Positions 1 to 64,000 of a stretch of 64,000 nt of DNA are shown in pieces. A model generated the notes under the pieces. That model saw only the letters and a list, made by a program, of their open reading frames with translations, was not told the origin of the DNA and did not search any database. Location of the stretch: the NCBI RefSeq assembly GCF_004217145.1, contig NZ_SHKR01000011.1:1488001-1552000 (forward strand). Reading direction: 5' to 3'. Both the position numbers and the translations under genes were made by a program. Origin of the DNA: Kribbella rubisoli. GTDB taxonomy: Bacteria > Actinomycetota > Actinomycetes > Propionibacteriales > Kribbellaceae. Position 1 is the first letter of the stretch. Every line of letters starts with the position of its first letter.

Positions 1-203
1 AGGTAGGACAGGTCCTTGCGGAGCTTGGCGGAGTTGACCCCGGCCGCCGTCGCCAGATCCTCGCTCGACGCGGTCGCGATGCCGTTGTCCGAGAGCGCGG
101 TCAGGGCCCGCAGGTAGACCGGCAAGCGCGCGACAGTCGCCTCGGGGATGCCGCGTTCGGTTCTCGTCGGCGGGCCGGGGCGACGGCTGCTGGCACGCGT
201 CAC
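1..203 (-). CDS. rex: Redox-sensing transcriptional repressor Rex (partial, N-terminal part only)
   Basis: Only the first 67 codons are present; the gene runs leftward out of the window. The translation carries a winged-helix start with the motifs SSEDLA, AGVN and KLRKDLSYL, characteristic of the DNA-binding domain of Rex, the NADH/NAD+-responsive repressor of respiratory and fermentation genes. The Rossmann sensor domain is outside the window. The GTG start at 203 is preceded by AGGAG 4 nt upstream. A Rex-type operator candidate lies about 65 bp upstream, suggesting autoregulation. In Streptomyces rex lies close to bldN, as here. Identification of the domain is seen directly; function is by family. 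Confidence 0.88.
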   Translation of the reverse strand, partial: MTRASSRRPGPPTRTERGIPEATVARLPVYLRALTALSDNGIATASSEDLATAAGVNSAKLRKDLSY

Positions 204-268
204 AATTCTCCTGGGAGCGGTTGGTTCACCGCGGTCTGACGGCCGGCGGCAGCTCTTACTCTAGGAGC

Positions 269-286
269 TTGTGAACGTGAGAACAA
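269..286 (-). promoter_or_regulatory. Candidate Rex operator (ROP) upstream of rex
   Basis: TTGTGAACGTGAGAACAA. The left arm is a perfect TTGTGAA Rex half-site; the right arm matches TTCACAA at only 4 of 7 positions, including the outer ACAA. It sits between rex and the glutaredoxin gene, where rex autoregulation would be expected. It could be a degenerate site or chance. Confidence 0.45.
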
Positions 287-316
287 AATCGGCGAGGGTG
301 ACCTGCAAGACACGCC

Positions 317-553
317 CTAGCTTGTCAAGGCCTTCCTGAGCCTCGCGGGGTCCACCCGCCAGAAGTCGTGCTGCTTCCCGTCGACGAACGTGACCGGGAT
401 CTGTTCGCCGTACTGCGTGAACAGCTGGTCATCCTGGGTGATGTCGACCTCGGTCCACTCCACGCCGAGCTCGCCGCAGACCGCGCGGATGATCTCCCGG
501 GCGTCGTCACAGAGGTGGCAGCCGGGTTTCCCGTACATCGTGACCCGGCTCAT
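317..553 (-). CDS. Glutaredoxin-family thiol-disulfide protein
   Basis: A 78-residue thioredoxin-fold protein with a CHLC redox motif (Cys12, Cys15) and the cis-proline segment IPVTF around residue 53. This is the short glutaredoxin-like family (DUF836 type) common in actinobacteria; it should act in the cytosol in thiol redox exchange, but the substrate is unknown. Its ATG overlaps the TGA of the upstream acyl-CoA ligase (ATGA), so the two are translationally coupled, and rex follows on the same strand. Linkage to a redox-sensing repressor supports a redox role by inference. Confidence 0.85.
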   Translation of the reverse strand: MSRVTMYGKPGCHLCDDAREIIRAVCGELGVEWTEVDITQDDQLFTQYGEQIPVTFVDGKQHDFWRVDPARLRKALTS

Positions 554-1998
554 CGACCGCTCTCCCGCAGCCGTCCCTTGGCAACCTTGCCTGTGACCGA
601 GTGCGGGAGTTGGTCCACGACCTCGATCTCGACCGGGGACTTGAACCGCGCGAGCCGGCCCTCGGCGTACTCACGGACCGCCGCAACATCCACCGTGGTG
701 TCTGCCTGCGGTACGACGAACGCCTTGACCGCCTCGCCCGTCTCCTCGGACGGCATACCGATGACAGCCGCCTCGCGTACGCCGGGAGCAGCGACCAGCA
801 CTTCCTCGACCTCGCTCGGGAACACGTTGAAGCCGGACACGATGATCAGCTCGCGGAGCCGATCGACCAGGAACAGGTCGCCGTCGGAGTCCAGGAACCC
901 GACGTCACCGGTCCGGTACCAGCCCTTCGCGTCCGGACCGTCCACGCCGTCCGGCCAGTACCCGGAGAAGAGGTTGCCGCCGCGGATCAGGATCTCGCCG
1001 GGATCGTCGCCCTCGACGTCCTCGCCCTGCTCGTCGGCGATCCTGAGCTCGACGTTCGGCAGCGGGCGGCCGACGGAGCCGAGCTTCGGCTCGGACTCGC
1101 CCAGTGTTGTCGTGACGCCCGGGGAAGCCTCGGTCAGGCCGTACCCCTGGTGCACGAAGTGGCCGCTCACCTGCTCGAAGCGATCCGCGAGCGTGCGGTC
1201 GAGCGTGGACGCGCCGGTCAGCACCACCTTGACCGGCTGCAGCGCAGCACGCAGATCGGCTCGACCCAGGAGGGTGTGCAGCGCCGGCGGGGCCAGCGGC
1301 AGGCGGGTCACGCCGTGCTTGCCGACCAGCTCGAGAGTCTCCTCGGGGTCGAATCGCTGCTCGACGATCAGCGCCGCGCCGGTGGCGACGGCCCAGCCCA
1401 GGACGGCGTTCAAGCCGAACGCGTGGAACATCGGCAGCACGCCGAGAACCACGTCCTCGGGCCCCATCCGGTCTTCTCCGAGCTCGGTGAGGTTCTGCAC
1501 ATTCGCGGAAAGTGCCCGATGGGTGAGCATCGCGGCACGCGGATCTCCACTGGTCCCGGACGTGTACAGCAGGACCGCGAGCGCCTCGGGATCGATCGGC
1601 AACGGTAACGGAGCGTCACCTTCGAGCTGCCCCGGCGCCACCGTCCGGATGCCCTCGAGCCGGTCCGCGAGGCCCGGTCCAGCGATCGCCAGCCGGGCTC
1701 CGGAGTGCGCCGTGACGGTCGCGATCTCGGGCTTGGTGAGCCCGGTGTTCAGCGGCACTGCGACCAGTCCGGCCCGGAGAATGCCCAGGTAGGACGCGAC
1801 GAAGTCGATGCTGTTGGCAACCAGGAGAAGGACCCGGGCCCCGGGCACCAAACCGGCCGCGGCAAGCCCCTTCGCGGTCTGGTCGACGGCGGCGTCGACC
1901 TCGCTCCAGGTCAGTCGGCGGTCCCCGTCGACCAGCGCCGGACGCTCGCCGTGCCGTCGCGCTGTGTCACGAAGAATGTCCGCGAAATTCACGTTCAC
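550..1998 (-). CDS. Class I adenylate-forming enzyme, acyl-CoA ligase type
   Basis: A 482-residue AMP-binding enzyme expected to activate a carboxylic acid with ATP and transfer it to CoA. Visible motifs: P-loop YTSGTSGDPR at about residue 145, GYGLTEASP in the middle, YRTGDVGFLD, and the C-terminal TGKVAKGRL with the catalytic lysine. The P-loop has Arg where most family members have Lys (PKG becomes PRA). It is somewhat shorter than typical long-chain acyl-CoA ligases (500-600 residues). The GTG or ATG region at 1998 starts MNVNFADIL, a usual N-terminus. First gene of a leftward operon with glutaredoxin and perhaps rex. The acyl substrate cannot be read from the sequence. Confidence 0.88.
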   Translation of the reverse strand: MNVNFADILRDTARRHGERPALVDGDRRLTWSEVDAAVDQTAKGLAAAGLVPGARVLLLVANSIDFVASYLGILRAGLVAVPLNTGLTKPEIATVTAHSGARLAIAGPGLADRLEGIRTVAPGQLEGDAPLPLPIDPEALAVLLYTSGTSGDPRAAMLTHRALSANVQNLTELGEDRMGPEDVVLGVLPMFHAFGLNAVLGWAVATGAALIVEQRFDPEETLELVGKHGVTRLPLAPPALHTLLGRADLRAALQPVKVVLTGASTLDRTLADRFEQVSGHFVHQGYGLTEASPGVTTTLGESEPKLGSVGRPLPNVELRIADEQGEDVEGDDPGEILIRGGNLFSGYWPDGVDGPDAKGWYRTGDVGFLDSDGDLFLVDRLRELIIVSGFNVFPSEVEEVLVAAPGVREAAVIGMPSEETGEAVKAFVVPQADTTVDVAAVREYAEGRLARFKSPVEIEVVDQLPHSVTGKVAKGRLRESGR

Positions 1999-2361
1999 CA
2001 GGTGAGTCTGTCACGGCCACGGGGGCCACGGACTTTCAACCGGCTTGCCCAGAACGGTTGCAGCAGAGCGTGACCACCGATATACAGGTGACTTCGCGGG
2101 CGCGCTTCTGTCGAACCTCACACTGCAGAAACCCGGCCGCGCGGGGAACCTCATGCGCGATGCTCCACCCTCCCCACAGCAGGCTGCTCCGACTGACGGA
2201 CGCAGTCCGCTGGCGCATTCGTGACGACCAGACCGGACGGAAGGCGGCACGCCTCAGGCTGTTGACAGTATGTGTCCGAGCGACGACGCTCGGTGCTGCC
2301 TCAGCCACTGTGGCCATTCGCGGATGTGTCAGAAGACGTGTCAGTTGAACGGGGAGAAAAC
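1999..2361. other. Divergent intergenic region between acyl-CoA ligase and the bldN-like gene
   Basis: No convincing gene. A TTGACA hexamer is at 2262-2267 reading right, followed by a perfect 7-bp hairpin (CCGAGCG/CGCTCGG, 2276-2293) in the likely 5' leader of the sigma factor gene. A clear -10 was not found. Long in-frame readings through this stretch lack a ribosome-binding site. Confidence 0.4.
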
Positions 2362-2934
2362 TTGACCACGCCGGAGCCAAGCCCGGACGGGATGAGACGT
2401 GCAGAGCTCGTCGATCGCGCCCAGGCCGGGGACGTCGGTGCCTTCGGTGAGCTGTACGACGAGTACTCGCTCACCGTCTATCGCTACATCTATGCGCGGG
2501 TGTCCTCGTCGGCACTCGCAGAGGATCTCACCAGTGAGACCTTCGTCCGGGCGCTCCGCGCGCTGGACTCGTTCCGCTGGCAGGGCCGGGACTTCGGCGC
2601 CTGGCTGGTGACGATCGCCCGGAACCTGATCACCGACCACTACAAGTCCGGGCGGGTCCGGCTGGAAGTGGTCACCGACGAGATCGAGACCCACGACCGG
2701 CAGACCGAGGGTCCCGAGATCGATGTGCTCGCCGCCGCGACCGCCGAAGTACTGCGGGACGCGGTCGCGGGTCTGCCGGACGAGCAGCGCGACTGCCTGA
2801 CGATGCGGTTCTTCGCCGGCCTGTCGATCGCGGAAACGGCCAAGGCGCTCGAGAAGTCAGAGGGCGCCGTCAAGCAACTGCAACTGAGGGCCGTGAGGCA
2901 CTTGGCGAAGGTTATCCCCAAGGACTTGAGGTGA
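2362..2934 (+). CDS. bldN: ECF sigma factor, BldN-like
   Basis: A 190-residue RNA polymerase sigma factor of the ECF type. Region 2 is visible as GAFGELYDEYSLTVYRYIYARV, region 2.4 as WQGRDFGAWLVTIARNLITDHYKS, and region 4 as LPDEQRDCLTMRFFAGLSIAETAKALEKSEGAVKQLQLRAV. I chose TTG 2362 because GGGGAG lies 5 nt upstream; an in-frame ATG at 2272 has no such site and ATG 2392 is a fallback. The next gene is a DUF5667 membrane protein, the arrangement of Streptomyces bldN-rsbN, and rex is nearby as in Streptomyces. In Streptomyces BldN drives aerial development and carries a long removable N-terminal extension; here the extension is only about 15-20 residues. Confidence 0.82.
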   Translation: MTTPEPSPDGMRRAELVDRAQAGDVGAFGELYDEYSLTVYRYIYARVSSSALAEDLTSETFVRALRALDSFRWQGRDFGAWLVTIARNLITDHYKSGRVRLEVVTDEIETHDRQTEGPEIDVLAAATAEVLRDAVAGLPDEQRDCLTMRFFAGLSIAETAKALEKSEGAVKQLQLRAVRHLAKVIPKDLR

Positions 2935-2957
2935 GGCGGATGACAACGAATGTCTTT

Positions 2958-2986
2958 CGTAACCCGTCAGCGAGTTTCCTCGTTCC
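2958..2986 (+). promoter_or_regulatory. Candidate BldN-dependent promoter of the rsbN-like gene
   Basis: CGTAAC at 2958-2963, 17 nt, then CGTTCC at 2981-2986. The Streptomyces BldN promoter consensus as I recall it is CGTAAC-N16-CGTTGA, so the -35 is exact and the -10 matches in CGTT. It lies 55 nt before the RsbN-like start, matching the known BldN-dependent expression of rsbN in Streptomyces. Confidence 0.55.
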
Positions 2987-3040
2987 TCTTCATGAGGACC
3001 TGTCGGTGACCCCGACTGGCCATTGAGGAGAACGAACATC

Positions 3041-4252
3041 ATGAGTGACCTACACAGGGCTCGAGCGCGCGCGGAGTCATTCGCGCACGCCGTCGATCAC
3101 GGGCCCCGTCACTCCGCGCGACTGAGCGAAGACCCCGAGTTGCTGGAAGCTGTGGAGCTGGTCGGACGGCTGAGGACCGCCGGCGCAGTTGCACCGCGAC
3201 CGGAGTTCAGCGCCGAGTTGCGGCACCGTCTGCTGGAGCAGGCGGCGGCGCGCGCGGCAACCACTGCGACTCCGACGATGGTGCGCAGCGCACCGGACAG
3301 CTCGGACGACCCGCCGGGTCGCGAGGACGTTGGCGCGTCCGTGACAGATATCCGCCGCCGACAGGGCCGGAGGATCCGGCTCGTGGCCAGTACCGCCGCG
3401 CTCGTCCTGCTCGGAGGTGGCATCGGTTCTGCCGCCGCCGCTCAGCAGGCCATGCCCGGCGACACGTTGTACGGGATGAAGCGCAGCATCGAGAACGTGT
3501 CGACCAATGTGAGCGTCGGAGACGACTCACGCGGCCGGCGCGACCTCGAGCACGCGATGACCCGACTGTCCGAAGTCCGCCAGCTCGCCGCCAACGGCGG
3601 TTCGGTGGGCACGATCAATGCGACCCTGGACGACTTCTCGGTGCAGTCCCGCAAGGGCGTGTCCCGACTGGTCGCGTCGTACCAGCAGAACGGCGACGAG
3701 AGTTCGATCAGCGCGATCACGGCCTTCATCACCAGCGCCCGCCAGGCTCTTGTGGGGCTCGCGCCCAAACTCCCGCCGGAGTCGCTGAAGTCCGGAGTGG
3801 AGGCGCTGGCGACGATCGAGCAGCTGGCGCAGCACACGTCGGCGGCCTGCCCGAAATGCGCGGCGCCGAAGTCGGCCACCACCGGCGGCACCACCACCAG
3901 CAAGCCGAACCGGACGACGCCCGGTAACGGCGAGCCGAGTGACCCGGCCAAGCCGGGGACGAGCACCAAGGCGTCCTCGACCATCCCGACACCCGGTGCG
4001 TCGACCACGCTCCAACCGAGCACGTCACCGACCAACATTCCGAACACCACGATCGTCGAGGAGTCCACGGACCCGCCTGCGACGGTCCTGAAGACGCCAC
4101 CGAAGCCGTCGCCGTCGAACTCGCCGATTGCGACGCCCACCGTGCTGCCTTCGCTGACCCCGACCACGCCGTCCTGGCCGTGGCCGTTCCCGACCACACC
4201 GCTGATCGATCTCCCAGGGATCATCAACACCCTGCTCCCACCCTGGAAGTAA
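3041..4252 (+). CDS. DUF5667 membrane protein, probable RsbN-type anti-sigma factor
   Basis: A 403-residue protein. Residues 1-115 are a charged cytoplasmic N-terminus, about 117-140 a transmembrane segment (LVASTAALVLLGGGIGSAAA), then a DUF5667 domain (PGDTLYGMKRSIENV, residues about 145-245) and a long extracellular tail of about 140 residues rich in Pro, Thr and Ser; a CPKC motif sits just before the tail. ATG 3041 follows GAGGAG at 3025-3030. Position directly after the BldN-like sigma gene and single-pass topology fit RsbN, the membrane anti-sigma that sequesters BldN in Streptomyces; the sigma-binding role is inferred. The C-terminal half suggests a cell-wall-spanning sensor or anchor. 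Confidence 0.75.
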   Translation: MSDLHRARARAESFAHAVDHGPRHSARLSEDPELLEAVELVGRLRTAGAVAPRPEFSAELRHRLLEQAAARAATTATPTMVRSAPDSSDDPPGREDVGASVTDIRRRQGRRIRLVASTAALVLLGGGIGSAAAAQQAMPGDTLYGMKRSIENVSTNVSVGDDSRGRRDLEHAMTRLSEVRQLAANGGSVGTINATLDDFSVQSRKGVSRLVASYQQNGDESSISAITAFITSARQALVGLAPKLPPESLKSGVEALATIEQLAQHTSAACPKCAAPKSATTGGTTTSKPNRTTPGNGEPSDPAKPGTSTKASSTIPTPGASTTLQPSTSPTNIPNTTIVEESTDPPATVLKTPPKPSPSNSPIATPTVLPSLTPTTPSWPWPFPTTPLIDLPGIINTLLPPWK

Positions 4253-4263
4253 GCCACACCAAA

Positions 4264-4304
4264 CTGAGGCCCCCGGCACAAGCACCACGCGCCGGGGGCC
4301 TCAG
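4264..4304 (+). terminator. Strong hairpin after the rsbN-like gene
   Basis: A perfect 14-bp stem (4264-4277 with 4291-4304; CTGAGGCCCCCGGC and its complement) with a 13-nt loop, starting 12 nt after the stop codon. No T-tract follows, as is common for actinobacterial terminators. Confidence 0.7.
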
Positions 4305-4410
4305 TGTGCAGCCGGTCCGGCACACGCATCATGTGCCGGGGGCCTCAGTGTGCTGCCGGTCCGGCACACGCATCATGTGCCGGGGCCTCGCAGTACTGCC
4401 GGTCCGGCAT
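4299..4410. repeat. 43-bp tandem repeat, about 2.6 copies
   Basis: GCCTCAGTGTG begins at 4299 and again at 4342, and a diverged copy (GCCTCGCAGTACTGCC) at 4385, giving a 43-bp period. Each full unit contains CCGGCACA...TGTGCCGG, so every unit can form its own hairpin. It extends the terminator hairpin immediately upstream; it looks like local duplication of the terminator arm. Confidence 0.75.
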
Positions 4411-4580
4411 CGCCCAGGCCCGACACTTTCTCCCGGCACCCCTGCCGAACGCTGCTGCTCTTCGGCGGCGAGATGCTCCGCGCCGGTCTGCAGGGTGGCG
4501 ATCGCGGAACATTTCTGCCACCACCAGCAAACTTGTTACCGCAAACCCCCGGCCCGCGGTTCACCCCACCCCACCCCGCT

Positions 4581-4734
4581 GGACGTCTCAGGGGTCAACC
4601 CCTCAGTTGGTCGGTTCACCCACCCCGGCCCCCGACTGGACGTCTCAGGGGTCAACCCTTCAGTTGGTCGGTTCGCGCCACCAAATCTGCGGGGTCAAGC
4701 GGCCGTCTCATGGGTTGACCCCTGAGACGTCCAC
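4581..4734. repeat. Composite intergenic repeat element, copy A
   Basis: Two direct copies of a 40-bp unit (4581-4620 and 4638-4677, 57-bp period) whose core GGGGTCAACCC is followed by TCAGTTGGTCGGTTC, then an inverted core at 4706-4734. A 22-bp stretch at 4713-4734 is the exact reverse complement of 4581-4602. The segment 4706-4729 alone folds into a 9-of-10 bp hairpin. Positions 4661-4731 align with 18323-18392 (copy B). Both copies lie between convergent genes. Confidence 0.75.
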
Positions 4735-4735
4735 G

Positions 4736-4803
4736 CCGGGCGGGTGCCGGGCGGGCGGGTGCCGGGCGGGCGGGTGCCGGGCGGGTGCCGGGCGGGTGCT
4801 CGG
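4736..4803. repeat. G-rich simple repeat (GCCGGGCGGGT units)
   Basis: About six near-perfect copies of GCCGGGCGGG(C/T) directly after composite repeat copy A and 30 bp from the stop codon of the acyltransferase gene. The runs of three Gs on the plus strand could form G-quadruplexes. The stretch 4411-4580 between the terminator repeats and copy A shows no gene. Confidence 0.7.
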
Positions 4804-4832
4804 CAAGCGCTCGGGGGGCGGGCGGTGCGGTG

Positions 4833-5951
4833 TTAGAAGAAGACGCTGCGGCGTTGCATCAGCAGGGTGTAGAGGGTCTGCTGGATGGTCTCGCGGACCT
4901 GGTCGGTGACGTTGAAGACCAGCATCGGGTCGTCGGCGGCGCCGTCGGGGAACTCGTCGGTGCGGATCGGCTCGCCGAACTCGATCAGCCACTTCGACGG
5001 CAGCGGGATCAACCCGAGCGGTCCGAGCAGCGGGAAGAACGGCGTGATCGGGATGTACGGGACGCCGAGCAGCCGAGCCAGCGAGGCGATGTTGCCGACC
5101 AGCGGATAGATCTCCTCGGCGCCCACGATCGAGCAGGGGACGATCGGTACGCCGGTCCGCATCGCGGCGCTGACGAATCCGCCGCGCCCGAAGCGCTGCA
5201 GCTTGTACCGCTCGGCGAACGGCTTGCCGAGGCCCTTGAATCCTTCGGGCCAGACGCCGACCAGGTTGCCCTGGCGGAGCAGCCGCTCGGCATCGTCGTT
5301 GTTCGCCAGGGTCGCGCCGCCCTTGCGCGACAGCTCGCCGACGAACGGCGTCTGGAACACGAGGTCCGCTGCCAGCGTGCGGAGCGGCCGGCCGGTGTGG
5401 TCCGCGACGACGACCTGGGTCACCAGTCCGTCGATCGGCATCGTGCCGGAGTGGTTCGCGACGATCAGCGCGCTGCCGTCGGCGGGGATGTTCTCGATAC
5501 CGCGCACCTCGACGCGGAACCACTTCTCCACCATCGGGCGCAGCATCGGCAGCAGCACCTGGTCGGTCAGGTCGGAGTCGTACCCGAACTCGTCGAGCTC
5601 GTAGTCACCGCTCAGTCGCCGGCGCAGGAACGCCAGCCACTCGGCGACCCGGCGCTCGCCGTCGTCACCGAACAGCTCCCGCACCACCCGCTCCAACCGC
5701 CCGAAGTCCAGCCCGCCGAGGTCCAGCCCGGACAGGTCAGGCCCGTCGACGTCCGGCACGGCACCGACCGGCTCGACCGTCGGGTCTGCCCCACCGAGGT
5801 CTTCACCGCTTGTTTTGGTCCGGCTGTTCTTCTTGGTGCGGTTGCCTGGTCCGACGAGCGCGCGGGCGGCGGCGGATGGCGTCGTACGGCGTCCGCTCCC
5901 GCGCCCGGGCCGGCCGCCGGAACCGATCGGGATCACGTCCGCGTCAGCCAC
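4833..5951 (-). CDS. Lysophospholipid acyltransferase family protein (PlsC-type)
   Basis: A 372-residue putative membrane-associated acyltransferase expected to acylate a lyso-glycerolipid. Residues 1-120 are a non-catalytic extension including a short pentapeptide-like run (DLSGLDLGGLDFGRLE, 72-87). The catalytic domain has ANHSGTMPIDG at about 165-175 (His-Asp pair spaced as in the actinobacterial subfamily rather than strict HX4D), an EGFKGLGKP block and VPIVPCSIVGAEE. It follows the SDR gene with an 8-bp overlap and is the likely counterpart of M. tuberculosis Rv0502, which also sits beside the GalE2-like SDR. Natural substrate is unknown. Confidence 0.83.
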   Translation of the reverse strand: MADADVIPIGSGGRPGRGSGRRTTPSAAARALVGPGNRTKKNSRTKTSGEDLGGADPTVEPVGAVPDVDGPDLSGLDLGGLDFGRLERVVRELFGDDGERRVAEWLAFLRRRLSGDYELDEFGYDSDLTDQVLLPMLRPMVEKWFRVEVRGIENIPADGSALIVANHSGTMPIDGLVTQVVVADHTGRPLRTLAADLVFQTPFVGELSRKGGATLANNDDAERLLRQGNLVGVWPEGFKGLGKPFAERYKLQRFGRGGFVSAAMRTGVPIVPCSIVGAEEIYPLVGNIASLARLLGVPYIPITPFFPLLGPLGLIPLPSKWLIEFGEPIRTDEFPDGAADDPMLVFNVTDQVRETIQQTLYTLLMQRRSVFF

Positions 5952-6951
5952 GCAACGCTCCCAGCCCCGCGCCGAGCAGGCCGGTGACCCGCGTCATCGC
6001 GCCGGCCCCGAGTGAGGAGCGGAAGTCGTCGAACGCCTCCGCGGTCGTGTACTTCGGCTCGAACCCGAACTCTGTCCGCATCCGGGTCGTGTCCACGCCC
6101 CGCCCGTACGTGAGGAAGGTGATCTGGTCCGGCGAGAAGTCCGCGAGCCGGGCCCGCCGTACTGCGGCGGCCGTGCTGGACGCGGTGAACGAAGGCAGCC
6201 GCAGGGTGGGCCGGCCGAGCCGGCGGATCGCCTGGGACAGCGAGATCATGCCGTCGCCGGCCAGGTTGAAGGTCCCGGGAAGGTCGTTGACGGTCGCGCG
6301 CTGGATCGCTTCGACGCCGTCGTCCTCGTGCAGGAACTGCAGGCGCGCGTCGTACCCGAAGACGGTCGGGACGACGGGGAGAGCGAAGTACCGCGTCATC
6401 GGGGAATTGGTTTTGGGGCCGATCCAGTTCGCCATCCGGAGTGTGGTGACGCAGACGTCGGGGCGGCGCCGCGCGAAGCCGCGCACGTACCCCTCGACCT
6501 CGACCGCGTCCTTGCTCAGCCCGTGGTGATGGATCGCCCGCGGCGCCATCTCCTCGGTGAACATGGCCGGATCGCGCGGACCCGCGCCGTACACCGTGGT
6601 CGAGGACTTGACCACCAGCTTGGCCACGCCGGACGCCTTCTGGCAGGCGGCGAGCAGCTGCATGGTGCCGATGACGTTGATCTCCTTCATCGACGAACGA
6701 CCACCGGCGCTGCCGGGGGTCGCCACGACGCCCGTGTGGACGACCGTATCCACGCCTTCGGCCGCGATCACCTTGGCGATCACGGGGTTACGGATATCGG
6801 CCCGGACGAACCGGACCCGCCCGAGCTCGGCCCGTGGCGGGACCACATCGACACCGAGCACGGTGCCGATCGCCGGGTCATCGGCCAGCCTGCGGGCACA
6901 GCGAGCACCGGCGTCTCGCGAGACGCCGGTCACCATCACTACCTGTGCCAC
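5944..6951 (-). CDS. NAD-dependent epimerase/dehydratase (SDR), GalE2/Rv0501-like
   Basis: A 335-residue extended SDR with an N-terminal Rossmann segment (MAQVVMVTGVSRDAGARCA; the usual TGxxGxxG is modified), VDVV after the second strand, ADIRNP, SSTTVYG with the family tyrosine, and PTVFGYDARLQFLHEDD in the C-terminal half. It presumably acts on a nucleotide-activated or lipid-linked substrate in the cytosol, but is annotated galE2 elsewhere by homology only. It lies between the 33-residue ribosomal protein gene and the acyltransferase gene, the same order as Rv0500B-Rv0501-Rv0502, all leftward. The GTG at 6951 is preceded by a purine-rich GGGGG. Confidence 0.85.
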   Translation of the reverse strand: MAQVVMVTGVSRDAGARCARRLADDPAIGTVLGVDVVPPRAELGRVRFVRADIRNPVIAKVIAAEGVDTVVHTGVVATPGSAGGRSSMKEINVIGTMQLLAACQKASGVAKLVVKSSTTVYGAGPRDPAMFTEEMAPRAIHHHGLSKDAVEVEGYVRGFARRRPDVCVTTLRMANWIGPKTNSPMTRYFALPVVPTVFGYDARLQFLHEDDGVEAIQRATVNDLPGTFNLAGDGMISLSQAIRRLGRPTLRLPSFTASSTAAAVRRARLADFSPDQITFLTYGRGVDTTRMRTEFGFEPKYTTAEAFDDFRSSLGAGAMTRVTGLLGAGLGALRG

Positions 6952-6997
6952 GAGCTACCCCCAGCCGGACCGGGCGCGGCGGAACAGTACCTGCCGG

Positions 6998-7099
6998 CTA
7001 CTTGCCGAGCTTGCGGCGCTGCACCCGCGTCTTCTTCAGCAGCTTGCGGTGCTTCTTCTTCGCCATACGCTTACGGCGCTTCTTGATTACGGAACCCAC
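6998..7099 (-). CDS. Very small basic ribosome-associated protein (AURKAIP1/COX24 domain, bS22-like)
   Basis: Thirty-three residues, [19 protein letters not shown] and onward, almost entirely Lys and Arg, ending in QRRKLGK. This is the actinobacterial bS22 / AURKAIP1-domain protein, a tiny 30S ribosomal component near the decoding region (Rv0500B in M. tuberculosis). The GTG at 7099 gives the conserved length; a longer reading from 7180 has no family support. It is followed by the GalE2-like SDR gene. Usual gene finders often miss it. Confidence 0.9.
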
Positions 7100-7209
7100 G
7101 TCGGACCATCCAAACTCAAAGAGAACGTCGGCAAAGCTTACCTGTAGGTCACTCCCCCGACCTAAAGCAGCCTCCTCCACTAAACTTGAGGACGACCTGG
7201 GGAGGTTCT

Positions 7210-7872
7210 TTGAGGGCTCGATACGACGGTTTGGCGGAGTGGTACGACGAGCGGTTCGTGGTCGGCGCGGAGACCCATCAGCCCGGGATACTCGAGCTAC
7301 TAGGGACCGGTTCAGGCCCCTGTCTGGACATCGGCTGTGGCACCGGCCGGAACTTCGAGACCATCCGTGCGAGCGGCCGCCTACCGGTCGGTATCGACTA
7401 CTCGACGGATCAGCTGCAGCGCGCCCGGACCCGCACCGACGGTCCGCTGGTGCACGGCGACGCCGCCGCGCTTCCGTTCGCCGACGCGTCCTTCGACACC
7501 GCGATCTCCCTGTGGATCTCGACGGACGTCGACGACTTCGGCGCGGTCCTGCTCGAGGCGGCGCGGGTGCTGCGCCCGGGCGGCGTGCTGGTCGCGTACG
7601 GCGTGCACCCCTGCTTCAACGGACCGCATGTCCTCTACGAGGAGGATGGCCGGCGGACCGCCTACCCGACGTACCGCCAGTCCGGCTGGCACCACGAGTC
7701 CCCGTGGTGGAGCGCGGAAGGCATCCGGCGCCGGATCGGGATGCGCCATGTCCCGCTGGCCGAGTATCTGAACGCGATCATCAGCTCCGGCCTGACGGTC
7801 GAGCGGTTCGAGGAGCCCACCGGGCCAGACATCCCGCACGCGCTGGCGTTCCGCGCGCGGCGCACCAGCTAA
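7210..7872 (+). CDS. Class I SAM-dependent methyltransferase
   Basis: A 220-residue Rossmann methyltransferase with the SAM-binding motif [15 protein letters not shown] at about residues 38-52, DYSTDQL as the second acidic motif and [24 protein letters not shown] as post-I/II. I chose TTG 7210 because GGGGAGG lies 4-10 nt upstream; the earlier in-frame TTG at 7186 lacks one. Divergent from the bS22 gene. The substrate (small molecule, ubiquinone/menaquinone type, or other) cannot be inferred. Confidence 0.82.
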
Positions 7873-8042
7873 GCGGCTTTGCGGACGGCGACCTCGGTGA
7901 CCGGATTGGTGAGGACGGCCAGGTGTGGGGTGGCGGTGGTCTTGGTGGTGCTCGCGTAGGCGGCGGGAGTGAAAGCGACGGCGGCCAGGCCCAGGGTGGC
8001 GATGGTGCCTACGGCAACGGTTTTGACGATTCGGATCGGCAT
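7869..8042 (-). CDS. Small secreted or membrane-attached protein of unknown function
   Basis: Fifty-seven residues starting MPIRIVKTVAVGTIATLGLA, with a basic start, hydrophobic core and an AYAS signal-cleavage site near residue 30, leaving about 27 mature residues rich in Thr and Val. ATG 8042 is preceded by AAGGAGG at 6 nt, a near-perfect ribosome-binding site, which is the main reason to call it. It ends overlapping the methyltransferase stop on the other strand. No family recognised. Confidence 0.6.
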   Translation of the reverse strand: MPIRIVKTVAVGTIATLGLAAVAFTPAAYASTTKTTATPHLAVLTNPVTEVAVRKAA

Positions 8043-8146
8043 CGGGAGCCTCCTTCTGGTTGGTGGTTCCATCCTGGTGCCGCGGGCTGCGACGATCCTG
8101 GAAGGAACCTGGGAGCCCGCTGGGAATGGCGCAGTACGGTGGTCGC

Positions 8147-8362
8147 ATGGCGTACGTCGTCTTCATCGGTGGCCTCGTGGTGGTGCTCGCGGGGCTGACC
8201 TGGTTCGCCTCGTGGGCGAAGCGGCGCGGGCACGGGTCCGGGGTGGCCGGCGCGCTCGCGGCGTACGACGAGGCGTATCGGACGACCGCGCATCAGTCGC
8301 ACCACGAGCTGCGGCAGCAGGCTGACCGGAAGTCCGAGAGCGGTTCGCCGGACGATCTCTAG
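8147..8362 (+). CDS. Small single-pass membrane protein of unknown function
   Basis: Seventy-one residues: an N-terminal transmembrane helix (MAYVVFIGGLVVVLAGLTWF) followed by a charged cytoplasmic tail rich in His, Gln, Asp. The tail segment YDEAYRTTAHQSHHELRQQ resembles small actinobacterial membrane proteins of unknown function. It ends 4 bp inside the 3' end of the SARP gene on the other strand. ATG 8147 gives the helix at the very N-terminus. Confidence 0.6.
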   Translation: MAYVVFIGGLVVVLAGLTWFASWAKRRGHGSGVAGALAAYDEAYRTTAHQSHHELRQQADRKSESGSPDDL

Positions 8363-10155
8363 CGCAGGAAGTTCGCTACCGGGCCGAGCGTGAGTAGACC
8401 GCTGCCGGCCGCGTGCTCGTCTGCTGCTGGCACCAAGGCTGCCCGCGCCTTCTCCAGCAGCTGGCCGTCGCCTGACTGCCGGGCCGCGTGTGCGGTCAGC
8501 GCCCAGTAGGTCTCGAGGAGGAGCCCGGGCGGCGGGTTCGGCGATCCCTTCACCCACGGGGTGTGCGGTCCGTAGTCCGCCTCGGGGATCGGCTGGTCGT
8601 GACGGATTGCGTGCGCCGCCAAGGCGAGCGGGAGCAGGCCGTCGCTCAGCCCGGGCATGCCGGCGCTGTCCAACAGGGCAGCGGCTTCGCGGTAGGACTC
8701 GGGAGTGTCGTCGCGGAGGGCGGCGTACCAGCGGGTAAAGACGCCGACTAGCGGAAGTTCGTGACGAGCGGCCAACGCGTCGGCGGCCTCGGCGTGTTGG
8801 TCGGCGGTTGCGTTGTCGGCCCGCGCGCAGGCGGACTGGAGCCGGATCAGGTGGCCGAGAACCTCATAGGTAAAGAGGTTGTGGCGTTGCGAGACGGTGA
8901 CGAGTTCGGCGCCGATGGCGTCGCGTTCTGGAGCGAGACCGGCTCGGTAGCAGGTCTGCATGAAGACGCCGTTCAGCGTGAACGCCAGCAGTGCGGGATC
9001 GTCCAGCCCGCGCGCGAGCTGCTCGGCCTCGAGCGCTGCCTCGCGAGCACGCGTTGACCGCGAACCGCGCGACTCGAGGGCGATGGTCGCAAGCAGCCGA
9101 GCGCGGATGCTGGGGTGGTCCTGTGTCGGCAGGACCCGTTCGGCCGCAGCGACGATCGCCGCGGCCTGGGCCTCGTCGTCCGAGCGCGTCCAGATCGCCG
9201 GTACGTCGTACGCGCCGATCACTCGCGCCGTCAGATCCGGGTCGCCCAGCTCCTCGGCGGCCGTGATCGCAGCGAGGCGATGCCCACGAGCGGCCTCCAA
9301 GCCGCCGCCTCCTGTGACCGCGAGATTGCGCAGTAGGCCGACCGTCGACTCGATCCGGGCGCGTGTCCCGCCGACGACGCGGTCGTACGCCGCGGCCGTC
9401 TCCGCCCACACGCTTCCGGCCGGCGTGAGATGCGCGGCCCGGTTGAGGATGTCGGTCTCCAGCCGACCGAGCGCCGGACCGGGATCGACGCCGAGCTGAC
9501 CGACCAGAGTCTGCCGGGCGCGACGCAGTACGGCGAGAGCGTCGCCTTGCCGCTCGCTCCGATACAACGCCAACGCCAGCAACCGCCAGGCGTCCTCGCG
9601 CCACGGGTGCTCGGTCACATGCGCATCCAGGTCCGGCACCGCCTCCGCGGCACGCCCCAACGCCAGGCGCGCCTCCCCGACCCGCTCCACTGCCCGCAAC
9701 CGCAGCTCGTTCAACCGCGAACGCTCGGCCAGCGCCCACCCTTCCTCCGCAAACTCCGCGTATGCCGGACCGCGCCACAACGCCAACCCTGCAAGCAGTT
9801 CCGTCAACAACTCCCCCGGCGGCAACGACGCCTGCACAGCCGCCTCGAACCGCCACGCATCCACTGCCTCGGTCCGCAACGCATAACCAGGACCTTCCGT
9901 CACCAGCAACCTCGCAGGTGCCCGCGGTTCCCGATCCGGCTCGATCGCCCGCCGAAGCGCAGCCACAAACGTCCGCAACGCACTCAAGGCTCCCGCCGGC
10001 GGATCCACCCACAGGTCATCCACCAGCACCCCCGCCGGCACAACCCGCCCCCGCGCCACAACCAACCGCCCCAACACCGCCCGATGCCGAGGCCCCTTCA
10101 AATCAACCGGCTCCCCGTCCCAGGCCGCCACCGACCCAAGCACCCCGAACTCCAC
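8359..10155 (-). CDS. SARP-type transcriptional regulator with BTAD domain
   Basis: A 598-residue regulator. Residues 1-95 form an OmpR-like winged helix (MEFGVLGSVAAWDGEPVDLKGPRHRAVL, LWVDPPAGALSALRTFVAALRRAIEP), residues 95-245 the bacterial transcriptional activation domain (LWRGPAYAEFAEEGWALAERSRLNELRLRAVE), and the remaining 350 residues an alpha-helical TPR-like region. It lacks the NB-ARC ATPase domain of full AfsR. The GTG at 10155 is the start, with TACGGT at 10162-10167 (6-nt gap), so the mRNA is probably leaderless. Divergent from the alpha/beta hydrolase gene, a possible target. Confidence 0.85.
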   Translation of the reverse strand: MEFGVLGSVAAWDGEPVDLKGPRHRAVLGRLVVARGRVVPAGVLVDDLWVDPPAGALSALRTFVAALRRAIEPDREPRAPARLLVTEGPGYALRTEAVDAWRFEAAVQASLPPGELLTELLAGLALWRGPAYAEFAEEGWALAERSRLNELRLRAVERVGEARLALGRAAEAVPDLDAHVTEHPWREDAWRLLALALYRSERQGDALAVLRRARQTLVGQLGVDPGPALGRLETDILNRAAHLTPAGSVWAETAAAYDRVVGGTRARIESTVGLLRNLAVTGGGGLEAARGHRLAAITAAEELGDPDLTARVIGAYDVPAIWTRSDDEAQAAAIVAAAERVLPTQDHPSIRARLLATIALESRGSRSTRAREAALEAEQLARGLDDPALLAFTLNGVFMQTCYRAGLAPERDAIGAELVTVSQRHNLFTYEVLGHLIRLQSACARADNATADQHAEAADALAARHELPLVGVFTRWYAALRDDTPESYREAAALLDSAGMPGLSDGLLPLALAAHAIRHDQPIPEADYGPHTPWVKGSPNPPPGLLLETYWALTAHAARQSGDGQLLEKARAALVPAADEHAAGSGLLTLGPVANFLR

Positions 10156-10211
10156 TCAGCCACCGTAGCGTGCTCATCGAACGCTCATCGGCTTCCATCA
10201 GGCTGATCGGC

Positions 10212-11063
10212 GTGAACGTATTCGACTATCAACAGGTCCACGCGAACGGCGTGACCTTGAACGTTGCCGTCGCCGGGTCCGGTACGCCGGTTGTCCTGCT
10301 CCACGGCTTCCCGCAGACGCACCTGATGTGGCGGCACGTGGCGGCGCAGTTGGCTGGCGACCACACCGTGATCTGTCCGGATCTGCGGGGGTACGGCGAG
10401 AGTGACAAGCCGTTGGGGGACTATTCGAAGCGGGTGATGGCGGCTGATGTTGTCGCGATGGCCCGGGAACTCGGGTATTCGCGGTTCGGGTTGGTGGGGC
10501 ATGACCGGGGCGCGTTGGTGGCGTTTCGGGCTGGGCTTGATCATCCGGAGGCGGTCTCGCACCTGATGTGTCTGGACGTGTTGCCGACGCTCGACATGTG
10601 GGAGGTGATGCACGGGACGAGTGCGGCGGTGGGGTTTCATCTGTATCTGATGGCTCAGCCGGTCGGGTTGCCGGAGAAGATGATCGCGGCGGCGTCCGAC
10701 GAGTTCTTCGGGTACTTCCTGGATCTCTGGGCGAAGGATCCCGCGGCGATCCCGCCCGAGGTGCGATCCGTCTATCTGGAGGCGTCGCGGCGGGCGGTGC
10801 CGTCGATCGTCGCGGACTATCGGGCCTCGGCGACGATCGACGTCACGCACGATGCGGAAGACTTTGCTCAGGGCAACAAGCTGGGGATGCCGGTGACGGT
10901 GATCCAGCAGGACTGGGGCGCCGCGCTCGGCTTCGACGCGGCCGCCCGCTGGAAGGCCTGGGCGACCGACCTCCACCACCAGACCACGACCGCCGGCCAC
11001 TTCATGGCGGAGGAAGCGCCGGACGAGATCAGTACTGCGATCCGCGCACTCCTCAACCGGTGA
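10212..11063 (+). CDS. Alpha/beta hydrolase, haloacid dehalogenase/epoxide hydrolase-like
   Basis: A 283-residue alpha/beta hydrolase. Oxyanion motif LLHGFPQTHLMWRHVA near residue 30, acid nucleophile motif VGHDRGALVAFR (Asp rather than Ser at the nucleophile elbow, near residue 105), and the terminal catalytic histidine in TTAGHFMAEEAPDE. The Asp nucleophile and DRGA context are those of fluoroacetate/haloacetate dehalogenases and epoxide hydrolases, but the substrate cannot be proven. GTG 10212 has CAGGCT 7 nt upstream and no ribosome-binding site, consistent with a leaderless start. Divergent from the SARP gene. Confidence 0.82.
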   Translation: MNVFDYQQVHANGVTLNVAVAGSGTPVVLLHGFPQTHLMWRHVAAQLAGDHTVICPDLRGYGESDKPLGDYSKRVMAADVVAMARELGYSRFGLVGHDRGALVAFRAGLDHPEAVSHLMCLDVLPTLDMWEVMHGTSAAVGFHLYLMAQPVGLPEKMIAAASDEFFGYFLDLWAKDPAAIPPEVRSVYLEASRRAVPSIVADYRASATIDVTHDAEDFAQGNKLGMPVTVIQQDWGAALGFDAAARWKAWATDLHHQTTTAGHFMAEEAPDEISTAIRALLNR

Positions 11064-11114
11064 GGTACGCCGTCGAGCCAAGGCGCTCCGACCGCTCTTC
11101 AGACCCAGCCATGA

Positions 11115-11151
11115 CGAAGGGGCCGGCCCGCAGTGGGATCCGGCCCCTTCG
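11115..11151. terminator. Bidirectional terminator between hydrolase and HTH genes
   Basis: A 12-bp perfect stem (CGAAGGGGCCGG 11115-11126 with CCGGCCCCTTCG 11140-11151), 13-nt loop, followed by a T-containing stretch on the plus strand. Lies between convergent genes. Confidence 0.85.
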
Positions 11152-11161
11152 ACTCTCGTTG

Positions 11162-11377
11162 TTATCCGGCCTGGAAGAAGGCGCCTTTGAGGTAGTCGTG
11201 CACGGCGTCCTCCGAGACCCGGAACGAACGACCTACCCGCACCGCGGGGAGCTCTCCGGAGTGCACCAAGCGGTACACAGTCATCTTGGACACGCGCATG
11301 GCCGTGGCGACCTCCGCCACGGTCAGGAACTTCACCTCGGCGAGCGGCTGCTCACCACCGGACTTCTTTGATGCCAT
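11162..11377 (-). CDS. Excisionase-type helix-turn-helix DNA-binding protein (Rv0500A-like)
   Basis: Seventy-one residues with a MerR/excisionase-type winged helix: FLTVAEVATAMRVSKMTVYR, then LVHSGELPAVRVGRSFRVSEDAVHDYL. This matches the very conserved small HTH protein encoded next to proC and the bS22 gene in mycobacteria (Rv0500A) and its actinobacterial relatives. The start at ATG 11377 has GGAAG upstream; a reading extended to 11512 adds low-complexity sequence without a ribosome-binding site. Probably a housekeeping DNA-binding regulator; targets are unknown. Confidence 0.88.
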   Translation of the reverse strand: MASKKSGGEQPLAEVKFLTVAEVATAMRVSKMTVYRLVHSGELPAVRVGRSFRVSEDAVHDYLKGAFFQAG

Positions 11378-11495
11378 TGCGCACCGCACTTCCAGCACGG
11401 ATCGTGCGCCGGCTTCCCCTCCGGCACCTCCGTCCGTGCATACAAAGAGCGTAGTGGCTGTTGGTACGAATGGGAAAGAGGGGGACTCCTGTGAC

Positions 11496-12671
11496 TCAAT
11501 AGGTTGAATCAAGACCTAACAAAGGGAAGCTGGCGTCGCGTGTCGCCTTGATTGAGCGGTCCAGCCAGGTGTTGGGGTTGTAGCCGGTCGACCAGTCGAC
11601 GTACTTCGCGTCCTGGCCGTCGGTCATCCGCATCGGGGCGACCCGGCCGAAGCGGATCTGGACCTCCTCGCGCCACCCCTCCGGCACCGGCGTCAGCGGG
11701 TCGATCGGGTCGCCCGCGACGATCGCCAGCAGGTGCGTCCAGGCCCGCGGTACGACGTCGATGATCGCGTAACCACCGCCGCCGGTGGCGACCCACTTCC
11801 CGTCCGTCACCTCATGCGCGAGGTCGTGCAAGGCCGCGTACGCCGCCCGCTGCCCGTCGATCGTCTTCGTCAGGTGCGCCAGCGGATCCTCGACGTGCGA
11901 GTCGCACCCGTGCTGTGTGACGAGCACCTGAGGCCGGAAGGCCCTCACCACATCCGGGACGACCGCATGGAACGCCCGCAACCAACCCGCATCGCCAGTG
12001 CCCGGTGGCAGCGCGACGTTGACCGCCGTACCCTCGGCACCCGGTCCACCCGTCTCGCCGGCGCTCCCAGTCCCCGGAAAGAGCGTCGTCGGCGACTCGT
12101 GCAGGCTGACGGTCAGCACGCGCGGATCGTTGTAGAACACGGTCTGTACGCCGTCCCCGTGATGCACGTCCACGTCGACGTACGCGACCCGCTCGGCGCC
12201 GTGGTCGAGCAGCCACTGGATCGCGATCGCCGGATCGTTGTACACGCAGAAACCGCTGGCCTGGTTGGGCATCGCGTGGTGCAGACCGCCGGCGATGTTC
12301 GCGGCGTGCAGTACGTCGCCCTCCCAGACCGCGCGCGCCGCCTCGACCGAAGCGCCGACGATCTGCGCCGAGACCTCGTGCATCCGCGGGAAGCAGTACG
12401 TGTCGGAGGTGCCGAGGCCGTGCACGGGATCGGCCTCGTCAGGGTGCTCCCCCGCGCTCTTCACCGCGGCGACGTACTCGGGGGTGTGCACGGTCTCGAG
12501 CAGCGCATCGTCCGCCGTCGGCGCGGGCACGACCTTCAACTGATCGAGTACGCCGAGCGCCCGCGCGAGCTTGATCGTCAACTCCACGCGGATCGGACTC
12601 ATCGGGTGCCCACGACCGAAGTCGTACGCCGTCAATCCGTCGTCGAAGACCAGCAAAGCCTCACCGCTCAT
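11496..12671 (-). CDS. acuC: Acetoin utilization protein AcuC (class I histone-deacetylase-like)
   Basis: A 391-residue zinc amidohydrolase of the arginase/deacetylase fold. Seen: GGLHHAMPNQASGFCVYND (active-site His pair), DVDVHHGDGVQ (zinc ligands), ESPTTLFPGTG, and TQHGCDSHVEDPLAHL and GGGGYAI near the C-terminus. In AcuC systems it deacetylates and so activates acetyl-CoA synthetase; the partner acetyltransferase is not in the window. ATG 12671 is chosen because GGAGG lies 6 nt upstream. Same strand as the HTH gene, as in the Streptomyces neighbourhood. Confidence 0.92.
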   Translation of the reverse strand: MSGEALLVFDDGLTAYDFGRGHPMSPIRVELTIKLARALGVLDQLKVVPAPTADDALLETVHTPEYVAAVKSAGEHPDEADPVHGLGTSDTYCFPRMHEVSAQIVGASVEAARAVWEGDVLHAANIAGGLHHAMPNQASGFCVYNDPAIAIQWLLDHGAERVAYVDVDVHHGDGVQTVFYNDPRVLTVSLHESPTTLFPGTGSAGETGGPGAEGTAVNVALPPGTGDAGWLRAFHAVVPDVVRAFRPQVLVTQHGCDSHVEDPLAHLTKTIDGQRAAYAALHDLAHEVTDGKWVATGGGGYAIIDVVPRAWTHLLAIVAGDPIDPLTPVPEGWREEVQIRFGRVAPMRMTDGQDAKYVDWSTGYNPNTWLDRSIKATRDASFPLLGLDSTY

Positions 12672-12764
12672 GCGCACCCTCCGCTTCGCTCCGGGCCCGC
12701 ATGAGCAAAGCTGCTCTGCTTGTTGATGAACTCGCTCCGCTCGTTCATGACCCGACCTTAACCT
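12672..12764. other. Intergenic segment with nested inverted repeats upstream of acuC
   Basis: CTCATGCG...CGCATGAG arms (12668-12675 and 12698-12705) and ATGAAC...GTTCAT arms further right surround CGCTCCGCT-type repeats (AGCGGAGCG). The function is unknown; related GGAGCGAAGCGA strings occur near 37400. Confidence 0.35.
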
Positions 12765-13076
12765 TCAAGCGCCAGGAAGTGGTTTCCCGAACCTGGCGCT
12801 CATCCAGTAAGCGCCTCGCCGGGCATGGAACACGGTCATCACCACAGCACCGACAGCCCCGGCAATGAGCGAAGCCCACACGTGGTCAGCGACGTGAGCC
12901 AACGTGAGCAAAGCGCCGGCGATCGCAAAGGCAGCCAAGCCGCCGACCGCGTTGTTGATGGCCGAGTTGCCGGTCAGGTTCGGGAACTCGTGGCCGGTGA
13001 TGCCCTGCACGAAGTGCGGTACGCCGTTGAAGCCCATCAGTCCGGCCAGGAAGGCCAGCACGATCGCCTGGATCAT
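12765..13076 (-). CDS. Small integral membrane protein of unknown function
   Basis: A 103-residue membrane protein with three or four predicted helices: IQAIVLAFLAGLMGFNGVP, AVGGLAAFAIAGALLTLA and WASLIAGAVGAVVMTVFHA. A conserved-looking GVPHFVQGITG follows helix 1. ATG 13076 has GAGG 8 nt upstream. It is divergent from a TetR gene with shared operator dyads, so it is the likely target of that repressor. I do not recognise the family. Confidence 0.7.
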   Translation of the reverse strand: MIQAIVLAFLAGLMGFNGVPHFVQGITGHEFPNLTGNSAINNAVGGLAAFAIAGALLTLAHVADHVWASLIAGAVGAVVMTVFHARRGAYWMSARFGKPLPGA

Positions 13077-13090
13077 CGCAACATCCTCGA

Positions 13091-13158
13091 TTCAGTCTAC
13101 GAGTGTTGACTGAACGGTAGACCCGGCAACGCCATTGAGTCAACATGCGTAGACTGAA
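13091..13158. promoter_or_regulatory. Twin TetR operator in the divergent promoter region
   Basis: TTCAGTCTACGAGTGTTGAC (13091-13110) recurs inverted at 13139-13158 with 18 of 20 matches. Each copy is itself a dyad built on AGTC-N10-GACT; in the left one the arms extend to TTCAGTC/GACTGAA. The right copy covers TAGACT (13150-13155), the likely -10 of the TetR gene. The left copy lies just upstream of the membrane protein gene. This supports autorepression and co-repression of the neighbour. Confidence 0.75.
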
Positions 13159-13162
13159 GCCC

Positions 13163-13708
13163 ATGGCGACGAGGGTGGAACAGCGGCAGCGGACCGAGGC
13201 GCGAATCCTGACCGCCGCACGCCGGCTGTTCGGCGAGCACGGCTTCGACCGGACGACGATCCGCGCGATCGCCACCGAAGCCGGCAGCGATCCGGGCCTG
13301 GTGATGCGGTACTTCGGATCCAAGGAGAAGCTGTTCGCGCAGGCAGCCGCGATCCCCGCGGACCGGCCGATCGAAGGTTCGCCGGAGCAGATCGCCCGGC
13401 TGCTCACCGCCGCACTCACCGACAAGCTCGCAGACGAGCCCACGGCCGCCCTCGCCGCTCTACGCGCGATGTTCAGCCATCCCGAGGCCGCCGAGGAGGT
13501 CCGCGCAGCCATGACCTCCCAGCAGCGGCAGGTCGCGGCGCAGCTGCCAGGGGACGACGCCGTACTGCGGTCCGGGGTGATCGGAGCGTTGACGCTCGGG
13601 CTGGTGGTAAGTCGCCACCTGGTCCGGCTGGACGGACTGGACGCGTCGCCGGAGGAATTGATCGCGGTCGTCGGCCCGATCATCGAAGAGCTGGCCACGG
13701 GTGCGTGA
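13163..13708 (+). CDS. TetR/AcrR family transcriptional repressor
   Basis: A 181-residue repressor: N-terminal HTH RILTAARRLFGEHGFDRTTIRAIATEAGSDPGLVMRYFGSKEKLF (residues about 12-56) and a divergent helical ligand-binding C-terminus. I prefer ATG 13163 to ATG 13145, because the latter lies inside the operator and TAGACT at 13150-13155 is spaced 7 nt from 13163, giving a leaderless mRNA. Ligand unknown. Likely controls itself and the divergent membrane protein. Confidence 0.87.
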   Translation: MATRVEQRQRTEARILTAARRLFGEHGFDRTTIRAIATEAGSDPGLVMRYFGSKEKLFAQAAAIPADRPIEGSPEQIARLLTAALTDKLADEPTAALAALRAMFSHPEAAEEVRAAMTSQQRQVAAQLPGDDAVLRSGVIGALTLGLVVSRHLVRLDGLDASPEELIAVVGPIIEELATGA

Positions 13709-13892
13709 CGAAGAGCGACGGGGCGGCGCGACACCCCTCCCTGGTCGCGCCGTCCCGTCGGTGGTCCAACAGTCGATTCATCGCTGACGCGCTGCAAAGC
13801 GTTACAGAATTTTGCAACTTCCTGCAGGACTGACTGCAGACAGTGAGATTCAGACTTGCGGGAGTGACCGTCGAACCCGCACAGTACTTTCC

Positions 13893-14654
13893 GTGAGGCA
13901 ACTGAAACCCAACCGGCGGCAGATCTTCACAGTCGGAGCGGCAGCCGCCGTGACTGTGGCCGTCTCGACCGAAACCGCATCCGCCACCCCGGCGCCCATC
14001 TTTGCAACCACTTCTACGACCACCGGTCCGTACGGCTCGGGCGTGCTCGGCTCCTGGGCGAACGGCACCCGGGCCATCTCGACCACCGAGCAGATCCACC
14101 GCGTCCTCGATACCGACGGCGTGTACATGTTCGGCGACAGCATCTCGGTCCAGGACGGCAAGTCGCTCGCGACCCGGCTGCTCGGTCGCGACGGCAGCCA
14201 GATGGCCGTGAACAACTGGTCCAGCCGACCCACCTCCGGCGCGGTCGACGCGCTGCAGCAGTGGGCGACGGCGTACGGGCTGCCGCGCCGGATCCTGATG
14301 GCGAGCGGATCGAACGACATCTTCGATCCGCCGAAGTTCGCCGCCCAGCTGGATCGCGCGATGAGCATCGCCGGCCGCAACCGGATCGTGTACTGGGTCA
14401 ACATCCAGGCCGTCCGCAAGAGCGTCGGCGCGACCATGCAGCTCGCGGACCAGCGCAACAGCTCGTGGCTCAACATGCAGATGTACGACGCGCAGGAGAA
14501 GTACTCGAACCTGCGGATCATCCGCTGGGCCGAGTGGCTCTGGGTCAAGCCGTACCGGCTGCTCAACTACCTACGCGACGGCGTACACCCGTCGGTGCCG
14601 TTGGGTCAGGACGCCCGCAACGAGTTGATCGTCCAGTCGCTCACGGCTCGATGA
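13893..14654 (+). CDS. Secreted SGNH/GDSL-type hydrolase
   Basis: A 253-residue protein. Starts MRQLKPNRRQIFTVGAAAAV, a twin-arginine-like signal followed by ATASATPAP, so export (probably Tat) is likely. Catalytic motifs: VYMFGDSISVQDG (Ser83 of block I), MASGSNDIFDP (block III Asn) and LRDGVHPSVPLG (Asp-His of block V). The family deacylates or de-esterifies carbohydrates, lipids or peptidoglycan O-acetyl groups; the substrate here is unknown. The GTG start at 13893 has no clear ribosome-binding site; the exact start is uncertain. It ends 14 nt before the trpS leader peptide. Confidence 0.78.
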   Translation: MRQLKPNRRQIFTVGAAAAVTVAVSTETASATPAPIFATTSTTTGPYGSGVLGSWANGTRAISTTEQIHRVLDTDGVYMFGDSISVQDGKSLATRLLGRDGSQMAVNNWSSRPTSGAVDALQQWATAYGLPRRILMASGSNDIFDPPKFAAQLDRAMSIAGRNRIVYWVNIQAVRKSVGATMQLADQRNSSWLNMQMYDAQEKYSNLRIIRWAEWLWVKPYRLLNYLRDGVHPSVPLGQDARNELIVQSLTAR

Positions 14655-14656
14655 GG

Positions 14657-14662
14657 TACGCT
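14657..14662 (+). promoter_or_regulatory. -10 element of the trpS leader transcript
   Basis: TACGCT 6 nt before the GTG of the leader peptide. The spacing implies that transcription starts at or one base from the GTG, so the leader peptide is translated from a leaderless mRNA. It overlaps the last codons and stop region of the SGNH hydrolase gene. Confidence 0.6.
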
Positions 14663-14668
14663 CGTCCC

Positions 14669-14704
14669 GTGAACACAAACTTGCAGCTGTGGTGGGCCGC
14701 CTAG
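14669..14704 (+). CDS. Trp leader peptide of the trpS attenuator
   Basis: Eleven codons from GTG 14669, giving MNTNLQLWWAA and stop TAG. Two adjacent Trp codons (14690-14695) near the end in a peptide this short are diagnostic of a ribosome-mediated attenuator sensing charged tRNA-Trp. It sits about 106 bp upstream of the trpS start, and its 3' half forms the 5' arm of the first RNA hairpin. Confidence 0.9.
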   Translation: MNTNLQLWWAA

Positions 14705-14766
14705 GGCGGTCCACCCGGCGTGTTCGCACGCAGCCACCAAGGCCGCCTCACCGAGGCGGCCTTTTT
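14691..14766 (+). promoter_or_regulatory. Trp attenuator (alternative RNA hairpins) upstream of trpS
   Basis: Four segments fit the classical scheme. Segment 1 (14691-14701, containing the Trp codons) pairs with segment 2 (14705-14715) with one wobble. Segment 3 (14739-14749, AAGGCCGCCTC) pairs perfectly with segment 4 (14753-14763, GAGGCGGCCTT) across a 3-nt loop and is followed by T's (14762-14766), a textbook intrinsic terminator. Segment 2 (14705-14711) can instead pair with segment 3 (14741-14747). A ribosome stalled at the Trp codons would cover segment 1 and permit 2:3 pairing and readthrough. Confidence 0.88.
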
Positions 14767-14810
14767 CTATGCCCGGCTCGGTGAGGCCCACACACCGAAA
14801 GGGCACGATC

Positions 14811-15776
14811 ATGACTTCGCTTTCCGGCATCACCCCGTCCGGCCGACTGACGCTCGGCAACCACCTCGGCGCGCTGCGCCGGTTCACCGACCCGGACGGT
14901 TTCTACTTCGTCGCGAACCTGCACGCGATGACGACCAAGCACGATCCCCGAAGACTCGCCGCGCTGACCCGCGAGTTCGCCACGCTGATGCTCGCGGCCG
15001 GCGTACCCGAAGGCACGGTCTTCATCCAGTCCGACGTGCCCACGCATGCCCAGCTCGCGTATCTGCTCGAGTGCACGTCGTACGTCGGGGAGCTGTCGCG
15101 GATGATCCAGTACAAGGAGAAAGGCAATCGCCCGATGACGCGGGCGTCGCTGTTCACGTATCCGTGCCTGATGGCCGCGGACATCCTGCTGTACGGCGCT
15201 GAGCGGGTCCCGGTCGGCGGGGACCAGGACCAGCATGTCGAGCTCGCCCGGGATATCGCGATCCGCTTCAACCGCGAGTACGGCGAGACGTTCGTCGTAC
15301 CGCAGCTGAACAAGGCGGCGCTGGCGACGCGGGTGAAGGACCTGGCCAACCCGACCGCGAAGATGAGCAAGTCGGCCGCCGACGACGCGATCGGCACGAT
15401 CCGGCTGCTGGACCCGCCGGACGTGATCCGCCGGCAGATCATGCGCGCGGTGACGGACTCCGAGAACGAGGTCCGCCACGACGAGGCGAACAAGCCGGGC
15501 GTCACCAACCTGCTGGACATCCTGGCCGCGTGCACCGACGGCGATCCGGTCGAGCTGGCCAAGTCCTACGCGTCGTACGGCGCTCTCAAGCAGGATGTGG
15601 CGGACGCCGTGCTCGCGGTGATCGACCCGCTGCAGAAGGAGTATGCGCGGCTGACGACCGACCCGGGAGCGATCGACCACCTGCTCGCGCAGGGGCGGGA
15701 CCGGGCGCTCGACGCGAGCACTCCCTGCCTCCAGGCTGCGACCCGAGCTATGGGTTTGGCAGGATCGACTCCATGA
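14811..15776 (+). CDS. trpS: Tryptophanyl-tRNA synthetase
   Basis: A 321-residue class I aminoacyl-tRNA synthetase charging tRNA-Trp in the cytosol. The HIGH-like motif appears as GRLTLGNHLGAL (residues 11-22) preceded by SGITPSG, and the second signature as KMSKS in TAKMSKSAADDA near residue 190. ATG 14811 follows GAAAGGG; an in-frame ATG at 14769 lies inside the terminator region and is not used. The Trp attenuator upstream means expression should rise when charged tRNA-Trp falls. S. coelicolor carries an auxiliary, indolmycin-resistant TrpRS controlled by just this type of attenuation; whether this gene is the auxiliary or sole synthetase cannot be told from the window. Confidence 0.94.
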   Translation: MTSLSGITPSGRLTLGNHLGALRRFTDPDGFYFVANLHAMTTKHDPRRLAALTREFATLMLAAGVPEGTVFIQSDVPTHAQLAYLLECTSYVGELSRMIQYKEKGNRPMTRASLFTYPCLMAADILLYGAERVPVGGDQDQHVELARDIAIRFNREYGETFVVPQLNKAALATRVKDLANPTAKMSKSAADDAIGTIRLLDPPDVIRRQIMRAVTDSENEVRHDEANKPGVTNLLDILAACTDGDPVELAKSYASYGALKQDVADAVLAVIDPLQKEYARLTTDPGAIDHLLAQGRDRALDASTPCLQAATRAMGLAGSTP

Positions 15777-16519
15777 AGCTCCGTGCCGCCACCTTCAACA
15801 TCCGCAACTCCTCCGCACCCGACGGCGACAACGCCTGGCCGGTACGGCGGAAAGCGACCGTGGCGGCGATCGAGCACCTGGACGCGGACGTAGTCGGGCT
15901 GCAGGAAGTGCTGCCCGACCAGCTCGAGTACCTGGCCTGGCGGTTCCCGAAGTACGAGATCGTCGGCGCCGGCCGGGACGACGGAATGAGCGCGGGTGAG
16001 CACTCCGTCGTCCTGGTCCGGCCCGGTGACTGGCGGATCGAGAAGCACGAGACCCGCTGGCTGTCCGACGACCCGGGCACGCCGGGATCGGTCGGCTGGG
16101 ACGCGGACCTGACCCGGATCGCGACCCTGGTCTGGCTGCGGCATCGCAACGGTACGACGGTCGGCGTTGTGAACACGCACTACGACCATGCCGGCGAGGT
16201 CGCGCAACTGCAGTCGTCGCGGCTGATCGCCCGCTGGATCAGCGGTTCGCTGCCGTGGATCGTGATGGGTGACCTCAACGCGACGCCCGACTCTCCCCCG
16301 CTGAAGTCGCTCGTCGAGTCCGGCCTGTCCCTCGCCGTACCGCCGGAAGCCGGCGGCAGCTGGCACAACTTCACCGGCGCATTGGACGACGACCGCATCG
16401 ACCATATCCTCGTCACGTCGACGTGGACGGTGACCGACGCGGCCGTCTCGCACTACCGCCCGGACGGACGCGTACCCAGCGACCACTGGCCCGTGGTCGC
16501 GACGCTAGAGCTTCTGTAG
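15773..16519 (+). CDS. Endonuclease/exonuclease/phosphatase family hydrolase
   Basis: A 248-residue metal-dependent phosphodiesterase fold. Visible: LRAATFNIRN at the start (first metal Asn), VVGLQEVLPDQL (catalytic Glu), VVNTHYDHAGEVAQ, IVMGDLNATPDSPP and the terminal SDHWPVVATLEL (His). The family includes DNases, inositol phosphatases and sphingomyelinase-like enzymes; the substrate is unknown. ATG overlaps the trpS TGA (ATGA), so it is probably co-transcribed with trpS. CAGGAT 7 nt upstream could give a second, leaderless start. It overlaps the LLM oxidoreductase gene by 15 bp at the 3' end. Confidence 0.85.
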   Translation: MKLRAATFNIRNSSAPDGDNAWPVRRKATVAAIEHLDADVVGLQEVLPDQLEYLAWRFPKYEIVGAGRDDGMSAGEHSVVLVRPGDWRIEKHETRWLSDDPGTPGSVGWDADLTRIATLVWLRHRNGTTVGVVNTHYDHAGEVAQLQSSRLIARWISGSLPWIVMGDLNATPDSPPLKSLVESGLSLAVPPEAGGSWHNFTGALDDDRIDHILVTSTWTVTDAAVSHYRPDGRVPSDHWPVVATLELL

Positions 16520-17407
16520 TACTTCCTCGCGCAGGCGCTCAAGCGCGTCGAAGCGCCGGTTGCCGTCGCCGAGGAACGAATCCGGCACGAGCAGCTCGTC
16601 GATCCCGGCCGCCGGGTACTGCGCGACCACGTCGAGCACCTCCTGCGCGGAGCCCATGATCACGTGCGCGCCGTTACCCTCCAGCCGCGCCTTCCGCTCG
16701 ATCGCCTCGGTGTCGCCCGGCTGGATCACCTCGAGGAACGTCTGCGCCGACCGCCGTACCGTCTTCGGATCGCGGCCGATTCGCTCACAGTGCTCGGCGA
16801 AAACCTCACCCTTGTGGGTCGCGAGGTCCGGCCGGCCCCAGTGGTTCCACTCGTCCGCGTACTTCGCAACGATGCCCAGGGCAACCTTCTCGCCGGAGGC
16901 GCCGATCAGGATCGGCAGGTTGGCGGGCTTCGGTTCGCAGGGTGCGTTCTGCAGCTGGTAATAGGTGCCGTCGAACGTCGTCCGCTCCTGCGTCAGCAGG
17001 CCCTTGATCACCTGACACGCTTCTTCGAACCGCTTCAGCCGCGGACCGACCGCCGGCAGCTCGATCCCGTACACCTCGTGCTCGTTGACCTGCCACCCCG
17101 CGCCGATCCCGAGCACGAACCGCCCGTTCGCCATCTGGTCGATCGTCGCGGCCGCGTTCGCGACCACCGCCGGATGCCGGTACGTGTTGCCGAGCACCAT
17201 CGAGCCGACCCGCACCCGCGAGGTGCGCGCGGCGATGCCGGCCAGCAGCGCGAGAGCCTCGTTGACCGGGACGGTCAGGTCGTCGCTGTTCTGCATGAAG
17301 TGATCAGCTATCCACACGCCGTGCCACCCGGTGCGTTCGGCGTACTCCGCTCCTTCGAGTACGTCGTTCCAGGTCCGGGAGGCCGCAGGCCACAAAGAGA
17401 AGTCCAT
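16505..17407 (-). CDS. LLM-class F420-dependent oxidoreductase
   Basis: A 300-residue luciferase-like monooxygenase fold enzyme expected to use reduced F420. Seen: GWHGVWIADHFM, RTSRVRVGSMVLGNTYRHPAVVAN, ATIDQMANGRFVLGIGAGWQVNEHEVYG and the C-terminal AGIDELLVP. The substrate is unknown. It begins 4 nt after the stop of an HxlR regulator gene on the same strand, and a PPOX gene is divergent from that regulator, so the three form an F420/flavin-related locus. GCAGGAT 6 nt upstream of the ATG allows independent initiation. Confidence 0.87.
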   Translation of the reverse strand: MDFSLWPAASRTWNDVLEGAEYAERTGWHGVWIADHFMQNSDDLTVPVNEALALLAGIAARTSRVRVGSMVLGNTYRHPAVVANAAATIDQMANGRFVLGIGAGWQVNEHEVYGIELPAVGPRLKRFEEACQVIKGLLTQERTTFDGTYYQLQNAPCEPKPANLPILIGASGEKVALGIVAKYADEWNHWGRPDLATHKGEVFAEHCERIGRDPKTVRRSAQTFLEVIQPGDTEAIERKARLEGNGAHVIMGSAQEVLDVVAQYPAAGIDELLVPDSFLGDGNRRFDALERLREEVLQKL

Positions 17408-17411
17408 GCGG

Positions 17412-17768
17412 TCATCCTGCCTCTTGGGCCGCGAGGACTGCGTCTCCGTTCTGTTCTGCCCACTCTGTGAGCATCCGGATCGGGCCCATCAGCGTGCGGC
17501 CGAGGGCGGTCAGCTCGTACTCGACGCGGGGCGGGACGCCGCCGTGATCGGTGCGGGTGACCAGGCCGTTCGTCTGCAGACGCCGAAGCGTCTGGGTGAG
17601 CACCTTCTTCGAGATGCCGCCGATGAGATCGATCAACTCCGAGTGGCGTCGGGCGTGATCGTTGAGTCCCCAGAGGACGACGACCGCCCACTTGTCCGCG
17701 ATCACCTCGACCGCTAGGCGGGCAGGGCAATCGGCCAGGAAGATGTCGCCGGGTTCCACTCCGTACAC
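17412..17768 (-). CDS. HxlR-family winged-helix regulator
   Basis: A 118-residue regulator with the HxlR domain: ADCPARLAVEVIADKWAVVVLWGL with conserved Cys14, RHSELIDLIGGISKKVLTQTLRRLQTNGLV as the recognition region, and RVEYELTALGRTL as the wing. Such proteins sense electrophiles or oxidants through the Cys. GTG 17768 has TACCCT at 17776-17781 spaced 7 nt, so the mRNA is probably leaderless. It is transcribed with the LLM oxidoreductase gene and is divergent from the PPOX gene. Confidence 0.9.
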   Translation of the reverse strand: MYGVEPGDIFLADCPARLAVEVIADKWAVVVLWGLNDHARRHSELIDLIGGISKKVLTQTLRRLQTNGLVTRTDHGGVPPRVEYELTALGRTLMGPIRMLTEWAEQNGDAVLAAQEAG

Positions 17769-17775
17769 AGCGCTC

Positions 17776-17811
17776 AGGGTACCCAGAGGTTCCCACGGGG
17801 CTGGCTAGCGT
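17776..17811. promoter_or_regulatory. Shared HxlR/PPOX promoter region with a direct-repeat operator candidate
   Basis: GGTACCC (17778-17784) and GGTTCCC (17788-17794) repeat with a 10-bp period, one DNA turn. The first overlaps TACCCT, the likely -10 of hxlR; TAGCGT (17806-17811) is the likely -10 of the PPOX gene, 7 nt from its ATG. An HxlR dimer here could control both directions. Confidence 0.55.
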
Positions 17812-17818
17812 CGACGTC

Positions 17819-18244
17819 ATGATTCCCGAATCCAGCTACCGGCTCTTCGAGGAGCCGAAGGACGTCACGATCATCACCATCGATCCGGACGGGTCGCCGC
17901 AGGCCTCGCTGGTCTGGGTCGAACGCGACGGCGACGACCTCCTGTTCGGTCTCCAGGCGCCACACCGCAAGACCCGCAACCTGTTCCGCGATCCGCGCGT
18001 GACCCTGCTGATCCAGGACGATCAGGTCAGCGCGCGCGGCATCACGCAGTACCTGGTCCTCCGCGGTACGGCGAAACTCGAGGGGCCTGGGATCCCGGCC
18101 GAGTACAAGGCGCTGATGGATCGTGAGACGCAGCGCTACCTCGGCCTGCCCGAATTTCCTTTCGGCGAAGGGATCTGGGACACCGGCGTGATCGCCCGGA
18201 TCACCGTCGACCGCGTCGCCGGCGAAGGACCCTGGGCCCGCTAG
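17819..18244 (+). CDS. PPOX-class F420/flavin-dependent oxidoreductase
   Basis: A 141-residue split-barrel enzyme (pyridoxamine-5'-phosphate-oxidase-like). Seen: KDVTIITIDPDGSPQASLVWVERDGDDLLFGLQ and the HRKTRNLFRDPRVTLLIQDD segment typical of F420-dependent PPOX families. The substrate is unknown. Divergent from hxlR; with the LLM enzyme it suggests an inducible reductase set under HxlR control. ATG start is leaderless (TAGCGT 7 nt upstream). Confidence 0.85.
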   Translation: MIPESSYRLFEEPKDVTIITIDPDGSPQASLVWVERDGDDLLFGLQAPHRKTRNLFRDPRVTLLIQDDQVSARGITQYLVLRGTAKLEGPGIPAEYKALMDRETQRYLGLPEFPFGEGIWDTGVIARITVDRVAGEGPWAR

Positions 18245-18309
18245 TCACTGCTCCTTCACCCCACCACTATCCAGCCGGGCCCAGGCAATTGGCGACCTGC
18301 TTGAACGCC

Positions 18310-18392
18310 ATGGGTTGACCCCTCAGATGGACGGTTGCGCACTGAGAATCTGGGTCTGCAAGCGGCCAGCTCCGGGGTTGACCCCTGAGACG
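18310..18392. repeat. Composite intergenic repeat element, copy B
   Basis: Contains two cores, GGGTTGACCCCTCAG (18312-18326) and GGGGTTGACCCCTGAGACG (18374-18392). Positions 18323-18392 align with 4661-4731 (copy A): TCAGNTGGNCGGTT, ATCTG, AAGCGGCC, CTC and GGGTTGACCCCTGAGACG are all in the same order and spacing. As with copy A it lies between convergent genes and next to a G-rich simple repeat. Confidence 0.75.
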
Positions 18393-18396
18393 GCGG

Positions 18397-18480
18397 TGAA
18401 CCGGGCTGGGCGGACCGGACCGGACCGGACCGGGCGGGCCGGGCTGGGCGGGCCGGGCTGGGCTGGCCGGCGTAGGGGCG
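18397..18480. repeat. G-rich simple repeat next to copy B
   Basis: GGGCTGGGCGG, GGACC and GGGCGGGCC units in tandem (CGGACCGGACCGGACC then CGGGCTGGGCGGGC), 10 bp before the stop of the PH-domain gene. Same arrangement, composite element then G-rich repeat then 3' end of a leftward gene, as at 4736-4803. Confidence 0.65.
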
Positions 18481-18489
18481 GGGGACTTG

Positions 18490-19056
18490 TCAGATGACGA
18501 TGTGCCAGCGGAGCAGGAAGGCGCCGATCGACAGCACGAGGTACAGCAGGACGAGCGCGGCGCCGATGCCGGGGCGCGGGCGGTGGCGGCGTACGGGCGT
18601 GTCCGCGGCCTGAGCCCGGATCGCCTCCATCACGGCGCCGACCTCGGCCGTGCGGTCCTTGGGGATGCCGTTGATCTCGCTCTCGTCCTGGCCGCGGGTG
18701 AGTACGACGTTGTCGTCGCCGATCTCGATCGAGTCGACGTCCTGCCAGGCCAGGCTGCGGATCAGCATGCTGGTACGGGCCTTCAGTGCGGTCCCGGTCA
18801 GCTCGACCCGGTACAGCACGACGCCGCCGGCGACGCGGACGACCGACGCGCCGATGATCGTCAGCAGGCCGACCGCGAGCATGTCGCGGGCGCCCATCCA
18901 GAGCCACGAGTTCAGCCCCGGCACGACGATGAACGGCAGGATGAACAGCGCCCAGGCCCACCACGGCGCCGGATCCAGTGGCACACGCCACGGGAGTTGG
19001 GGCACGTCAGCCTGCTGCGCCGGCGCGGTGTCGGGCTCGACCGACCGATTACCCAT
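18490..19056 (-). CDS. Membrane protein with PH-like domain
   Basis: A 188-residue protein with two N-terminal membrane helices (WWAWALFILPFIVVPGLNSWL, LAVGLLTIIGASVVRVAGGVV), a central bacterial PH-like domain (LTGTALKARTSMLIRSLAWQDVDSIEIGDDNVVL) and one C-terminal helix (IGAALVLLYLVLSIGAFLL). I prefer ATG 19056 to 19068 because TATGGT is 7 nt upstream of it. Role unknown. Confidence 0.72.
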   Translation of the reverse strand: MGNRSVEPDTAPAQQADVPQLPWRVPLDPAPWWAWALFILPFIVVPGLNSWLWMGARDMLAVGLLTIIGASVVRVAGGVVLYRVELTGTALKARTSMLIRSLAWQDVDSIEIGDDNVVLTRGQDESEINGIPKDRTAEVGAVMEAIRAQAADTPVRRHRPRPGIGAALVLLYLVLSIGAFLLRWHIVI

Positions 19057-19148
19057 GGGCGGGACCATAGCGACTCAACCCTTGAACAAGGAAGGAACTG
19101 CGGCGCACAACCATAACGCCAGCAGTGCGAGAGGTGTTATTCGGCGGC

Positions 19149-19952
19149 CTATTCTGCCGCCAGGTCGCGGGAACGGTTGCGGGCGGCCTCGATCGCCGAG
19201 AGGAACGCGGCGCGGACCTTGTGGTCCTCGAGTTCGCGGACCGCGGCTGCCGTCGTACCGCCCGGGGACGTCACGCGCTCCCGCAGTACCGTCGGGTGCT
19301 CGCCGGTCTCGCGGAGCAGCTTCGCGGAACCGACAACGGTCTGCACGACGAGGTCGGTCGCCGTGCCGCGTGGGAGACCCATGTGGACGCCGGCCTCGAT
19401 CATCGCCTCGACCACGAAGAAGATGTACGCCGGGCCTGAGCCGGAGATCGCGGTCACCGCGTCCTGCTGCTTCTCCGGCACCCGGACGACCCGACCGGTC
19501 GCGGCCAGCAGGCTCTCGGCGAGCTCGAGATGGCTCTCGTCGCAGTGCGCGCCGCGGGAGATGGCGGCCATGCCCTCGTCTACCAGCGCCGGCGTGTTCG
19601 GCATGACGCGGACGACGGCGACGCCCTCGGGCAGGCGGGACTCGACGAACTTGGTAGTGATGCCCGCGGCCAGCGAGACCACGGTCTGGCTCGGCTGGAC
19701 CGCCGGGGCGATCTCGGCCAGCAGGTCAGGCATGTCCTGCGGCTTCACGACCAGGACCAGCGTCTCCGCCTGCTTCGCGGCGTCCAGGTTGGAGACGACA
19801 TCAACGCCGTACCGCTCCCGCAGCTCGGCGGCGCGCTCCTCCCGGCGCTCGGTGATCAGGAGGTCCTCCGGTCGCCGTCCGGCCCGAATCAGCCCGGACA
19901 GCAACGTCTCCCCCATCACACCGGCCCCGAGAACGGCCACCTTTGCACTCAT
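19149..19952 (-). CDS. proC: Pyrroline-5-carboxylate reductase
   Basis: A 267-residue enzyme reducing 1-pyrroline-5-carboxylate to proline with NAD(P)H. N-terminal Rossmann motif VAVLGAGVMGETLLSGLIRAG; VVRVMPNTPALVDEGMAAI; and the C-terminal signature AISGSGPAYIFFVVEAMIEAGVHMGLPR, where proline-site residues lie. ATG 19952 is preferred to GTG 19958 because TAACCT (19959-19964) is exactly 6 nt upstream. Next to proline dehydrogenase on the same strand. In mycobacteria it is Rv0500, adjacent to the HTH and bS22 genes. Confidence 0.95.
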   Translation of the reverse strand: MSAKVAVLGAGVMGETLLSGLIRAGRRPEDLLITERREERAAELRERYGVDVVSNLDAAKQAETLVLVVKPQDMPDLLAEIAPAVQPSQTVVSLAAGITTKFVESRLPEGVAVVRVMPNTPALVDEGMAAISRGAHCDESHLELAESLLAATGRVVRVPEKQQDAVTAISGSGPAYIFFVVEAMIEAGVHMGLPRGTATDLVVQTVVGSAKLLRETGEHPTVLRERVTSPGGTTAAAVRELEDHKVRAAFLSAIEAARNRSRDLAAE

Positions 19953-19980
19953 GGGCACAGGTTACTGCTGAGCGCTCCGG

Positions 19981-20910
19981 CTACTTCTTGCTGATCAAGG
20001 AGCGGGCGAAGAACTGCAGGTTGGCGGGGCGCTCGGCGAGGCGGCGGACCAGGTAGCCGTACCAGTCCTCGCCGTACGGGATGTAGACGCGCATGGTGTG
20101 GCCGAGGCCGGCCAGGCGGAGCTGCTCCTCGGGGCGGATGCCGAAGAGCATCTGGTACTCGTAGCTGCCCGGCTGGCGGTTCGCGCGGTCCGCCAGTGCG
20201 CCGGCGATCGAGATCAGCCGCGGGTCGTGCGACGCGATCATCGGGTAGCCGGTGCCGTTCATGAGGATCTTCATCGCCCGGACGTACGCCTTGTCGACCT
20301 GGCGCTTCTCCTGGAACGCGACCGACTCCGGCTCCTTGTACGCACCCTTGCAGAGGCGGACGCGGGAGCCGGCGTGGGCGAGGTCGCGGCAGTCGGCCTC
20401 GGTACGGCGGAGGTACGCCTGCAGGACCGCTCCGGTCTCGGGGAAGTCCTGGCGCAGCTCGCGCAGGATGCCCAGCGTGGAGTCGGTGGTGGTGTGGTCC
20501 TCCATGTCGAGGGTCACCGTCGTGCCGGCGTTGCGCGCGGCGAGGCAGATGGTCCGGGCGTTCTCCAGCGCGATCTTCTCGCCGTCACCGGGCAGCGCCT
20601 GGCCGACCGCGGACAGCTTGACCGAGACCTCGGCGTTCTTGGTCAGGCCCGCGGCGGCGAGCTTCTTCAGCAGGTCGAGGTACGCGTCGGCGGTGGCCTG
20701 CGCGGCGGCCAGGTCGGTGACGTCCTCGCCGAGGTGGTCGAGGGTGACGTTCAGCCCGTTGCTGACCAGCTTCTCGGTGGCCAGCACGGCCTCCGGAGAA
20801 GTCTCACCGGCCACGAACCGCGCCACGATGCCGCTGGACACCGGGAGCGACGACACCGCTTTCTTGATCTGGGGGCTGCGGGACATGCCCAGCAGGACTC
20901 GCCGAAGCAC
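19981..20910 (-). CDS. Proline dehydrogenase (monofunctional)
   Basis: A 309-residue FAD-dependent TIM-barrel enzyme oxidising proline to 1-pyrroline-5-carboxylate. Seen: VTLDMEDHTTTD, TGAVLQAYLRRTEADC, RVRLCKGAYKEPESVAF and the C-terminal MRVYIPYGEDWYGYLVRRLAERPANL, which hold FAD and substrate residues. GTG 20910 has GAGGAGG 6-8 nt upstream. It precedes proC on the same strand by 28 bp, so synthesis and breakdown of proline are encoded together; the pair would form a futile cycle if not separately regulated. Confidence 0.93.
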   Translation of the reverse strand: MLRRVLLGMSRSPQIKKAVSSLPVSSGIVARFVAGETSPEAVLATEKLVSNGLNVTLDHLGEDVTDLAAAQATADAYLDLLKKLAAAGLTKNAEVSVKLSAVGQALPGDGEKIALENARTICLAARNAGTTVTLDMEDHTTTDSTLGILRELRQDFPETGAVLQAYLRRTEADCRDLAHAGSRVRLCKGAYKEPESVAFQEKRQVDKAYVRAMKILMNGTGYPMIASHDPRLISIAGALADRANRQPGSYEYQMLFGIRPEEQLRLAGLGHTMRVYIPYGEDWYGYLVRRLAERPANLQFFARSLISKK

Positions 20911-21060
20911 TACGTGTTCCTCCTCATCAACCCACCCATCTGCCAGTGGTGTCAGCAGGTTACGCGCCTGAACCTGGCTTTGCGGAATCCTGTGGCCCGG
21001 GCCACACCACTGGGCCTACTGGTTCGATGGTCGCACCCCACCTTGTTAGAAGATGCGCTC

Positions 21061-22095
21061 ATGCCCATCTTCAAGCGTCGCCGTCGCAACGCCGCGGAGG
21101 CCGATCCGATCGGCGCGTTCTGGTCCTGGTGGTCGGGCTCCGGCGCTACGGCCGTCGCCGACGCGATCACCCGCCGGCAGCCGACGGACGTGAACGTGGA
21201 GCTGAACGAGCGGATCGCCCGGATCAACCCCGACCTGGAGTGGGAGCTCGGCCCGGGACTGCACGCGACGCACGTCCTGATTGTCACCGCCGCCGGCAAC
21301 CCCGCCCAGCGCGCGGTCGCCCGCCGCTGGCTCCGCGCCGCTCCGCCGTCGGACCAGACCTGGGAGTACGCCGACCTGCGCCGGCCGGGGCCCGCGGTGA
21401 CGATCCAGTTCGACGGGCTCCCCCCGGTCGCGACGGACGAGTCCGTGGTGTCGATCGAGCCGGACACCGCGTCCGTGCACGTCGGCGTACATCATCCTGT
21501 CTTCGCGTCTCTGTCGGTGGATGCGCAGCGGCGGGTGACGTTCCTGATCCTGGACCTGGTGCTCGGCGAGGAGATGGTGGAGACGTGGGTCGGCGCGATC
21601 GACACGCTGCCCGCGCCGCCGGATGACGCCGTACCGATCGATTCGCTGTTGCCTGCGGTAGCTGGGTTTGCTGCGGAGCACACGCTGGAGGACGGCAGCC
21701 CGGCGTGGAAGATGCTGGAGGGTACGCGCGACGGCCAGCGGGTCATCGCGACCGCGGAGTACCCACTGCGCTCGATCCGGCGGCCGCACCTGGACACGCA
21801 TGTTGCCGTCTCGATCCACTACCCGGTGGTCCGGGAGGACGGGCTGCCCGAGTCGGAGATGCTCGACGAACTACGAGCCTTCGAGGACCACCTGACCGAT
21901 CGCTTGGGCGGCTCCGGCAACCTCCTTGCCCACGAGACGTCTGCCGGCACCCGCATCCTCCACTACTACACCGACGGCACCACCCCCGCCGACGCCCAGC
22001 TCCACGCCGCCACCACCGGCTGGCCCCACGGCAAAGTAACCCTGACCACAGAGCCCGACCCCGCCTGGCACAACGTCGCCCACCTGTCCGGGTAG
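21061..22095 (+). CDS. DUF695-like protein of unknown function
   Basis: A 344-residue soluble protein with a basic start (MPIFKRRRRN) and no clear membrane segment. The central part (HVLIVTAAGNPAQRAVARRW) and the C-terminal PVVREDGLPESEMLDELRAFEDHL followed by TRILHYYTDGT resemble DUF695 proteins. The N-terminal FWSWWSGSGATAVADAI is a family-specific start. No function is known. Standalone gene convergent with DUF2255. Confidence 0.6.
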   Translation: MPIFKRRRRNAAEADPIGAFWSWWSGSGATAVADAITRRQPTDVNVELNERIARINPDLEWELGPGLHATHVLIVTAAGNPAQRAVARRWLRAAPPSDQTWEYADLRRPGPAVTIQFDGLPPVATDESVVSIEPDTASVHVGVHHPVFASLSVDAQRRVTFLILDLVLGEEMVETWVGAIDTLPAPPDDAVPIDSLLPAVAGFAAEHTLEDGSPAWKMLEGTRDGQRVIATAEYPLRSIRRPHLDTHVAVSIHYPVVREDGLPESEMLDELRAFEDHLTDRLGGSGNLLAHETSAGTRILHYYTDGTTPADAQLHAATTGWPHGKVTLTTEPDPAWHNVAHLSG

Positions 22096-22100
22096 CTGTA

Positions 22101-22466
22101 TTACCTGGCTTCCACGCGGAGGGTGGTCGGGCGGGCCGTGGGGTTGACGATTGCGTCCGTGTCTGGGCCGTCGCCGTACTTCTTGTAGTAGGCCGCGTCG
22201 AGTTGGTCGTCGGCTGTGGCGTCGGGGATGTAGGTGACTTCGCGGGTGTTGTCATCCCAGGAGATCGCGCCCTCGTGGTGCCGGATGACGCCCTTGTACC
22301 AGCTGCCTTCGGCGCCGCGCACCGAGCGTACGTAAAGGCTTCCGTCGACGACGACGTGCCACACGATGGTGAGCGTACGCAGCGATCCGTCCTGGCGGCG
22401 CCCGGCGACGCGGATCTCATCGATCCGGTCCAGGGCCTGCAGCTCTTCCGCAGTCCAACTACTCAT
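22101..22466 (-). CDS. DUF2255 family protein
   Basis: A 121-residue protein: SWTAEELQALDRIDEIRVAG, TIVWHVVVDGSLYVRSVRGAEGSWYKG and WDDNTREVTYIPD match the DUF2255 family, small split-barrel-like proteins related to flavin-binding nitroreductase folds. Activity unknown. The ATG is preceded by AGGAG. It follows the aldo/keto reductases on the same strand (27-bp gap), so may be the last gene of that redox cluster. Confidence 0.8.
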   Translation of the reverse strand: MSSWTAEELQALDRIDEIRVAGRRQDGSLRTLTIVWHVVVDGSLYVRSVRGAEGSWYKGVIRHHEGAISWDDNTREVTYIPDATADDQLDAAYYKKYGDGPDTDAIVNPTARPTTLRVEAR

Positions 22467-22493
22467 CGGCTCCTGCTCCTTCGACTAGGAACG

Positions 22494-23372
22494 TCAGGCT
22501 TCGGGAATTGGTCTTCCGAACTGTGCCAGGGTGATGCTTTCGGGTTCCGGTCCGCCGCGCTTGCCGGTGTCGAGCTCGTCGATCGCTGCGAGCTCGTCGG
22601 CGGCGAGTTCGAAGTCGAACACGTCGAGGTTCTGGGCGATCCGCTCGGGCTTGGTCGACTTGGGGATCACGGAGCGCCCCTGCTGCAGACCCCAGCGGAG
22701 CATCACCTGGGCGGGCGACTTCCCGTGCGCTCGGGAAATCTCGCCGATGACGGGATCATCCAGGGCGCTGGTGTGGCCGCTGTCGCGGTAGAAGGTGATG
22801 CCGCCGATCGGCGACCAGGCCTGGTTGAGAATGCCGTGCCGGCTGTCGAGGGCCTGGACCTCGCGCTGCTGGAAGTACGGGTGGATCTCGAGTTGATTGA
22901 CCGCCGGAACCACGGTCGCGGCGTCGAGGAGCGCGCTGAGGTGGTCGACCATGAAGTTGCTGACGCCGATGGCGCGGACCTTGCCGTCGGCCAGGAGGGT
23001 TTCGAGGGCGCGATAGGCGTCGAGCGTCTTGCCGAAGTCGCTCGGCAGCGGCTGGTGCAGGATGAGCAGGTCGAGGTGGTCCACGCCGAGCTTGCCGGCG
23101 CTCTTGCCGAAGGCGTGCAGCGTCTCGTCGTACCCGTAGTCGCTGATCCAGACCTTGGTCTCGATGAACAGCTCGTCGCGGGGCACGCCGGAATCGTGAA
23201 TGGCTTGACCGACCTCGCGTTCGTTGCCGTACGCCGCCGCGGTGTCGACGTGCCGGTAGCCGAGGTCGAGGGCCGCGGCGACGGCGGCCCGTGTCTCCTC
23301 GGGCGGCGTCTGGAAGACGCCGAGGCCGAGGGCAGGCATCTGGACGCCGTTGTTCAGTGTGAGGGTCTGCAT
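22494..23372 (-). CDS. Aldo/keto reductase (AKR5-like)
   Basis: A 292-residue NADPH-dependent TIM-barrel oxidoreductase of the 2,5-diketo-gluconate reductase type. Catalytic tetrad visible: Asp and Tyr in DLGYRHVDTAAAYGNEREVG, Lys in FIETKVWISD, His in LLILHQPL. VSNFMVDHL and IPKSTKPERIAQN are family signatures. ATG 23372 gives the standard start MQTLTLNNGVQMPALGLG. A second AKR gene lies 32 bp upstream. Confidence 0.92.
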   Translation of the reverse strand: MQTLTLNNGVQMPALGLGVFQTPPEETRAAVAAALDLGYRHVDTAAAYGNEREVGQAIHDSGVPRDELFIETKVWISDYGYDETLHAFGKSAGKLGVDHLDLLILHQPLPSDFGKTLDAYRALETLLADGKVRAIGVSNFMVDHLSALLDAATVVPAVNQLEIHPYFQQREVQALDSRHGILNQAWSPIGGITFYRDSGHTSALDDPVIGEISRAHGKSPAQVMLRWGLQQGRSVIPKSTKPERIAQNLDVFDFELAADELAAIDELDTGKRGGPEPESITLAQFGRPIPEA

Positions 23373-23404
23373 GAGGAAGTCCTTGGGCCAGGTGTGGTTC
23401 ACGG

Positions 23405-24424
23405 TCAGCGGCGGCGTTGGTCGGGACGGAGTTCGTGGTCGCCGTAGCTGTTGTCGGCGGGGTTGAGGGTCACGCCCGGCGCGACGATCTCGTCGATGCG
23501 GTCGAGCACGTCCGGGGTCAGTACCACGTCGGCCGCGGGCAGGAATGCATCGAGCTGTTCCATCGTGCGAGGGCCGATGATCGCCGAGGTGACGCCGGGG
23601 TGGTTGATGACGAACGCGACCGCCAGCTCGATAAGGCTCAGACCTGACTGCTCGGCGAGCAGTGCCAGCTCCTCGACGATCTCGAGTTTGCGCCGGTTGG
23701 CCGGGGCGGACATGTCGAACCGGGCCGGCGGGCGTGCGGACGAGGTCTGTGCCCCGGCAGAGTCTTTGCGCCAGCGGCCGGAGAGCCAGCCACCCGCAAG
23801 AGGGCTGTAGGTGAGGGTGCCCATGCCATGCCGAATCACAGTAGGAAGAACGTCTTCCTCGATGCCGCGCACGAGCAGCGAGTACGGCGGCTGCTCGGTC
23901 ACGAACCGCTGCAGGTTCCGTTCCCGGGCGGCCCACTGGGCTTCGACGATCTGGGAGCCGGAGTACGACGACGAGCCGATATAGCGAACCTTGCCTTGAT
24001 GTACCAGGTCGGAGAGCGCGCCGAGGGTCTCCTCGACGTCGGTGCCGGGGCTGGGGCGGTGGACCTGGTAGAGGTCGATGTAGTCGGTGTTGAGCCGCCG
24101 CAGTGAGTTCTCGACCGCCTGGATGATCCAGCGGCGCGAGCCGCCCCGCAGGTTGGGGTCGTCCTGGCTCATCGGCATGAAGAACTTGGTCGCGAGGAAC
24201 ACCCCGTCACGCCGGCCGTCGAGTGCCTTGCCGACGATTTCCTCGGACACGCCGGCGGAGTACACATCGGCGGTGTCGACGAAATTGATGCCGGCGTCGA
24301 GCGCGCGGTGGATGATGCGGGTCGAGTCGGCGCGGTCGTCGTTGCCCCACGGGCCGAACATCATCGCGCCGAGGCACAGCGGGCTGACCTGGACGCCGGT
24401 ACGGCCCAGCGGTCGGAACTCCAT
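23405..24424 (-). CDS. Aldo/keto reductase (AKR11/YajO type)
   Basis: A 339-residue potassium-channel beta-subunit-like AKR. Catalytic residues: FVDTADVYSAGVSEEIVGKAL (Asp, Tyr), FLATKFF (Lys), DLYQVHRPSPG (His). Substrate unknown. First gene after an XRE regulator (2-nt gap), so the regulator and both AKRs probably form one operon. Confidence 0.92.
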   Translation of the reverse strand: MEFRPLGRTGVQVSPLCLGAMMFGPWGNDDRADSTRIIHRALDAGINFVDTADVYSAGVSEEIVGKALDGRRDGVFLATKFFMPMSQDDPNLRGGSRRWIIQAVENSLRRLNTDYIDLYQVHRPSPGTDVEETLGALSDLVHQGKVRYIGSSSYSGSQIVEAQWAARERNLQRFVTEQPPYSLLVRGIEEDVLPTVIRHGMGTLTYSPLAGGWLSGRWRKDSAGAQTSSARPPARFDMSAPANRRKLEIVEELALLAEQSGLSLIELAVAFVINHPGVTSAIIGPRTMEQLDAFLPAADVVLTPDVLDRIDEIVAPGVTLNPADNSYGDHELRPDQRRR

Positions 24425-24426
24425 GT

Positions 24427-25350
24427 TCAGTCTTCCTTGTCGTGCGCGGCGGCCGTCGGCACGCCTGGCGCGGGTTCGCGGGCAGTCCAGCTGGCGAGGA
24501 GTTCCAGCGCTTCCTCGGAAGCCGAGTCGGGTGGTGCGGTGTAGACGTTGATGCGCTGGCCCGGGTCTCCGGCGAGTTCGAAGGCTTCGTAGTCGAGTTC
24601 GAGGTCGCCGACCAAGGGGTGATGTAACCGTTTGCGGCCGGTGCGGTGGTAGCGCACGTCGTGGGCGGCCCAGCGGCGGCGGAAGTCGTCACTACGGGTG
24701 GACAGCTCACCTACGAGCTCGGAAAGGTCCTTGTCGTACGGGTCACGACCGGCCTCGGCGCGCAGGTACGCGACGCAGTCGTTCGCGACCTTGTCGTAGT
24801 CGACGAAATACTCGGTCGCGACGGGGTCGAGGAAGCAGAAGCGGGCGCTGTTGGGCGGCTGGCCCGGCGTATGGGCGGCGGCCTGGTCGTACAGCGGGCT
24901 GTACAGGGCGCGGCCGAGGTCGTTGGCGGCGAGGATGTCGAAGCGGCTGTTGCGCAGGTACGCCGGCATCGGCATCTGGTCGACGATGCGCTGCACAGTC
25001 GGTCGCACACGCTTCTTCACCGGAGTACGTCGTGGCGCGCGGCCGGCCGGCGTACCGGCGGCGCGGACCAGGCGGTACAGGTGGTCGCGCTCGGCCTCGT
25101 CGAGCTGGAGGGCGTGGACGAGCCCGTCCAGGACGCCGTCGGAGACGCTGCCGACGCTGCCGCGCTCCAGGCGGGTGTAGTACTCGACGCTGATACCGGC
25201 AAGCAGCGCGACTTCTTCGCGGCGCATGCCGGTAACGCGGCGGTTGGCGCCGTACACGGGCAGCCCGGCCTGTTCGGGGGTGATCCTCGCCCGGCGGGTG
25301 GTGAGGAACTCCCGCAGATCGTTCCTGCTGGAGTCCTGCTTCGCGGCCAT
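24427..25350 (-). CDS. XRE-family regulator with MmyB-like ligand domain
   Basis: A 307-residue regulator. HTH: LREFLTTRRARITPEQAGLPVYGANRRVTGMRREEVALLAGISVEYYTRLERG, then the MmyB-like PAS/ligand domain (YLRNSRFDILAANDLGRALYSPLYD, DYDKVANDCVAYLRAEAGRDP, RTGRKRLHHPLVGDLELDYEAFEL). Its ligand in homologs is a fatty acid or unknown. Two nt upstream of the first AKR gene; probable autoregulator of a redox operon. ATG 25350. Confidence 0.9.
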   Translation of the reverse strand: MAAKQDSSRNDLREFLTTRRARITPEQAGLPVYGANRRVTGMRREEVALLAGISVEYYTRLERGSVGSVSDGVLDGLVHALQLDEAERDHLYRLVRAAGTPAGRAPRRTPVKKRVRPTVQRIVDQMPMPAYLRNSRFDILAANDLGRALYSPLYDQAAAHTPGQPPNSARFCFLDPVATEYFVDYDKVANDCVAYLRAEAGRDPYDKDLSELVGELSTRSDDFRRRWAAHDVRYHRTGRKRLHHPLVGDLELDYEAFELAGDPGQRINVYTAPPDSASEEALELLASWTAREPAPGVPTAAAHDKED

Positions 25351-25453
25351 AACTTCACGCTACGTCGTCATCCTCCGCGCGCCAGACCCTGCCAGTACCC
25401 CTCTCGACAGTGCCTGCCACGGCTGCGGCGTTCGGAGTGGACCCGGGTGGGGT

Positions 25454-25482
25454 GCAACCTGGGGGTTCTGGGGTTCCGTCTT
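25454..25482 (+). promoter_or_regulatory. Candidate ECF promoter of the SigE-family sigma gene
   Basis: GCAACC (25454-25459), 17-nt spacer, CGTCTT (25477-25482), 28 nt before the ATG. It resembles the AAC/CGTC promoter type used by SigE-family ECF sigma factors and recurs ahead of the secreted-protein gene at 27065-27090, so autoregulation is likely. Confidence 0.6.
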
Positions 25483-25510
25483 GAGGGGGAGATGGAGAGT
25501 GGAGGACCGG

Positions 25511-26017
25511 ATGGCGGAGCGGGACCGGGAGTTTGTGGAGTTCGTGGAGGGGGCGGGAGCTTCCTTACGGCGGACGGCGTTTCTGGTGGTGGGGGATCGG
25601 CATCGGGCTGATGACGTCGTCCAGGAGGCGTTCTACAAGCTGTACCTTGCCTGGCCGAAAGTGCGGCGGGTGGGGAATCCGCTCGCCTATGCCCGCCGGA
25701 TGGTGGTCAACGCCGCGCATGACGGCGGGCGGCGGCCGTGGCGGCGGGAGGTTGCGATCGGCGACCTACCGGAGCGGGTCGATCACGAGGACTTCGCCGC
25801 CGGGCATGCGGACCGCGACGAAGTACTCGAGGCACTGCGATCGCTCGGGCCGCGGCAGCGGGCGTGCGTCGTACTGCGGTACTACGAGGACCTGTCCGTC
25901 GAGCAGACCGCGGAGATCCTCGGCTGTACGACGGGCACCGTGAAAAGCCAGGCGGCACGTGGTCTCGACACTCTCCGACGAGCCATCGACCGGCGGCGGA
26001 CGAGCCGGGCGCTGTGA
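25511..26017 (+). CDS. SigE-family ECF RNA polymerase sigma factor
   Basis: A 168-residue ECF sigma factor. Region 2: FVEFVEGAGASLRRTAFLVVGDRHRADDVVQEAFYKLYLAW; region 4: ALRSLGPRQRACVVLRYYEDLSVEQTAEILGCTTGTVKSQAARGLDTLRRAI. ATG 25511 has GGAGG 5 nt upstream. It is followed by a membrane protein gene 11 nt downstream (AAGGAG in between) that looks like an anti-sigma, then a secreted protein gene with the same promoter motif. SigE-family factors respond to cell-envelope stress in general; the signal here is unknown. Confidence 0.9.
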   Translation: MAERDREFVEFVEGAGASLRRTAFLVVGDRHRADDVVQEAFYKLYLAWPKVRRVGNPLAYARRMVVNAAHDGGRRPWRREVAIGDLPERVDHEDFAAGHADRDEVLEALRSLGPRQRACVVLRYYEDLSVEQTAEILGCTTGTVKSQAARGLDTLRRAIDRRRTSRAL

Positions 26018-26028
26018 AGGAGAACGAG

Positions 26029-27051
26029 ATGGAAGACGTACGTGAGGTCAGCGCCGAGCTCCACCGGCTCGCCGATTCAGAACCACTGGACCCCTTCGAC
26101 ACCAACGCGCTGCTGACCCGCGGTCAGCGCGGACGACGCCGGCGCAAGGCCCTCGCCATCAGCGGAGCGGTTGCCGGCGTCGCAGTCATCGCACTGGCCG
26201 CGGCTCTGTTGCCGGGGCTCCCCCAGGCCGGCAAGAAACCACCGGTGGCCGGTGATCAGAGCCAGACCGCGCTGTTCGAGTCCGTTCAGGGTGTTCCGCG
26301 CGGGGAAGCGGCCGTCGGGCAACGGCTGACGATGGCCGAGGCCCAGCGGCGGTGCGCCCTGCGGTTCCCGGACGAGAAGCGCGGGTTCGAGAAGCCGTAC
26401 GACGGACCGTTCGTCGGGCAACGGCTGTCGTACAAGATCGAGATCGGCGCCCGGATGCTGATGTGCACCGTGCCCGGCGGCGACAAGCCGACCGCAGCCT
26501 TGCTGGCCCAGGTCGCCAAGGATCCGTTGCCCACCACAACTGCCGGCCAGTTGCGGCACTGCTCCGTGCAGACCTGGGTGGACGTCACCGGGTGGCGCGT
26601 GACGGCGACGGCCCGGTCGACCCAGACCGGGGCCTCGTTGATAACCGCCGTCTCGCCGAGCGGCAAGACCGCGATCGCCTGCGAGATCGACAAGAGCACG
26701 CTGGACGGCGGCATGATCACCCAAGGTACGTCGGTGCTCTCGCTCGACCACCTGCGCTACGACAGCAACCAGTACACGCATGCGACGTCGACCCAGCCCG
26801 CACAGCTGTGGACAGGGAACAACATCGGCGGCAACGGCAACGGGTACACGACGCTGGCCTGGGGCAAGCTCAACGGCAACCCGACCAGGATCCATCTGCA
26901 GATGGACGCGAAAACCCAGACCGACGTACCGGTCACGGACGGCTGGTTCGCCTACTACTGGACGACGCCGCCGACGAAAGCGAAGATCTCGGACCTCCGC
27001 ATCACGGCGTACGACAAGGACGGAAAGGTCGTCAAGGTCCTCCTCCGGTGA
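26029..27051 (+). CDS. Membrane-anchored protein, probable anti-sigma partner
   Basis: A 340-residue protein: a 40-residue cytoplasmic start (MEDVREVSAELHRLADSEP), one transmembrane helix (LAISGAVAGVAVIALAAALL) and a 275-residue extracellular domain with Cys residues and repeated beta-type segments. Position directly after an ECF sigma gene and the topology suggest a membrane-bound anti-sigma, though no known zinc anti-sigma motif (HxxxCxxC) is visible in the N-terminus. Function inferred. Confidence 0.6.
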   Translation: MEDVREVSAELHRLADSEPLDPFDTNALLTRGQRGRRRRKALAISGAVAGVAVIALAAALLPGLPQAGKKPPVAGDQSQTALFESVQGVPRGEAAVGQRLTMAEAQRRCALRFPDEKRGFEKPYDGPFVGQRLSYKIEIGARMLMCTVPGGDKPTAALLAQVAKDPLPTTTAGQLRHCSVQTWVDVTGWRVTATARSTQTGASLITAVSPSGKTAIACEIDKSTLDGGMITQGTSVLSLDHLRYDSNQYTHATSTQPAQLWTGNNIGGNGNGYTTLAWGKLNGNPTRIHLQMDAKTQTDVPVTDGWFAYYWTTPPTKAKISDLRITAYDKDGKVVKVLLR

Positions 27052-27064
27052 CCTGAATCGTTAT

Positions 27065-27090
27065 CAACCAAAGGGAATCGTGGATGGTCT
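27065..27090 (+). promoter_or_regulatory. Second candidate ECF promoter, ahead of the secreted protein
   Basis: CAACC (27065-27069), 16-nt spacer, GGTC (27086-27089), the ATG following 31 nt later. Matches the sigma gene's own promoter in motif, spacing and distance to start. Confidence 0.5.
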
Positions 27091-27120
27091 CACCCTTCGC
27101 AGACCGATGAAGGGGGAGCT

Positions 27121-28035
27121 ATGAGGAAACTGCAGACGATCCTGACAATGGTGGCGGCGGCGGCCGGGATGGTCGCCGCCGGTACCACGACCGCGACCGC
27201 GAGCCCGGCCATCACGTCCACGACGACCGCGGCGTGCGGGCTGAACCTCGGTTCGGTGACGGCGGGCGGTGACCAGGCGTTCCAGCGGCTGACCACGACG
27301 CCGTCGGCCGGCACGAAGAGCGTCGTACCTAATCTGTACTCCGATGGCGCGGTGCGAATGAGCGCGTCGTTCGTGAACGAACCAACGGCGACAGGGAGCA
27401 CGCGGCACGGGCGTGTCGTGCTCGGGGACGCGATGTACCAGCACTGGATCGAGCTCGACAAGAGCGGCAAGGTGACGTCGTCGCAGCTGGCCAGGATCGG
27501 CGGCGGGTGGAGCAAGTTCGTCGACCACGAGACGTCGACGTTCAACGACGACCCGACCCACCCGCGGACCTACGAGTACGCGCTGCGGTCCGACGGCACG
27601 CTGTTCCGGTGGGTCGTCGGCGACACCGGCGTCTGGAAGGCGTACGGATCGGCGCCCGGTTTCGCGTCGGTGAAGTCGATGACGCTGATCAGCAAGGCCG
27701 CGGCGTACGACACGTTCCTCGCGAACACCCGCGGCGGCGCGCTGTACACCATCCACATCCCGGTCAACAACGCGATGAAGCCGGTCGTCACCAAGGTCCG
27801 TGCCGCCACCTGGCAGGGCTTCGAGACGCTCGTCGCCGGCCAGTGCGGCAACTACGGAACAGTTGTCGCAGGCATCGACAAGGACACCAAGTCCGCCTTC
27901 ATCTACACCTTCGGCCACGCAAACGGCCTGAAGACCTCAATCACCGGCCACGGCAAACTCCCCGGCACCTTCGCCGACCCCACCTACTTCCGCTTCACCC
28001 CACCGGTCAAGTCCGACTGGCTCTTCGGCGAGTAA
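27121..28035 (+). CDS. Secreted protein of unknown function, possible beta-propeller
   Basis: A 304-residue protein with a signal peptide (MRKLQTILTMVAAAAGMVAAG, cleavage near residue 28). The mature part has repeated segments with W, Y and DGTL-type motifs (RSDGTLFRWVVGDTGVWKAY), suggesting a lectin-like or beta-propeller fold. No enzyme motif seen. ATG 27121 follows GGGGGAG. It has the same ECF-type promoter as the sigma gene, which makes it the likely target gene and envelope product of that module. Confidence 0.65.
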   Translation: MRKLQTILTMVAAAAGMVAAGTTTATASPAITSTTTAACGLNLGSVTAGGDQAFQRLTTTPSAGTKSVVPNLYSDGAVRMSASFVNEPTATGSTRHGRVVLGDAMYQHWIELDKSGKVTSSQLARIGGGWSKFVDHETSTFNDDPTHPRTYEYALRSDGTLFRWVVGDTGVWKAYGSAPGFASVKSMTLISKAAAYDTFLANTRGGALYTIHIPVNNAMKPVVTKVRAATWQGFETLVAGQCGNYGTVVAGIDKDTKSAFIYTFGHANGLKTSITGHGKLPGTFADPTYFRFTPPVKSDWLFGE

Positions 28036-28088
28036 CCCAAGCCCCACACGCTCACCGCGCTCACCGCGCTCACGGCGCTTCGGAGGGA

Positions 28089-28153
28089 TATCCCTTCGTG
28101 TTGCCGGTTCTCCGGCCTTGTAACCAGGGGAGAACCGGCAACACAAGCGGATA
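28089..28153. terminator. Large inverted-repeat hairpin downstream of the secreted protein
   Basis: A perfect 16-bp stem (28098-28113 with 28129-28144) containing GTTGCCGGTTCTCC, flanked by further imperfect pairing out to TATCC/GGATA (28089-28093 with 28149-28153). No T-tract. Likely a terminator between convergent genes; an orphan mobile-element end is possible but no such element is seen. Confidence 0.7.
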
Positions 28154-28194
28154 ACCCACCGGGTGTCCGGGGTGGTGGCGGGGTGGTGGCGGGG

Positions 28195-28932
28195 TCAGGC
28201 GGTGCGGCGTTTTAGGGTGGCGGCGCCTAGGCCCAGGGCTGCTAGGACGAAGGCGAGTACGACGAGGGCGTCGCCGCCGGCGCCGGTGGTCAGGCCGTTG
28301 CCTTGGGCAACTCCGAGGACGGCGTCTACGGCGTAGGACAACGGCAGTACGTCGCTGACCGCGCGCAGCACCGACGGCAACTGGTCGCGCGGGACGAGCA
28401 GGCCGCACAGGAGGATCTGCGGGATCATCACCGCCGGCATCATCTGCACGGCCTGGAACTCGGTGGCCGCGAACGCGCTGGCGAACAAGCCCAACGCAGC
28501 ACCGAGTACGCCGTCGAGTACCGCGACCACGCCCAACTGCCACGCATCTCCCTGGATGTTCAGATCCAAGAGATACAAGGCGATCGAGACAACCACGAGC
28601 GCTTGTACGACGGCGATCAGCGCGAACGCGAGTGCGTACCCGAGCAGGAAATCGAGCTTCGCCATCGGCATCGTGAACAGCCGCGACAGCGTCCCGCTCG
28701 ACCGCTCCCGCAGCGTCGCGACCGACGTGACGACGAACATGATGATCGCCGGGAACACCGCAAGCAGCGGCCCACCGATCCGGTCGAACGTTCCCGGTGA
28801 GTCATGGAACATCCACCACATCAGACTGACCAGCAACGCCGGCAGCACGATCAGCATCGCCACCGTCCGGTGGTCCCGCCGCAACTGGGCGAGCACCCGA
28901 GCCGCAACCGCGAACGTCACCCGCGGAGTCAT
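28195..28932 (-). CDS. ABC-2 type transporter permease
   Basis: A 245-residue permease with six membrane helices in the ABC-2 arrangement, including MLIVLPALLVSLMWWMF, LLAVFPAIIMFVVTSVATLRE and ILLCGLLVPRDQLPSVLR. The ERSSGTLSRLFTMPMAKLDFLLGY motif is the drug/antibiotic exporter signature. Overlaps the ATPase gene by 4 bp and forms one export operon with it. Cargo unknown. Confidence 0.9.
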   Translation of the reverse strand: MTPRVTFAVAARVLAQLRRDHRTVAMLIVLPALLVSLMWWMFHDSPGTFDRIGGPLLAVFPAIIMFVVTSVATLRERSSGTLSRLFTMPMAKLDFLLGYALAFALIAVVQALVVVSIALYLLDLNIQGDAWQLGVVAVLDGVLGAALGLFASAFAATEFQAVQMMPAVMIPQILLCGLLVPRDQLPSVLRAVSDVLPLSYAVDAVLGVAQGNGLTTGAGGDALVVLAFVLAALGLGAATLKRRTA

Positions 28933-29651
28933 CGCGCACCTGCCTTCCGGTCGATGAGGGTGAGGAACGCCTGCTCGATATCCGACGTACCGGCAGAGGC
29001 GAGCAGGTTGTCGGGAGTGTCGTCGGCGAGCAGCTCGCCGTCGCGCATCAGCAGGAGCCGGTCGCAGCGCGAGGCCTCGTCCATAACGTGGCTCGAGACC
29101 AGCAGCGTCGCGCCGTCGTCGGCCAGCTTGTGGAACAGCTCCCAGAGATCGCGACGCAGCACAGGGTCGAGCCCGACCGTTGGTTCGTCCAGCACCAGCA
29201 GCTCCGGGCTGCCAAGGAGCGCGGCGGCCAGGGATGCGCGAGAGCGTTGACCGCCGGACAGCCGGTCGACGCGAGCCTGAGCGTGACTCGTCAGATCGAC
29301 GGCCTCGATCACCCGCTCCACGTCGGAGGACGCGACACCGAGGACCGCGGCGAAGAAGCGGAGGTTCTCCGTGACGGTCAGATCGCCGTACACACTCGGC
29401 TCCTGGGTCACGTACCCGATCCGGCCACGCAGCTTGGCCGCGCCCGCGGGCAGCCCGAGAACGGACACATCACCTGTCACGCGAGCCTGCAGGCCGACGA
29501 TCGCGCGGATCAGCGTCGTCTTGCCGCAGCCGGACGGCCCCAGCAGCCCGGTCACGGTCCCGGCCCGGAGGTCGAACCCGACCCCGTGCAGCACCTCACG
29601 GTCGCCGCGGACCACGACCACCTCACGGCAACTCACCGCGTTTTTCATCAT
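28929..29651 (-). CDS. ABC exporter ATP-binding protein
   Basis: A 240-residue NBD: Walker A GPSGCGKTTL (about residue 40), signature LSGGQRSRASLAAALLGSPELLVLDEPTVGLDP with Walker B, and the H-loop SSHVMDEASRC. All catalytic motifs intact. Pairs with the ABC-2 permease. The ATG lies inside a perfect palindrome (29644-29659) and there is no ribosome-binding site; either 29651 or 29648 may be used. Confidence 0.92.
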   Translation of the reverse strand: MMKNAVSCREVVVVRGDREVLHGVGFDLRAGTVTGLLGPSGCGKTTLIRAIVGLQARVTGDVSVLGLPAGAAKLRGRIGYVTQEPSVYGDLTVTENLRFFAAVLGVASSDVERVIEAVDLTSHAQARVDRLSGGQRSRASLAAALLGSPELLVLDEPTVGLDPVLRRDLWELFHKLADDGATLLVSSHVMDEASRCDRLLLMRDGELLADDTPDNLLASAGTSDIEQAFLTLIDRKAGAR

Positions 29652-29659
29652 ATGATGAA
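29644..29659. promoter_or_regulatory. Perfect 16-bp palindrome over the ABC exporter start codon
   Basis: TTCATCATATGATGAA, an exact palindrome covering both possible ATG codons of the ATPase gene. A repressor here would block transcription or translation at initiation; the nearest regulator gene is the TetR at 30264-30854 (unproven link). Confidence 0.5.
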
Positions 29660-29694
29660 TTTAGCGCGCACATCGACCCTTGGCAACAGCGTGG

Positions 29695-30264
29695 TCAGAT
29701 GACGGCGTACCCCGTGGCGGCGCTCAACGGACCGAGCTGCGGCTCGCCGTACTGCGCTCGCAACGCACCGAACCGCTCCACCTTGTCCGGACCGAATCGC
29801 GCGACCTCCGTGGCGTAGGTGTCACCCGAGACGAACACCGGCGGCCTGCGCTTGCTGTGGAACTTGTCCGCGTACAGGACCAGCTCCTCCTCCGGCGTCC
29901 GCGGCAGGTAGTCGTCGACCGGGATCGGCAGCGCCTGGCGGACGACGTCGTCCCGCGTGATCCCGACTCCGGTGTGACACGAAGCGAACCGGCAGATCTC
30001 GACAGGAAACCCCAACGACGCAAGGAGTTCATGCCCGAGGACGCCGTGCCGGACATAGGCGGACGACTCGAGCCGATAGACCCCGATGTCATGCAGCAGC
30101 GCGCCCGCCCGCACCAGATCGGTGTCCACAGCAAGCCCGGCGAAGAACTGCGAGGCAACCGAACACACGAGCCGGCAATGCTCGAACACGACCTCGAACG
30201 CATCCCGGGTCGGCGCGTACTCCCGATGCAGCGCGCGGATCTCGGCGTCGGTCGGGATCTGCAT
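29695..30264 (-). CDS. HD-domain phosphohydrolase
   Basis: A 189-residue HD-domain protein: VVFEHCRLVCSVASQF (first His), AGALLHDIGVYRLE (HD), FASCHTGVG (distal His), LVLYADKFH (Asp). Family members hydrolyse phosphate esters of nucleotides or other small molecules, with divalent metal. Its ATG shares one base with the TGA of the upstream TetR gene (TGATG). Substrate unknown; the operon also holds a sugar-phosphate isomerase. Confidence 0.85.
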   Translation of the reverse strand: MQIPTDAEIRALHREYAPTRDAFEVVFEHCRLVCSVASQFFAGLAVDTDLVRAGALLHDIGVYRLESSAYVRHGVLGHELLASLGFPVEICRFASCHTGVGITRDDVVRQALPIPVDDYLPRTPEEELVLYADKFHSKRRPPVFVSGDTYATEVARFGPDKVERFGALRAQYGEPQLGPLSAATGYAVI

Positions 30265-30854
30265 CAGCCGTCGACGTACGACTGAATCGCGGGACCCATC
30301 CGGTCGACGAGCGTGCTCAGGTCCGCACTCGCCACCGGTTCGAGCTCGACCACGTAGCGGGTCAGCGCCATGCCGATCAGGTGCCCGGCGATCAGACTGA
30401 CGCGAAGCATGGCATCCGGTACGTCGAGGAGCTGCGACACCGGCTGCAGGATCATGCTCGTCATGCCCTCACGCATCAACCGCGCGACGTCGTCGCTGGT
30501 GACGACACTGCGGAGCATAGCCTTCATCCGCTGCTGTCCCTCGTCGGATTCCCAGACGCCGAGGAAGACCGTCACGATCCGCCGGCCGAGCTCCTCGCGC
30601 GGGCCGTCCAGGATCCGGGCGGCCACCTGCCGCGGGTCGAGCGGCAGCGACATCGCCTGGACGAACAGCTCTTCCTTGCTGTCGAAGTAGTGGTGCACCA
30701 ACGCCGCGTCGACCTCGGCCTGCCGCGCGACCGCGCGGATCGAGGTGGCCGCGAATCCCTTGTCCGCAAAGGATTCCCGGGCGGCTAGCAGGATCTCTCC
30801 CCTGGTGTCCGGTCCGCCGGGGCGGCGTCCCGGCGTACGTCGGGAAGCGGTCAC
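30264..30854 (-). CDS. TetR family transcriptional regulator
   Basis: A 196-residue regulator with [51 protein letters not shown] (residues 18-62) and a divergent helical C-terminus. GTG 30854 overlaps the TGA of the isomerase gene (GTGA). It is inserted in the middle of the otherwise conserved Ppx/isomerase locus; ligand and targets unknown. Operon order: isomerase, TetR, HD. Confidence 0.88.
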
Positions 30855-31705
30855 GGCGTCAGCTCCGAGATCTCGCCTTCCGGCGTGACCGCGAACGACG
30901 TACGGCGGGAGGTGCTGCGGACGAAGTGCTTGCGGGTGAACTCGAGCGACTCGACCAGGTCGACCTCGCGCTCGGAGCGACTGATCGCGCGGCGGGTGTT
31001 GATCTCGATGATGATGTGCCCGCGGAAGTCCTGGTTGGCCAACGTGCCCAGCAGGTCCGCCGCACGCTGCGTCCCGCGCCCCGGCACCAGGTGCTCGTCC
31101 TTCGCGGAGCCCGTCCCGTCGGTCAGGTGGACATGGGTGAGGCTCTCGCCCATCGTCGCGGCGAGCTCGACGCAGTCCTGCTCGGCCGTCGACGCGTGCG
31201 ACAGGTCGAGGGTGGTGTGCGCGTACGTCTGCTCGGTCGGGTCCCAGCTCGGCGCGTACGCCTGCAGGTCCCGGCCCGGTGCACGCCACGGGTACATGTT
31301 CTCGACCGCGAGCGTCACGCCGGTCTCGGCCTCGAGCCGGGCGATCCCCTCGACGAACCCGCGCGCGTAGTCCCGCTGCCAGCGGAACGGCGGATGTACG
31401 ACGACCACGTCCGCGCCGAGCTCCTGCGCGGCCTCGGCGCTGCGCTCGAGCTTGCTCCACGGGTCGGTCCCCCAGACCCGCTGCATGATCAGCAGCGTCG
31501 GCGCATGCAGCGCGAGCACGGGGAGCTGGTGATAGTCGATGAGCCGCTTGATCGCGTCGATCTGGGTGCTCAGCGGATCGATCCCGATCATCACCTCGAC
31601 ACCGTCGTACCCGAGCCGGGCGGCGAGCTCGAAGCCGCTCGCGGTCGACTCGGGGTAGACGGAGGCTGTGGACAGACCGATCTTCGCGGTTGTGCGGGGG
31701 TTCAT
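30851..31705 (-). CDS. Sugar phosphate isomerase/epimerase (Rv0498-like)
   Basis: A 284-residue TIM-barrel (xylose-isomerase-like) enzyme. Seen: [55 protein letters not shown] (metal Glu), TLDLSHAST and [10 protein letters not shown]. Isomerises or epimerises a sugar phosphate; substrate not assignable. Same strand and order as M. tuberculosis Rv0496-Rv0498. Its stop overlaps the TetR GTG. Confidence 0.85.
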
Positions 31706-31709
31706 CGGT

Positions 31710-32642
31710 TCACCGGGGTTGCAGCTGGTCGAGCCGGGACAAGATGACGCCCTCGCGGAGCGCCCACGGGCAGATCTCGAGCGCAGGCAGGTCGAACAGG
31801 TCCATCACGGCGTCCGCGACGAGTGCGCCGGCGACCAGCTGCGACGAGCGGCCGGCCGATACTCCCGGCAGCGCTGCGCGCTCCGCGGCGCTCATCTTGG
31901 TCAGCTTCGGGATCCAGTCGTTCAGGTCGTCCCGGTTCAGCGTGCGGGCCACGTACGGGCCGTCGGCGGACGGAGCCGCTCCGGCCAGCCGGGCCAGTGA
32001 GCGGAACGTCTTGCTGGTGGCCACCGAACGCTGCGGCTTGCCGGCCCGCAGCACCGGACCTGCGACGGCCGCCATCTCCAACCGGATCCGCCGCCGCAGC
32101 TCACGGACCTGGTCCTTGTCCGGCGGGTCAGCGGTCAGGGCCTCGCGGGTCAGCCGGCCGGCGCCGAGCTGGACCGAGACCGCCACGGTCGGCTGCTCGT
32201 CCGATCCGGCCGCGATCTCCAGCGACCCGCCGCCGATGTCGAACACCGCCAGCCGGCCGGAGGACCAGCCGAACCAACGCCGTACGGCGAGGAACGTCAG
32301 CCGGGCCTCGTCGTCGCCGCTCAGCACCTCGAGATCCACGCCGGTCTCGGACCGGACGCGGTCCAGCACCTTCTCGCCGTTCGGCGCCTCGCGCAGCGCG
32401 GAGGTGGCGAACGCGAGCACCGACTCGCAGCCCTTGTCCTCGGCCAGCACGACAGCTTCCTTGGTGAACGCGATCAGCCCGTCGGCCCCGGACTCGTCGA
32501 TCTTGCCGTCCTTGTCGAGGTGCTCGGCCAGCCGCAGCTCGGTCTTGTGCGAGTACGCCGGAAGCGGCGCGGCACCGCGATGCGCGTCCACCACGAGCAG
32601 GTGGACGGTGTTTGATCCCACGTCGAGTACGCCGAGCCGCAT
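31710..32642 (-). CDS. Ppx/GppA family phosphatase
   Basis: A 310-residue actin-fold phosphohydrolase. Signatures: [18 protein letters not shown] at the start (phosphate 1), [35 protein letters not shown] (phosphate 2). Hydrolyses polyphosphate and/or pppGpp. It is the counterpart of Rv0496. ATG 32642 with TAGCGT 6 nt upstream, and divergent from the Rv0495c-like gene. Confidence 0.9.
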
Positions 32643-32728
32643 TCCCCCACGCTACTGGACGAGCAGAGTAACGGCGGGTCGGGAGTCGGGGTTCACGGTT
32701 GGGGACCGATCGCGCGTACGCTTTCTGA

Positions 32729-33469
32729 GTGCCTGAGGTTTCTCTTGATTTCCCCCGTGCCTGGGTCGAGTTCATCGACCCCGACGACTCCGACCAGGTG
32801 TTCCGCTGCGACCTGACCTGGCTGACGTCCAACTGGACCTGCATCTTCGGCGGTGGCTGCCAGGGGATCTACAAGGGCCGGCCGAACGACGGCTGTTGCA
32901 CGCTCGGCGCGCACTTCTCCGACGCCGACGACGAGAAGCGGGTGAAGAAGTGGGCCAAGGAGCTCGGCAAGGAGGACTGGCAGTTCCGTAAGGAGGGCCG
33001 GGCCAACGGCTGGGTCGAGACCGACGACGAGGGTGAGCGCAAGACCCGGGTCTGGGACGGCGCCTGCATCTTCCTGAACCGTCCGGGTTTCGAAGGCGGC
33101 GCGGGCTGTGCGCTGCACGGGCTGGCGCTCAAGCGCGACATCCACTTCGTCGAGACCAAGCCCGACGTCTGCTGGCAGTTGCCGATCCGGCGGACCTTCC
33201 GCGAGGTCGAGCGGCCCGACGGTACGACGTACACCGAGGTCGGCATCGCGGAGTACGACCGGCGCGGCTGGGGCCCGGGCGGGCACGACCTCGACTGGTA
33301 CTGCACCGGAAACACCGAGGCGCATGTCGGCGTCGAGGCGGTCTTCGAGTCGAGCAAGGTCGAACTGCAGACCCTGATGGGCCACAAGGCGTACGACGTA
33401 CTCGCCGACCTGTGCCGCCAGCACCTGGAGGCAGCCCGACCGCTGCTGCCCCACCCGGCGTCTAAGTAA
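32729..33469 (+). CDS. Conserved cysteine-rich protein of unknown function (Rv0495c-like)
   Basis: A 246-residue protein with many Cys: [57 protein letters not shown] and DLCRQH. The arrangement suggests a metal (Zn or Fe-S) site, but this has not been shown. It matches the actinobacterial Rv0495c family, found divergent from ppx in mycobacteria too. GTG 32729 is leaderless, TACGCT (32717-32722) spaced 6 nt. Confidence 0.82.
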
Positions 33470-34412
33470 CCTTGCCGTTCTCGACAAGCCAGTCGATGCC
33501 GGCCATCGCGGCCTCGATCGCGGAGTAACGCGGCCGGAAGCCGAGCAGGCGTTCGGCTTTCGCCATCGAGCAGTTGGGGCTGTGCAGGACGTGGTCCCAC
33601 GTCGCCTGGCCGTCCTGCTGGGACAGCTCCTCGCGGAGCCGGTCGATCGGCACGAAGCTGAGCTGCGCGTCCTGGCCGAACCGCTCGGCGACCGCCTCGG
33701 CGTAGCCGCGGAGGGTGACGGCATCGGTCGCGACCGCGTGGAAGCTCTCACCGATCGCGGTCGCCCGGCTGGCGATCGCGCCGAGGAAGACACCGGCCAC
33801 GTCGTCGGCGTGCACGGGGTTGAGGGTTTCGAGCCCGAGGTTCGGAAGCTGTACGGCGGCGCCCTTGGCGAGGCTCTGGTAGACGTCGAGATTGAAATTG
33901 CCGGCCGGATTGACCGGCGTCCAGCCGGGACCGCAGATGTGACCGGGGTGGACGATCGTGACCGGGAACTGGTCGCGGCGGGCCTTGGCGAGCAGGTAGT
34001 CCTCGATCGCGGCCTTCTGGATGCCGTAGTCGCCGAACGGGCGCCGCGGCGCGTCCTCCCGGGTCGGGACGACGGCGCTCGGGCCGTGCACCCAGATCGT
34101 GCCGCAGTGCAGCAGGTGCTGGACCTTGCCCTCGAGCGCCTCGACCAGCTGGCGCGCGCTGTCCTCGGTGAAGCAGATCAGATCGATGACGATGTCGGGG
34201 TCCAGCCCGGCGACGCGGCTGCCGAAGGTGCCCGCGGCATCTTCCGCGGCCCGATCGGCCTGGAGGAACGTGACGTTCCTCCAAGTGCCGTCGGAGTGGT
34301 ACGGCGTCCGTTCGCCGCGGCTGAGCACCGTGACCTGATGACCCAGGCGGATCAGCGCCGGGACCAGGTACGTGCCGATATGACCGGTTCCTCCGATGAC
34401 GACAGTGCGCAT
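33462..34412 (-). CDS. NAD-dependent epimerase/dehydratase (SDR)
   Basis: A 316-residue extended [28 protein letters not shown] (TGxxGxxG), [25 protein letters not shown] and [16 protein letters not shown] (YxxxK). The catalytic Tyr-Lys pair is intact. Substrate unknown. TAGGCT 7 nt before ATG 34412. Convergent overlap of 8 bp with the Rv0495c-like gene. Confidence 0.85.
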
Positions 34413-34474
34413 GCCGTAGAGCCTAGGGCCTGACGACACACCCAGTACGACGGTTGTGGGTGGGGGACGCAACA

Positions 34475-35116
34475 ATGGCTGGCATGCGTCTGGATCATCT
34501 GTCGTACGCGTGCGGGCCCGAGGGGTGCCGTGCGACCGTCGAGCGGTTGTCCACGCTGCTCGGAGCGGAGTTCGTCGACGGTGGGGTGCACCCGCGCTTC
34601 GGCACGGTGAACCACATCCTCCCGTTGGAGAACGACCGCTACATCGAGGTGGTCGACGTGCTGGACCACCCGGCCTCCGACAAGGCTCCGTTCGGTCAGG
34701 CGGTGCGCGCCCGCAAGGAGCTCGGCGGCGGCTGGCTGGGCTGGGTGGTTGCCGTCCGCGACATGGAGCGGATGGAGCAGCGCCTCGGCCGGCAGGCGGT
34801 TCCGGGCAACCGGCACCGGCCCGACGGGGTCAACCTGACCTGGCGGCAGATCGGCGTGAAGGGTCTGATCGCCGACCCGCAACTGCCGTTCTTCATCCAC
34901 TGGGACGACCTCGGCGAGCACCCGTCGGTCGGCGGCAAGGGCGTCAGGCTGACCGCCCTCGAGATCGCCGGCGACCCGGGCCGCGTCACCGACTGGATCG
35001 GCCACCCGGCCGACCACCTGCTCAACGACCTCGACGTCGCGTGGGTCGGTCCCAACGGCCAGCCCGGCCTCAACGCCGCCCTCTTCGACACCCCGAACGG
35101 CATCGTTCGCCTTTAA
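34475..35116 (+). CDS. VOC-superfamily (glyoxalase-like) protein
   Basis: A 213-residue vicinal-oxygen-chelate fold protein: MAGMRLDHLSYACGPEGCRATVERLSTLLGAEF in the first module, VNHILPLENDRYIEVVDVL and GLIADPQLPFFIHWDD in the second. Glyoxalase-like domain type (PF13468-like). Ligand and reaction unknown. ATG 34475 follows GGGGGACG; ATG 34484 is an alternative. Confidence 0.82.
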   Translation: MAGMRLDHLSYACGPEGCRATVERLSTLLGAEFVDGGVHPRFGTVNHILPLENDRYIEVVDVLDHPASDKAPFGQAVRARKELGGGWLGWVVAVRDMERMEQRLGRQAVPGNRHRPDGVNLTWRQIGVKGLIADPQLPFFIHWDDLGEHPSVGGKGVRLTALEIAGDPGRVTDWIGHPADHLLNDLDVAWVGPNGQPGLNAALFDTPNGIVRL

Positions 35117-35120
35117 CTCA

Positions 35121-35149
35121 AACCCCGGTCGCTCTTGACCGGGGGTTTT
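35121..35149 (+). terminator. Intrinsic terminator after the VOC gene
   Basis: AACCCCGGTC, 6-nt loop, GACCGGGGGTT, then TTTTC: a 10-bp stem with one bulge followed by T's, 4 nt after the stop codon. Confidence 0.9.
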
Positions 35150-35162
35150 CTCCGGCCTAACG

Positions 35163-35180
35163 TACAACCAAATGGTTGTA
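35163..35180. promoter_or_regulatory. ArsR operator overlapping its own start codon
   Basis: TACAACCAAATGGTTGTA, an 8-bp inverted repeat with 2-bp centre that includes the ATG (35172-35174) of the ArsR gene. This arrangement is typical of ArsR regulators paired with SRPBCC proteins. Confidence 0.75.
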
Positions 35181-35528
35181 GATGAGGTTCTGACAGATCG
35201 GTTGCTGCACGCGTTGGCGGATGCGACGCGGCGCGACATCGTGCGGCGGTGTCTGGGCGAGGCGGCATCGGTGTCCCGGTTGGCCGACGTGTATCCGATG
35301 AGTTTCGCCGCGGTGCAGAAGCACGTCGCGGTCCTGGAGCGGGCCGGCCTGGTGAGCAAGGAACGACGCGGGAGGGAGCAGCTCGTGCGCAGTGAGATCG
35401 ACGCCGTACGGCGGGCCCGGCAGGCGCTGGACCAGCTCGAGGCGACCTGGCGCGGACGGATCGAGCGGATGTCCGACCTGTTGGCCGAAGACGAAGGAGA
35501 TGGAACACATGGGCGTGACCAGCATTGA
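35172..35528 (+). CDS. ArsR family winged-helix regulator
   Basis: A 118-residue regulator: LTDRLLHALADATRRDIVRRCLGEAASVSRLADVYPMSFAAVQKHVAVLERAGLVSKERRGREQLV (residues 6-72). It lacks the metal-binding CxC motif, matching the SRPBCC-associated subfamily. ATG 35172 lies in its own operator. It overlaps the next gene by 20 bp. Confidence 0.9.
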   Translation: MVVDEVLTDRLLHALADATRRDIVRRCLGEAASVSRLADVYPMSFAAVQKHVAVLERAGLVSKERRGREQLVRSEIDAVRRARQALDQLEATWRGRIERMSDLLAEDEGDGTHGRDQH

Positions 35529-35994
35529 CAAGGATTTCGAGGCGTTGACCCTGACCCTGGTGGCCGACTTCGACGCGTCCACCGACAAGGTCTGGGAGCT
35601 GTGGGCCGACCCGCGCAAGCTCGAGCGGTGGTGGGGGCCTCCGACGCATCCGGCGACGATGGTCGATCACGACCTGACGCCGGGCGGCCGGGTGTTCTAC
35701 TACATGACCGGCCCGGAGGGCGAGAAGTTCCACGGCCTGTGGCAGTTCCTCGCGGTGGATCCGCCGAAGTCGCTCGAGTTCGTCGACGCGTTCGCGAACG
35801 CCGACGGGGAGATCGACGACGCCCTCCCGCCGTACATCGCGCATCTGGAGCTGACGGCGTCAGACGGCGGCACCCGGATGGAGCTGCGCGCTTCGTTCGA
35901 CACCCGCGAGCAGATGGATCAGCTGCTCGGCATCCAGATGGACGTCGGCATGCAGCAGGCCATGTCGCAGATCGACGCCCTGCTCGCCGCCTAG
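35509..35994 (+). CDS. SRPBCC (AHSA1-like) domain protein
   Basis: A 161-residue START/AHSA1-fold protein with the family motifs VADFDASTDKVWELWADPRKLERWWGPPTHP and GEKFHGLWQFLAVDPPKSLEFVDAF. Such proteins bind hydrophobic ligands in a deep cavity. ATG 35509 has GAAGGA upstream. It is co-transcribed with ArsR; the pair is common in actinobacteria, function unknown. It overlaps the wax-ester synthase gene by 4 bp, tail to tail. Confidence 0.88.
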   Translation: MGVTSIDKDFEALTLTLVADFDASTDKVWELWADPRKLERWWGPPTHPATMVDHDLTPGGRVFYYMTGPEGEKFHGLWQFLAVDPPKSLEFVDAFANADGEIDDALPPYIAHLELTASDGGTRMELRASFDTREQMDQLLGIQMDVGMQQAMSQIDALLAA

Positions 35995-37376
35995 TGGATG
36001 TTCTCGAGGTCTGCCAATGAGGTCTCGAGGTGGCCGAGCAGGCGTTGCAGGTGCGGGACGGTGCGGCGGTCACCGATCAGGCCGAAGTGGAGCTGGTGGT
36101 CGTAGCTGGTGACGCTGATGTTCAACGCCTGGCCGTTGAGCACGATGCTCGCCGGGTACATCCCGAGCAGCCGCGAGCGGTTCCAGTACAGCGGGCTCTC
36201 GGTGGGTCCCGGCACATTCGAGATCACCACGTTGTACGGCGGCGTCGTACGGCCGGCCACACCGGGGAGGACTGCGGCCGGGCCTGCGACGCCGAAGCCG
36301 AGCGCGCCGACGATCAGGTTCTGCAGCGGGCTGAGCTCGGACAGCACGCCCTTGCCGTGGGCGGTCGAGGACATGATCCGACGGATCCGGCGCTCGGCAT
36401 CGGGCAGGTCGGTGGCGAGGTCCGCGATCAACGTGGCGAGCGAGTTGCCACCACCGGGCGCGCCGTCGCGGTCCCGCAAGGAAACCGGGACCATCGCCGT
36501 CAACGCCTTGTCCGGAAGGGCATCCAGCTCGAGCAAGTAGTTGCGCAAGGCCCCTGAACACATCGCGAGCAGTACGTCGTTCAACGTCGCACCGGTGATC
36601 GCCCGGACCTTCTCCAACCGCTCGAGAGGCCAGGACTGCGCCGCGAACCTCCGAGCCCCGGTCACCCCCTGATTGAAGATCGTCTTCGGCGCCTGGAACG
36701 GCATCGTCGACTGCAGCAGGCCCTTGACCCCGGCCAACGGGAGACCCGCCAGATCGGCGAACGTCTTGACCGCGCCGACCGGCATTCGTGCGAGCGACGG
36801 CAGCCAGCCGGCACTCGCAGCCTGCTCGTGCTGCTGCGGCAGCGCGTAGGTGGGTGGCATGCCGGTACTACAAGGGTCGGTGGTGAGGGTGTCCTGCATC
36901 CAGCGGAGAGCGGTGACGCCGTCGATCATCGAGTGGTGGATCTTGCTGTAGATCGCGAAGCGGCGGCCCTCGACGCCTTCGATCAGATGCATCTCCCATA
37001 GCGGGCGGTGACGGTCCAGGAGCGTTCCGTGCAGTCGGCTGGTGAGTTCGAACAGCTCCCGGTAGCGCCCCGGGCGAGGTAGCGCGGACAGCCGGACGTG
37101 GTACTCGAGGTCGATGTCCGGATCCTGCTCCCAGGACCAGTAGCCGAGGTCCTGCGGCCGGTTCCGCACCCGCCGTTCGAACAAGGGATTGACCGACGGC
37201 GCCGCAACCATGTCCTGGTACAGCCGGGAGACGAAGTCCCGCGAGCTCTCCGGGAACACATTGTCCCGGCCCGCGCCCTCCGGAAGCTCGAACAGCATCA
37301 ACCCACCGACATGCATCGGCTGCTCCCGGGTCTCGCCACCCAAGAACATCGCGTCCAGCGGCCCCACCCTCGTCAC
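35991..37376 (-). CDS. Wax ester synthase/diacylglycerol acyltransferase (WS/DGAT)
   Basis: A 461-residue acyltransferase with the active site IHHSMIDGVTALRWMQD (HHxxxDG at residues 147-153), PLDAMFLGGE at the start and RTTPPYNVVISNVPGPTESPLYWNRSRLLGMYP near residue 385, all family signatures. It esterifies long-chain fatty acyl groups with diacylglycerol or a fatty alcohol, building storage lipid. GTG 37376 follows GGGAGG. Standalone gene. Confidence 0.92.
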   Translation of the reverse strand: MTRVGPLDAMFLGGETREQPMHVGGLMLFELPEGAGRDNVFPESSRDFVSRLYQDMVAAPSVNPLFERRVRNRPQDLGYWSWEQDPDIDLEYHVRLSALPRPGRYRELFELTSRLHGTLLDRHRPLWEMHLIEGVEGRRFAIYSKIHHSMIDGVTALRWMQDTLTTDPCSTGMPPTYALPQQHEQAASAGWLPSLARMPVGAVKTFADLAGLPLAGVKGLLQSTMPFQAPKTIFNQGVTGARRFAAQSWPLERLEKVRAITGATLNDVLLAMCSGALRNYLLELDALPDKALTAMVPVSLRDRDGAPGGGNSLATLIADLATDLPDAERRIRRIMSSTAHGKGVLSELSPLQNLIVGALGFGVAGPAAVLPGVAGRTTPPYNVVISNVPGPTESPLYWNRSRLLGMYPASIVLNGQALNISVTSYDHQLHFGLIGDRRTVPHLQRLLGHLETSLADLENIH

Positions 37377-37615
37377 GGGGCCTCCCGGTCTGGACTGAGG
37401 AGCGGAGGGAGCGAAGCGACCGGAGCGACGAGGGAAGGCCGGGAGTTACTGCCCCGTGACCGCCGCGCCGGAGGCGCGGCATTCAATAGCGTCATGCGTC
37501 CTCCGCTCCCCGACCCGACCCGGCCCGGCCCGGCCCTCCGACGCTTCATCGTTCGCCAGAGACGGCCGGGTCGTCTACCCCTGCTAACAGGGATTACGGA
37601 GATTTAGTTATCCCC
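37377..37615. other. Intergenic segment with short GC repeats
   Basis: GGAGCGGAGGGAGCGAAGCGACCGGAGCGACGAG-like run near 37405-37436 (repeating GAGCGNAGCGA units) and GACCCGGCCCGGCCCGGCCC near 37515. No gene. It separates the WS/DGAT start from the hexosaminidase 3' end. Confidence 0.35.
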
Positions 37616-39046
37616 TCAGCTATCGAGTGGGCGGTAGTTCACGCCGAGCCGCTCGATCCGCGCCAGGTGCGGGCGGAGCCGGCCGAGGAACTCGTCGTAC
37701 GAGACCTTCTCCGAGCCCCAGGCGCGCTCGGCGAACGCGGACAGCCGCGGTAGCAGCATGTAACCGACCTGCTCCGGGTTGGGCATGTACTCGGTCCAGA
37801 TCTGGCACTGCGTGCCGACAATCAGCGCCTTCTCGTCGTCGGTCAGCGACTCCGGGATCACCTCGAAGTCGTACACCTTCTCCAGCGGGATGAAGTTGCC
37901 GATGGCAAGCGGTTCGGTGGCCGGGTCGCCCTGGTAGTAGTCGAAGTACACCGACTCGCACGGCGCCATCACCGTCTCGTGACCGGCCTTCACCGAGATC
38001 TCGCCGCGCTCGGCGCTCCGCCACGCCATGATCACCGCGTCGTCCGGGCAGTCGGTGTCGACCATCTCGTCCCAGCCGACCAGCCGTCGGTCCCGCTCGG
38101 CCAGCACCTCCGCGACCTGCGCGGTGAACCAGCCCTGCAGCTGCCCGGGCTCGTCCAGCCCCAGCTCGGCCTGCCGCTTCTGCGCCGCCTCGGACTCGCC
38201 CCACTGCACCGACGGGCACTCGTCACCGCCGAGGTGGATGTACGGCGAGGGGAAGATGTCCAGCACCTCACGCAGCACGGTCTTCACGAACTCGACCGTC
38301 GCGTCGTTGACGTTCAGCACGTCCTCGCTGATGCCCCAGTACTGGCGGACCGTCAACTGCTGGTCCGGGTGGTTCCCCAGCTCCGGGTACGCCGTGATCG
38401 CGGCCTGCATGTGCCCCGGCAGGTCGATCTCCGGTACGACGGTGATCCCGCGCTCGGCGGCGTACGCGACGATCTCTCGGAGGTCGTCCTTGGTGTAGAA
38501 CCCGCCGTGCCGCTCACCGTCGTACTCGAACTCCTTCTGGCCGCGGGTCATCTTGCCGACCATCGTCTCGGCCCGCCACGCGCCGATCTCGGTGAGCTTC
38601 GGGTACGCCTCGATCTCGACCCGCCAGCCCTGGTCGTCGGTGAGGTGGAAATGCAGCACGTTCAGGCGGTGCAGGGCGAGTACGTCGATGACCTTGAGGA
38701 CGAACTCCTTCGGCATGAAATGCCGCGCGACGTCGAGCATCATCCCGCGCCAGGCGAACCGCGGCGCGTCGGCGATCCGCGCCAGCGGGACCGCGACCTT
38801 GCCGAACTCGTCGGTCGGCTCGGCCGCCTCGATCAGCTGCGCGTACGTCGTCTCCGCGTGCCGGAGCGCGTCCTCGGAGCCGGCCGTCAGGCGGGCGCCG
38901 TCGAGGCTGACGTCGATGCGGTATTCGTTCGGTTCGAGGTTCTCGACCACGTCCCGGACGGCCTCCCCGAGCGGATCGGCGGTGATCCACCGGCCCTCGT
39001 CGACGGCGAGTTCTCGCGGGGCAGGGACGATCGCAATATCGGACAT
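37616..39046 (-). CDS. Family 20 beta-N-acetylhexosaminidase, cytoplasmic
   Basis: A 476-residue GH20 enzyme releasing terminal GlcNAc or GalNAc. Catalytic Asp-Glu in IHLGGDECPS (residues 275-276), substrate region FHLTDDQGWRVEIEAYPKLTEIGAWR and FYTKDDLREIVAYAAERGITVVPEIDLPGHMQAAI. No signal peptide, so probably cytosolic and acting on imported chito-oligosaccharides. ATG 39046 is preceded by GGAG. Divergent from an MFS gene, a possible sugar importer or exporter. Confidence 0.92.
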   Translation of the reverse strand: MSDIAIVPAPRELAVDEGRWITADPLGEAVRDVVENLEPNEYRIDVSLDGARLTAGSEDALRHAETTYAQLIEAAEPTDEFGKVAVPLARIADAPRFAWRGMMLDVARHFMPKEFVLKVIDVLALHRLNVLHFHLTDDQGWRVEIEAYPKLTEIGAWRAETMVGKMTRGQKEFEYDGERHGGFYTKDDLREIVAYAAERGITVVPEIDLPGHMQAAITAYPELGNHPDQQLTVRQYWGISEDVLNVNDATVEFVKTVLREVLDIFPSPYIHLGGDECPSVQWGESEAAQKRQAELGLDEPGQLQGWFTAQVAEVLAERDRRLVGWDEMVDTDCPDDAVIMAWRSAERGEISVKAGHETVMAPCESVYFDYYQGDPATEPLAIGNFIPLEKVYDFEVIPESLTDDEKALIVGTQCQIWTEYMPNPEQVGYMLLPRLSAFAERAWGSEKVSYDEFLGRLRPHLARIERLGVNYRPLDS

Positions 39047-39102
39047 CCGGACTCCAAAGCTGAGCACACAAGAACGTGCCTCGAATTATGTCGGGACCAT
39101 CC

Positions 39103-39108
39103 TATAAT
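39103..39108 (+). promoter_or_regulatory. -10 element (TATAAT) of the MFS gene
   Basis: Exact TATAAT in a GC-rich region, 36 nt before GTG 39145. No convincing -35 (TTGACA-like) 17 bp upstream. Confidence 0.5.
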
Positions 39109-39144
39109 CAGCTTCCCCGTCAGGTTCCATGAGAGGGTTTGCCC

Positions 39145-40344
39145 GTGACCAGCGAGCAGCAGCGGACGACCCTACGCGTGCTGGTCGCCAGCAACGCACT
39201 CGGCGGAGTCGCGACCGCCAGCGGCTTCGCGGTGGCCGCCCTCCTCGCCGAGAACGTCTCCGGCTCGACGTCCCTGGCCGGCCTGGTCGCCACCTCGACC
39301 ACGCTGGGCGCCGCCGCTCTCGCCGTACCTCTGGCAGGCCTTGCCCGCTCCCATGGTCGACGGGTCTCACTGAGCCTCGGCTACCTGATCGCGTTCGTCG
39401 GAGCCGCTCTGACGATCGTCGCTGCACAGCTCGGCTCGCTCACCCTGCTGCTCGCAGCCGGCTGCCTCTTCGGCAGCGGCTCGGCCTCCAATCTCCAGTC
39501 GCGGTACGCCGCCACCGACGCCGCCGAACCCAGCCGCGTCGCCCGCTCGCTCGGACTGGTCGTCTGGGCCACCACGATCGGCGTGATCGTCGGACCGAAC
39601 CTGACCGGCGTGGGCGGTTCGGTCGGATCGTCGCTCGGCATCCTGGCGCTGGCCGGGCCGTACACCTTCTCGGTCGTCGCCTTCGGACTCAGTGCAGCCA
39701 CCGTCTGGGTGGGCATGCGGAGCCAGGTGCGACCGACCAGGGTGGAGCGCCAGCCGCTGGCCGCGACGTTCCGGCAGGTGATCGCGATTCCCCATGCACG
39801 CCTGGGGTTGCTGGCCATCGCGACTGCACACGCGGTGATGGTCGGGGTCATGTCGATGACGTCGGTTCACCTGCGACACCACGGCGCTTCCCTGACCATC
39901 GTCGGCTTCGTCATCAGCGGACACGTCGCCGGCATGTACGCGCTGTCCCCGGTGACCGGCTGGCTGGCCGACCGGCTCGGCCGCATCCCCACGATCGGCA
40001 TCGGCCTCGGCATCCTCGCGATCGCGATGACGCTTGCCGCTGTCGCGCCGGATGACGCGCATGCTCTGACCGGACTCGCCCTGTTCACGCTGGGCCTGGG
40101 CTGGTCCGCCTGTCTGGTCGCCGGGTCGACTCTGCTGTCCCGGTCCGTCCCGGACGGCATTCGCACGTCGGCTCAGGGCCTGTCCGACCTGACCATGGGC
40201 GTGCTGGCTTCCCTTTCGGGCACGGCTGCCGGCCCGGTCCTCGCCTACCTCGGCTTCCACTGGCTGGCGGTCTTCTGCGGGCTGCTCCTGATCCCGGCCG
40301 GCCTGACTGCTGCACTAACCAAGCAGCAGATGCAGCGTGCGTGA
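39145..40344 (+). CDS. MFS transporter
   Basis: A 399-residue transporter with about 12 transmembrane helices in two halves; GLARSHGRRVSLSLGYLIAF is the loop 2-3 MFS motif and GWLADRLGRIPTIGIGLGIL its repeat in the second half. GTG 39145 is chosen because GAGAGGG lies 7 nt upstream; TTG 39139 is an alternative. Substrate unknown. Divergent from the GH20 gene and overlaps the GNAT gene tail-to-tail by 30 bp. Confidence 0.87.
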   Translation: MTSEQQRTTLRVLVASNALGGVATASGFAVAALLAENVSGSTSLAGLVATSTTLGAAALAVPLAGLARSHGRRVSLSLGYLIAFVGAALTIVAAQLGSLTLLLAAGCLFGSGSASNLQSRYAATDAAEPSRVARSLGLVVWATTIGVIVGPNLTGVGGSVGSSLGILALAGPYTFSVVAFGLSAATVWVGMRSQVRPTRVERQPLAATFRQVIAIPHARLGLLAIATAHAVMVGVMSMTSVHLRHHGASLTIVGFVISGHVAGMYALSPVTGWLADRLGRIPTIGIGLGILAIAMTLAAVAPDDAHALTGLALFTLGLGWSACLVAGSTLLSRSVPDGIRTSAQGLSDLTMGVLASLSGTAAGPVLAYLGFHWLAVFCGLLLIPAGLTAALTKQQMQRA

Positions 40345-41202
40345 ACCCGGCCGAAAGCCGAAGCTCTGGTACAGCGCCCGCGCTTGCGGGTATCCGTCAT
40401 CACCTCGAGGACAGACGACCGCCTTGGTCCCACCTGCTTCTCGCAGCGCATGCAGTGCGGCCAGGTTGACCGCCGCGCCGAGTCCACGCCGCCGGTACTC
40501 CGGAGCGCACCCGACGGGCTCAACCAACCCGACCTGGTGTTGCTCATCCAGCCAGATCAACGCCGAGGCGACGAAGTCCCCGGCCTCGTTCTCCACCACC
40601 CAATCCAGCTCCGGTCGGTAGGGCCAGGTCGACATCACCTCGGCCATGTCGTCGTCGGTCACCTTCGACGGTGCCAGGTCGGACCAGGCCGCCCGGTGCG
40701 CAGCAGCCCGCTTCGCCACCTCGTCCTGCTGTACGTGCCGCAGTGTCAGCCCCTCGGGCACGACAGGTTCGGCCAGTGCGTCCAGCGAGATCCAGTGGTG
40801 GGTGTAGTACGGCGCATCGTCGACAAGCTGGAAGCCGGCCGACTCCAGTGCGGCCAGCAAGTGCCTCTCGGTCTCCAGCACACCGGCGGCCAACTGCGGA
40901 CCGTCTGCTGTGGCCTGGAACCACTCGACGACCGTAGCTGCGAGCTCCGGCCGACCCGGGTCCACGGTCATCAGGAGATGACCCGGCTGCGCCAGCCACC
41001 CCCAAGCCACCACGTCGTCGCCGTCACGCCAGACCGCCGTACGCCAATTCGCAGACGAGCGGCGAGCGTTCACGCTGCGCTCCCAGGCGACGTCCCCGAG
41101 GTGCAGCCGGGACACCGGACTCCAGGTCCGCTGGACGAGCTCCTGCATGTCGCTGAGGCCGTCAGGGCCGGCGTACTCGGTCATCTGCACGGATCGCAGC
41201 AT
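40315..41202 (-). CDS. GNAT family N-acetyltransferase (two-domain)
   Basis: A 295-residue protein. The C-terminal half holds an acetyl-CoA motif (VGCAPEYRRRGLGAAVNLAALHALREAGGTKAVV), the N-terminal half a weaker GNAT-like module. It ends in ALYQSFGFRPGS. Substrate unknown. ATG 41202 is preferred; ATG 41184 is possible and neither has a clear ribosome-binding site. Divergent from a methyltransferase gene. Confidence 0.82.
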   Translation of the reverse strand: MLRSVQMTEYAGPDGLSDMQELVQRTWSPVSRLHLGDVAWERSVNARRSSANWRTAVWRDGDDVVAWGWLAQPGHLLMTVDPGRPELAATVVEWFQATADGPQLAAGVLETERHLLAALESAGFQLVDDAPYYTHHWISLDALAEPVVPEGLTLRHVQQDEVAKRAAAHRAAWSDLAPSKVTDDDMAEVMSTWPYRPELDWVVENEAGDFVASALIWLDEQHQVGLVEPVGCAPEYRRRGLGAAVNLAALHALREAGGTKAVVCPRGDDGYPQARALYQSFGFRPGSRTLHLLLG

Positions 41203-41246
41203 CGCAGTGCCGGAGGGCCGACTCAACTGCATTAGGCTCAAACGTC

Positions 41247-41942
41247 GTGAGTATCGCGGAGGGTGGGATCCCGAGTCCCAACATCTGGCACCACCCGAAG
41301 GTGTACGAGATCGAGAACCGGGCAGTGGACCCGGACGGCGTGATCGAGCCGGCGATGCGGGCGATCCGGGACTGGGCCGGCGCGACGGTGCTCGACATCG
41401 GCTGCGGTACCGGCTTCCACCTGCCGAAGTTCGCCGCGACCGCCGGGCGAGTGATCGGCGTGGAGCCGCACGGCGCACTGGCCGACGCCGCCCGTCGACG
41501 TACGCAGGCGTTGCCGAACGTCGAAGTACGGCAGGGTACGGCGCAGCGCCTGCCGGTGCCGGACTCGTCGATCGACGTGATGCATGCGCGCTGGGCCTAC
41601 TTCTTCGGACCGGGCTGTGAACCCGGGCTGGCCGAGCTGGACCGGGTGATGCGCCACGGCGGGACCGCGTTCGTGATCGACAACGACGGCAGCCGGTCGA
41701 CGTTCGGCGGCTGGTTCAGTACGTCGTACCCGATGATCAAGCCGGCCGAGGTGGAGCGGTTCTGGACCGACCGCGGCTGGCACCGGACGGCGCTCGACAT
41801 GGGCTGGCGGTTCGAGAGCCGGGCGGACTTCGAGGCGGTGGTGAAGATCGAGTTCACGCCGAAGGACGCGCAGCGGATCATCGCCTCGCACGTCGGCGCC
41901 GAGGTCGACTACGCCGTCAACCTGTGGAGCAAGAGCTTCTAG
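41247..41942 (+). CDS. Class I SAM-dependent methyltransferase
   Basis: A 231-residue methyltransferase: [38 protein letters not shown] (motifs I and II) and SSIDVMHARWAYFFGPGCEPGLAELDRVMRHGGTAFVI (post-II). The WAYFFGPGC region is characteristic of an actinobacterial subfamily of unknown substrate. GTG 41247 with TAGGCT 8 nt upstream, leaderless. Confidence 0.83.
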   Translation: MSIAEGGIPSPNIWHHPKVYEIENRAVDPDGVIEPAMRAIRDWAGATVLDIGCGTGFHLPKFAATAGRVIGVEPHGALADAARRRTQALPNVEVRQGTAQRLPVPDSSIDVMHARWAYFFGPGCEPGLAELDRVMRHGGTAFVIDNDGSRSTFGGWFSTSYPMIKPAEVERFWTDRGWHRTALDMGWRFESRADFEAVVKIEFTPKDAQRIIASHVGAEVDYAVNLWSKSF

Positions 41943-41996
41943 CCGACACTCTCTGTGGTCTGCGGACCGACCTTCAGTACTCATAGGGTTAACGAG

Positions 41997-42548
41997 ATGG
42001 ATGGTCTGCTGCTCGAACGCGTACCGGGGCTGCCGGAGCGGCTCCGGATCGACGTAGGTGAGCAGCGCGCGGTCGTCGTACCGCAGGCCGCCGACCGTCG
42101 CCGGCTCGCCGACGTACTGACCGGACTGGATGACCCACCGCCCGGTGCGGTCGTACTGAAGGGCGGTCCGGTCCGGCTGGTGCCGGCTGAAGGCGGACTG
42201 CTCCCCCACCTGACAGTCCTCGGCAACGTGATGCACGGCCACCGGACGACGCATCAGGTCACCACACAGGCTGCCCGGGACGAGAGCCTGGTCAAGGTCA
42301 TCGGCTGTGGTCTCGAGGACGTCCAGGACCGCTACCCGCACGAGATCACCCCAGGTCGCCGTCGGCTGGCCGGAGTGGCTCGCGCACTCGGCGCGTACCC
42401 GCGAGCGATCGTGCTCGAGGACGCGACGGGCCTGCCTACCTGGGGATCGCTTCTGTCGATCCGTCCCAACCCTGACCTCGCCTCGGTCGCACTGCTGCTC
42501 ATCACCACCAGCACGACACGCATCACAGGGTTTGACGATGCCGAGTAG
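41997..42548 (+). CDS. Degenerate ABC-type ATPase without Walker A (pseudo-ATPase)
   Basis: A 183-residue protein aligned with an ABC NBD by eye: the Walker A position reads VPQAADRRRLADVLTG, so no GxxGxGK[ST]; AEGGLLPHLTVLGNVMHG corresponds to the region after the Q-loop; HEITPGRRRLAGVARALGAYPRAIVLEDATGL replaces LSGG and the Walker B DE with ED. The H-loop is absent. It cannot hydrolyse ATP in the normal way. It precedes, with an 11-bp overlap, a binding-protein gene. TAGGGT (41984-41989) 7 nt before ATG. Confidence 0.75.
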   Translation: MDGLLLERVPGLPERLRIDVGEQRAVVVPQAADRRRLADVLTGLDDPPPGAVVLKGGPVRLVPAEGGLLPHLTVLGNVMHGHRTTHQVTTQAARDESLVKVIGCGLEDVQDRYPHEITPGRRRLAGVARALGAYPRAIVLEDATGLPTWGSLLSIRPNPDLASVALLLITTSTTRITGFDDAE

Positions 42549-43788
42549 CCGCAGAGCGTTCCTCGGCGCCGCCGGAGCGCTTCTGCTCACCGGGTGTTCG
42601 AGTGACGTGCTGGGACTGCGGCGTGCCGTCCGGGTGGCCGTCAGCTGGAGTGGGCAGGAACTGCGCGCGTTCCACAAGGTCCTCGACGGTCTGGGAACGC
42701 TCGACTACCCGGTCGAAGTCGTGCCGCTCGGCGACGACATCTCCACCGCGTTCGGCGCTCGCTCCACGCGACGCCCGGACATCGTCATGCTCCCGCAGCC
42801 CGGACTGGTCCCACGTCATCTCAGCGACTTGGAGCCGATGCCCGACGACCTGGCTCCGCTCGGGCAGGCTCGTTTGTGGAACGAGCTCCTGACGCACAAC
42901 GGGACGACGTACGGCGTGCCGTTCAAGACTGCGCACAAGTCAGCGGTTTGGTATCGGCCGTCGGTGTTCGAGCAGGCCGGCGTACAACCGCCTCGGCTGT
43001 GGTCGGAGTGGCTGACGCTGAACCGGACGCTGACGCAAGCGGGCATCACACCGTTGTCGCTGGCGGCAGGTGACGGCTGGGTGCTCACCGACTTCCTGGA
43101 GAACGTGCTGCTCGGTATAGCGCCCAGCGTCTATGTCGGACTCGCAGCGGCAACCGATCCACGTCCGTCGCAGCAGCCGCAGTTCGGTGCGGCACTGCGG
43201 TTGCTGGGGACCATGTGGTCGGCGCCTGGAGTGCTGGCGGGCGGAGTGAAGGAGTCGCTCGTCCAGCAGTTCCCGGATGCGCTGATCGAGGTGTTCGGCC
43301 ATCGTAGAGCGGCCATGGTGCTGGCATCCGACTTCGCCGAGCCGGTTGTCCGCTCGTTTGCCGCAGACCCCGATGACATCGGTCTCTTCACGTTCCCGCC
43401 GATGGGTCCGGGAGCTGCCGCACCTGTGGTGGTCGGTGGCGACGTGATGGTGCTACCGAAGCCGACCAGGGACGACGCCCTCGATCTCGTACGCCGCCTG
43501 TCCAAGCCGACGGCTGCTGACCCGTGGATCAAGGAGGGCGGGTTCCTGGTCGACGGACGGGTCTCTGGGTACACGCCTGAGCTCACTCGACTTGCCGTGC
43601 AGCTGACCAAGCCCGGTGAGCAGCTCCAGTTCGACCTGTCCGACCAGCTCGGCCGGCTCGGTGACATCAACGGGCTGTGGCGTGTGCTGACCGACTTCCT
43701 GATCCAGGTCGGCGGTCGCGGCGCCGCCGTCGTACCAGGGGCTGTGGACGACGCGATCGACCAGATGCGCAAGGTGGAGGAGAGCTGA
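42538..43788 (+). CDS. ABC transporter extracellular solute-binding lipoprotein (family 1-like)
   Basis: A 416-residue lipoprotein: MPSSRRAFLGAAGALLLTGC with lipobox Cys20 and an arginine pair at the start. The mature part has family 1 (carbohydrate-type) binding protein features: YPVEVVPLGDDISTAFGA, YGVPFKTAHKSAVWYRPSVFEQAGVQPPRLWSEW, and AAMVLASDFAEPVV. Substrate unknown, probably a sugar or related molecule. It overlaps the pseudo-ATPase by 11 bp and the permease by 1 base (TGATG). Confidence 0.85.
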   Translation: MPSSRRAFLGAAGALLLTGCSSDVLGLRRAVRVAVSWSGQELRAFHKVLDGLGTLDYPVEVVPLGDDISTAFGARSTRRPDIVMLPQPGLVPRHLSDLEPMPDDLAPLGQARLWNELLTHNGTTYGVPFKTAHKSAVWYRPSVFEQAGVQPPRLWSEWLTLNRTLTQAGITPLSLAAGDGWVLTDFLENVLLGIAPSVYVGLAAATDPRPSQQPQFGAALRLLGTMWSAPGVLAGGVKESLVQQFPDALIEVFGHRRAAMVLASDFAEPVVRSFAADPDDIGLFTFPPMGPGAAAPVVVGGDVMVLPKPTRDDALDLVRRLSKPTAADPWIKEGGFLVDGRVSGYTPELTRLAVQLTKPGEQLQFDLSDQLGRLGDINGLWRVLTDFLIQVGGRGAAVVPGAVDDAIDQMRKVEES

Positions 43789-45560
43789 TGGGGCTGCACA
43801 CCAACGGCTTGTCCCTCGAGATCGTCGGCCGTGAGATCACCGGTCGCCCGGTGCCCGGCAAACCGCGTCGGCCGGCCGGACCGTACCTGCTGGGGTTGCC
43901 GGCGCTGCTGCTCAGCTGTCTGCTGCTGGTGCCGATCGGAGTGACCGTGGTAGCGGCGTTCCGGACGCCGGGCGGGTTCGGGCTCGGCAACTTCGCGGTG
44001 ATGACCGACCAGGGCGCATTGCGTGCCGTCGGCAACAGTCTGCTCTGGGTGCTGGTTGCGTTCGGGATCGTCGTGGTCGGGTTCTTCCTTGCCCTGTTGA
44101 GTTATCGGCTGCCCGCGGTGACGACGTTCCTGCAGCCTGCACTGGTCATTCCGTTCGCGGTGTCGGTGCTGGTGTCCGGTGCGACGTTCCGGCTGCTCTT
44201 CGACCCGACGCCGGAGCGTGGGACAGTCACGGCGGTCTGGACACGACTGTTCGGGTCAAGTCCGGTGTGGCTCGGGCCTGGTCTGTTCTGGCTCGTGCTG
44301 GTGTCCGCGTTCGGCTGGACCTGGCTGGGGTACGTCGTGTCGCTCTTCCGCGCTGGTCTGGACGCAATACCCGACGATGTGACCAGAACCCTCACTGCAG
44401 AAGGCGTTCGGGGCTGGCGGCGCCTACGCGCGTTGGAGATCCCGTTGCTACGGCCGATCGCCGGAGTGGTCACGCTGACAGTGGTGATCGCTGCGGTGCG
44501 GGTCTTCGATCTCATCTTGATCGTCGTGCCAGGGTCGATGCAGCGGTCCGCCGACGTACTCGGACTGAACTGGTGGCGAGAGACAACCAGTGGTGACGAC
44601 ACCGGACGTACGGCGGCGCTCGGCGTCGTACTGTTCGCGATCGTCGCTGCGGTGGCGCTGATCGGCGTACGGGGCTTGCGTCGGCGGCGATGGGCGATGC
44701 CGGTGACCGTCGTACGGCCGGATCCGTCACTGGGGCGACCGAAGCCTCGACGTTCCGTACGGCGGTTCGGCTGGCTCATCGGGCTCGCAGTAGCGCTGGT
44801 GTGGATCTTCCCGGCCGTCGTACTCGTCATCACCGCTTTGCACTCCCCTGCGGAAGCCGGTGTGCGTGGCTGGTGGTCTGCGTCAGGACTCGGGTTCTCG
44901 TCCTTCGCTGCAGCGGCGAATGTCGGGTTGTTCCGGGCCTTGCTGTCCACACTGATCATCGCGAGCGCTGCCACCGCTGTGCTGCTCGTGATCGCCGTAC
45001 CGACGGCCTATTTGGTCGCGTGGGGCGGTCTACCCGTGCACGTCGGCCGGACCGTGATGGCAGTGTTCGTCGTACTCGCGGTGACGCCTGTGCAGATGTA
45101 CGCCGCTCCGCTGCGCGACGCGATCGACGCAGCCGGACTGGCCGGCTCCCGGATCGCGCTGGCCTTAGTACATGCGGCAGCGGGCCTCCCGTTTGCTGTG
45201 CTGCTGCTGCGGTCCGCCTTCGCGTCCGCCCCACCTGCGTTGGTGTCTGAGGCGCTGCAAGGCCCGGTGCGGCAGAGCGCCGTACTGGCTACTGTGCAGC
45301 GGACGTACCGTCCCGCGCTGATCGCTGTGGCGGTGCTCGAGTTCGCACTGGTGTGGAACGACTTCATCGTCGGATTCCTGATCAGCGGGCCCGGTACGAC
45401 GCCATTGTCGCTCGTGCTCTGGGGTGAGGCGCGACAGTTCTCCGCCTCGAGCGGACCGGTCGCCGCTGCGGCCGTCGTCGCGTCGATCGTGCCTGCGGTC
45501 CTGATGCTCTCGTTCTGGCGGACCGTGGTGCGCGGGCTGACGACAGGCAGCCGGCCATGA
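43788..45560 (+). CDS. Fused double-domain ABC permease (MalF+MalG in one chain)
   Basis: A 590-residue protein containing two binding-protein-dependent permease domains in tandem. The first half (residues 30-320) ends in the coupling-helix motif TLTAEGVRGWRRLRALEIPLLRP; the second half (345-585) starts WLIGLAVALVWIFPAVVLVITALHSPAEAG and has the degenerate coupling motif EALQGPVRQSAVLATVQRTYRPAL. A basic linker (RGLRRRRWAMP, PKPRRSVRR) joins them. Carbohydrate permeases are normally two separate genes; this fused form forces a fixed heterodimer. The partner ATPase is not intact in this locus. Confidence 0.85.
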   Translation: MGLHTNGLSLEIVGREITGRPVPGKPRRPAGPYLLGLPALLLSCLLLVPIGVTVVAAFRTPGGFGLGNFAVMTDQGALRAVGNSLLWVLVAFGIVVVGFFLALLSYRLPAVTTFLQPALVIPFAVSVLVSGATFRLLFDPTPERGTVTAVWTRLFGSSPVWLGPGLFWLVLVSAFGWTWLGYVVSLFRAGLDAIPDDVTRTLTAEGVRGWRRLRALEIPLLRPIAGVVTLTVVIAAVRVFDLILIVVPGSMQRSADVLGLNWWRETTSGDDTGRTAALGVVLFAIVAAVALIGVRGLRRRRWAMPVTVVRPDPSLGRPKPRRSVRRFGWLIGLAVALVWIFPAVVLVITALHSPAEAGVRGWWSASGLGFSSFAAAANVGLFRALLSTLIIASAATAVLLVIAVPTAYLVAWGGLPVHVGRTVMAVFVVLAVTPVQMYAAPLRDAIDAAGLAGSRIALALVHAAAGLPFAVLLLRSAFASAPPALVSEALQGPVRQSAVLATVQRTYRPALIAVAVLEFALVWNDFIVGFLISGPGTTPLSLVLWGEARQFSASSGPVAAAAVVASIVPAVLMLSFWRTVVRGLTTGSRP

Positions 45561-46852
45561 GCGAGGAGGAAGAGAAGGCGCCGGAGAAACCGGAGTCGCC
45601 GTACCAGACGCGCGGATTCCGCTTCGTCATCGGCACTGTGGCGTCCGCGCTGCTCACCGGGCTCGCGTCGGAGATGCTCAACCAGAGCCTCGACAGCGGC
45701 GGCTGGGTGCAGTTGATCGGCCTCGGAGTGACCGTGCTGCTCGGAGCGATCACGATCATCCAGTACGGCCCGGCGATCCGGCGCTCCTGGCAGCACAGCG
45801 GCGACAGCGCTCCTGAACTGCACGCGACCGCCGAGGAGGCCGAGCAGTGGATGATCGCGCTCGGGTCCCACGCCGGCGGTATGGCAGCCGCCGAGTGGTA
45901 CGCCTTGCACGAGGAGTGGCTCCGAGAACTGCTGATGGCCGAGAAGCCGCACGTCGACACCATCGACGACTTCGCCCGCATCTGCGACGCGCTCGAGGCC
46001 TGGTACGTACGACGTGCTGATCCGGATGCGCTGCTCCAGCTCAGCGACCTGTTGAGTGCCGCAGCCGAGGTATGCGGTCGCCGTGATCTGGCCGAGCTCG
46101 CTGCGGCGCGCGCGGCAACGGCGTACCGGATGCTGGGCGACCTGGACACGGCCACCACCCGGCTGGGCATATCCGACAACATCGCGACCCACACCCGGAC
46201 CGCGGCCGCGATGACCACGCGACGGCAGGTCGAACGGGCGCTGCTATCCCTTGCCCGCGCGGACCGCTCACCGGCCGGGAACGACCGCGACGAAGCAGTT
46301 CTGAACGCACGCGAGCGGCTGGACGAGGCACGGCTCAAGCGGCCCGGTCCGGACCTCGCGGCCGACGTGGCGATCGCCGTCAACCTCGCCGTCGTACACC
46401 TGTACCAGCAGGACGCCGAGGGTGCGCTGGACCATCTGCGACCCGCCGTCGCTCGAGCAACAGCCGCAGGCGATCTGAGCGGCCAAGCCCATGCACTCGA
46501 GCTCATGGGCGTGGCCGCGTGGATGCAAGACAACAAGCACGAGGCCGTCAGTCGCTGGGATCACGCCGCCCACCTGTACGCCGAGGTCGACGAACGCGAA
46601 GGCCACGCCCGCTGCCTGCAACACCTCGGCTCCGCGGAGGTCACCGCCGGTCGCCTCAGCGCCGGACTCGAGCTGCTCGAACAAAGCGCGATGCTCCGAA
46701 CGTCGGAGAGCCAGATCCTGACGAAGTACCTCGAAGCTGCACGACAGACCGCGCAGCTGCCGGTCGTCGCCGACGATGCGCCGCGCCGTACGGTCGGCTG
46801 GCTGAAGCGGGTCCTCCGGTCGTTGAGGGGATTTGTCGGACGCTCCGTCTAG
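45557..46852 (+). CDS. Membrane-anchored TPR protein
   Basis: A 431-residue protein with two N-terminal transmembrane helices (FRFVIGTVASALLTGLASEML, LIGLGVTVLLGAITIIQYG) and a 360-residue helical region with TPR-like repeats (DLAELAAARAATAYRMLGDLD, AVNLAVVHLYQQDAEGALDHL, ALELMGVAAWMQDNKHEAVSRWDHAAHLYAEVDEREGHARCLQHLGSAEV). Its ATG overlaps the permease stop (4 bp), so it belongs to the cassette. No enzyme motif. Function unknown. Confidence 0.75.
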   Translation: MSEEEEKAPEKPESPYQTRGFRFVIGTVASALLTGLASEMLNQSLDSGGWVQLIGLGVTVLLGAITIIQYGPAIRRSWQHSGDSAPELHATAEEAEQWMIALGSHAGGMAAAEWYALHEEWLRELLMAEKPHVDTIDDFARICDALEAWYVRRADPDALLQLSDLLSAAAEVCGRRDLAELAAARAATAYRMLGDLDTATTRLGISDNIATHTRTAAAMTTRRQVERALLSLARADRSPAGNDRDEAVLNARERLDEARLKRPGPDLAADVAIAVNLAVVHLYQQDAEGALDHLRPAVARATAAGDLSGQAHALELMGVAAWMQDNKHEAVSRWDHAAHLYAEVDEREGHARCLQHLGSAEVTAGRLSAGLELLEQSAMLRTSESQILTKYLEAARQTAQLPVVADDAPRRTVGWLKRVLRSLRGFVGRSV

Positions 46853-46861
46853 GTTGGTGCC

Positions 46862-48262
46862 ATGGCGAAGGCAGCGACACAGGCGAAGGGGAAGCCCGCG
46901 TACGCGTGCTCGGAGTGTGGGTGGACCTCGGCGCGCTGGATCGGGCGGTGTGGCGAGTGCCAGGCCTGGGGCACGGTCGCCGAGGTCGGTGCGCCGAAGG
47001 CCGCGCGGATCACGGCGGGTCCGGTGTCATCGCCCGCGATGCCGATCGCCAAGGTGTCCGCGATCGAGGCCGAGTCGCGACCGACCGGCATCGGCGAGCT
47101 CGACCGCGTGCTCGGCGGCGGCGTCGTGCCGGGCGCGGTGATCCTGCTGGCTGGTGAGCCGGGTGTCGGCAAGTCCACCCTGCTGCTGGAGGTCGCGGCG
47201 CAATCGGCACGCGGCGGCCAGCGCACTCTGTACGTTTCCGGCGAAGAGTCGGCTGCTCAGGTGCGGCTGCGCGCCGGCCGGACGGACGCTCTCGTCGACG
47301 AACTGTTTCTTGCCGCGGAGACCGACCTGTCCGCAGTGGTCGGGCAGATCGACGCGGTCGAGCCGTCGTTCCTGGTGATCGACTCGGTGCAGACGATGGC
47401 CCATCCCGAGGTCGACGGCGCACCGGGTGGCGTGACACAGGTTCGCGAGGTGACCGGCGCGTTGGTCCGGCTCGCGAAGGAGCGGCACATCGCGGTCGTC
47501 CTGGTCGGCCACGTGACCAAGGACGGCGCGATCGCCGGTCCGCGAATGCTCGAGCACCTCGTCGACGTCGTGCTCGCGTTCGACGGCGACCGGCATTCGG
47601 GATTCCGGATGGTTCGCGCGACCAAGAACCGGTTCGGTCCGTCGGACGAGGTCGGCTGCTTCGACATGGTCGACACCGGGATCGTCGAGGTCACCGACCC
47701 GACCGGCCTGTTCGTGTCCGAGCACGCCGAGCCCGTCGCCGGGACGTGCGTGACGGTGATGATGGAGGGCCGCCGCCCGCTGCTGGCCGAAGTACAGGCG
47801 CTGGTCGGGCCGTCCGCGGCACCACAACCGCGCCGGACCACGTCCGGGTTGGAGTCGTCGCGCGTCGCGATGGTCCTCGCCGTCCTCGGGAATCGAGCCG
47901 GGCTCAAGCTGACCGACAAAGAGGTGTACGTCGCGACCGTCGGCGGCGTGAAGATCACCGAACCGGTCGCGGACCTGTCCGTCGCGATCGCGGTCGCGTC
48001 CTCGGTGATGGACAAGCCGATCCACCCCGGGCTGATCGCGATCGGCGAGGTCGGCCTGGCCGGCGAGGTCCGGCGGGTCGGCGGTCTGGAGAAGCGGCTT
48101 GCGGAGGCGGCCCGGCTCGGATTCACCAAGGCGATCGTCCCGGCCGATATCCCGAACCGGAGCAAGGACCTCAAGCCGATGGACATCCAGAAGAAGTACG
48201 GCCTGCGTACCTTCGCGGCCCCGGATCTGCCCTCCGCATTGATGGCCGCGGGTCTCGCCTGA
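46862..48262 (+). CDS. radA: DNA repair protein RadA
   Basis: A 466-residue branch-migration/recombination ATPase. C4 zinc finger CSECGWTSARWIGRCGECQAWG (residues 13-34), Walker A GEPGVGKST near 100, the RadA signature KNRFG near 257 and the C-terminal Lon-protease-like domain with GEVGLAGEVRRVGGLEKRL. ATG 46862 with TAGGTT (46850-46855) 6 nt upstream. In mycobacteria it is next to disA; here a KAS III gene has come between. Confidence 0.96.
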   Translation: MAKAATQAKGKPAYACSECGWTSARWIGRCGECQAWGTVAEVGAPKAARITAGPVSSPAMPIAKVSAIEAESRPTGIGELDRVLGGGVVPGAVILLAGEPGVGKSTLLLEVAAQSARGGQRTLYVSGEESAAQVRLRAGRTDALVDELFLAAETDLSAVVGQIDAVEPSFLVIDSVQTMAHPEVDGAPGGVTQVREVTGALVRLAKERHIAVVLVGHVTKDGAIAGPRMLEHLVDVVLAFDGDRHSGFRMVRATKNRFGPSDEVGCFDMVDTGIVEVTDPTGLFVSEHAEPVAGTCVTVMMEGRRPLLAEVQALVGPSAAPQPRRTTSGLESSRVAMVLAVLGNRAGLKLTDKEVYVATVGGVKITEPVADLSVAIAVASSVMDKPIHPGLIAIGEVGLAGEVRRVGGLEKRLAEAARLGFTKAIVPADIPNRSKDLKPMDIQKKYGLRTFAAPDLPSALMAAGLA

Positions 48263-48342
48263 CGGCTGTGTTCCCTGCCACAGGGTGGACAGGGGGATCA
48301 ACAGACCCGCAATCGGGAACGTACTCTGGGGGCGCCCCCACG

Positions 48343-48364
48343 CCGGGTTCGTCGCCGAACCCGG
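48343..48364 (+). promoter_or_regulatory. Leader hairpin before the KAS III gene
   Basis: CCGGGTTCG (48343-48351) and CGAACCCGG (48356-48364) with loop TCGC: a perfect 9-bp stem located 32 nt before the KAS III start. Could be a terminator of radA or a leader structure. Confidence 0.4.
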
Positions 48365-48395
48365 GTAGCCCCCGGATGACTTGCAGGAGCACCTG

Positions 48396-49343
48396 ATGAC
48401 CGGATCAAGAGTTGTCGCGCTCGGCCACTACCAGCCGGAACGGGTGCTCACCAACGACGAGCTCGCCACCATGGTCGAGACCAACGACGAGTGGATCCAG
48501 AGCCGGGTCGGCATCCGCGAACGCCGGATCGCGGCCCCGGACGAGTCCGTCGACGAGATGGCCTGGCGCGCCGCCGACAAGGCGATCGCGAACGCCGGCC
48601 TGGACATCGCCGAGATCGACTACGTGGTCGTCGCCACCTGTACGGCGATCGACCGCTCGCCGAACATCGCTGCCCGCGTCGCCGCCCGGCTCGGCCTCGG
48701 CAACCCGGCAGCGATCGACCTGAACACCGCATGCTCCGGGTTCGCGTACGCGCTGGCCACCGCCGACCAGGCGATCCGGGCCGGCGCCGCGACGAAGGCC
48801 ATCGTGATCGGCGTCGAGAAACTCAGCGACTGGACCGACTGGACCGACCGCACCACCTGCGTGCTGATCGGTGACGGCGCCGGCGCTGCCGTGGTGGTCG
48901 CCGACGACACCGATGACACAGCCGGGATCAGCCCGGTGGTCTGGGGATCGGTGCCGGAGATGTCGGACGCGGTCCGGATCGAGGGGCGCGAGGGCCCGTT
49001 CCAGCAGGAGGGCCTGAGCGTCTTCCGCTGGGCCACCACGCAGCTGCCCGAGATCGCCCAGCAGGTCTGCGAGAAGGCCGGGCTGAAGCCCGAGGACCTC
49101 GGCGGCGTCGTCCTGCACCAGGCCAACCTGCGCATCATCGAGCCGCTCGCGAAGCGGCTCGGCGCGACCAACGCGGTCGTCGCGAAGGACGTCGTGGAGT
49201 CCGGCAACACCTCGGCCGCGAGCATCCCGATCGCGCTGTCGAAACTGGTCGAGAAGCGCGAGATCCCGTCCGGCGCGCCGGTGCTGCTGTTCGGATTCGG
49301 CGGCGGCCTCTCGTACGCCGGTCAGGTCATCCGCTGCCCCTGA
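48396..49343 (+). CDS. Beta-ketoacyl-ACP synthase III family protein (FabH-like)
   Basis: A 315-residue thiolase-fold condensing enzyme. Catalytic Cys113 in DLNTACSGFAYALATA, His in VVLHQANLRIIEPLAKRLG near 246, Asn in SGNTSAASIPIAL near 276: complete triad. It condenses acetyl/acyl-CoA with malonyl-ACP to begin fatty acid or related chains. ATG 48396 follows CAGGAG. Uncertain whether this is the housekeeping FabH or a special one; it stands alone between radA and disA. Confidence 0.9.
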   Translation: MTGSRVVALGHYQPERVLTNDELATMVETNDEWIQSRVGIRERRIAAPDESVDEMAWRAADKAIANAGLDIAEIDYVVVATCTAIDRSPNIAARVAARLGLGNPAAIDLNTACSGFAYALATADQAIRAGAATKAIVIGVEKLSDWTDWTDRTTCVLIGDGAGAAVVVADDTDDTAGISPVVWGSVPEMSDAVRIEGREGPFQQEGLSVFRWATTQLPEIAQQVCEKAGLKPEDLGGVVLHQANLRIIEPLAKRLGATNAVVAKDVVESGNTSAASIPIALSKLVEKREIPSGAPVLLFGFGGGLSYAGQVIRCP

Positions 49344-49366
49344 CGCGACAACCGTCGTACCGCCGT

Positions 49367-49384
49367 CCCGCGTGATCACGCGGG
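49367..49384. terminator. Perfect 18-bp palindrome after the KAS III gene
   Basis: CCCGCGTGATCACGCGGG, 23 nt after the stop. Likely a terminator; alternatively an operator of disA. Confidence 0.55.
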
Positions 49385-49523
49385 AATCCAGTACTGCACG
49401 GTCCGGATGCACGGGCGGGTGCACGCGCAACCGCAACTGCGGACCTCGCTGCACCGCGTGCGTCCGGCCGAGCGGCAGATATCGGCACAACTGCATCCGC
49501 GTAACCGCATAGACTCAGGTTCC

Positions 49524-50618
49524 GTGGCACCGAACTCGGACAAGAACAGCACCGGCGCCCGCCTGCGCTCGACACTCGCGGCGGTCGCGCCCGGCACCGA
49601 ACTGCGCGAAGGCCTGGAACGGATCCTGCGCGGCCGGACCGGCGCACTGATCGTGCTCGGTCACGACAAGGCCGTCGACGCGATCTCCACCGGCGGCTTC
49701 GAGATCGACGTCGAGTTCACCGCGACCGGATTGCGCGAACTCAGCAAGATGGACGGCGCGATCGTCCTCGACCGCGACGCGACCCGGCTGATCCAGGCCG
49801 CCGTACACCTGATGCCGGACCCGGCGATCGTCACCCAGGAGACCGGCACCCGGCACCGGACCGCCGACCGGGTCGCGCGGCAGACCGGGTTCCCGGTGAT
49901 CTCGGTCTCGCAGTCGATGCACATCATCGCGCTGTACGTCGACGACCAGCGGTACGTGCTGGAGGACTCCGGCGCGATCCTGTCCCGCGCGAACCAGGCA
50001 CTGGCCACCCTCGAGCGGTACAAGCTGCGTCTGGACGAGGTGTCCGGCACGCTGTCCGCCCTCGAGATCGAGGACCTGGTCACGGTCCGGGACGTGGCCG
50101 CGGTCGCGCAGCGGCTGGAGATGGTCCGCCGGATCGCCACCGAGATCGACGGGTACGTCGTCGAGCTCGGCACCGACGGCCGGCTGCTCACGCTCCAGCT
50201 CAACGAGCTCGTCGCCGGAGTCGCCGGTGAACGCGAGCTGGTCGTCCGCGACTACCTCCCGCCGGCCACGGGGCGCAAGCCCAAGACGGCCGACGACGTA
50301 CTGCTCGAGCTCGACGCGGTCAGCCCGACGGACCTGCTCGACATCGGCCAGGTCGCGCGTGCCCTGCAGCTCGGCGGCGCCGAGCAGCTCGACGCCGCGG
50401 TCACCCCGCGCGGCTACCGGCTGCTGGCCAAGGTGCCGCGCCTCCCGGGTGCGGTCATCGACCGGCTGATCGACCACTTCGGTCACCTGCAGAAGTTGCT
50501 CGCGGCAAGCATCGACGACCTGCAGACGGTCGAGGGCGTCGGCGAGAACCGCGCCCGCACGGTCCGCGAGGGCCTGTCCCGACTGGCCGAGTCCAGCATC
50601 CTGGAACGCTACGTCTGA
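49524..50618 (+). CDS. disA: DNA integrity scanning diadenylate cyclase DisA
   Basis: A 364-residue enzyme making cyclic di-AMP while scanning DNA. DAC domain motifs DGA (77-79) and RHR (110-112, in [11 protein letters not shown]), linker with helical segments, and a C-terminal HhH DNA-binding domain ([19 protein letters not shown]). GTG 49524 has TAGACT (49510-49515) 8 nt upstream: leaderless. Downstream of radA (and the KAS III gene) as in mycobacteria, with mutY nearby. Confidence 0.96.
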
Positions 50619-50635
50619 CCACTGAACGTCACTCG

Positions 50636-50667
50636 ACGCCTCCGGTTCGTGAACGAACCGGAGGCGT
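50636..50667 (+). terminator. Terminator after disA
   Basis: ACGCCTCCGGTTCG (50636-50649) pairs perfectly with CGAACCGGAGGCGT (50654-50667) across TGAA, 14 bp. Confidence 0.9.
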
Positions 50668-50690
50668 GTTGCATTTCGGCGCGGATCGGC

Positions 50691-50734
50691 TAATACTCCA
50701 CATGGAACATTTGGCGCGGAACAATCCACCTGGA
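50691..50734 (+). promoter_or_regulatory. PadR promoter and operator candidate
   Basis: TAATAC at 50691-50696 is a likely -10. TCCACATGGA (50697-50706) and TCCACCTGGA (50725-50734) are near-identical 10-bp dyads 28 bp apart; the second overlaps the ribosome-binding site of the PadR gene, suggesting autorepression. Confidence 0.5.
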
Positions 50735-50739
50735 GGATC

Positions 50740-51312
50740 ATGGCCGACCTCACCCCGCTGGCGATCTCGGTGCTGGCGTTGCTCGAGGAGAAGCCGATGC
50801 ACGCCTACGAGATGTACCAACTGCTCGTCAGCCGGCATAACCACCGGATCGTGAAGGTCCGGCCCGGCTCGCTCTACCACACGGTCGAGCGGCTGGCCGG
50901 GCAGGAGTACGTCCGGGCGATCGGCACCGAGCGGGCCGGGAACCGCCCCGAGCGGACGACGTACGAGCTCACCCCGGCCGGCCGCGAGGCGATGGTCCGG
51001 CGGGTCGAGAGCGGTATCGAGACCTTCGTCTACGAGTACCCGGTCTTCCCGGTGTTCCTGGCCGAGGCGCACAACCTCGAGGCCGAGGACGCCGTACTGC
51101 GGTTCCGCCGCCGGATCGAGGAGATGGACTTCTGGCTGGCCGACGTGGACAAGGCGATGGCCGGCGCCAAGGCCCGGGACGTCCCGGAGCCGTACTGGCT
51201 GGCCGGCACCTATGTCCGAGCCCAGGTCGCGGCGGAACGCGACTGGCTCACCACCATCATCGAACGTATCGAGAGCAAGGACCTGGAATGGCAACCGGAC
51301 AAGACGCAGTGA
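50740..51312 (+). CDS. PadR-family transcriptional regulator
   Basis: A 190-residue regulator: LTPLAISVLALLEEKPMHAYEMYQLLVSRHNHRIVKVRPGSLYHTVERLAGQEYVRAI as winged helix (residues 4-61), then TTYELTPAGREAMVRRV, and a helical dimerisation region. ATG 50740 follows GGAGG. Overlaps the DHA2 efflux gene by 25 bp, so it likely controls the efflux pump. Confidence 0.92.
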   Translation: MADLTPLAISVLALLEEKPMHAYEMYQLLVSRHNHRIVKVRPGSLYHTVERLAGQEYVRAIGTERAGNRPERTTYELTPAGREAMVRRVESGIETFVYEYPVFPVFLAEAHNLEAEDAVLRFRRRIEEMDFWLADVDKAMAGAKARDVPEPYWLAGTYVRAQVAAERDWLTTIIERIESKDLEWQPDKTQ

Positions 51313-52793
51313 GGCCCGAGGTGCGGCCCTGGCCCGCACTGTGGGCGTTGGTGCTCGGCTTCTTCATGATCCTGGTCGACTCGACCATCGTCTCGGTCGC
51401 GACACCCGCGATCCTCGAGGACCTCGGGTCGGACGTCGGCACCGTGGTCTGGGTGACGAGCGCCTACCTGCTGGCGTACGCCGTACCGCTGCTGATCACC
51501 GGACGCCTGGGCGACCGGGTCGGCCCGAAGAAGCTCTACCTGACCGGACTGGCGTTGTTCACGCTCGCGTCGGTCTGGTGCGGGCTCACCAACTCGATCG
51601 AGATGCTGATCGTGGCCCGGGTCTTCCAGGGTCTCGGCGCCTCGATGATGACGCCGCAGACGATGGCCGTCATCACCCGGATCTTCCCGCCGGACCAGCG
51701 CGGCCGGGCGATGAGCCTGTGGGGCGCGACCGCCGGCGTGGCGACGCTGGTCGGCCCGATCCTCGGCGGTGTGCTCGTCGACGGGCTCGGCTGGCAGTGG
51801 ATCTTCTTCATCAACGCGCCGGTCGGCGTGATCGGCTTCTTCCTGGCGCTGCGGCTGGTGCCGGACCTGCCGACGCACAAGCACAAGTTCGACCTGATCG
51901 GCGTCGTGCTGAGCGCGGTCGGCCTGTTCCTGCTGGTGTTCGGCATCCAGGAGGGGCAGAAGTACGACTGGGGTCAGATCAAGGGCCCGATCTCGGTCTG
52001 GTCGCTGATCATCACCGGCCTGGTCGTGCTGGCGATCTTCGTCTTCTGGCAGTCCCGCAACCGCGGCGAGCCGTTGCTGCCGCTGAGCCTGTTCAAGGAC
52101 CGCAACTTCTCGCTGGCGAACGTCTCGATCACCACGGTCGGGTTCGCGATCACCGCGATGGCGTTCCCGCTGATGCTGTACGCACAGGCGGTCCGCGGGC
52201 TGTCGCCGACCAGGTCGGCGCTGCTGCTCGTGCCGATGGCGGTCATCTCCGGTGCGCTCGCGCCGTTCGTCGGCCGGCTGGTCGACCGTACGCCGCCGCG
52301 GTTCATCGCCGGGTTCGGGCTGCTGTGCTGCTCGGTGTCGATGTTCTGGATGAGCCAGGTGATCGAGCCCGACGTCGCGATCTGGAAACTGCTCCTGCCG
52401 ATCGCACTGCTTGGTGTGGCCAACGGCTTCATGTGGGCACCGCTCGGCACGACCGCGACGCGGAACCTGCCGATGCACCAGGCCGGTGCCGGTGCGGGCG
52501 TCTACAACACGACTCGCCAGGTCGGCGCGGTGCTGGGCAGTGCGAGCATCGCCGCACTGATGGAGTCGCGGCTGGCGCACAACCTGCCGGGGATGGGTGG
52601 CGGCGCATCCGAAGGTTTCACCGGCAAGTTGCCGGAGGCCGTGCGGCAGGGCTTCAGCGACTCGATGGCGCAGTCGCTCATCCTGCCGGCCGCAGTACTG
52701 CTGATCGGGTTGGTTGCGGCGCTGCTGTTCGAGGCTCCGTCGCACCTGCAGAAGAAGACCGGCGACGCGGCCCAGGAGGCCAAGGCCGCCTGA
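51288..52793 (+). CDS. DHA2-family MFS drug/multidrug exporter (EmrB/QacA type)
   Basis: A 501-residue transporter with 14 helices. TM1 ALWALVLGFFMILVDSTIVSVA carries the DHA2 LVxLDxTIVxVA-type Asp motif; TGRLGDRVGPKKLYLTGLALF is motif A; GLGASMMTPQTMAVITRIFPPDQRGRAM follows. Exports drugs or metabolites by proton antiport; substrate unknown. Operon with PadR. Confidence 0.92.
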   Translation: MATGQDAVRPEVRPWPALWALVLGFFMILVDSTIVSVATPAILEDLGSDVGTVVWVTSAYLLAYAVPLLITGRLGDRVGPKKLYLTGLALFTLASVWCGLTNSIEMLIVARVFQGLGASMMTPQTMAVITRIFPPDQRGRAMSLWGATAGVATLVGPILGGVLVDGLGWQWIFFINAPVGVIGFFLALRLVPDLPTHKHKFDLIGVVLSAVGLFLLVFGIQEGQKYDWGQIKGPISVWSLIITGLVVLAIFVFWQSRNRGEPLLPLSLFKDRNFSLANVSITTVGFAITAMAFPLMLYAQAVRGLSPTRSALLLVPMAVISGALAPFVGRLVDRTPPRFIAGFGLLCCSVSMFWMSQVIEPDVAIWKLLLPIALLGVANGFMWAPLGTTATRNLPMHQAGAGAGVYNTTRQVGAVLGSASIAALMESRLAHNLPGMGGGASEGFTGKLPEAVRQGFSDSMAQSLILPAAVLLIGLVAALLFEAPSHLQKKTGDAAQEAKAA

Positions 52794-53444
52794 TCAGACG
52801 ACCTGGAAGGCCTGTGCGCTCGACAGGTGGCCGTCGTACTCGGCTTTGACGACGTACGTTCCGGGCTTGGCGACCGGTTGACCCGGTAGACAGCCAGGCC
52901 CGGAACGGTGGCCGTTCCACGGCACCGTGACGGCCGCCTGCTTGCCCTTGGCAACAACCAGCGTGGCGTTCTGGATCACCTTGCTGCATTGGCTGGTGCT
53001 CCAGATCAGGTCGTTGCCCGACGTCACGGTCACGGTCAGCTTGTCGTTGCTGATCGCGGCCTTGCACTCGTCGTCGATCGGGGCCAGCTGGACCACGAAG
53101 TTCAGCACCGAGCCGGAGACGATCTTCCGGTTGCCCGGCAGCGCGTCGATCCGTACGTCGGAGCCCTTGCAGGCCAGGTCCGCGGGTGGCGTCGTCTTGG
53201 TCGGCTTCGGAGTCGGTGTCCGCGTCGGCGTCGTACTCGATGAGGTGCTCGGAGCCGAGGCCGGCGGGGCGCCGGACGGGTTCGGCTGCGGGTCGGTGGC
53301 GGCGGTGTTCTGCGCGTCGCCGTTGCCCGAGAAGAGCCGGGAGACCAGAAAGATCAGCACAACTACGACCGCGAGCACCAGTCCCCGGCGGAACCAGTAC
53401 ACGCTGGCGGGCAGGTGCCCGACCGGACGGAGCAGGCTGCTCAT
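52794..53444 (-). CDS. Membrane-anchored or secreted protein of unknown function
   Basis: A 216-residue protein: 20-residue basic cytoplasmic start (MSSLLRPVGHLP), one helix (LVLAVVVVLIFLVSRLF), a Ser/Thr/Pro linker (about 55-85), and a soluble extracellular domain with 4 Cys (ACKGSDVRID, DDECKAA, TSQCSKVI, GPGCLPGQ) likely forming two disulfides. Similar proteins are called hypothetical. ATG 53444 with TAGAGT (53452-53457) 7 nt upstream. Divergent from mutY. Confidence 0.75.
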   Translation of the reverse strand: MSSLLRPVGHLPASVYWFRRGLVLAVVVVLIFLVSRLFSGNGDAQNTAATDPQPNPSGAPPASAPSTSSSTTPTRTPTPKPTKTTPPADLACKGSDVRIDALPGNRKIVSGSVLNFVVQLAPIDDECKAAISNDKLTVTVTSGNDLIWSTSQCSKVIQNATLVVAKGKQAAVTVPWNGHRSGPGCLPGQPVAKPGTYVVKAEYDGHLSSAQAFQVV

Positions 53445-53451
53445 GAAGCGC

Positions 53452-53461
53452 ACTCTAATAT
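53452..53461. promoter_or_regulatory. Overlapping divergent -10 elements (mutY and membrane protein)
   Basis: TAGAGT reading left (53457-53452, 7 nt to ATG 53444) and TAATAT reading right (53456-53461, 7 nt to GTG 53469) share two base pairs. Only one RNA polymerase can occupy them at a time. Confidence 0.55.
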
Positions 53462-53468
53462 CGGCACT

Positions 53469-54365
53469 GTGCTGGACCACTCAGGCTCGCCGCTGGCCTC
53501 TTCTCTCCACGAGCCGGTGCTGCGTTGGTACGACGCCAACGCTCGCGTGCTCCCGTGGCGGGAGCCGGGGGCGGGAGCCTGGGCAGTGATGGTGAGTGAG
53601 TTCATGCTGCAGCAGACACCGGTGAACCGGGTGCTGCCGGCGTACCGGAGCTGGTTGGAGCGGTGGCCGAAGCCGGTGGACCTGGCCGCTGCGGCCCCTG
53701 GTGAGGCTGTAAGGGCCTGGGACCGGCTCGGGTACCCCAGGCGCGCCCTGCGGCTGCACGCGGCGGCTCAGGCGATTGTGGAGCGTCACGGCGGCGAAGT
53801 ACCGGACGACCACGCCGCACTGCTCGCACTGCCGGGCGTCGGGACGTACACGGCCGCCGCGATCGCATCGTTTGCCTTCGGCCAACGTCATGCCGTCGTC
53901 GACACCAACGTCCGCCGGGTCCTCGCCCGGGCCCTGACCGGCGTCGCCCAGCCGAGCATCTCCCCCACCGCCGCGGATCAGCGCCTGGCAACCAGTGCGC
54001 TCCCTGCTGACGAACCGACAGCCGCCCGCTGGGCTGTCGCCTCGATGGAACTCGGTGCACTCATCTGCACCGCCCGTACGCCGCGATGCGCCGACTGCCC
54101 GATCCGCTCGCGCTGCGCATGGGTCCGCGCCGGCAGCCCGCCGTACGACGGTCCCCCGCGACGCGGTCAGACGTACGAAGGCACCGACCGCCAAGCCCGC
54201 GGCCGGCTCCTCGCCGTACTGCGTGCTGCGTCGGCGCCGGTGTCCAAGGACATGCTGGACGCGTCCTGGCCGGATGCAGTGCAACGCGAACGTGCACTGG
54301 ACGGATTAGTTGCCGACGGCCTCGTAGAACCGCTCGCCCGCAAGCGTTACCGGCTCCCCGAATAG
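53469..54365 (+). CDS. mutY: A/G-specific adenine glycosylase MutY
   Basis: A 298-residue glycosylase removing adenine opposite 8-oxoguanine. HhH-GPD core: VMVSEFMLQQTPVNRVLPAYRSW, ALPGVGTYTAAAIASFAFGQRHAVVDTNVRRVL (catalytic Asp). 4Fe-4S ligands C-X6-C-X2-C-X5-C in CTARTPRCADCPIRSRC near residue 205. The C-terminal MutT-like domain is reduced, about 70 residues. Leaderless GTG start (TAATAT 7 nt upstream). Confidence 0.94.
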   Translation: MLDHSGSPLASSLHEPVLRWYDANARVLPWREPGAGAWAVMVSEFMLQQTPVNRVLPAYRSWLERWPKPVDLAAAAPGEAVRAWDRLGYPRRALRLHAAAQAIVERHGGEVPDDHAALLALPGVGTYTAAAIASFAFGQRHAVVDTNVRRVLARALTGVAQPSISPTAADQRLATSALPADEPTAARWAVASMELGALICTARTPRCADCPIRSRCAWVRAGSPPYDGPPRRGQTYEGTDRQARGRLLAVLRAASAPVSKDMLDASWPDAVQRERALDGLVADGLVEPLARKRYRLPE

Positions 54366-54366
54366 C

Positions 54367-54400
54367 AAGAGGCCGGCTCGACGACTCGAGCCGGCCTCTT
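54367..54400. terminator. Bidirectional terminator between mutY and the coiled-coil gene
   Basis: AAGAGGCCGGCTCG (54367-54380) pairs with CGAGCCGGCCTCTT (54387-54400), 14 bp, loop ACGACT. Serves both convergent genes. Confidence 0.9.
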
Positions 54401-54407
54401 AGGTGCT

Positions 54408-55355
54408 TCAGTTCTTCTTGCTGCCGGCTGCTTCTTCTTCGTCGTCGGCCAGCAGGTCGAGCGGCATCGCCGGGCTGCCGGACAGCGTCGCCAGCATCTG
54501 GCGGACGTTGGTCAGCTGCGCGTTGATGCTGTCACGACGCTGCGTCGCGGCGGCGAGTTCACGCTCGGACTCGGCGCGGATCCGCTCGGACTTGTCCTTC
54601 GCGGCGGCGACGATCTCCTGGGCCTGCCGGTTGGCGTCGGCCAGCTGCTGCTGCGACAACCGCTCGGCCTCGGAACGCGACCGGTCGGCCTCCCGCTGCA
54701 CCTGGGCGGCGCGGTCGGTGACGGCGGCCAGCTGCTGCTCGGCCAGCGCGGTGCGGGCAGCGAACTCCTGCTCGACCTTGCCCCGGCGCTCGGCCAGGGT
54801 GGTCTCGAAGGCGGCCGCGGCCTGAGCGGACTTGGCCCGCTCCTGCTCGTACAGCGCCTGGGCCTCGCTGCGGCGCGCGGTGGCGTCGCGCTCGGCCTCG
54901 TCGCGCATGTCGTCGGCCTGGGTCCGGGCCTCTTCGAGGATCCGGGCGGCCTCGGCGTCGACCTCGCTCTTCCAGTCCAGGGAGTACTGCTCGGCCTCCT
55001 TGCGGACCTTCTTCGCGTGCGACTCACCGTCGGCGACGATCGCCTCCGCGTCGGTGCGGGCGCGGGTCACCAGATCACGGGCCTCGTCGTCGGCCAGCGA
55101 CAGGATCTTCGCGACGCGCTCACCGAACTCGGTGAACGTCGGCGTCCGGTCCTTGGAGTCCTCCTGGGCGGAGATGACGGCCGCTTCCGCCGCGTCCGTG
55201 CGGGACTGCAGCTCCTGCACATGACGCTGCAGCTGCTCGGACTGCTGCTGCAGCGCAGTCAGAGAGGTGGTCAGCTCACGGATGTGCTGGTCCACCTGGG
55301 CAGGCTCGTAGCCACGCAGAACGGTACGGAACGGGGTTGGGCTTTCACTGCTCAT
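54408..55355 (-). CDS. DivIVA-like coiled-coil cytoskeletal protein (FilP/Scy family)
   Basis: A 315-residue protein. N-terminal DivIVA-type segment PFRTVLRGYEPAQVDQHIRELT (residues 8-29), then about 250 residues of almost continuous Ala/Glu/Arg-rich coiled coil (KVRKEAEQYSLDWKSEVDAEAARILEEARTQADDMRDEAERD), with an acidic tail. These are intermediate-filament-like proteins that organise polar growth in actinobacteria. It lies downstream of a much longer coiled-coil gene on the same strand. Confidence 0.85.
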   Translation of the reverse strand: MSSESPTPFRTVLRGYEPAQVDQHIRELTTSLTALQQQSEQLQRHVQELQSRTDAAEAAVISAQEDSKDRTPTFTEFGERVAKILSLADDEARDLVTRARTDAEAIVADGESHAKKVRKEAEQYSLDWKSEVDAEAARILEEARTQADDMRDEAERDATARRSEAQALYEQERAKSAQAAAAFETTLAERRGKVEQEFAARTALAEQQLAAVTDRAAQVQREADRSRSEAERLSQQQLADANRQAQEIVAAAKDKSERIRAESERELAAATQRRDSINAQLTNVRQMLATLSGSPAMPLDLLADDEEEAAGSKKN

Positions 55356-55427
55356 GTTTTCCGATGCTCACTTCGATGGGTGGGTGGATCACACATTGTC
55401 ACTGACAAGGATCTGACTGTCACGTCC

Positions 55428-57428
55428 TCATCCTGATTCCCCCGTGGAACCCTCACTGGACGACATTCCACCACCTGGACGGAACCCCGGTACAGCGAGT
55501 GCCTCGATCACACCCGAAAGCTGGGTGAGCTCCTTGGTGATCTCATCACGGCGCTGGTTCAACGCCGCGACCCTCGCCTCGGCTTCGGCGAGAAGTTTTC
55601 GTGCCTGTGCGCGAAGACTATCGGCGTGGTCGCGCGCCTGCGCCTCCAACTGCTGGGCTTCGCCCCGCGACCTGCGGATCAGCTCGTGCGACTGACGCTG
55701 TGCTTCGGCCAGGTCGTTGGCCGCGCGCTCGCGCAGATGCTGGGTCGCGGACTCCGCTTCGGCCTCACGGCGGTTGGCCCGCTCGATGATCTCGCGGGCG
55801 TCGTTAGCGGCCGAGCCCTTCAGCCGGTCGGCCCTGGCCTGCGCCTGGGCGGTGACCTTCTCGGCCTCCTGCTTCGCAGCGGCCAGGGTCGCCTCGGCCT
55901 GCTCGCCGGCGGCGTACAGCGTCGTCTCGGCGAGCGCGGTCAGCTCGGCGTTCTCCTTGGCGATGGCGTCCTGGGTCTGCTTCAGGCGGCTGGTCGAGCG
56001 GCCGACGACGCGGCGCAGGTGCGCACGCTTGCGACGCATCAGCTCGGTGGCCTCCGCGGCGGCCGCGTCGCGGATCGCTTGCGCCTCGTTCTCGGCGGCG
56101 CCGATCAGGTCGTCGACGGTCTTCTTGCTCCACAGCGTCTGCTTCTCGGCCTCGGCCATCGCCAGCTCGGCCGCCCTGTTCGCGTCCTCGACGATCCGCT
56201 GCGCCTCGGCGGACGCGGTCCGCCGGTCCGCCTCGATCGAGTCGACGACGAGCTTGGCCTGGGCCCGTGCGTCGGCCATCAGCCGCTCGTTGCCGGCTTC
56301 GGCCTCGGCCTTGCGCTCGGCGATCTCGGCGACGGCCTCGGCCCGCAGCTTGTCGATCTCCAGCGAGATCGATGCCAGCTTGGCCCGTTCGGTCTCCTCC
56401 AGCTCCGCCGTACGGCGCTCGAGCTCGGTGCGGTTCTCGCCGCGCAGTCGCTCGATCTCGGCGTGCGCCTCGCCGATCTCGCGACGGGACTTCTCCCTCG
56501 CTACTTCGACCTCGCGGTCGACCGCGGCCCGCAGCTCGCTGGCCTCGGCCTCGGAGCGGGCGATCAGGTCGGCCTCGTTGCGTACGGCGGCCTGTGACAC
56601 GAGCGCAGCCTGCTCGCCTGCATCGGAGACGAGCTGCTGCGCTTCCTTGCCGGCCCGCTCGACAGTGGCCTGCGCCGACTCGCGGGCGAGCTGGGCCTCC
56701 TCGAGCAGCTCATCGGCCTCGTCCTTCAGGCGAGCCGCTTCGCTCTCGGCGGCCGCGATCCGGCGCTGTGCCGCGGCCTGCGACTCGGCCCGGAGCTGGT
56801 CCGCGGTCGCCTGGCTCTCGATCTGCAGCTGCTCGGCCGCTGCCTCCGACTCCGCCCGGCGCTTCGCGACCTCCTCGGCGACAGTGGCGCGCAGCTGCTC
56901 GGCGGCAGACTCCGACTCGGCCTTCAGCCGCTCCGCGATCGCGGTGGCCTCGGAACGGACCCGGTCGGCTTCCGCGTTCGCATCGCTGGTCAGCTTGTCG
57001 GCCGCGGCGGCAGCATCCCGCCGTACCCGATCGGCGTCGGCGGTTGACTCGGCGCGCAGCCGGTCCGCGGCCTCCTCGGCCTCGGAGCGGACTCGCTCGG
57101 CCTCGGCCTCGGAGTCGGTGCGGAGTTGCTCGGCGGCGCGCTCCGCGTCGTTCAGGACCCGCTGGGCGGCCGCCATCGCGTCGGTCCGGAGCTTGCGGGC
57201 GGCGGCCTCGGCCTCGGCCTTCAGCTGCTCGCTCTCCGCGCGGATCCGGCCGGCCTCGTCGCGCGCCAGATCGTTCTCGTGCTCGGCCTGCTCGCGCAAC
57301 GTGTCCGCGATCCGCTGGGCCCGCTCGAGCACGCCGCCGGCCTGCCGCACGCCAAAGGAACCGGTGTCAGCGACCGGTTCCTGGGTCAGGGGCAGACGCG
57401 GAGCGTCCATGCGACGAGATGATTCCAT
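55428..57428 (-). CDS. Large coiled-coil protein, Scy-like polarity scaffold
   Basis: A 666-residue (or 681 from GTG 57473) protein, more than 85% predicted coiled coil built of short repeats such as AERVRSEAEEAADRLRAES and ADQLRAESQAAAQRR. Short non-coil segments: N-terminal 45 residues and a C-terminal proline/serine tail. I prefer ATG 57428 since AGGGGG precedes it. Such proteins assemble at hyphal tips in Streptomyces (Scy). Role is inferred. It pairs with the DivIVA-like gene downstream and lies near clpC. Confidence 0.8.
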   Translation of the reverse strand: MESSRRMDAPRLPLTQEPVADTGSFGVRQAGGVLERAQRIADTLREQAEHENDLARDEAGRIRAESEQLKAEAEAAARKLRTDAMAAAQRVLNDAERAAEQLRTDSEAEAERVRSEAEEAADRLRAESTADADRVRRDAAAAADKLTSDANAEADRVRSEATAIAERLKAESESAAEQLRATVAEEVAKRRAESEAAAEQLQIESQATADQLRAESQAAAQRRIAAAESEAARLKDEADELLEEAQLARESAQATVERAGKEAQQLVSDAGEQAALVSQAAVRNEADLIARSEAEASELRAAVDREVEVAREKSRREIGEAHAEIERLRGENRTELERRTAELEETERAKLASISLEIDKLRAEAVAEIAERKAEAEAGNERLMADARAQAKLVVDSIEADRRTASAEAQRIVEDANRAAELAMAEAEKQTLWSKKTVDDLIGAAENEAQAIRDAAAAEATELMRRKRAHLRRVVGRSTSRLKQTQDAIAKENAELTALAETTLYAAGEQAEATLAAAKQEAEKVTAQAQARADRLKGSAANDAREIIERANRREAEAESATQHLRERAANDLAEAQRQSHELIRRSRGEAQQLEAQARDHADSLRAQARKLLAEAEARVAALNQRRDEITKELTQLSGVIEALAVPGFRPGGGMSSSEGSTGESG

Positions 57429-57678
57429 CCCCGGCCCCCTTTCCGACAGTCCGGGTCCGAACAGCGTGCTCACAGGGTTAACAACGCAGTGGACAGGCGG
57501 TAGGTAACTGCTTCATCAGCAGTTGCGCGATCTTCCCATCGATGCGTTGGCGGGCGCGACCCACTCCCGTATCGAAGTGGTCACGCTCCGCAGGACGATA
57601 CGACCAGTCAGTAGCCTTCGCGCAAATCAGGCGTGTCGCACCGATACTCGGAGCCGGAACGCAGTACTCCGAACGTGC

Positions 57679-57706
57679 AGAAGGCCCCGCCGGAGCGGGG
57701 CCTTCT
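57679..57706 (-). terminator. Terminator of clpC
   Basis: AGAAGGCCCCGC (57679-57690) pairs with GCGGGGCCTTCT (57695-57706), 12 bp, loop CGGA, immediately after the clpC stop. Confidence 0.9.
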
Positions 57707-57719
57707 GGGTTGGCGTTGG

Positions 57720-60272
57720 TTACGTGTCCTGTACGCCGGAAGCCGGACCGGCGGTGCCGCCGCCGGCGGTCAGGTCGGTCAGCTCCAGGTCGGACGTCGA
57801 GGACTTCTCGTTGCCCTTGAAGGTGAAGAACTCGGTCACGCCGTCGTCGTTGACCTTACCCTCGGGGATCGCGTCGACCAGGACGATCTGGCCGGGACGC
57901 AGCTCCCCGAACAGGATCTTCTCGGCCAGCACGTCCTCGATGTCACGCTGCAGCGCACGGCGCAACGGACGGGCACCGAGCACCGGGTCGAAGCCACGCT
58001 CGGCGGCCAGCTTCTTCGCCGCCGGGGTGAGCTCGATCCCCATGTCCTTGTCCTTCAGCCGCTGCTCGATCTGGGCCACCATCAGGTCCACGATCCGGAC
58101 GATGTCCTCCATCGTGTGCTGGTGGAAGACCACGATCTCGTCGACACGGTTCAGGAACTCGGGCCGGAAGTGCTGCTTGAGCTCCTCGGTGACCTTCGCC
58201 TTCATCTTCTCGTACGTACCGCCGACATCGTTCGCCTGGGAGAAGCCGAGGCTCACCGACTTGGCGATGTCCTTGGTGCCCAGGTTCGTGGTCATGATGA
58301 TGACGGTGTTCTTGAAGTCGACCACGCGGCCCTGGGCGTCGGTCAGACGACCCTCGTCCAGGATCTGCAGCAACGAGTTGAAGATGTCCGGGTGGGCCTT
58401 CTCCACCTCGTCGAACAGCACCACGGAGAACGGCTTGCGGCGGACCTTCTCGGTCAGCTGGCCACCCTCTTCGTATCCGACGTACCCAGGAGGCGAGCCG
58501 AACAGCCGCGAGGCCGTGTGCTTCTCCGAGTACTCCGACATGTCGAGGCTGATCAGCGCGTTCTCGTCGCCGAACAGGAACTCGGTCAGCGCCTTCGACA
58601 GCTCGGTCTTACCGACACCGGACGGGCCGGCGAAGATGAACGAGCCGCTCGGGCGACGCGGGTCCTTCAGCCCGGCGCGAGTACGCCGGATCGAACGGGA
58701 CAGCGCCTTGACCGCGTCCTCCTGGCCGATGTAGCGCTTGTGGAGTTCCTTCTCCATGTCGAGCAGCCGGGACGACTCTTCCTCGGTCAGCTTGAACACG
58801 GGGATGCCCGTCGCGGTGCTCAGCACCTCGGCGATCAACTCCTCGTCGACCTCGGCGACGACATCCATGTCGCCGGCCTTCCACTGCTTCTCCCGCTCGG
58901 ACTTCGCGTTGATGAGCTTCTTCTCGTCGTCACGCAGCCGCGCGGCGCGCTCGAAGTCCTGCGCGTCGATCGCCGACTCCTTCTCCCGGCGAACGGTCGC
59001 GATCTTCTCGTCGAACTCGCGCAGGTCCGGCGGAGCCGTCATCCGGCGGATCCGCAACCGGGCCCCGGCCTCGTCGATCAGGTCGATCGCCTTGTCCGGC
59101 AGGAACCGGTCCGAGATGTACCGGTCGGCCATCTGCGCGGCGTTCACCAGCGCGGCATCGGTGATCGTCACCCGGTGGTGCGCCTCGTACCGGTCGCGGA
59201 GGCCCTTGAGGATCTCGATCGTGTGAGCGATCGAGGGCTCGGCCACCTGGATCGGCTGGAACCGGCGCTCCAGCGCGGCGTCCTTCTCGACGTACTTGCG
59301 GTACTCGTCGAGGGTGGTCGCGCCGATGGTCTGCAGCTCACCACGGGCCAGCATCGGCTTCAGGATGCTCGCGGCGTCGATCGCGCCCTCGGCCGCACCG
59401 GCCCCGACGAGGGTGTGGATCTCGTCGATGAACAGCACGATGTCGCCGCGGGTGCGGATCTCCTTGAGCACCTTCTTCAGGCGTTCCTCGAAGTCACCGC
59501 GGTAGCGCGAACCGGCTACCAGGGCGCCCAGGTCGAGGGAGTAGATCTGCTTGTCCTTCAGCGTCTCCGGGACGTCACCACGGACGATCTGCTGGGCCAG
59601 ACCTTCCACGATGGCGGTCTTGCCGACGCCCGGCTCACCGATCAGGACAGGGTTGTTCTTGGTCCGCCGGGACAGCACCTGCATGACCCGCTCGATCTCC
59701 ATCTCGCGCCCGATCACCGGGTCGAGCTTCGCCTCACGAGCGGACTGGGTGTAGTTCCGGCCGAACTGGTCGAGCACCAGGGAGCTACTGGGGGCGCCCT
59801 CGGCGGGCGCACCGGCAGAGGTCGTCTCCTTGCCCTGGTAACCGCTCAGCAGCTGGATGACCTGCTGCCGGACCTTGTTCAGGTCCGCACCGAGCTTGAC
59901 CAGGACCTGCGCGGCGACACCTTCACCCTCGCGGATGAGGCCGAGCAGGATGTGCTCGGTGCCGATGTAGTTGTGGCCCAGTTGCAGGGCCTCGCGCAGG
60001 GAGAGCTCCAGCACCTTCTTGGCGCGGGGGGTGAACGGGATGTGCCCGCTCGGGGCCTGCTGCCCCTGGCCGATGATCTCCTCGACCTGGGAACGAACGG
60101 CCTCGAGCGAGATACCCAGGCTCTCGAGAGCCTTGGCGGCGACCCCTTCACCCTCGTGGATCAGGCCGAGCAGGATGTGCTCGGTCCCGATGTAGTTGTG
60201 ACTGAGCATCCTGGCCTCTTCCTGAGCCAGGACGACTACCCGACGGGCGCGGTCCGTAAATCGTTCAAACAT
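57720..60272 (-). CDS. clpC: ATP-dependent Clp protease ATP-binding subunit ClpC
   Basis: An 850-residue HSP100 unfoldase feeding proteins to ClpP. N-terminal domain [38 protein letters not shown], repeated once as [18 protein letters not shown]-1 with Walker A GEPGVGKT and Walker B VLFIDEIH; a UVR-type middle segment ([34 protein letters not shown]); AAA-2 with [11 protein letters not shown] 60272 follows AAGGAG. The C-terminus is conserved as in actinobacterial ClpC1. Probable ClgR control (box at 60474-60488). Confidence 0.97.
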
Positions 60273-60473
60273 CGCCAAAGCGCTCCTTGCCTCAGAGGAG
60301 TCGGACGTGCCGTGGTGGCCGACCCCCGTACATGCATGCTAGTCCCCGGTGCCGACAGGCTCGCTCTCGGCGAACACCCGATCACGCTCCTACCGACTGC
60401 CCGGATGGCATCACAAGGGAACAACCGCACTGATCACCAGCGTGTTCCCGCGTGGACCCGATCAGACAGCATG

Positions 60474-60488
60474 TTCGCCACCAGCGAA
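60474..60488. promoter_or_regulatory. Candidate ClgR box ahead of clpC
   Basis: TTCGCCACCAGCGAA: a 5-bp perfect dyad TTCGC-N5-GCGAA matching the actinobacterial ClgR motif (CGC...GCG), about 200 bp upstream of clpC. ClgR activates clpC and clpP genes in Corynebacterium, Streptomyces and mycobacteria. No clgR gene is in the window. Confidence 0.6.
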
Positions 60489-60565
60489 TTTCCCCAACTA
60501 CCTGTCCGGTCAGTCACCAGATCCGACACGCCGTGTCCCACTCTGTGAAACAACCGGAATGCGGA

Positions 60566-60598
60566 CGGTCCCGGCACCCTTTGCAGGGGCCGGGACCG
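60566..60598 (-). terminator. Terminator of lsr2
   Basis: CGGTCCCGGC (60566-60575) pairs with GCCGGGACCG (60589-60598), 10 bp, 13-nt loop, 15 nt after the lsr2 stop. Confidence 0.85.
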
Positions 60599-60612
60599 GT
60601 GGTCCGAAAAAG

Positions 60613-60942
60613 TTACTTGGCTTCGTTGTACGCCGCGCGCACCTCGGCGGAGATCCGGCCCCGCTCGCTGACCTCGTAGCCGTTCTCCTTGGCCCAGGCC
60701 CGGATGTCCGCGGAGTCCGATGCCGACCGGCCACGACCCCGCGCCCGGCCCGCGCTGCCGCGGCGCCCGGAGACCCGGCGCCCGGAGCCGACATAAGCGG
60801 CCAGTGCGTCACGCAGTTTTGCGGCGTTCTTCTTGGACAGGTCGATCTCGTACGTCGTTCCGTCCAGCCCGAAGGTGACGGTCTCGTCGGCCTTACCGCC
60901 GTCGAGATCGTCCTCGAGAACCACCTGAACCCTTTGCGCCAT
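60613..60942 (-). CDS. lsr2: Nucleoid-associated xenogeneic silencer Lsr2
   Basis: A 109-residue H-NS-like protein: N-terminal oligomerisation part VQVVLEDDLDGGKADETVTFGLDGTTYEIDLSKKNAAKLRDALAAYV, then a basic linker with RGRGR, and the DNA-binding C-terminus IRAWAKENGYEVSERGRISAEVRAAY with the AT-hook-like RGR. It binds AT-rich minor grooves and silences foreign genes. ATG 60942 preceded by GGAAAGG. In the clpC-lsr2-lysS order, as in M. tuberculosis Rv3596c-Rv3598c. Confidence 0.96.
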   Translation of the reverse strand: MAQRVQVVLEDDLDGGKADETVTFGLDGTTYEIDLSKKNAAKLRDALAAYVGSGRRVSGRRGSAGRARGRGRSASDSADIRAWAKENGYEVSERGRISAEVRAAYNEAK

Positions 60943-61171
60943 CGATGACAACCTTTCCGCGCCCGCCATCGGGCACAATCCCCCTGCCGAATTGTTAGCA
61001 CCTGATTTGTACCGCACAAACCGGGTTCGTGTCATTCATCGACGCCGCGCAGCGATCGTAACTTTGAGTATTCATCCCCGTTCGAATCCGGCTGGACCGG
61101 AATGCATTGACCCCGGATTTGCCGAACGAGTCCGTTGTGCTATGCAACGATCTGCGGAGGGATTCGGAGCA

Positions 61172-62692
61172 TCATTCCGGCCGCAGCAACGGGAAGAGAA
61201 TCGTCTCCCGGATACCGGTCCCGGTGAGAAGCATCACCAACCGGTCCAGGCCCATCCCCATGCCACCGGCCGGCGGCATCCCGAATTCCATCGCCCGGAG
61301 GAAGTCCTCGTCCAGCTCCATCGCTTCCGGATCGCCGGCCGCGGCCAGCAACGACTGCGACACCAGGCGATCGCGCTGGATCACCGGGTCGTTCAGCTCG
61401 GAGTACGCGACCCCGAGTTCGACCCCGTTGAAGAACAGGTCCCAGGCCTCGACCAGGCCCGGAATTTCGCGGTGCGGCTTGGCCAACGGCCGCGCCGACT
61501 CCGGATAGTCGCGGACAAAGGTGGGCTGGATCAGCGTGTGCTCGCAGAGCTTCTCGAACAAGTCGACCGCGATCTCACCGGCATTCCGGCCCGGCTGCAG
61601 CTCGACGTCGTGCTGCTCGGCCAACTTGGTCAGAGTGGCCAGGTCGGTGGTCACGTCGACGCTCTCGCCGACCGCTTCGGAGAGCAACCCGAAAAGCGTC
61701 GCGTGCTGGAACGGCTGCTCGATGTCGACGGTCGACCCGTCGCGCCCAGTGATCGTCGTACGACCGATCGCACGGCCCGCGTTCCGGATCAGCTCCTGGA
61801 TCAGTTCGGCCATCGAGTCGTAATCGCCGTAGGCCTGATAGGCCTCGATCATCGAGAATTCCGCCGAGTGGGTGGAGTCCAGCCCCTCGTTGCGGAACGT
61901 ACGGCCGATCTCGTAGACCCGGTCGACGCCGCCGATCATCGCGCGCTTGAGGTCGAGCTCGAGCGCGATCCGCAGCTTCATCTCCTGGTCGAACGCGTTC
62001 AGGTGCGTGCTGAACGGCCGCGCCGCGGCGCCGCCGTTGGTCAGCTGCAGCACCGGCGTCTCGACCTCGACGAAGCCGTGCTCGTCGTACGTCGCGCGTA
62101 GCGACTTCAGCACGGCCGCCTTCGCGCGGACCATCTCACGGGCCTCGGGCCGGACGATCAGGTCGACGTACCGCATCCGGACGCGGGCCTCTTCGCTGAG
62201 CGGCTTGTGCTCGTTGGGCAGCGGGCGCAGCGTCTTGGCGGCCATCTGCCACCCGGTCACCTGCACCGACAGCTCACCGCGGCGGCTGGTGATCACCTCG
62301 CCGTGAACAGCCAGCAGGTCGCCGATGTCGACGAGCTGCTTGAACCGGGCCAGCTCCTCCTCGCCCAGATCGGCCAGCGACAGCATCACCTGCAGCTCGG
62401 TCCCGTCGCCCTCCCGGAGCCGGACGAAGCACAGCTTTCCGGTGTTGCGCAGGAAGATCACCCGGCCGACCACCGAGACCTGCTCACCGGTCCGGGTGTC
62501 GGGCTCCAGGTCCTGGCTGTCGTACTTCGCCCGCAGGTCCTTCAGCAGGTGCGTCCGCGGCACCGAGATCGGGTACGGCGGGACGCCTTCGGCCACCAAA
62601 CGGTCACGCTTCTCCCGGCGAACCCGCATCTGCTCGGGCAGGTCGTCCTGCCCGTTGTCGGGGTTCACCGGGTCCACGTGCGTATCAGTCAT
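61172..62692 (-). CDS. lysS: Lysyl-tRNA synthetase, class II
   Basis: A 506-residue class IIb synthetase. OB-fold anticodon domain (VSVVGRVIFLRNTGKLCFVRLREGDG, residues 68-110), motif 2 region TFRNEGLDSTHSAEFSMIEAYQAY and motif 3 in PPAGGMGMGLDRLVMLLTG. Charges tRNA-Lys. ATG 62692 with TAGCCT (62699-62704) 6 nt upstream. The classical lysS of the clpC-lsr2-lysS block. Confidence 0.96.
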   Translation of the reverse strand: MTDTHVDPVNPDNGQDDLPEQMRVRREKRDRLVAEGVPPYPISVPRTHLLKDLRAKYDSQDLEPDTRTGEQVSVVGRVIFLRNTGKLCFVRLREGDGTELQVMLSLADLGEEELARFKQLVDIGDLLAVHGEVITSRRGELSVQVTGWQMAAKTLRPLPNEHKPLSEEARVRMRYVDLIVRPEAREMVRAKAAVLKSLRATYDEHGFVEVETPVLQLTNGGAAARPFSTHLNAFDQEMKLRIALELDLKRAMIGGVDRVYEIGRTFRNEGLDSTHSAEFSMIEAYQAYGDYDSMAELIQELIRNAGRAIGRTTITGRDGSTVDIEQPFQHATLFGLLSEAVGESVDVTTDLATLTKLAEQHDVELQPGRNAGEIAVDLFEKLCEHTLIQPTFVRDYPESARPLAKPHREIPGLVEAWDLFFNGVELGVAYSELNDPVIQRDRLVSQSLLAAAGDPEAMELDEDFLRAMEFGMPPAGGMGMGLDRLVMLLTGTGIRETILFPLLRPE

Positions 62693-62701
62693 GGCTCAAG
62701 G

Positions 62702-63925
62702 CTAGTGACTGACCGCCTCCAGCTCCGAATCCTTTGTTCCGTCCTTGACCCTGGCGAGGAGCACGCCGACGACCGCGGAGGCCACCGCGCACGCCACGCC
62801 GCCGGTCACGAACGTCCCGCGGGGTCCGAGCAGCGAACCCGCCAGACCGCCCAGCAACATCGCCAGGATGCTGAAGGACCGGACCGTCCCGTTCAGGGCG
62901 GCGAGCACCGAGCCACGGACCGCCTCGGCCGAGCGCATCACGATGAGGGCGCTGGTCGCCGCGTTCAGCAGTCCGCTGCCGACGCCGATCGTGGTGGCCC
63001 CGATCATCAGTGTCACGAAGTTCCCGGCCAGACCCATCAGCACGCTGGATCCGCCGATCGCGGCCATCCCGGCGACGACCGCCATCGACCGCGCCCGGTC
63101 GCCGCGCAGCCGGCCGCTGTACCAGGCGCCGAGGATCGCGCCGGCGCCGGTCGCCGCGCCCGCGGCGCCGTACAGGCCGGGTCCGAGGCCGAGCTCGCCG
63201 GTGATCAGGAAGACCTCCACGACGTTCACCGCTTCACCGGCGACCACAAACACCCAGAGCGCCGGCACCAGGATCCGCAGTACGTCGTCCCCGAAGATGG
63301 CTCGCAGCCCGGCCGACACACCACCGCGCTTGCGGTCGGCCGTCGACTCCGGCCGACGGCGGGTCTGGACCAGTTGCGCGACCAGTACAAGCACCAGAAA
63401 CGTCGCCGCGTCGACGAGCAGTGCGCCACGCGTACCGGCTGCACTGACCAACACACCGCCGGCCGCAGAGCCGGCCAGCGTCGCAACGCCGATCAGGGCC
63501 TGGCTCGTCCCGGTGGTCCGGCCGATGAGCTCCTCGCCGACGATCCGCGGGATCAGCGCTCCCCACGCGGGACCGGCGACAGCCTGTCCTACTTGGAGGA
63601 CGCAGACCAGGAGCAGCGTGTTCACCAGGTCGTGCACGAAGGCGAGGCCGACGCCGGCCACGACCTGCAGCAAACCCGACCAGACCAGGACCGTGCGGGA
63701 ATCGAACCCGTCCACGATCCGCCCGGCGAACGGGATCATCGCGACGGTCGGTACGGCGAACGCGAGCAGCAGGGCGGTGACCGCAGCCGGACCGTGGCCG
63801 TCGGACACGCGCAGCATCAACGCGATCAGCGCGATCGAGTCACCTGCATAGGAGAGCGCACGGGCGGGCAGCACCAGGCGGATGTCGCGGTGCGACCAGA
63901 TCGAAGTCTGAAGGGTTTGCTTCAT
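62702..63925 (-). CDS. MFS transporter
   Basis: A 407-residue transporter of about 12 helices. FAGRIVDGFDSRTVLVWSGLLQVVAGVGLAF is a variant motif A. The C-terminus after the last helix is short and acidic. Possible drug or toxin exporter; substrate unknown. ATG 63925 with TAACTT (63933-63938) spaced 7 nt. A dyad shared with the divergent gene covers the -10. Confidence 0.85.
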   Translation of the reverse strand: MKQTLQTSIWSHRDIRLVLPARALSYAGDSIALIALMLRVSDGHGPAAVTALLLAFAVPTVAMIPFAGRIVDGFDSRTVLVWSGLLQVVAGVGLAFVHDLVNTLLLVCVLQVGQAVAGPAWGALIPRIVGEELIGRTTGTSQALIGVATLAGSAAGGVLVSAAGTRGALLVDAATFLVLVLVAQLVQTRRRPESTADRKRGGVSAGLRAIFGDDVLRILVPALWVFVVAGEAVNVVEVFLITGELGLGPGLYGAAGAATGAGAILGAWYSGRLRGDRARSMAVVAGMAAIGGSSVLMGLAGNFVTLMIGATTIGVGSGLLNAATSALIVMRSAEAVRGSVLAALNGTVRSFSILAMLLGGLAGSLLGPRGTFVTGGVACAVASAVVGVLLARVKDGTKDSELEAVSH

Positions 63926-63948
63926 AGATGTGAAGTTAATGCTTCATA
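63919..63948. promoter_or_regulatory. Operator candidate in the divergent region next to the MFS gene
   Basis: TGAAG-N6-CTTCA (63931-63946) with GCTTCATA occurring twice (63919-63926 and 63941-63948). It covers the likely -10 of the MFS gene and lies 36 nt upstream of the divergent GTG. Suggests regulation by the divergently encoded protein. Confidence 0.55.
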
Positions 63949-63983
63949 TTCCGATCCGTCAAGGGTTTCGCTACGCTGACGTC

Positions 63984-64000
63984 GTGGCCAAGCAGAAGCC
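63984..64000 (+). CDS. Start of a divergent gene, probably a regulator (partial)
   Basis: GTG 63984 begins MAKQKP and runs out of the window after 5 codons. TACGCT (63972-63977) is 6 nt upstream, the leaderless pattern. The shared dyad suggests a DNA-binding repressor of the MFS gene (ArsR, MarR or similar), but only five residues are visible. Confidence 0.5.

Follow-up and report, generated by a model that had tools for sequence, protein, structure and literature searches.

The window analysed here, that is, the whole stretch of 64,000 nt, contains a cassette of four overlapping genes read in one direction; the coordinates below are positions in the window (1 is the first letter), and all features are on the + strand. 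The first gene (41997..42548) encodes pABC, a 183-aa pseudo-nucleotide-binding domain assigned from Pfam and NCBIfam profiles, an AlphaFold2 model and an alignment of nucleotide-binding domains (NBDs). It is followed by the gene for a sugar-type solute-binding lipoprotein (SBP) of 416 aa (42538..43788), by the gene for a fused double permease of 590 aa (43788..45560), whose N half is MalF/SugA/UgpA-like and C half SugB/GlcU-like by profile, and by the gene for a 431-aa TM-TPR protein (45557..46852) characterized by alignment and modelling. The overlaps between consecutive genes are 11 bp (pABC/SBP), 1 bp (SBP/permease) and 4 bp (permease/TM-TPR). All four genes are found in one order in 32 of 38 Kribbella genomes, and their frames are uninterrupted in all 32. 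These data confirm the four-gene arrangement described in an earlier note on this DNA, with its coordinates, and the conservation of gene order within the genus rules out a chance arrangement.

The pseudo-nucleotide-binding domain

Against the Pfam ABC_tran profile, pABC scores 14.1 bits, below the cut-off of 25. It also matches NCBIfam ABC ATPases, most widely over residues 16–145, all scores being far under the family cut-offs. The structures matched in PDB by its AlphaFold2 model (pLDDT 80.7) are the ABC NBDs MlaF, LptB, MalK, MetN, GlcV and CysA. A Pfam scan found no second domain, and there is no C-terminal domain.

We aligned pABC with seven intact NBDs from the same genome. The GxxGxGK[ST] frame of Walker A (42078..42104) is occupied by VPQAADRR with no gap, the Lys column being Arg. 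The signature is degenerate, ITPGR (42345..42359), Walker B is inverted, VLED (42408..42422), ending in Glu-Asp rather than Asp-Glu, the Q-loop Gln is replaced by Ala, and the H-loop His by Thr. Hence, pABC does not have the intact Walker A, Q-loop, signature, Walker B and H-loop of a CUT1 NBD. Across 49 pABC sequences, the Walker A Lys, the Q-loop Gln and the H-loop His are each found in 0/49, while Walker B is Glu-Asp in 49/49 and never has the canonical order. In the controls, the Q-loop Gln and the H-loop His are present in 7/7; these two positions are the only free tests, as the pattern used to pick the controls already demanded the Walker B Glu, Walker A and both Ser and Gly of the signature. 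Locus L008 yielded no control NBD.

The earlier note had Walker A gone and the signature and Walker B altered; the motif is indeed lost and the other two are altered, but Walker A has been substituted, not deleted. Homologs with an intact Walker A were sought, and the lack of its Lys in all 49 relatives rules out a recent-mutation artefact. A heterodimer with one working ATP site is unlikely, as pABC has an altered signature as well as altered Walker motifs. Some NBD remnants survive, namely the second signature Gly (36/49), the signature Gln (11/49) and the ARAL Arg (42/49), and in four copies from family f4 the signature is near-canonical, LTVGQ.

Solute-binding protein and permease

The SBP scores 49.8 bits against SBP_bac_1 (cut-off 26), as expected of the solute-binding protein of a CUT1 importer, and matches sugar-binding proteins of PDB. 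By inspection, its N-terminus contains RR and an LLLTGC lipobox, in agreement with its earlier description as a binding lipoprotein.

An NCBIfam scan of the permease yielded a UgpA-like half (residues 32–295) and a GlcU-like half (330–585), both under the family cut-offs, and its profile matches the SugA, SugB and MalF structures. Thus, the two permease units of a CUT1 importer are present in one chain, as had been noted, and the EAA coupling motif is missing. The EAA-loop Glu is an NBD contact in known importers. In the permease alignment, its place in the N half is taken by Arg200 (codon 44385..44387); among 57 permeases, this position is Arg in 55, Gln in one and unalignable in one (L178), that is, Arg in 55/56 alignable sequences, compared to Glu in 11/11 control permeases. 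In the C half, the pattern EAA..DG..[LF]P was found in 0/18 family members tested and in 10/10 controls. A strict EAA pattern missed 7/11 N-half controls, the loops of which do not end in LP; the looser pattern EA[AS]..DG recovered 10/11 controls, the remaining one being masked with N, and 0/18 family members. Duplicate controls from L133 were removed (L133 and L118 are from the same genome).

The main rival to the receptor model set out below is that the cassette still encodes an ATP-driven importer, served in trans by a shared ATPase of the MsiK/UgpC type, with pABC and the TPR protein being regulators or vestiges. Shared ATPases are usual among actinobacterial sugar importers, and the same genome holds three UgpC-family ATPases above the curated cut-off. 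Moreover, the SBP and the TM segments of the permease remain well conserved, as expected of a transporter, which counts against a receptor. Still, the NBD-coupling loop is altered, with Arg at the EAA Glu and the C-half motif absent from all 18 proteins tested, and in a mixed dimer the Walker motifs of the partner would meet the broken signature of pABC, and vice versa. Hence, we consider such an importer unlikely.

TM-TPR protein

The model of the TM-TPR protein comprises two N-terminal helices (23–44 and 50–79) of low confidence, followed by a confident TPR superhelix, consistent with the earlier description of a membrane TPR protein, the TM call being made by sequence. Its matches in PDB are TPR-type, like the sensor region of STAND ATPases, while the score against Pfam TPR_12 is 24.7 bits, below the cut-off of 30.1.

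Judged by the alignment, the protein is a probable cut-down relative of a larger TM/P-loop/TPR (STAND-like) protein. The P-loop module is absent from the aligned Kribbella proteins, and in the larger relatives the Walker A Lys of the P-loop is replaced in 17/17 copies; consequently, an NTPase module with the Walker A Lys, which defines STAND proteins, is not seen in the cassette proteins. The L089 protein scores 24.3 bits against AAA_16 (cut-off 32.6). The labels "STAND-like" and "winged-helix-like" were assigned by architecture and by eye. Gene 4 of locus L090 is frame-shifted.

No kinase domain was found in the four window proteins by Pfam and NCBIfam scans, and no DNA-binding domain was detected in the TM-TPR protein. 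Anti-phage defence of the Avs-like STAND type was considered and rejected, as PADLOC matched neither the four window proteins nor the L089 protein; the L130 protein had one weak partial match (E 0.0075).

Distribution of the cassette

The remaining six Kribbella genomes, the same six for both proteins, lack pABC and the permease genome-wide at the thresholds used, and no SBP or TPR matches were found in the 14 kb read at the locus. There, in all six, 36–74 bp separate the upstream methyltransferase gene from radA. On the radA+methyltransferase tree, these genomes occupy five or six positions, of which two have weak support.

Related cassettes were found in at least three further actinomycete families, yielding 57 loci in total, and the TM-TPR protein is present in each of the 57. 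As distant relatives were sought with single-protein queries, diverged cassettes may be missing from this number. The four genes co-occur in 7/7 fetched f4 loci and 10/10 fetched Nonomuraea/f20-type loci, as well as in the 32 Kribbella genomes, in line with the cassette being a unit. The f4 count is 7 of an unlisted total, and at least one f4 genome (G050) has no permease match. One of ten f20 matches, G663, lies at a contig end and was left out of the fetched loci; by similarity only, f20 is taken to be the family of Nonomuraea gerenzanensis.

In family f7, the SBP, the fused permease and the TM-TPR protein are kept in 8/8 loci, while neither pABC, sought within 13–20 kb around the locus, nor a P-loop was found at any of the eight. 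Two weak matches to pABC queries, at L173 (E 0.026) and L178 (E 0.001), are both on the opposite strand and were set aside. The earlier proposal that the TPR protein is a receptor for pABC is therefore insufficient.

In Kribbella, the cassette neighbors are radA, disA and ACP synthase III. The f4 loci show none of these genes, and for this reason we dropped the neighborhood as a source of functional predictions.

Selection

The median dN/dS (pairwise Nei-Gojobori, near-saturation pairs excluded) is 0.109 for the permease, 0.176 for the SBP, 0.268 for pABC and 0.291 for the TPR protein, compared to 0.080 for radA. Hence, of the four genes, selection is strongest on the permease, and pABC and the TPR protein are the least constrained. 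Medians of 0.11–0.29 argue against decay of the cassette as estimated from these sequences. That the cassette is a decaying importer retained only through linkage to radA, as its absence from 6/38 genomes might indicate, is highly improbable: the medians are well below 1 for all four genes, frames are uninterrupted in 32/32 genomes, the new residues are constant across families (Glu-Asp in 49/49, Arg in 55/56), and f4 has the cassette without an adjoining radA. The dN/dS values and the intact frames likewise speak against pseudogene decay. A regulatory or structural role of pABC, suggested earlier, fits purifying selection and the constant Glu-Asp, the role itself being putative.

The residues handling ATP are lost, yet the membrane part is the most strongly selected. 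This would suit a permease acting as an ATP-free, ligand-gated facilitator or channel, with the cytoplasmic proteins merely gating it. However, retention of the TPR protein in each family points to protein–protein signalling, and we know of no type I importer acting in this manner; we regard this explanation as quite unlikely.

Possible function

We consider it fairly probable that a CUT1-like importer has turned into an ATP-independent, transport-dead transmembrane receptor, fed by the SBP and signalling to a TPR scaffold. The lipid-anchored SBP would bind a ligand outside the cell, possibly an oligosaccharide or amino sugar, and dock on the fused permease. Docking would move the permease between conformations with no ATP cycle, because the NBD appears dead and its EAA contact is charge-reversed. 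The pseudo-NBD, where retained, could serve as a rigid adaptor at the cytoplasmic face, and the membrane-anchored TPR protein would read the state of the permease and recruit or release cytosolic partners. In its larger form, the TPR protein carries a STAND-like module, which has a dead P-loop and is missing in Kribbella. The core would then be the SBP, the permease and the TM-TPR protein, as in f7, without the STAND-like module and the pseudo-NBD. No output domain was identified in the cassette proteins. The weaker constraint on pABC and the TPR protein and the absence of the cassette from six of 38 genomes count against the receptor model, and the surviving NBD features of pABC may count against loss of transport.

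The chances seem even that these loci form a new receptor class, in which an importer was converted once, long ago; the NBD and the STAND-like partner would have become pseudo-NTPases and then been stripped, lineage by lineage, to an ATP-free SBP/permease/TPR core. Among the matches listed in open-licence PMC text, no title describes such a cassette. Should this hold, pure receptors can arise from ABC importers. The cassette would be a natural experiment, with two ATP-handling modules that look dead and are each absent from one lineage or another, and it could reveal the parts of such an importer that are enough for transmembrane signalling. Given the similarity of their SBP and permease, loci of this kind will probably be annotated as sugar importers and would then distort models of how actinomycetes take up nutrients.

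Comparison with known systems

The cassette resembles CUT1/type I importers (MalEFGK2, LpqY-SugABC, UgpABCE) in having an SBP, two permease halves and an NBD fold, and at the structure level the pABC model matches MalK and GlcV. Unlike these importers, it has the permeases fused in one chain, Arg at the EAA Glu, an NBD with neither catalytic residues nor a C-terminal domain, and an additional TM-TPR protein at all 57 loci.

In E. coli, MalT, a STAND protein, is held at the membrane by MalK (PMC10427625), so that, as here, the NBD of an ABC sugar transporter is paired with a STAND-type protein. By contrast, the cassette partner is membrane-anchored, encoded in the same gene cluster and has no detected DNA-binding domain; its P-loop module, where there is one, is dead, as the NBD appears to be. 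In the GlnH-GlnX-PknG system of Actinobacteria, a TPR protein receives transmembrane signals from an SBP lipoprotein (PMC9769921, PMC8546545). The logic proposed for the cassette, from an SBP lipoprotein via a membrane part to a TPR protein, is similar, but the membrane part is a double ABC permease rather than the four-TM GlnX, and a PknG-like kinase is lacking as judged by the profile scans of the four proteins. By analogy, the best reading is that the cassette may work like GlnH-GlnX-PknG or MalK-MalT while belonging to neither. ABC architecture has been reused for regulation, as proposed here, in SUR1/ABCC8, an ABC protein that has become a channel regulator; unlike the cassette, SUR1 is eukaryotic, has an exporter fold and still binds nucleotides.

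Organization and products of the cassette

The cassette occupies 41997-46852 of the window, where the earlier note had placed it, with all four genes on the forward strand. They encode a 183-aa pseudo-nucleotide-binding domain (pABC, 41997-42548), a solute-binding lipoprotein (SBP, 42538-43788), a permease of two fused halves (43788-45560), and a transmembrane TPR protein (TM-TPR, gene 4; 45557-46852). The genes overlap by 11, 1, and 4 bp in this order, which suggests translational coupling.

pABC scores 14.1 bits against Pfam ABC_tran (cut-off 25), and its many matches to NCBIfam ABC ATPases, the widest spanning residues 16-145, are all far below the cut-offs. The predicted structure is that of an ABC nucleotide-binding domain (NBD; pLDDT 80.7), with PDB matches to MlaF, LptB, MalK, MetN, and GlcV. 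Unlike MalK/UgpC-type proteins, which carry a C-terminal domain (profiles of ~357 positions), pABC is too short for one. By NCBIfam profile scan, one permease half is UgpA-like and the other GlcU-like; the permease family profile retrieves SugA, SugB, and MalF from PDB. The SBP resembles sugar-binding proteins, the top match being the chitin-oligosaccharide binder NagB1 (E 8.7e-9).

Altered ATP-handling residues of pABC

We aligned 49 pABC proteins, 32 from Kribbella, seven from another actinomycete family (f4), and ten from Nonomuraea and f20, taken as the Nonomuraea family by similarity only. The loss of Walker A that the earlier note had described extends to the whole set: none of the 49 retains the lysine (A 24, R 15, V 7, G 3), and there is no intact homologue among them. 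The Q-loop Gln is replaced by A (43), P (4), or V (2), and the H-loop His by T (39) or D (10). Of the ABC signature, Ser is retained in nine proteins, the first Gly in none, the second Gly in 36, and Gln in 11; four f4 copies read LTVGQ. Walker B is Glu-Asp in 49/49, as opposed to Asp-Glu in seven control NBDs. Because the pattern used to select these controls itself demands Walker A, the signature Ser and Gly, and the Glu of Walker B, their 7/7 retention is informative only for the Q-loop Gln and H-loop His. An inversion fixed across families is unlike the product of random decay.

Conservation within Kribbella

A pABC orthologue (60-100% identity) is present in 32 of 38 Kribbella genomes, counting that of the window. 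The earlier note had proposed checking whether the four-gene order is conserved; the four genes are found together in all of these 32 genomes, always in the same order and with no break in any frame. SBP and permease genes overlap by 1 bp in 32/32 carriers, and permease and TPR genes by 4 bp in 30/32. In L054, a 2.2 kb gap separates pABC from the methyltransferase gene, its usual upstream neighbour.

The same six genomes lack matches to pABC (E <= 1e-12) and to the permease (E <= 1e-40). At the corresponding site in each of the six, only 36-74 bp separate the upstream methyltransferase gene from radA, and the 14 kb read there contains no match to SBP or TPR. In a radA and methyltransferase tree these genomes occupy five or six positions, two of them weakly supported; given this scatter, the whole cassette seems to have been lost, or exchanged through recombination, in one piece. 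All four cassette genes are under purifying selection, since the median pairwise dN/dS is 0.268 for pABC, 0.176 for SBP, 0.109 for the permease, and 0.291 for TPR (radA, 0.080).

Relatives outside Kribbella

Among 293 genomes of the order, the permease matched 39 (E <= 1e-40): the 32 Kribbella and seven from f4, including Actinopolymorpha alba. The four-gene order is the same at all seven f4 loci, with identities of ~32-41% (pABC), 44-47% (SBP), 48-50% (permease), and 31-35% (TPR); none of the Kribbella neighbour genes flanks these cassettes. At the three f4 loci read, a PHP-domain-like gene lies 3' of gene 4 (ORF bounds in cassette orientation: L089, 13432-14883; L090, 13304-14830; L094, 13371-14927); the L094 protein has weak matches to Pfam PHP and PHP_C, below cut-off.

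Of 394 genomes of the class, 87 gave a match of some kind (E <= 1e-25). Beyond Kribbella, an unbroken match over both halves was found in three genomes (G586, G619, and G393), the remaining matches being single halves or separate adjacent permeases. A search of a plasmid collection found Nonomuraea gerenzanensis. In f20, 10/120 genomes carry the fused permease, and the order pABC-SBP-permease-gene 4 is seen at 10/10 loci (nine of these ten plus Nonomuraea). In a third family, f7, the fused permease is present in 8/201 genomes, with SBP, permease, and TPR genes in order at 8/8 loci; locus searches found neither pABC nor a P-loop at any of the eight (two weak matches set aside). At the f7 locus L178, the permease match (7282-8778, cassette orientation) is split into two segments, each lying in a 986-codon open frame.

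Gene 4 is larger in f4 and f20, comprising an N-terminal hydrophobic hairpin, a P-loop module, a winged-helix-like stretch, and TPRs. In L089 the module matches AAA_16 at 24.3 bits (cut-off 32.6), and AAA_22 and nSTAND3 more weakly; as Pfam support is weak, we use "STAND-like" as a label by architecture. The Walker A Lys is T, S, or A in 17/17 copies (15 of them aligned). An additional P-loop protein with intact GKT is encoded upstream of the Nonomuraea cassette (L129, ~800). In L090 (~10400-11500), the P-loop and TPR parts of gene 4 are in different frames, reflecting a frameshift or an assembly error.

Four aligned Kribbella TPR proteins share the start and the TPR end of the larger form and lack the P-loop module. 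In f7, similarity to gene 4 begins behind the P-loop region in 8/8 cases; a full reading of two copies shows hairpin, winged-helix-like stretch, and TPRs. From this spread we infer a STAND-like ancestral form, of which the Kribbella protein would be a cut-down version.

Possible function of the cassette

The constant core of the cassette is formed by SBP, fused permease, and TM-TPR. Wherever an ATP module is present it looks inactive, and each of the two appears to be missing from some lineage. These features are probably best explained by an SBP-fed receptor, in which the permease would pass ligand occupancy on to a TPR scaffold in the membrane. The main alternative, an ATPase supplied in trans, could draw on three UgpC-type ATPases scoring above cut-off in the genome; we consider it unlikely, as the coupling loop of the permease speaks against it. 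In particular, the EAA-loop Glu of the N-terminal half is Arg in 55 of 57 permeases (Gln in one, unalignable in one) vs Glu in 11/11 controls, and the C-terminal EAA..DG..[LF]P motif is found in 0/18 tested family members vs 10/10 controls. This permease change parallels those at the ATP site of pABC.

A receptor of this type would share its logic with two known systems: GlnH-GlnX-PknG, where an SBP lipoprotein acts through a transmembrane protein on a TPR-bearing kinase (PMC9769921; PMC8546545), and MalK-MalT, where a STAND protein is sequestered at the membrane by the NBD of a sugar transporter (PMC10427625). The cassette is a member of neither. Transporter-derived or SBP-fed receptors are a kind already known, of which the cassette would be a variant. 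No title among the top-ranked matches in the open-licence literature describes a comparable cassette, and it could well constitute a separate class.

Neighbouring genes

Upstream of the cassette, on the reverse strand, is a GH20 glycosidase gene (37616-39067; Pfam Glyco_hydro_20, 385 bits), syntenic in many Kribbella genomes. Together with the NagB1-like match of the SBP, it hints at an amino sugar as the ligand; no GH20-type neighbour was found at the f4 loci. On the 3' side, Pfam identifies genes for a radA-type ATPase, a 3-oxoacyl-ACP synthase III-type enzyme, and the diadenylate cyclase disA (46862-50618), which are syntenic in the genus.
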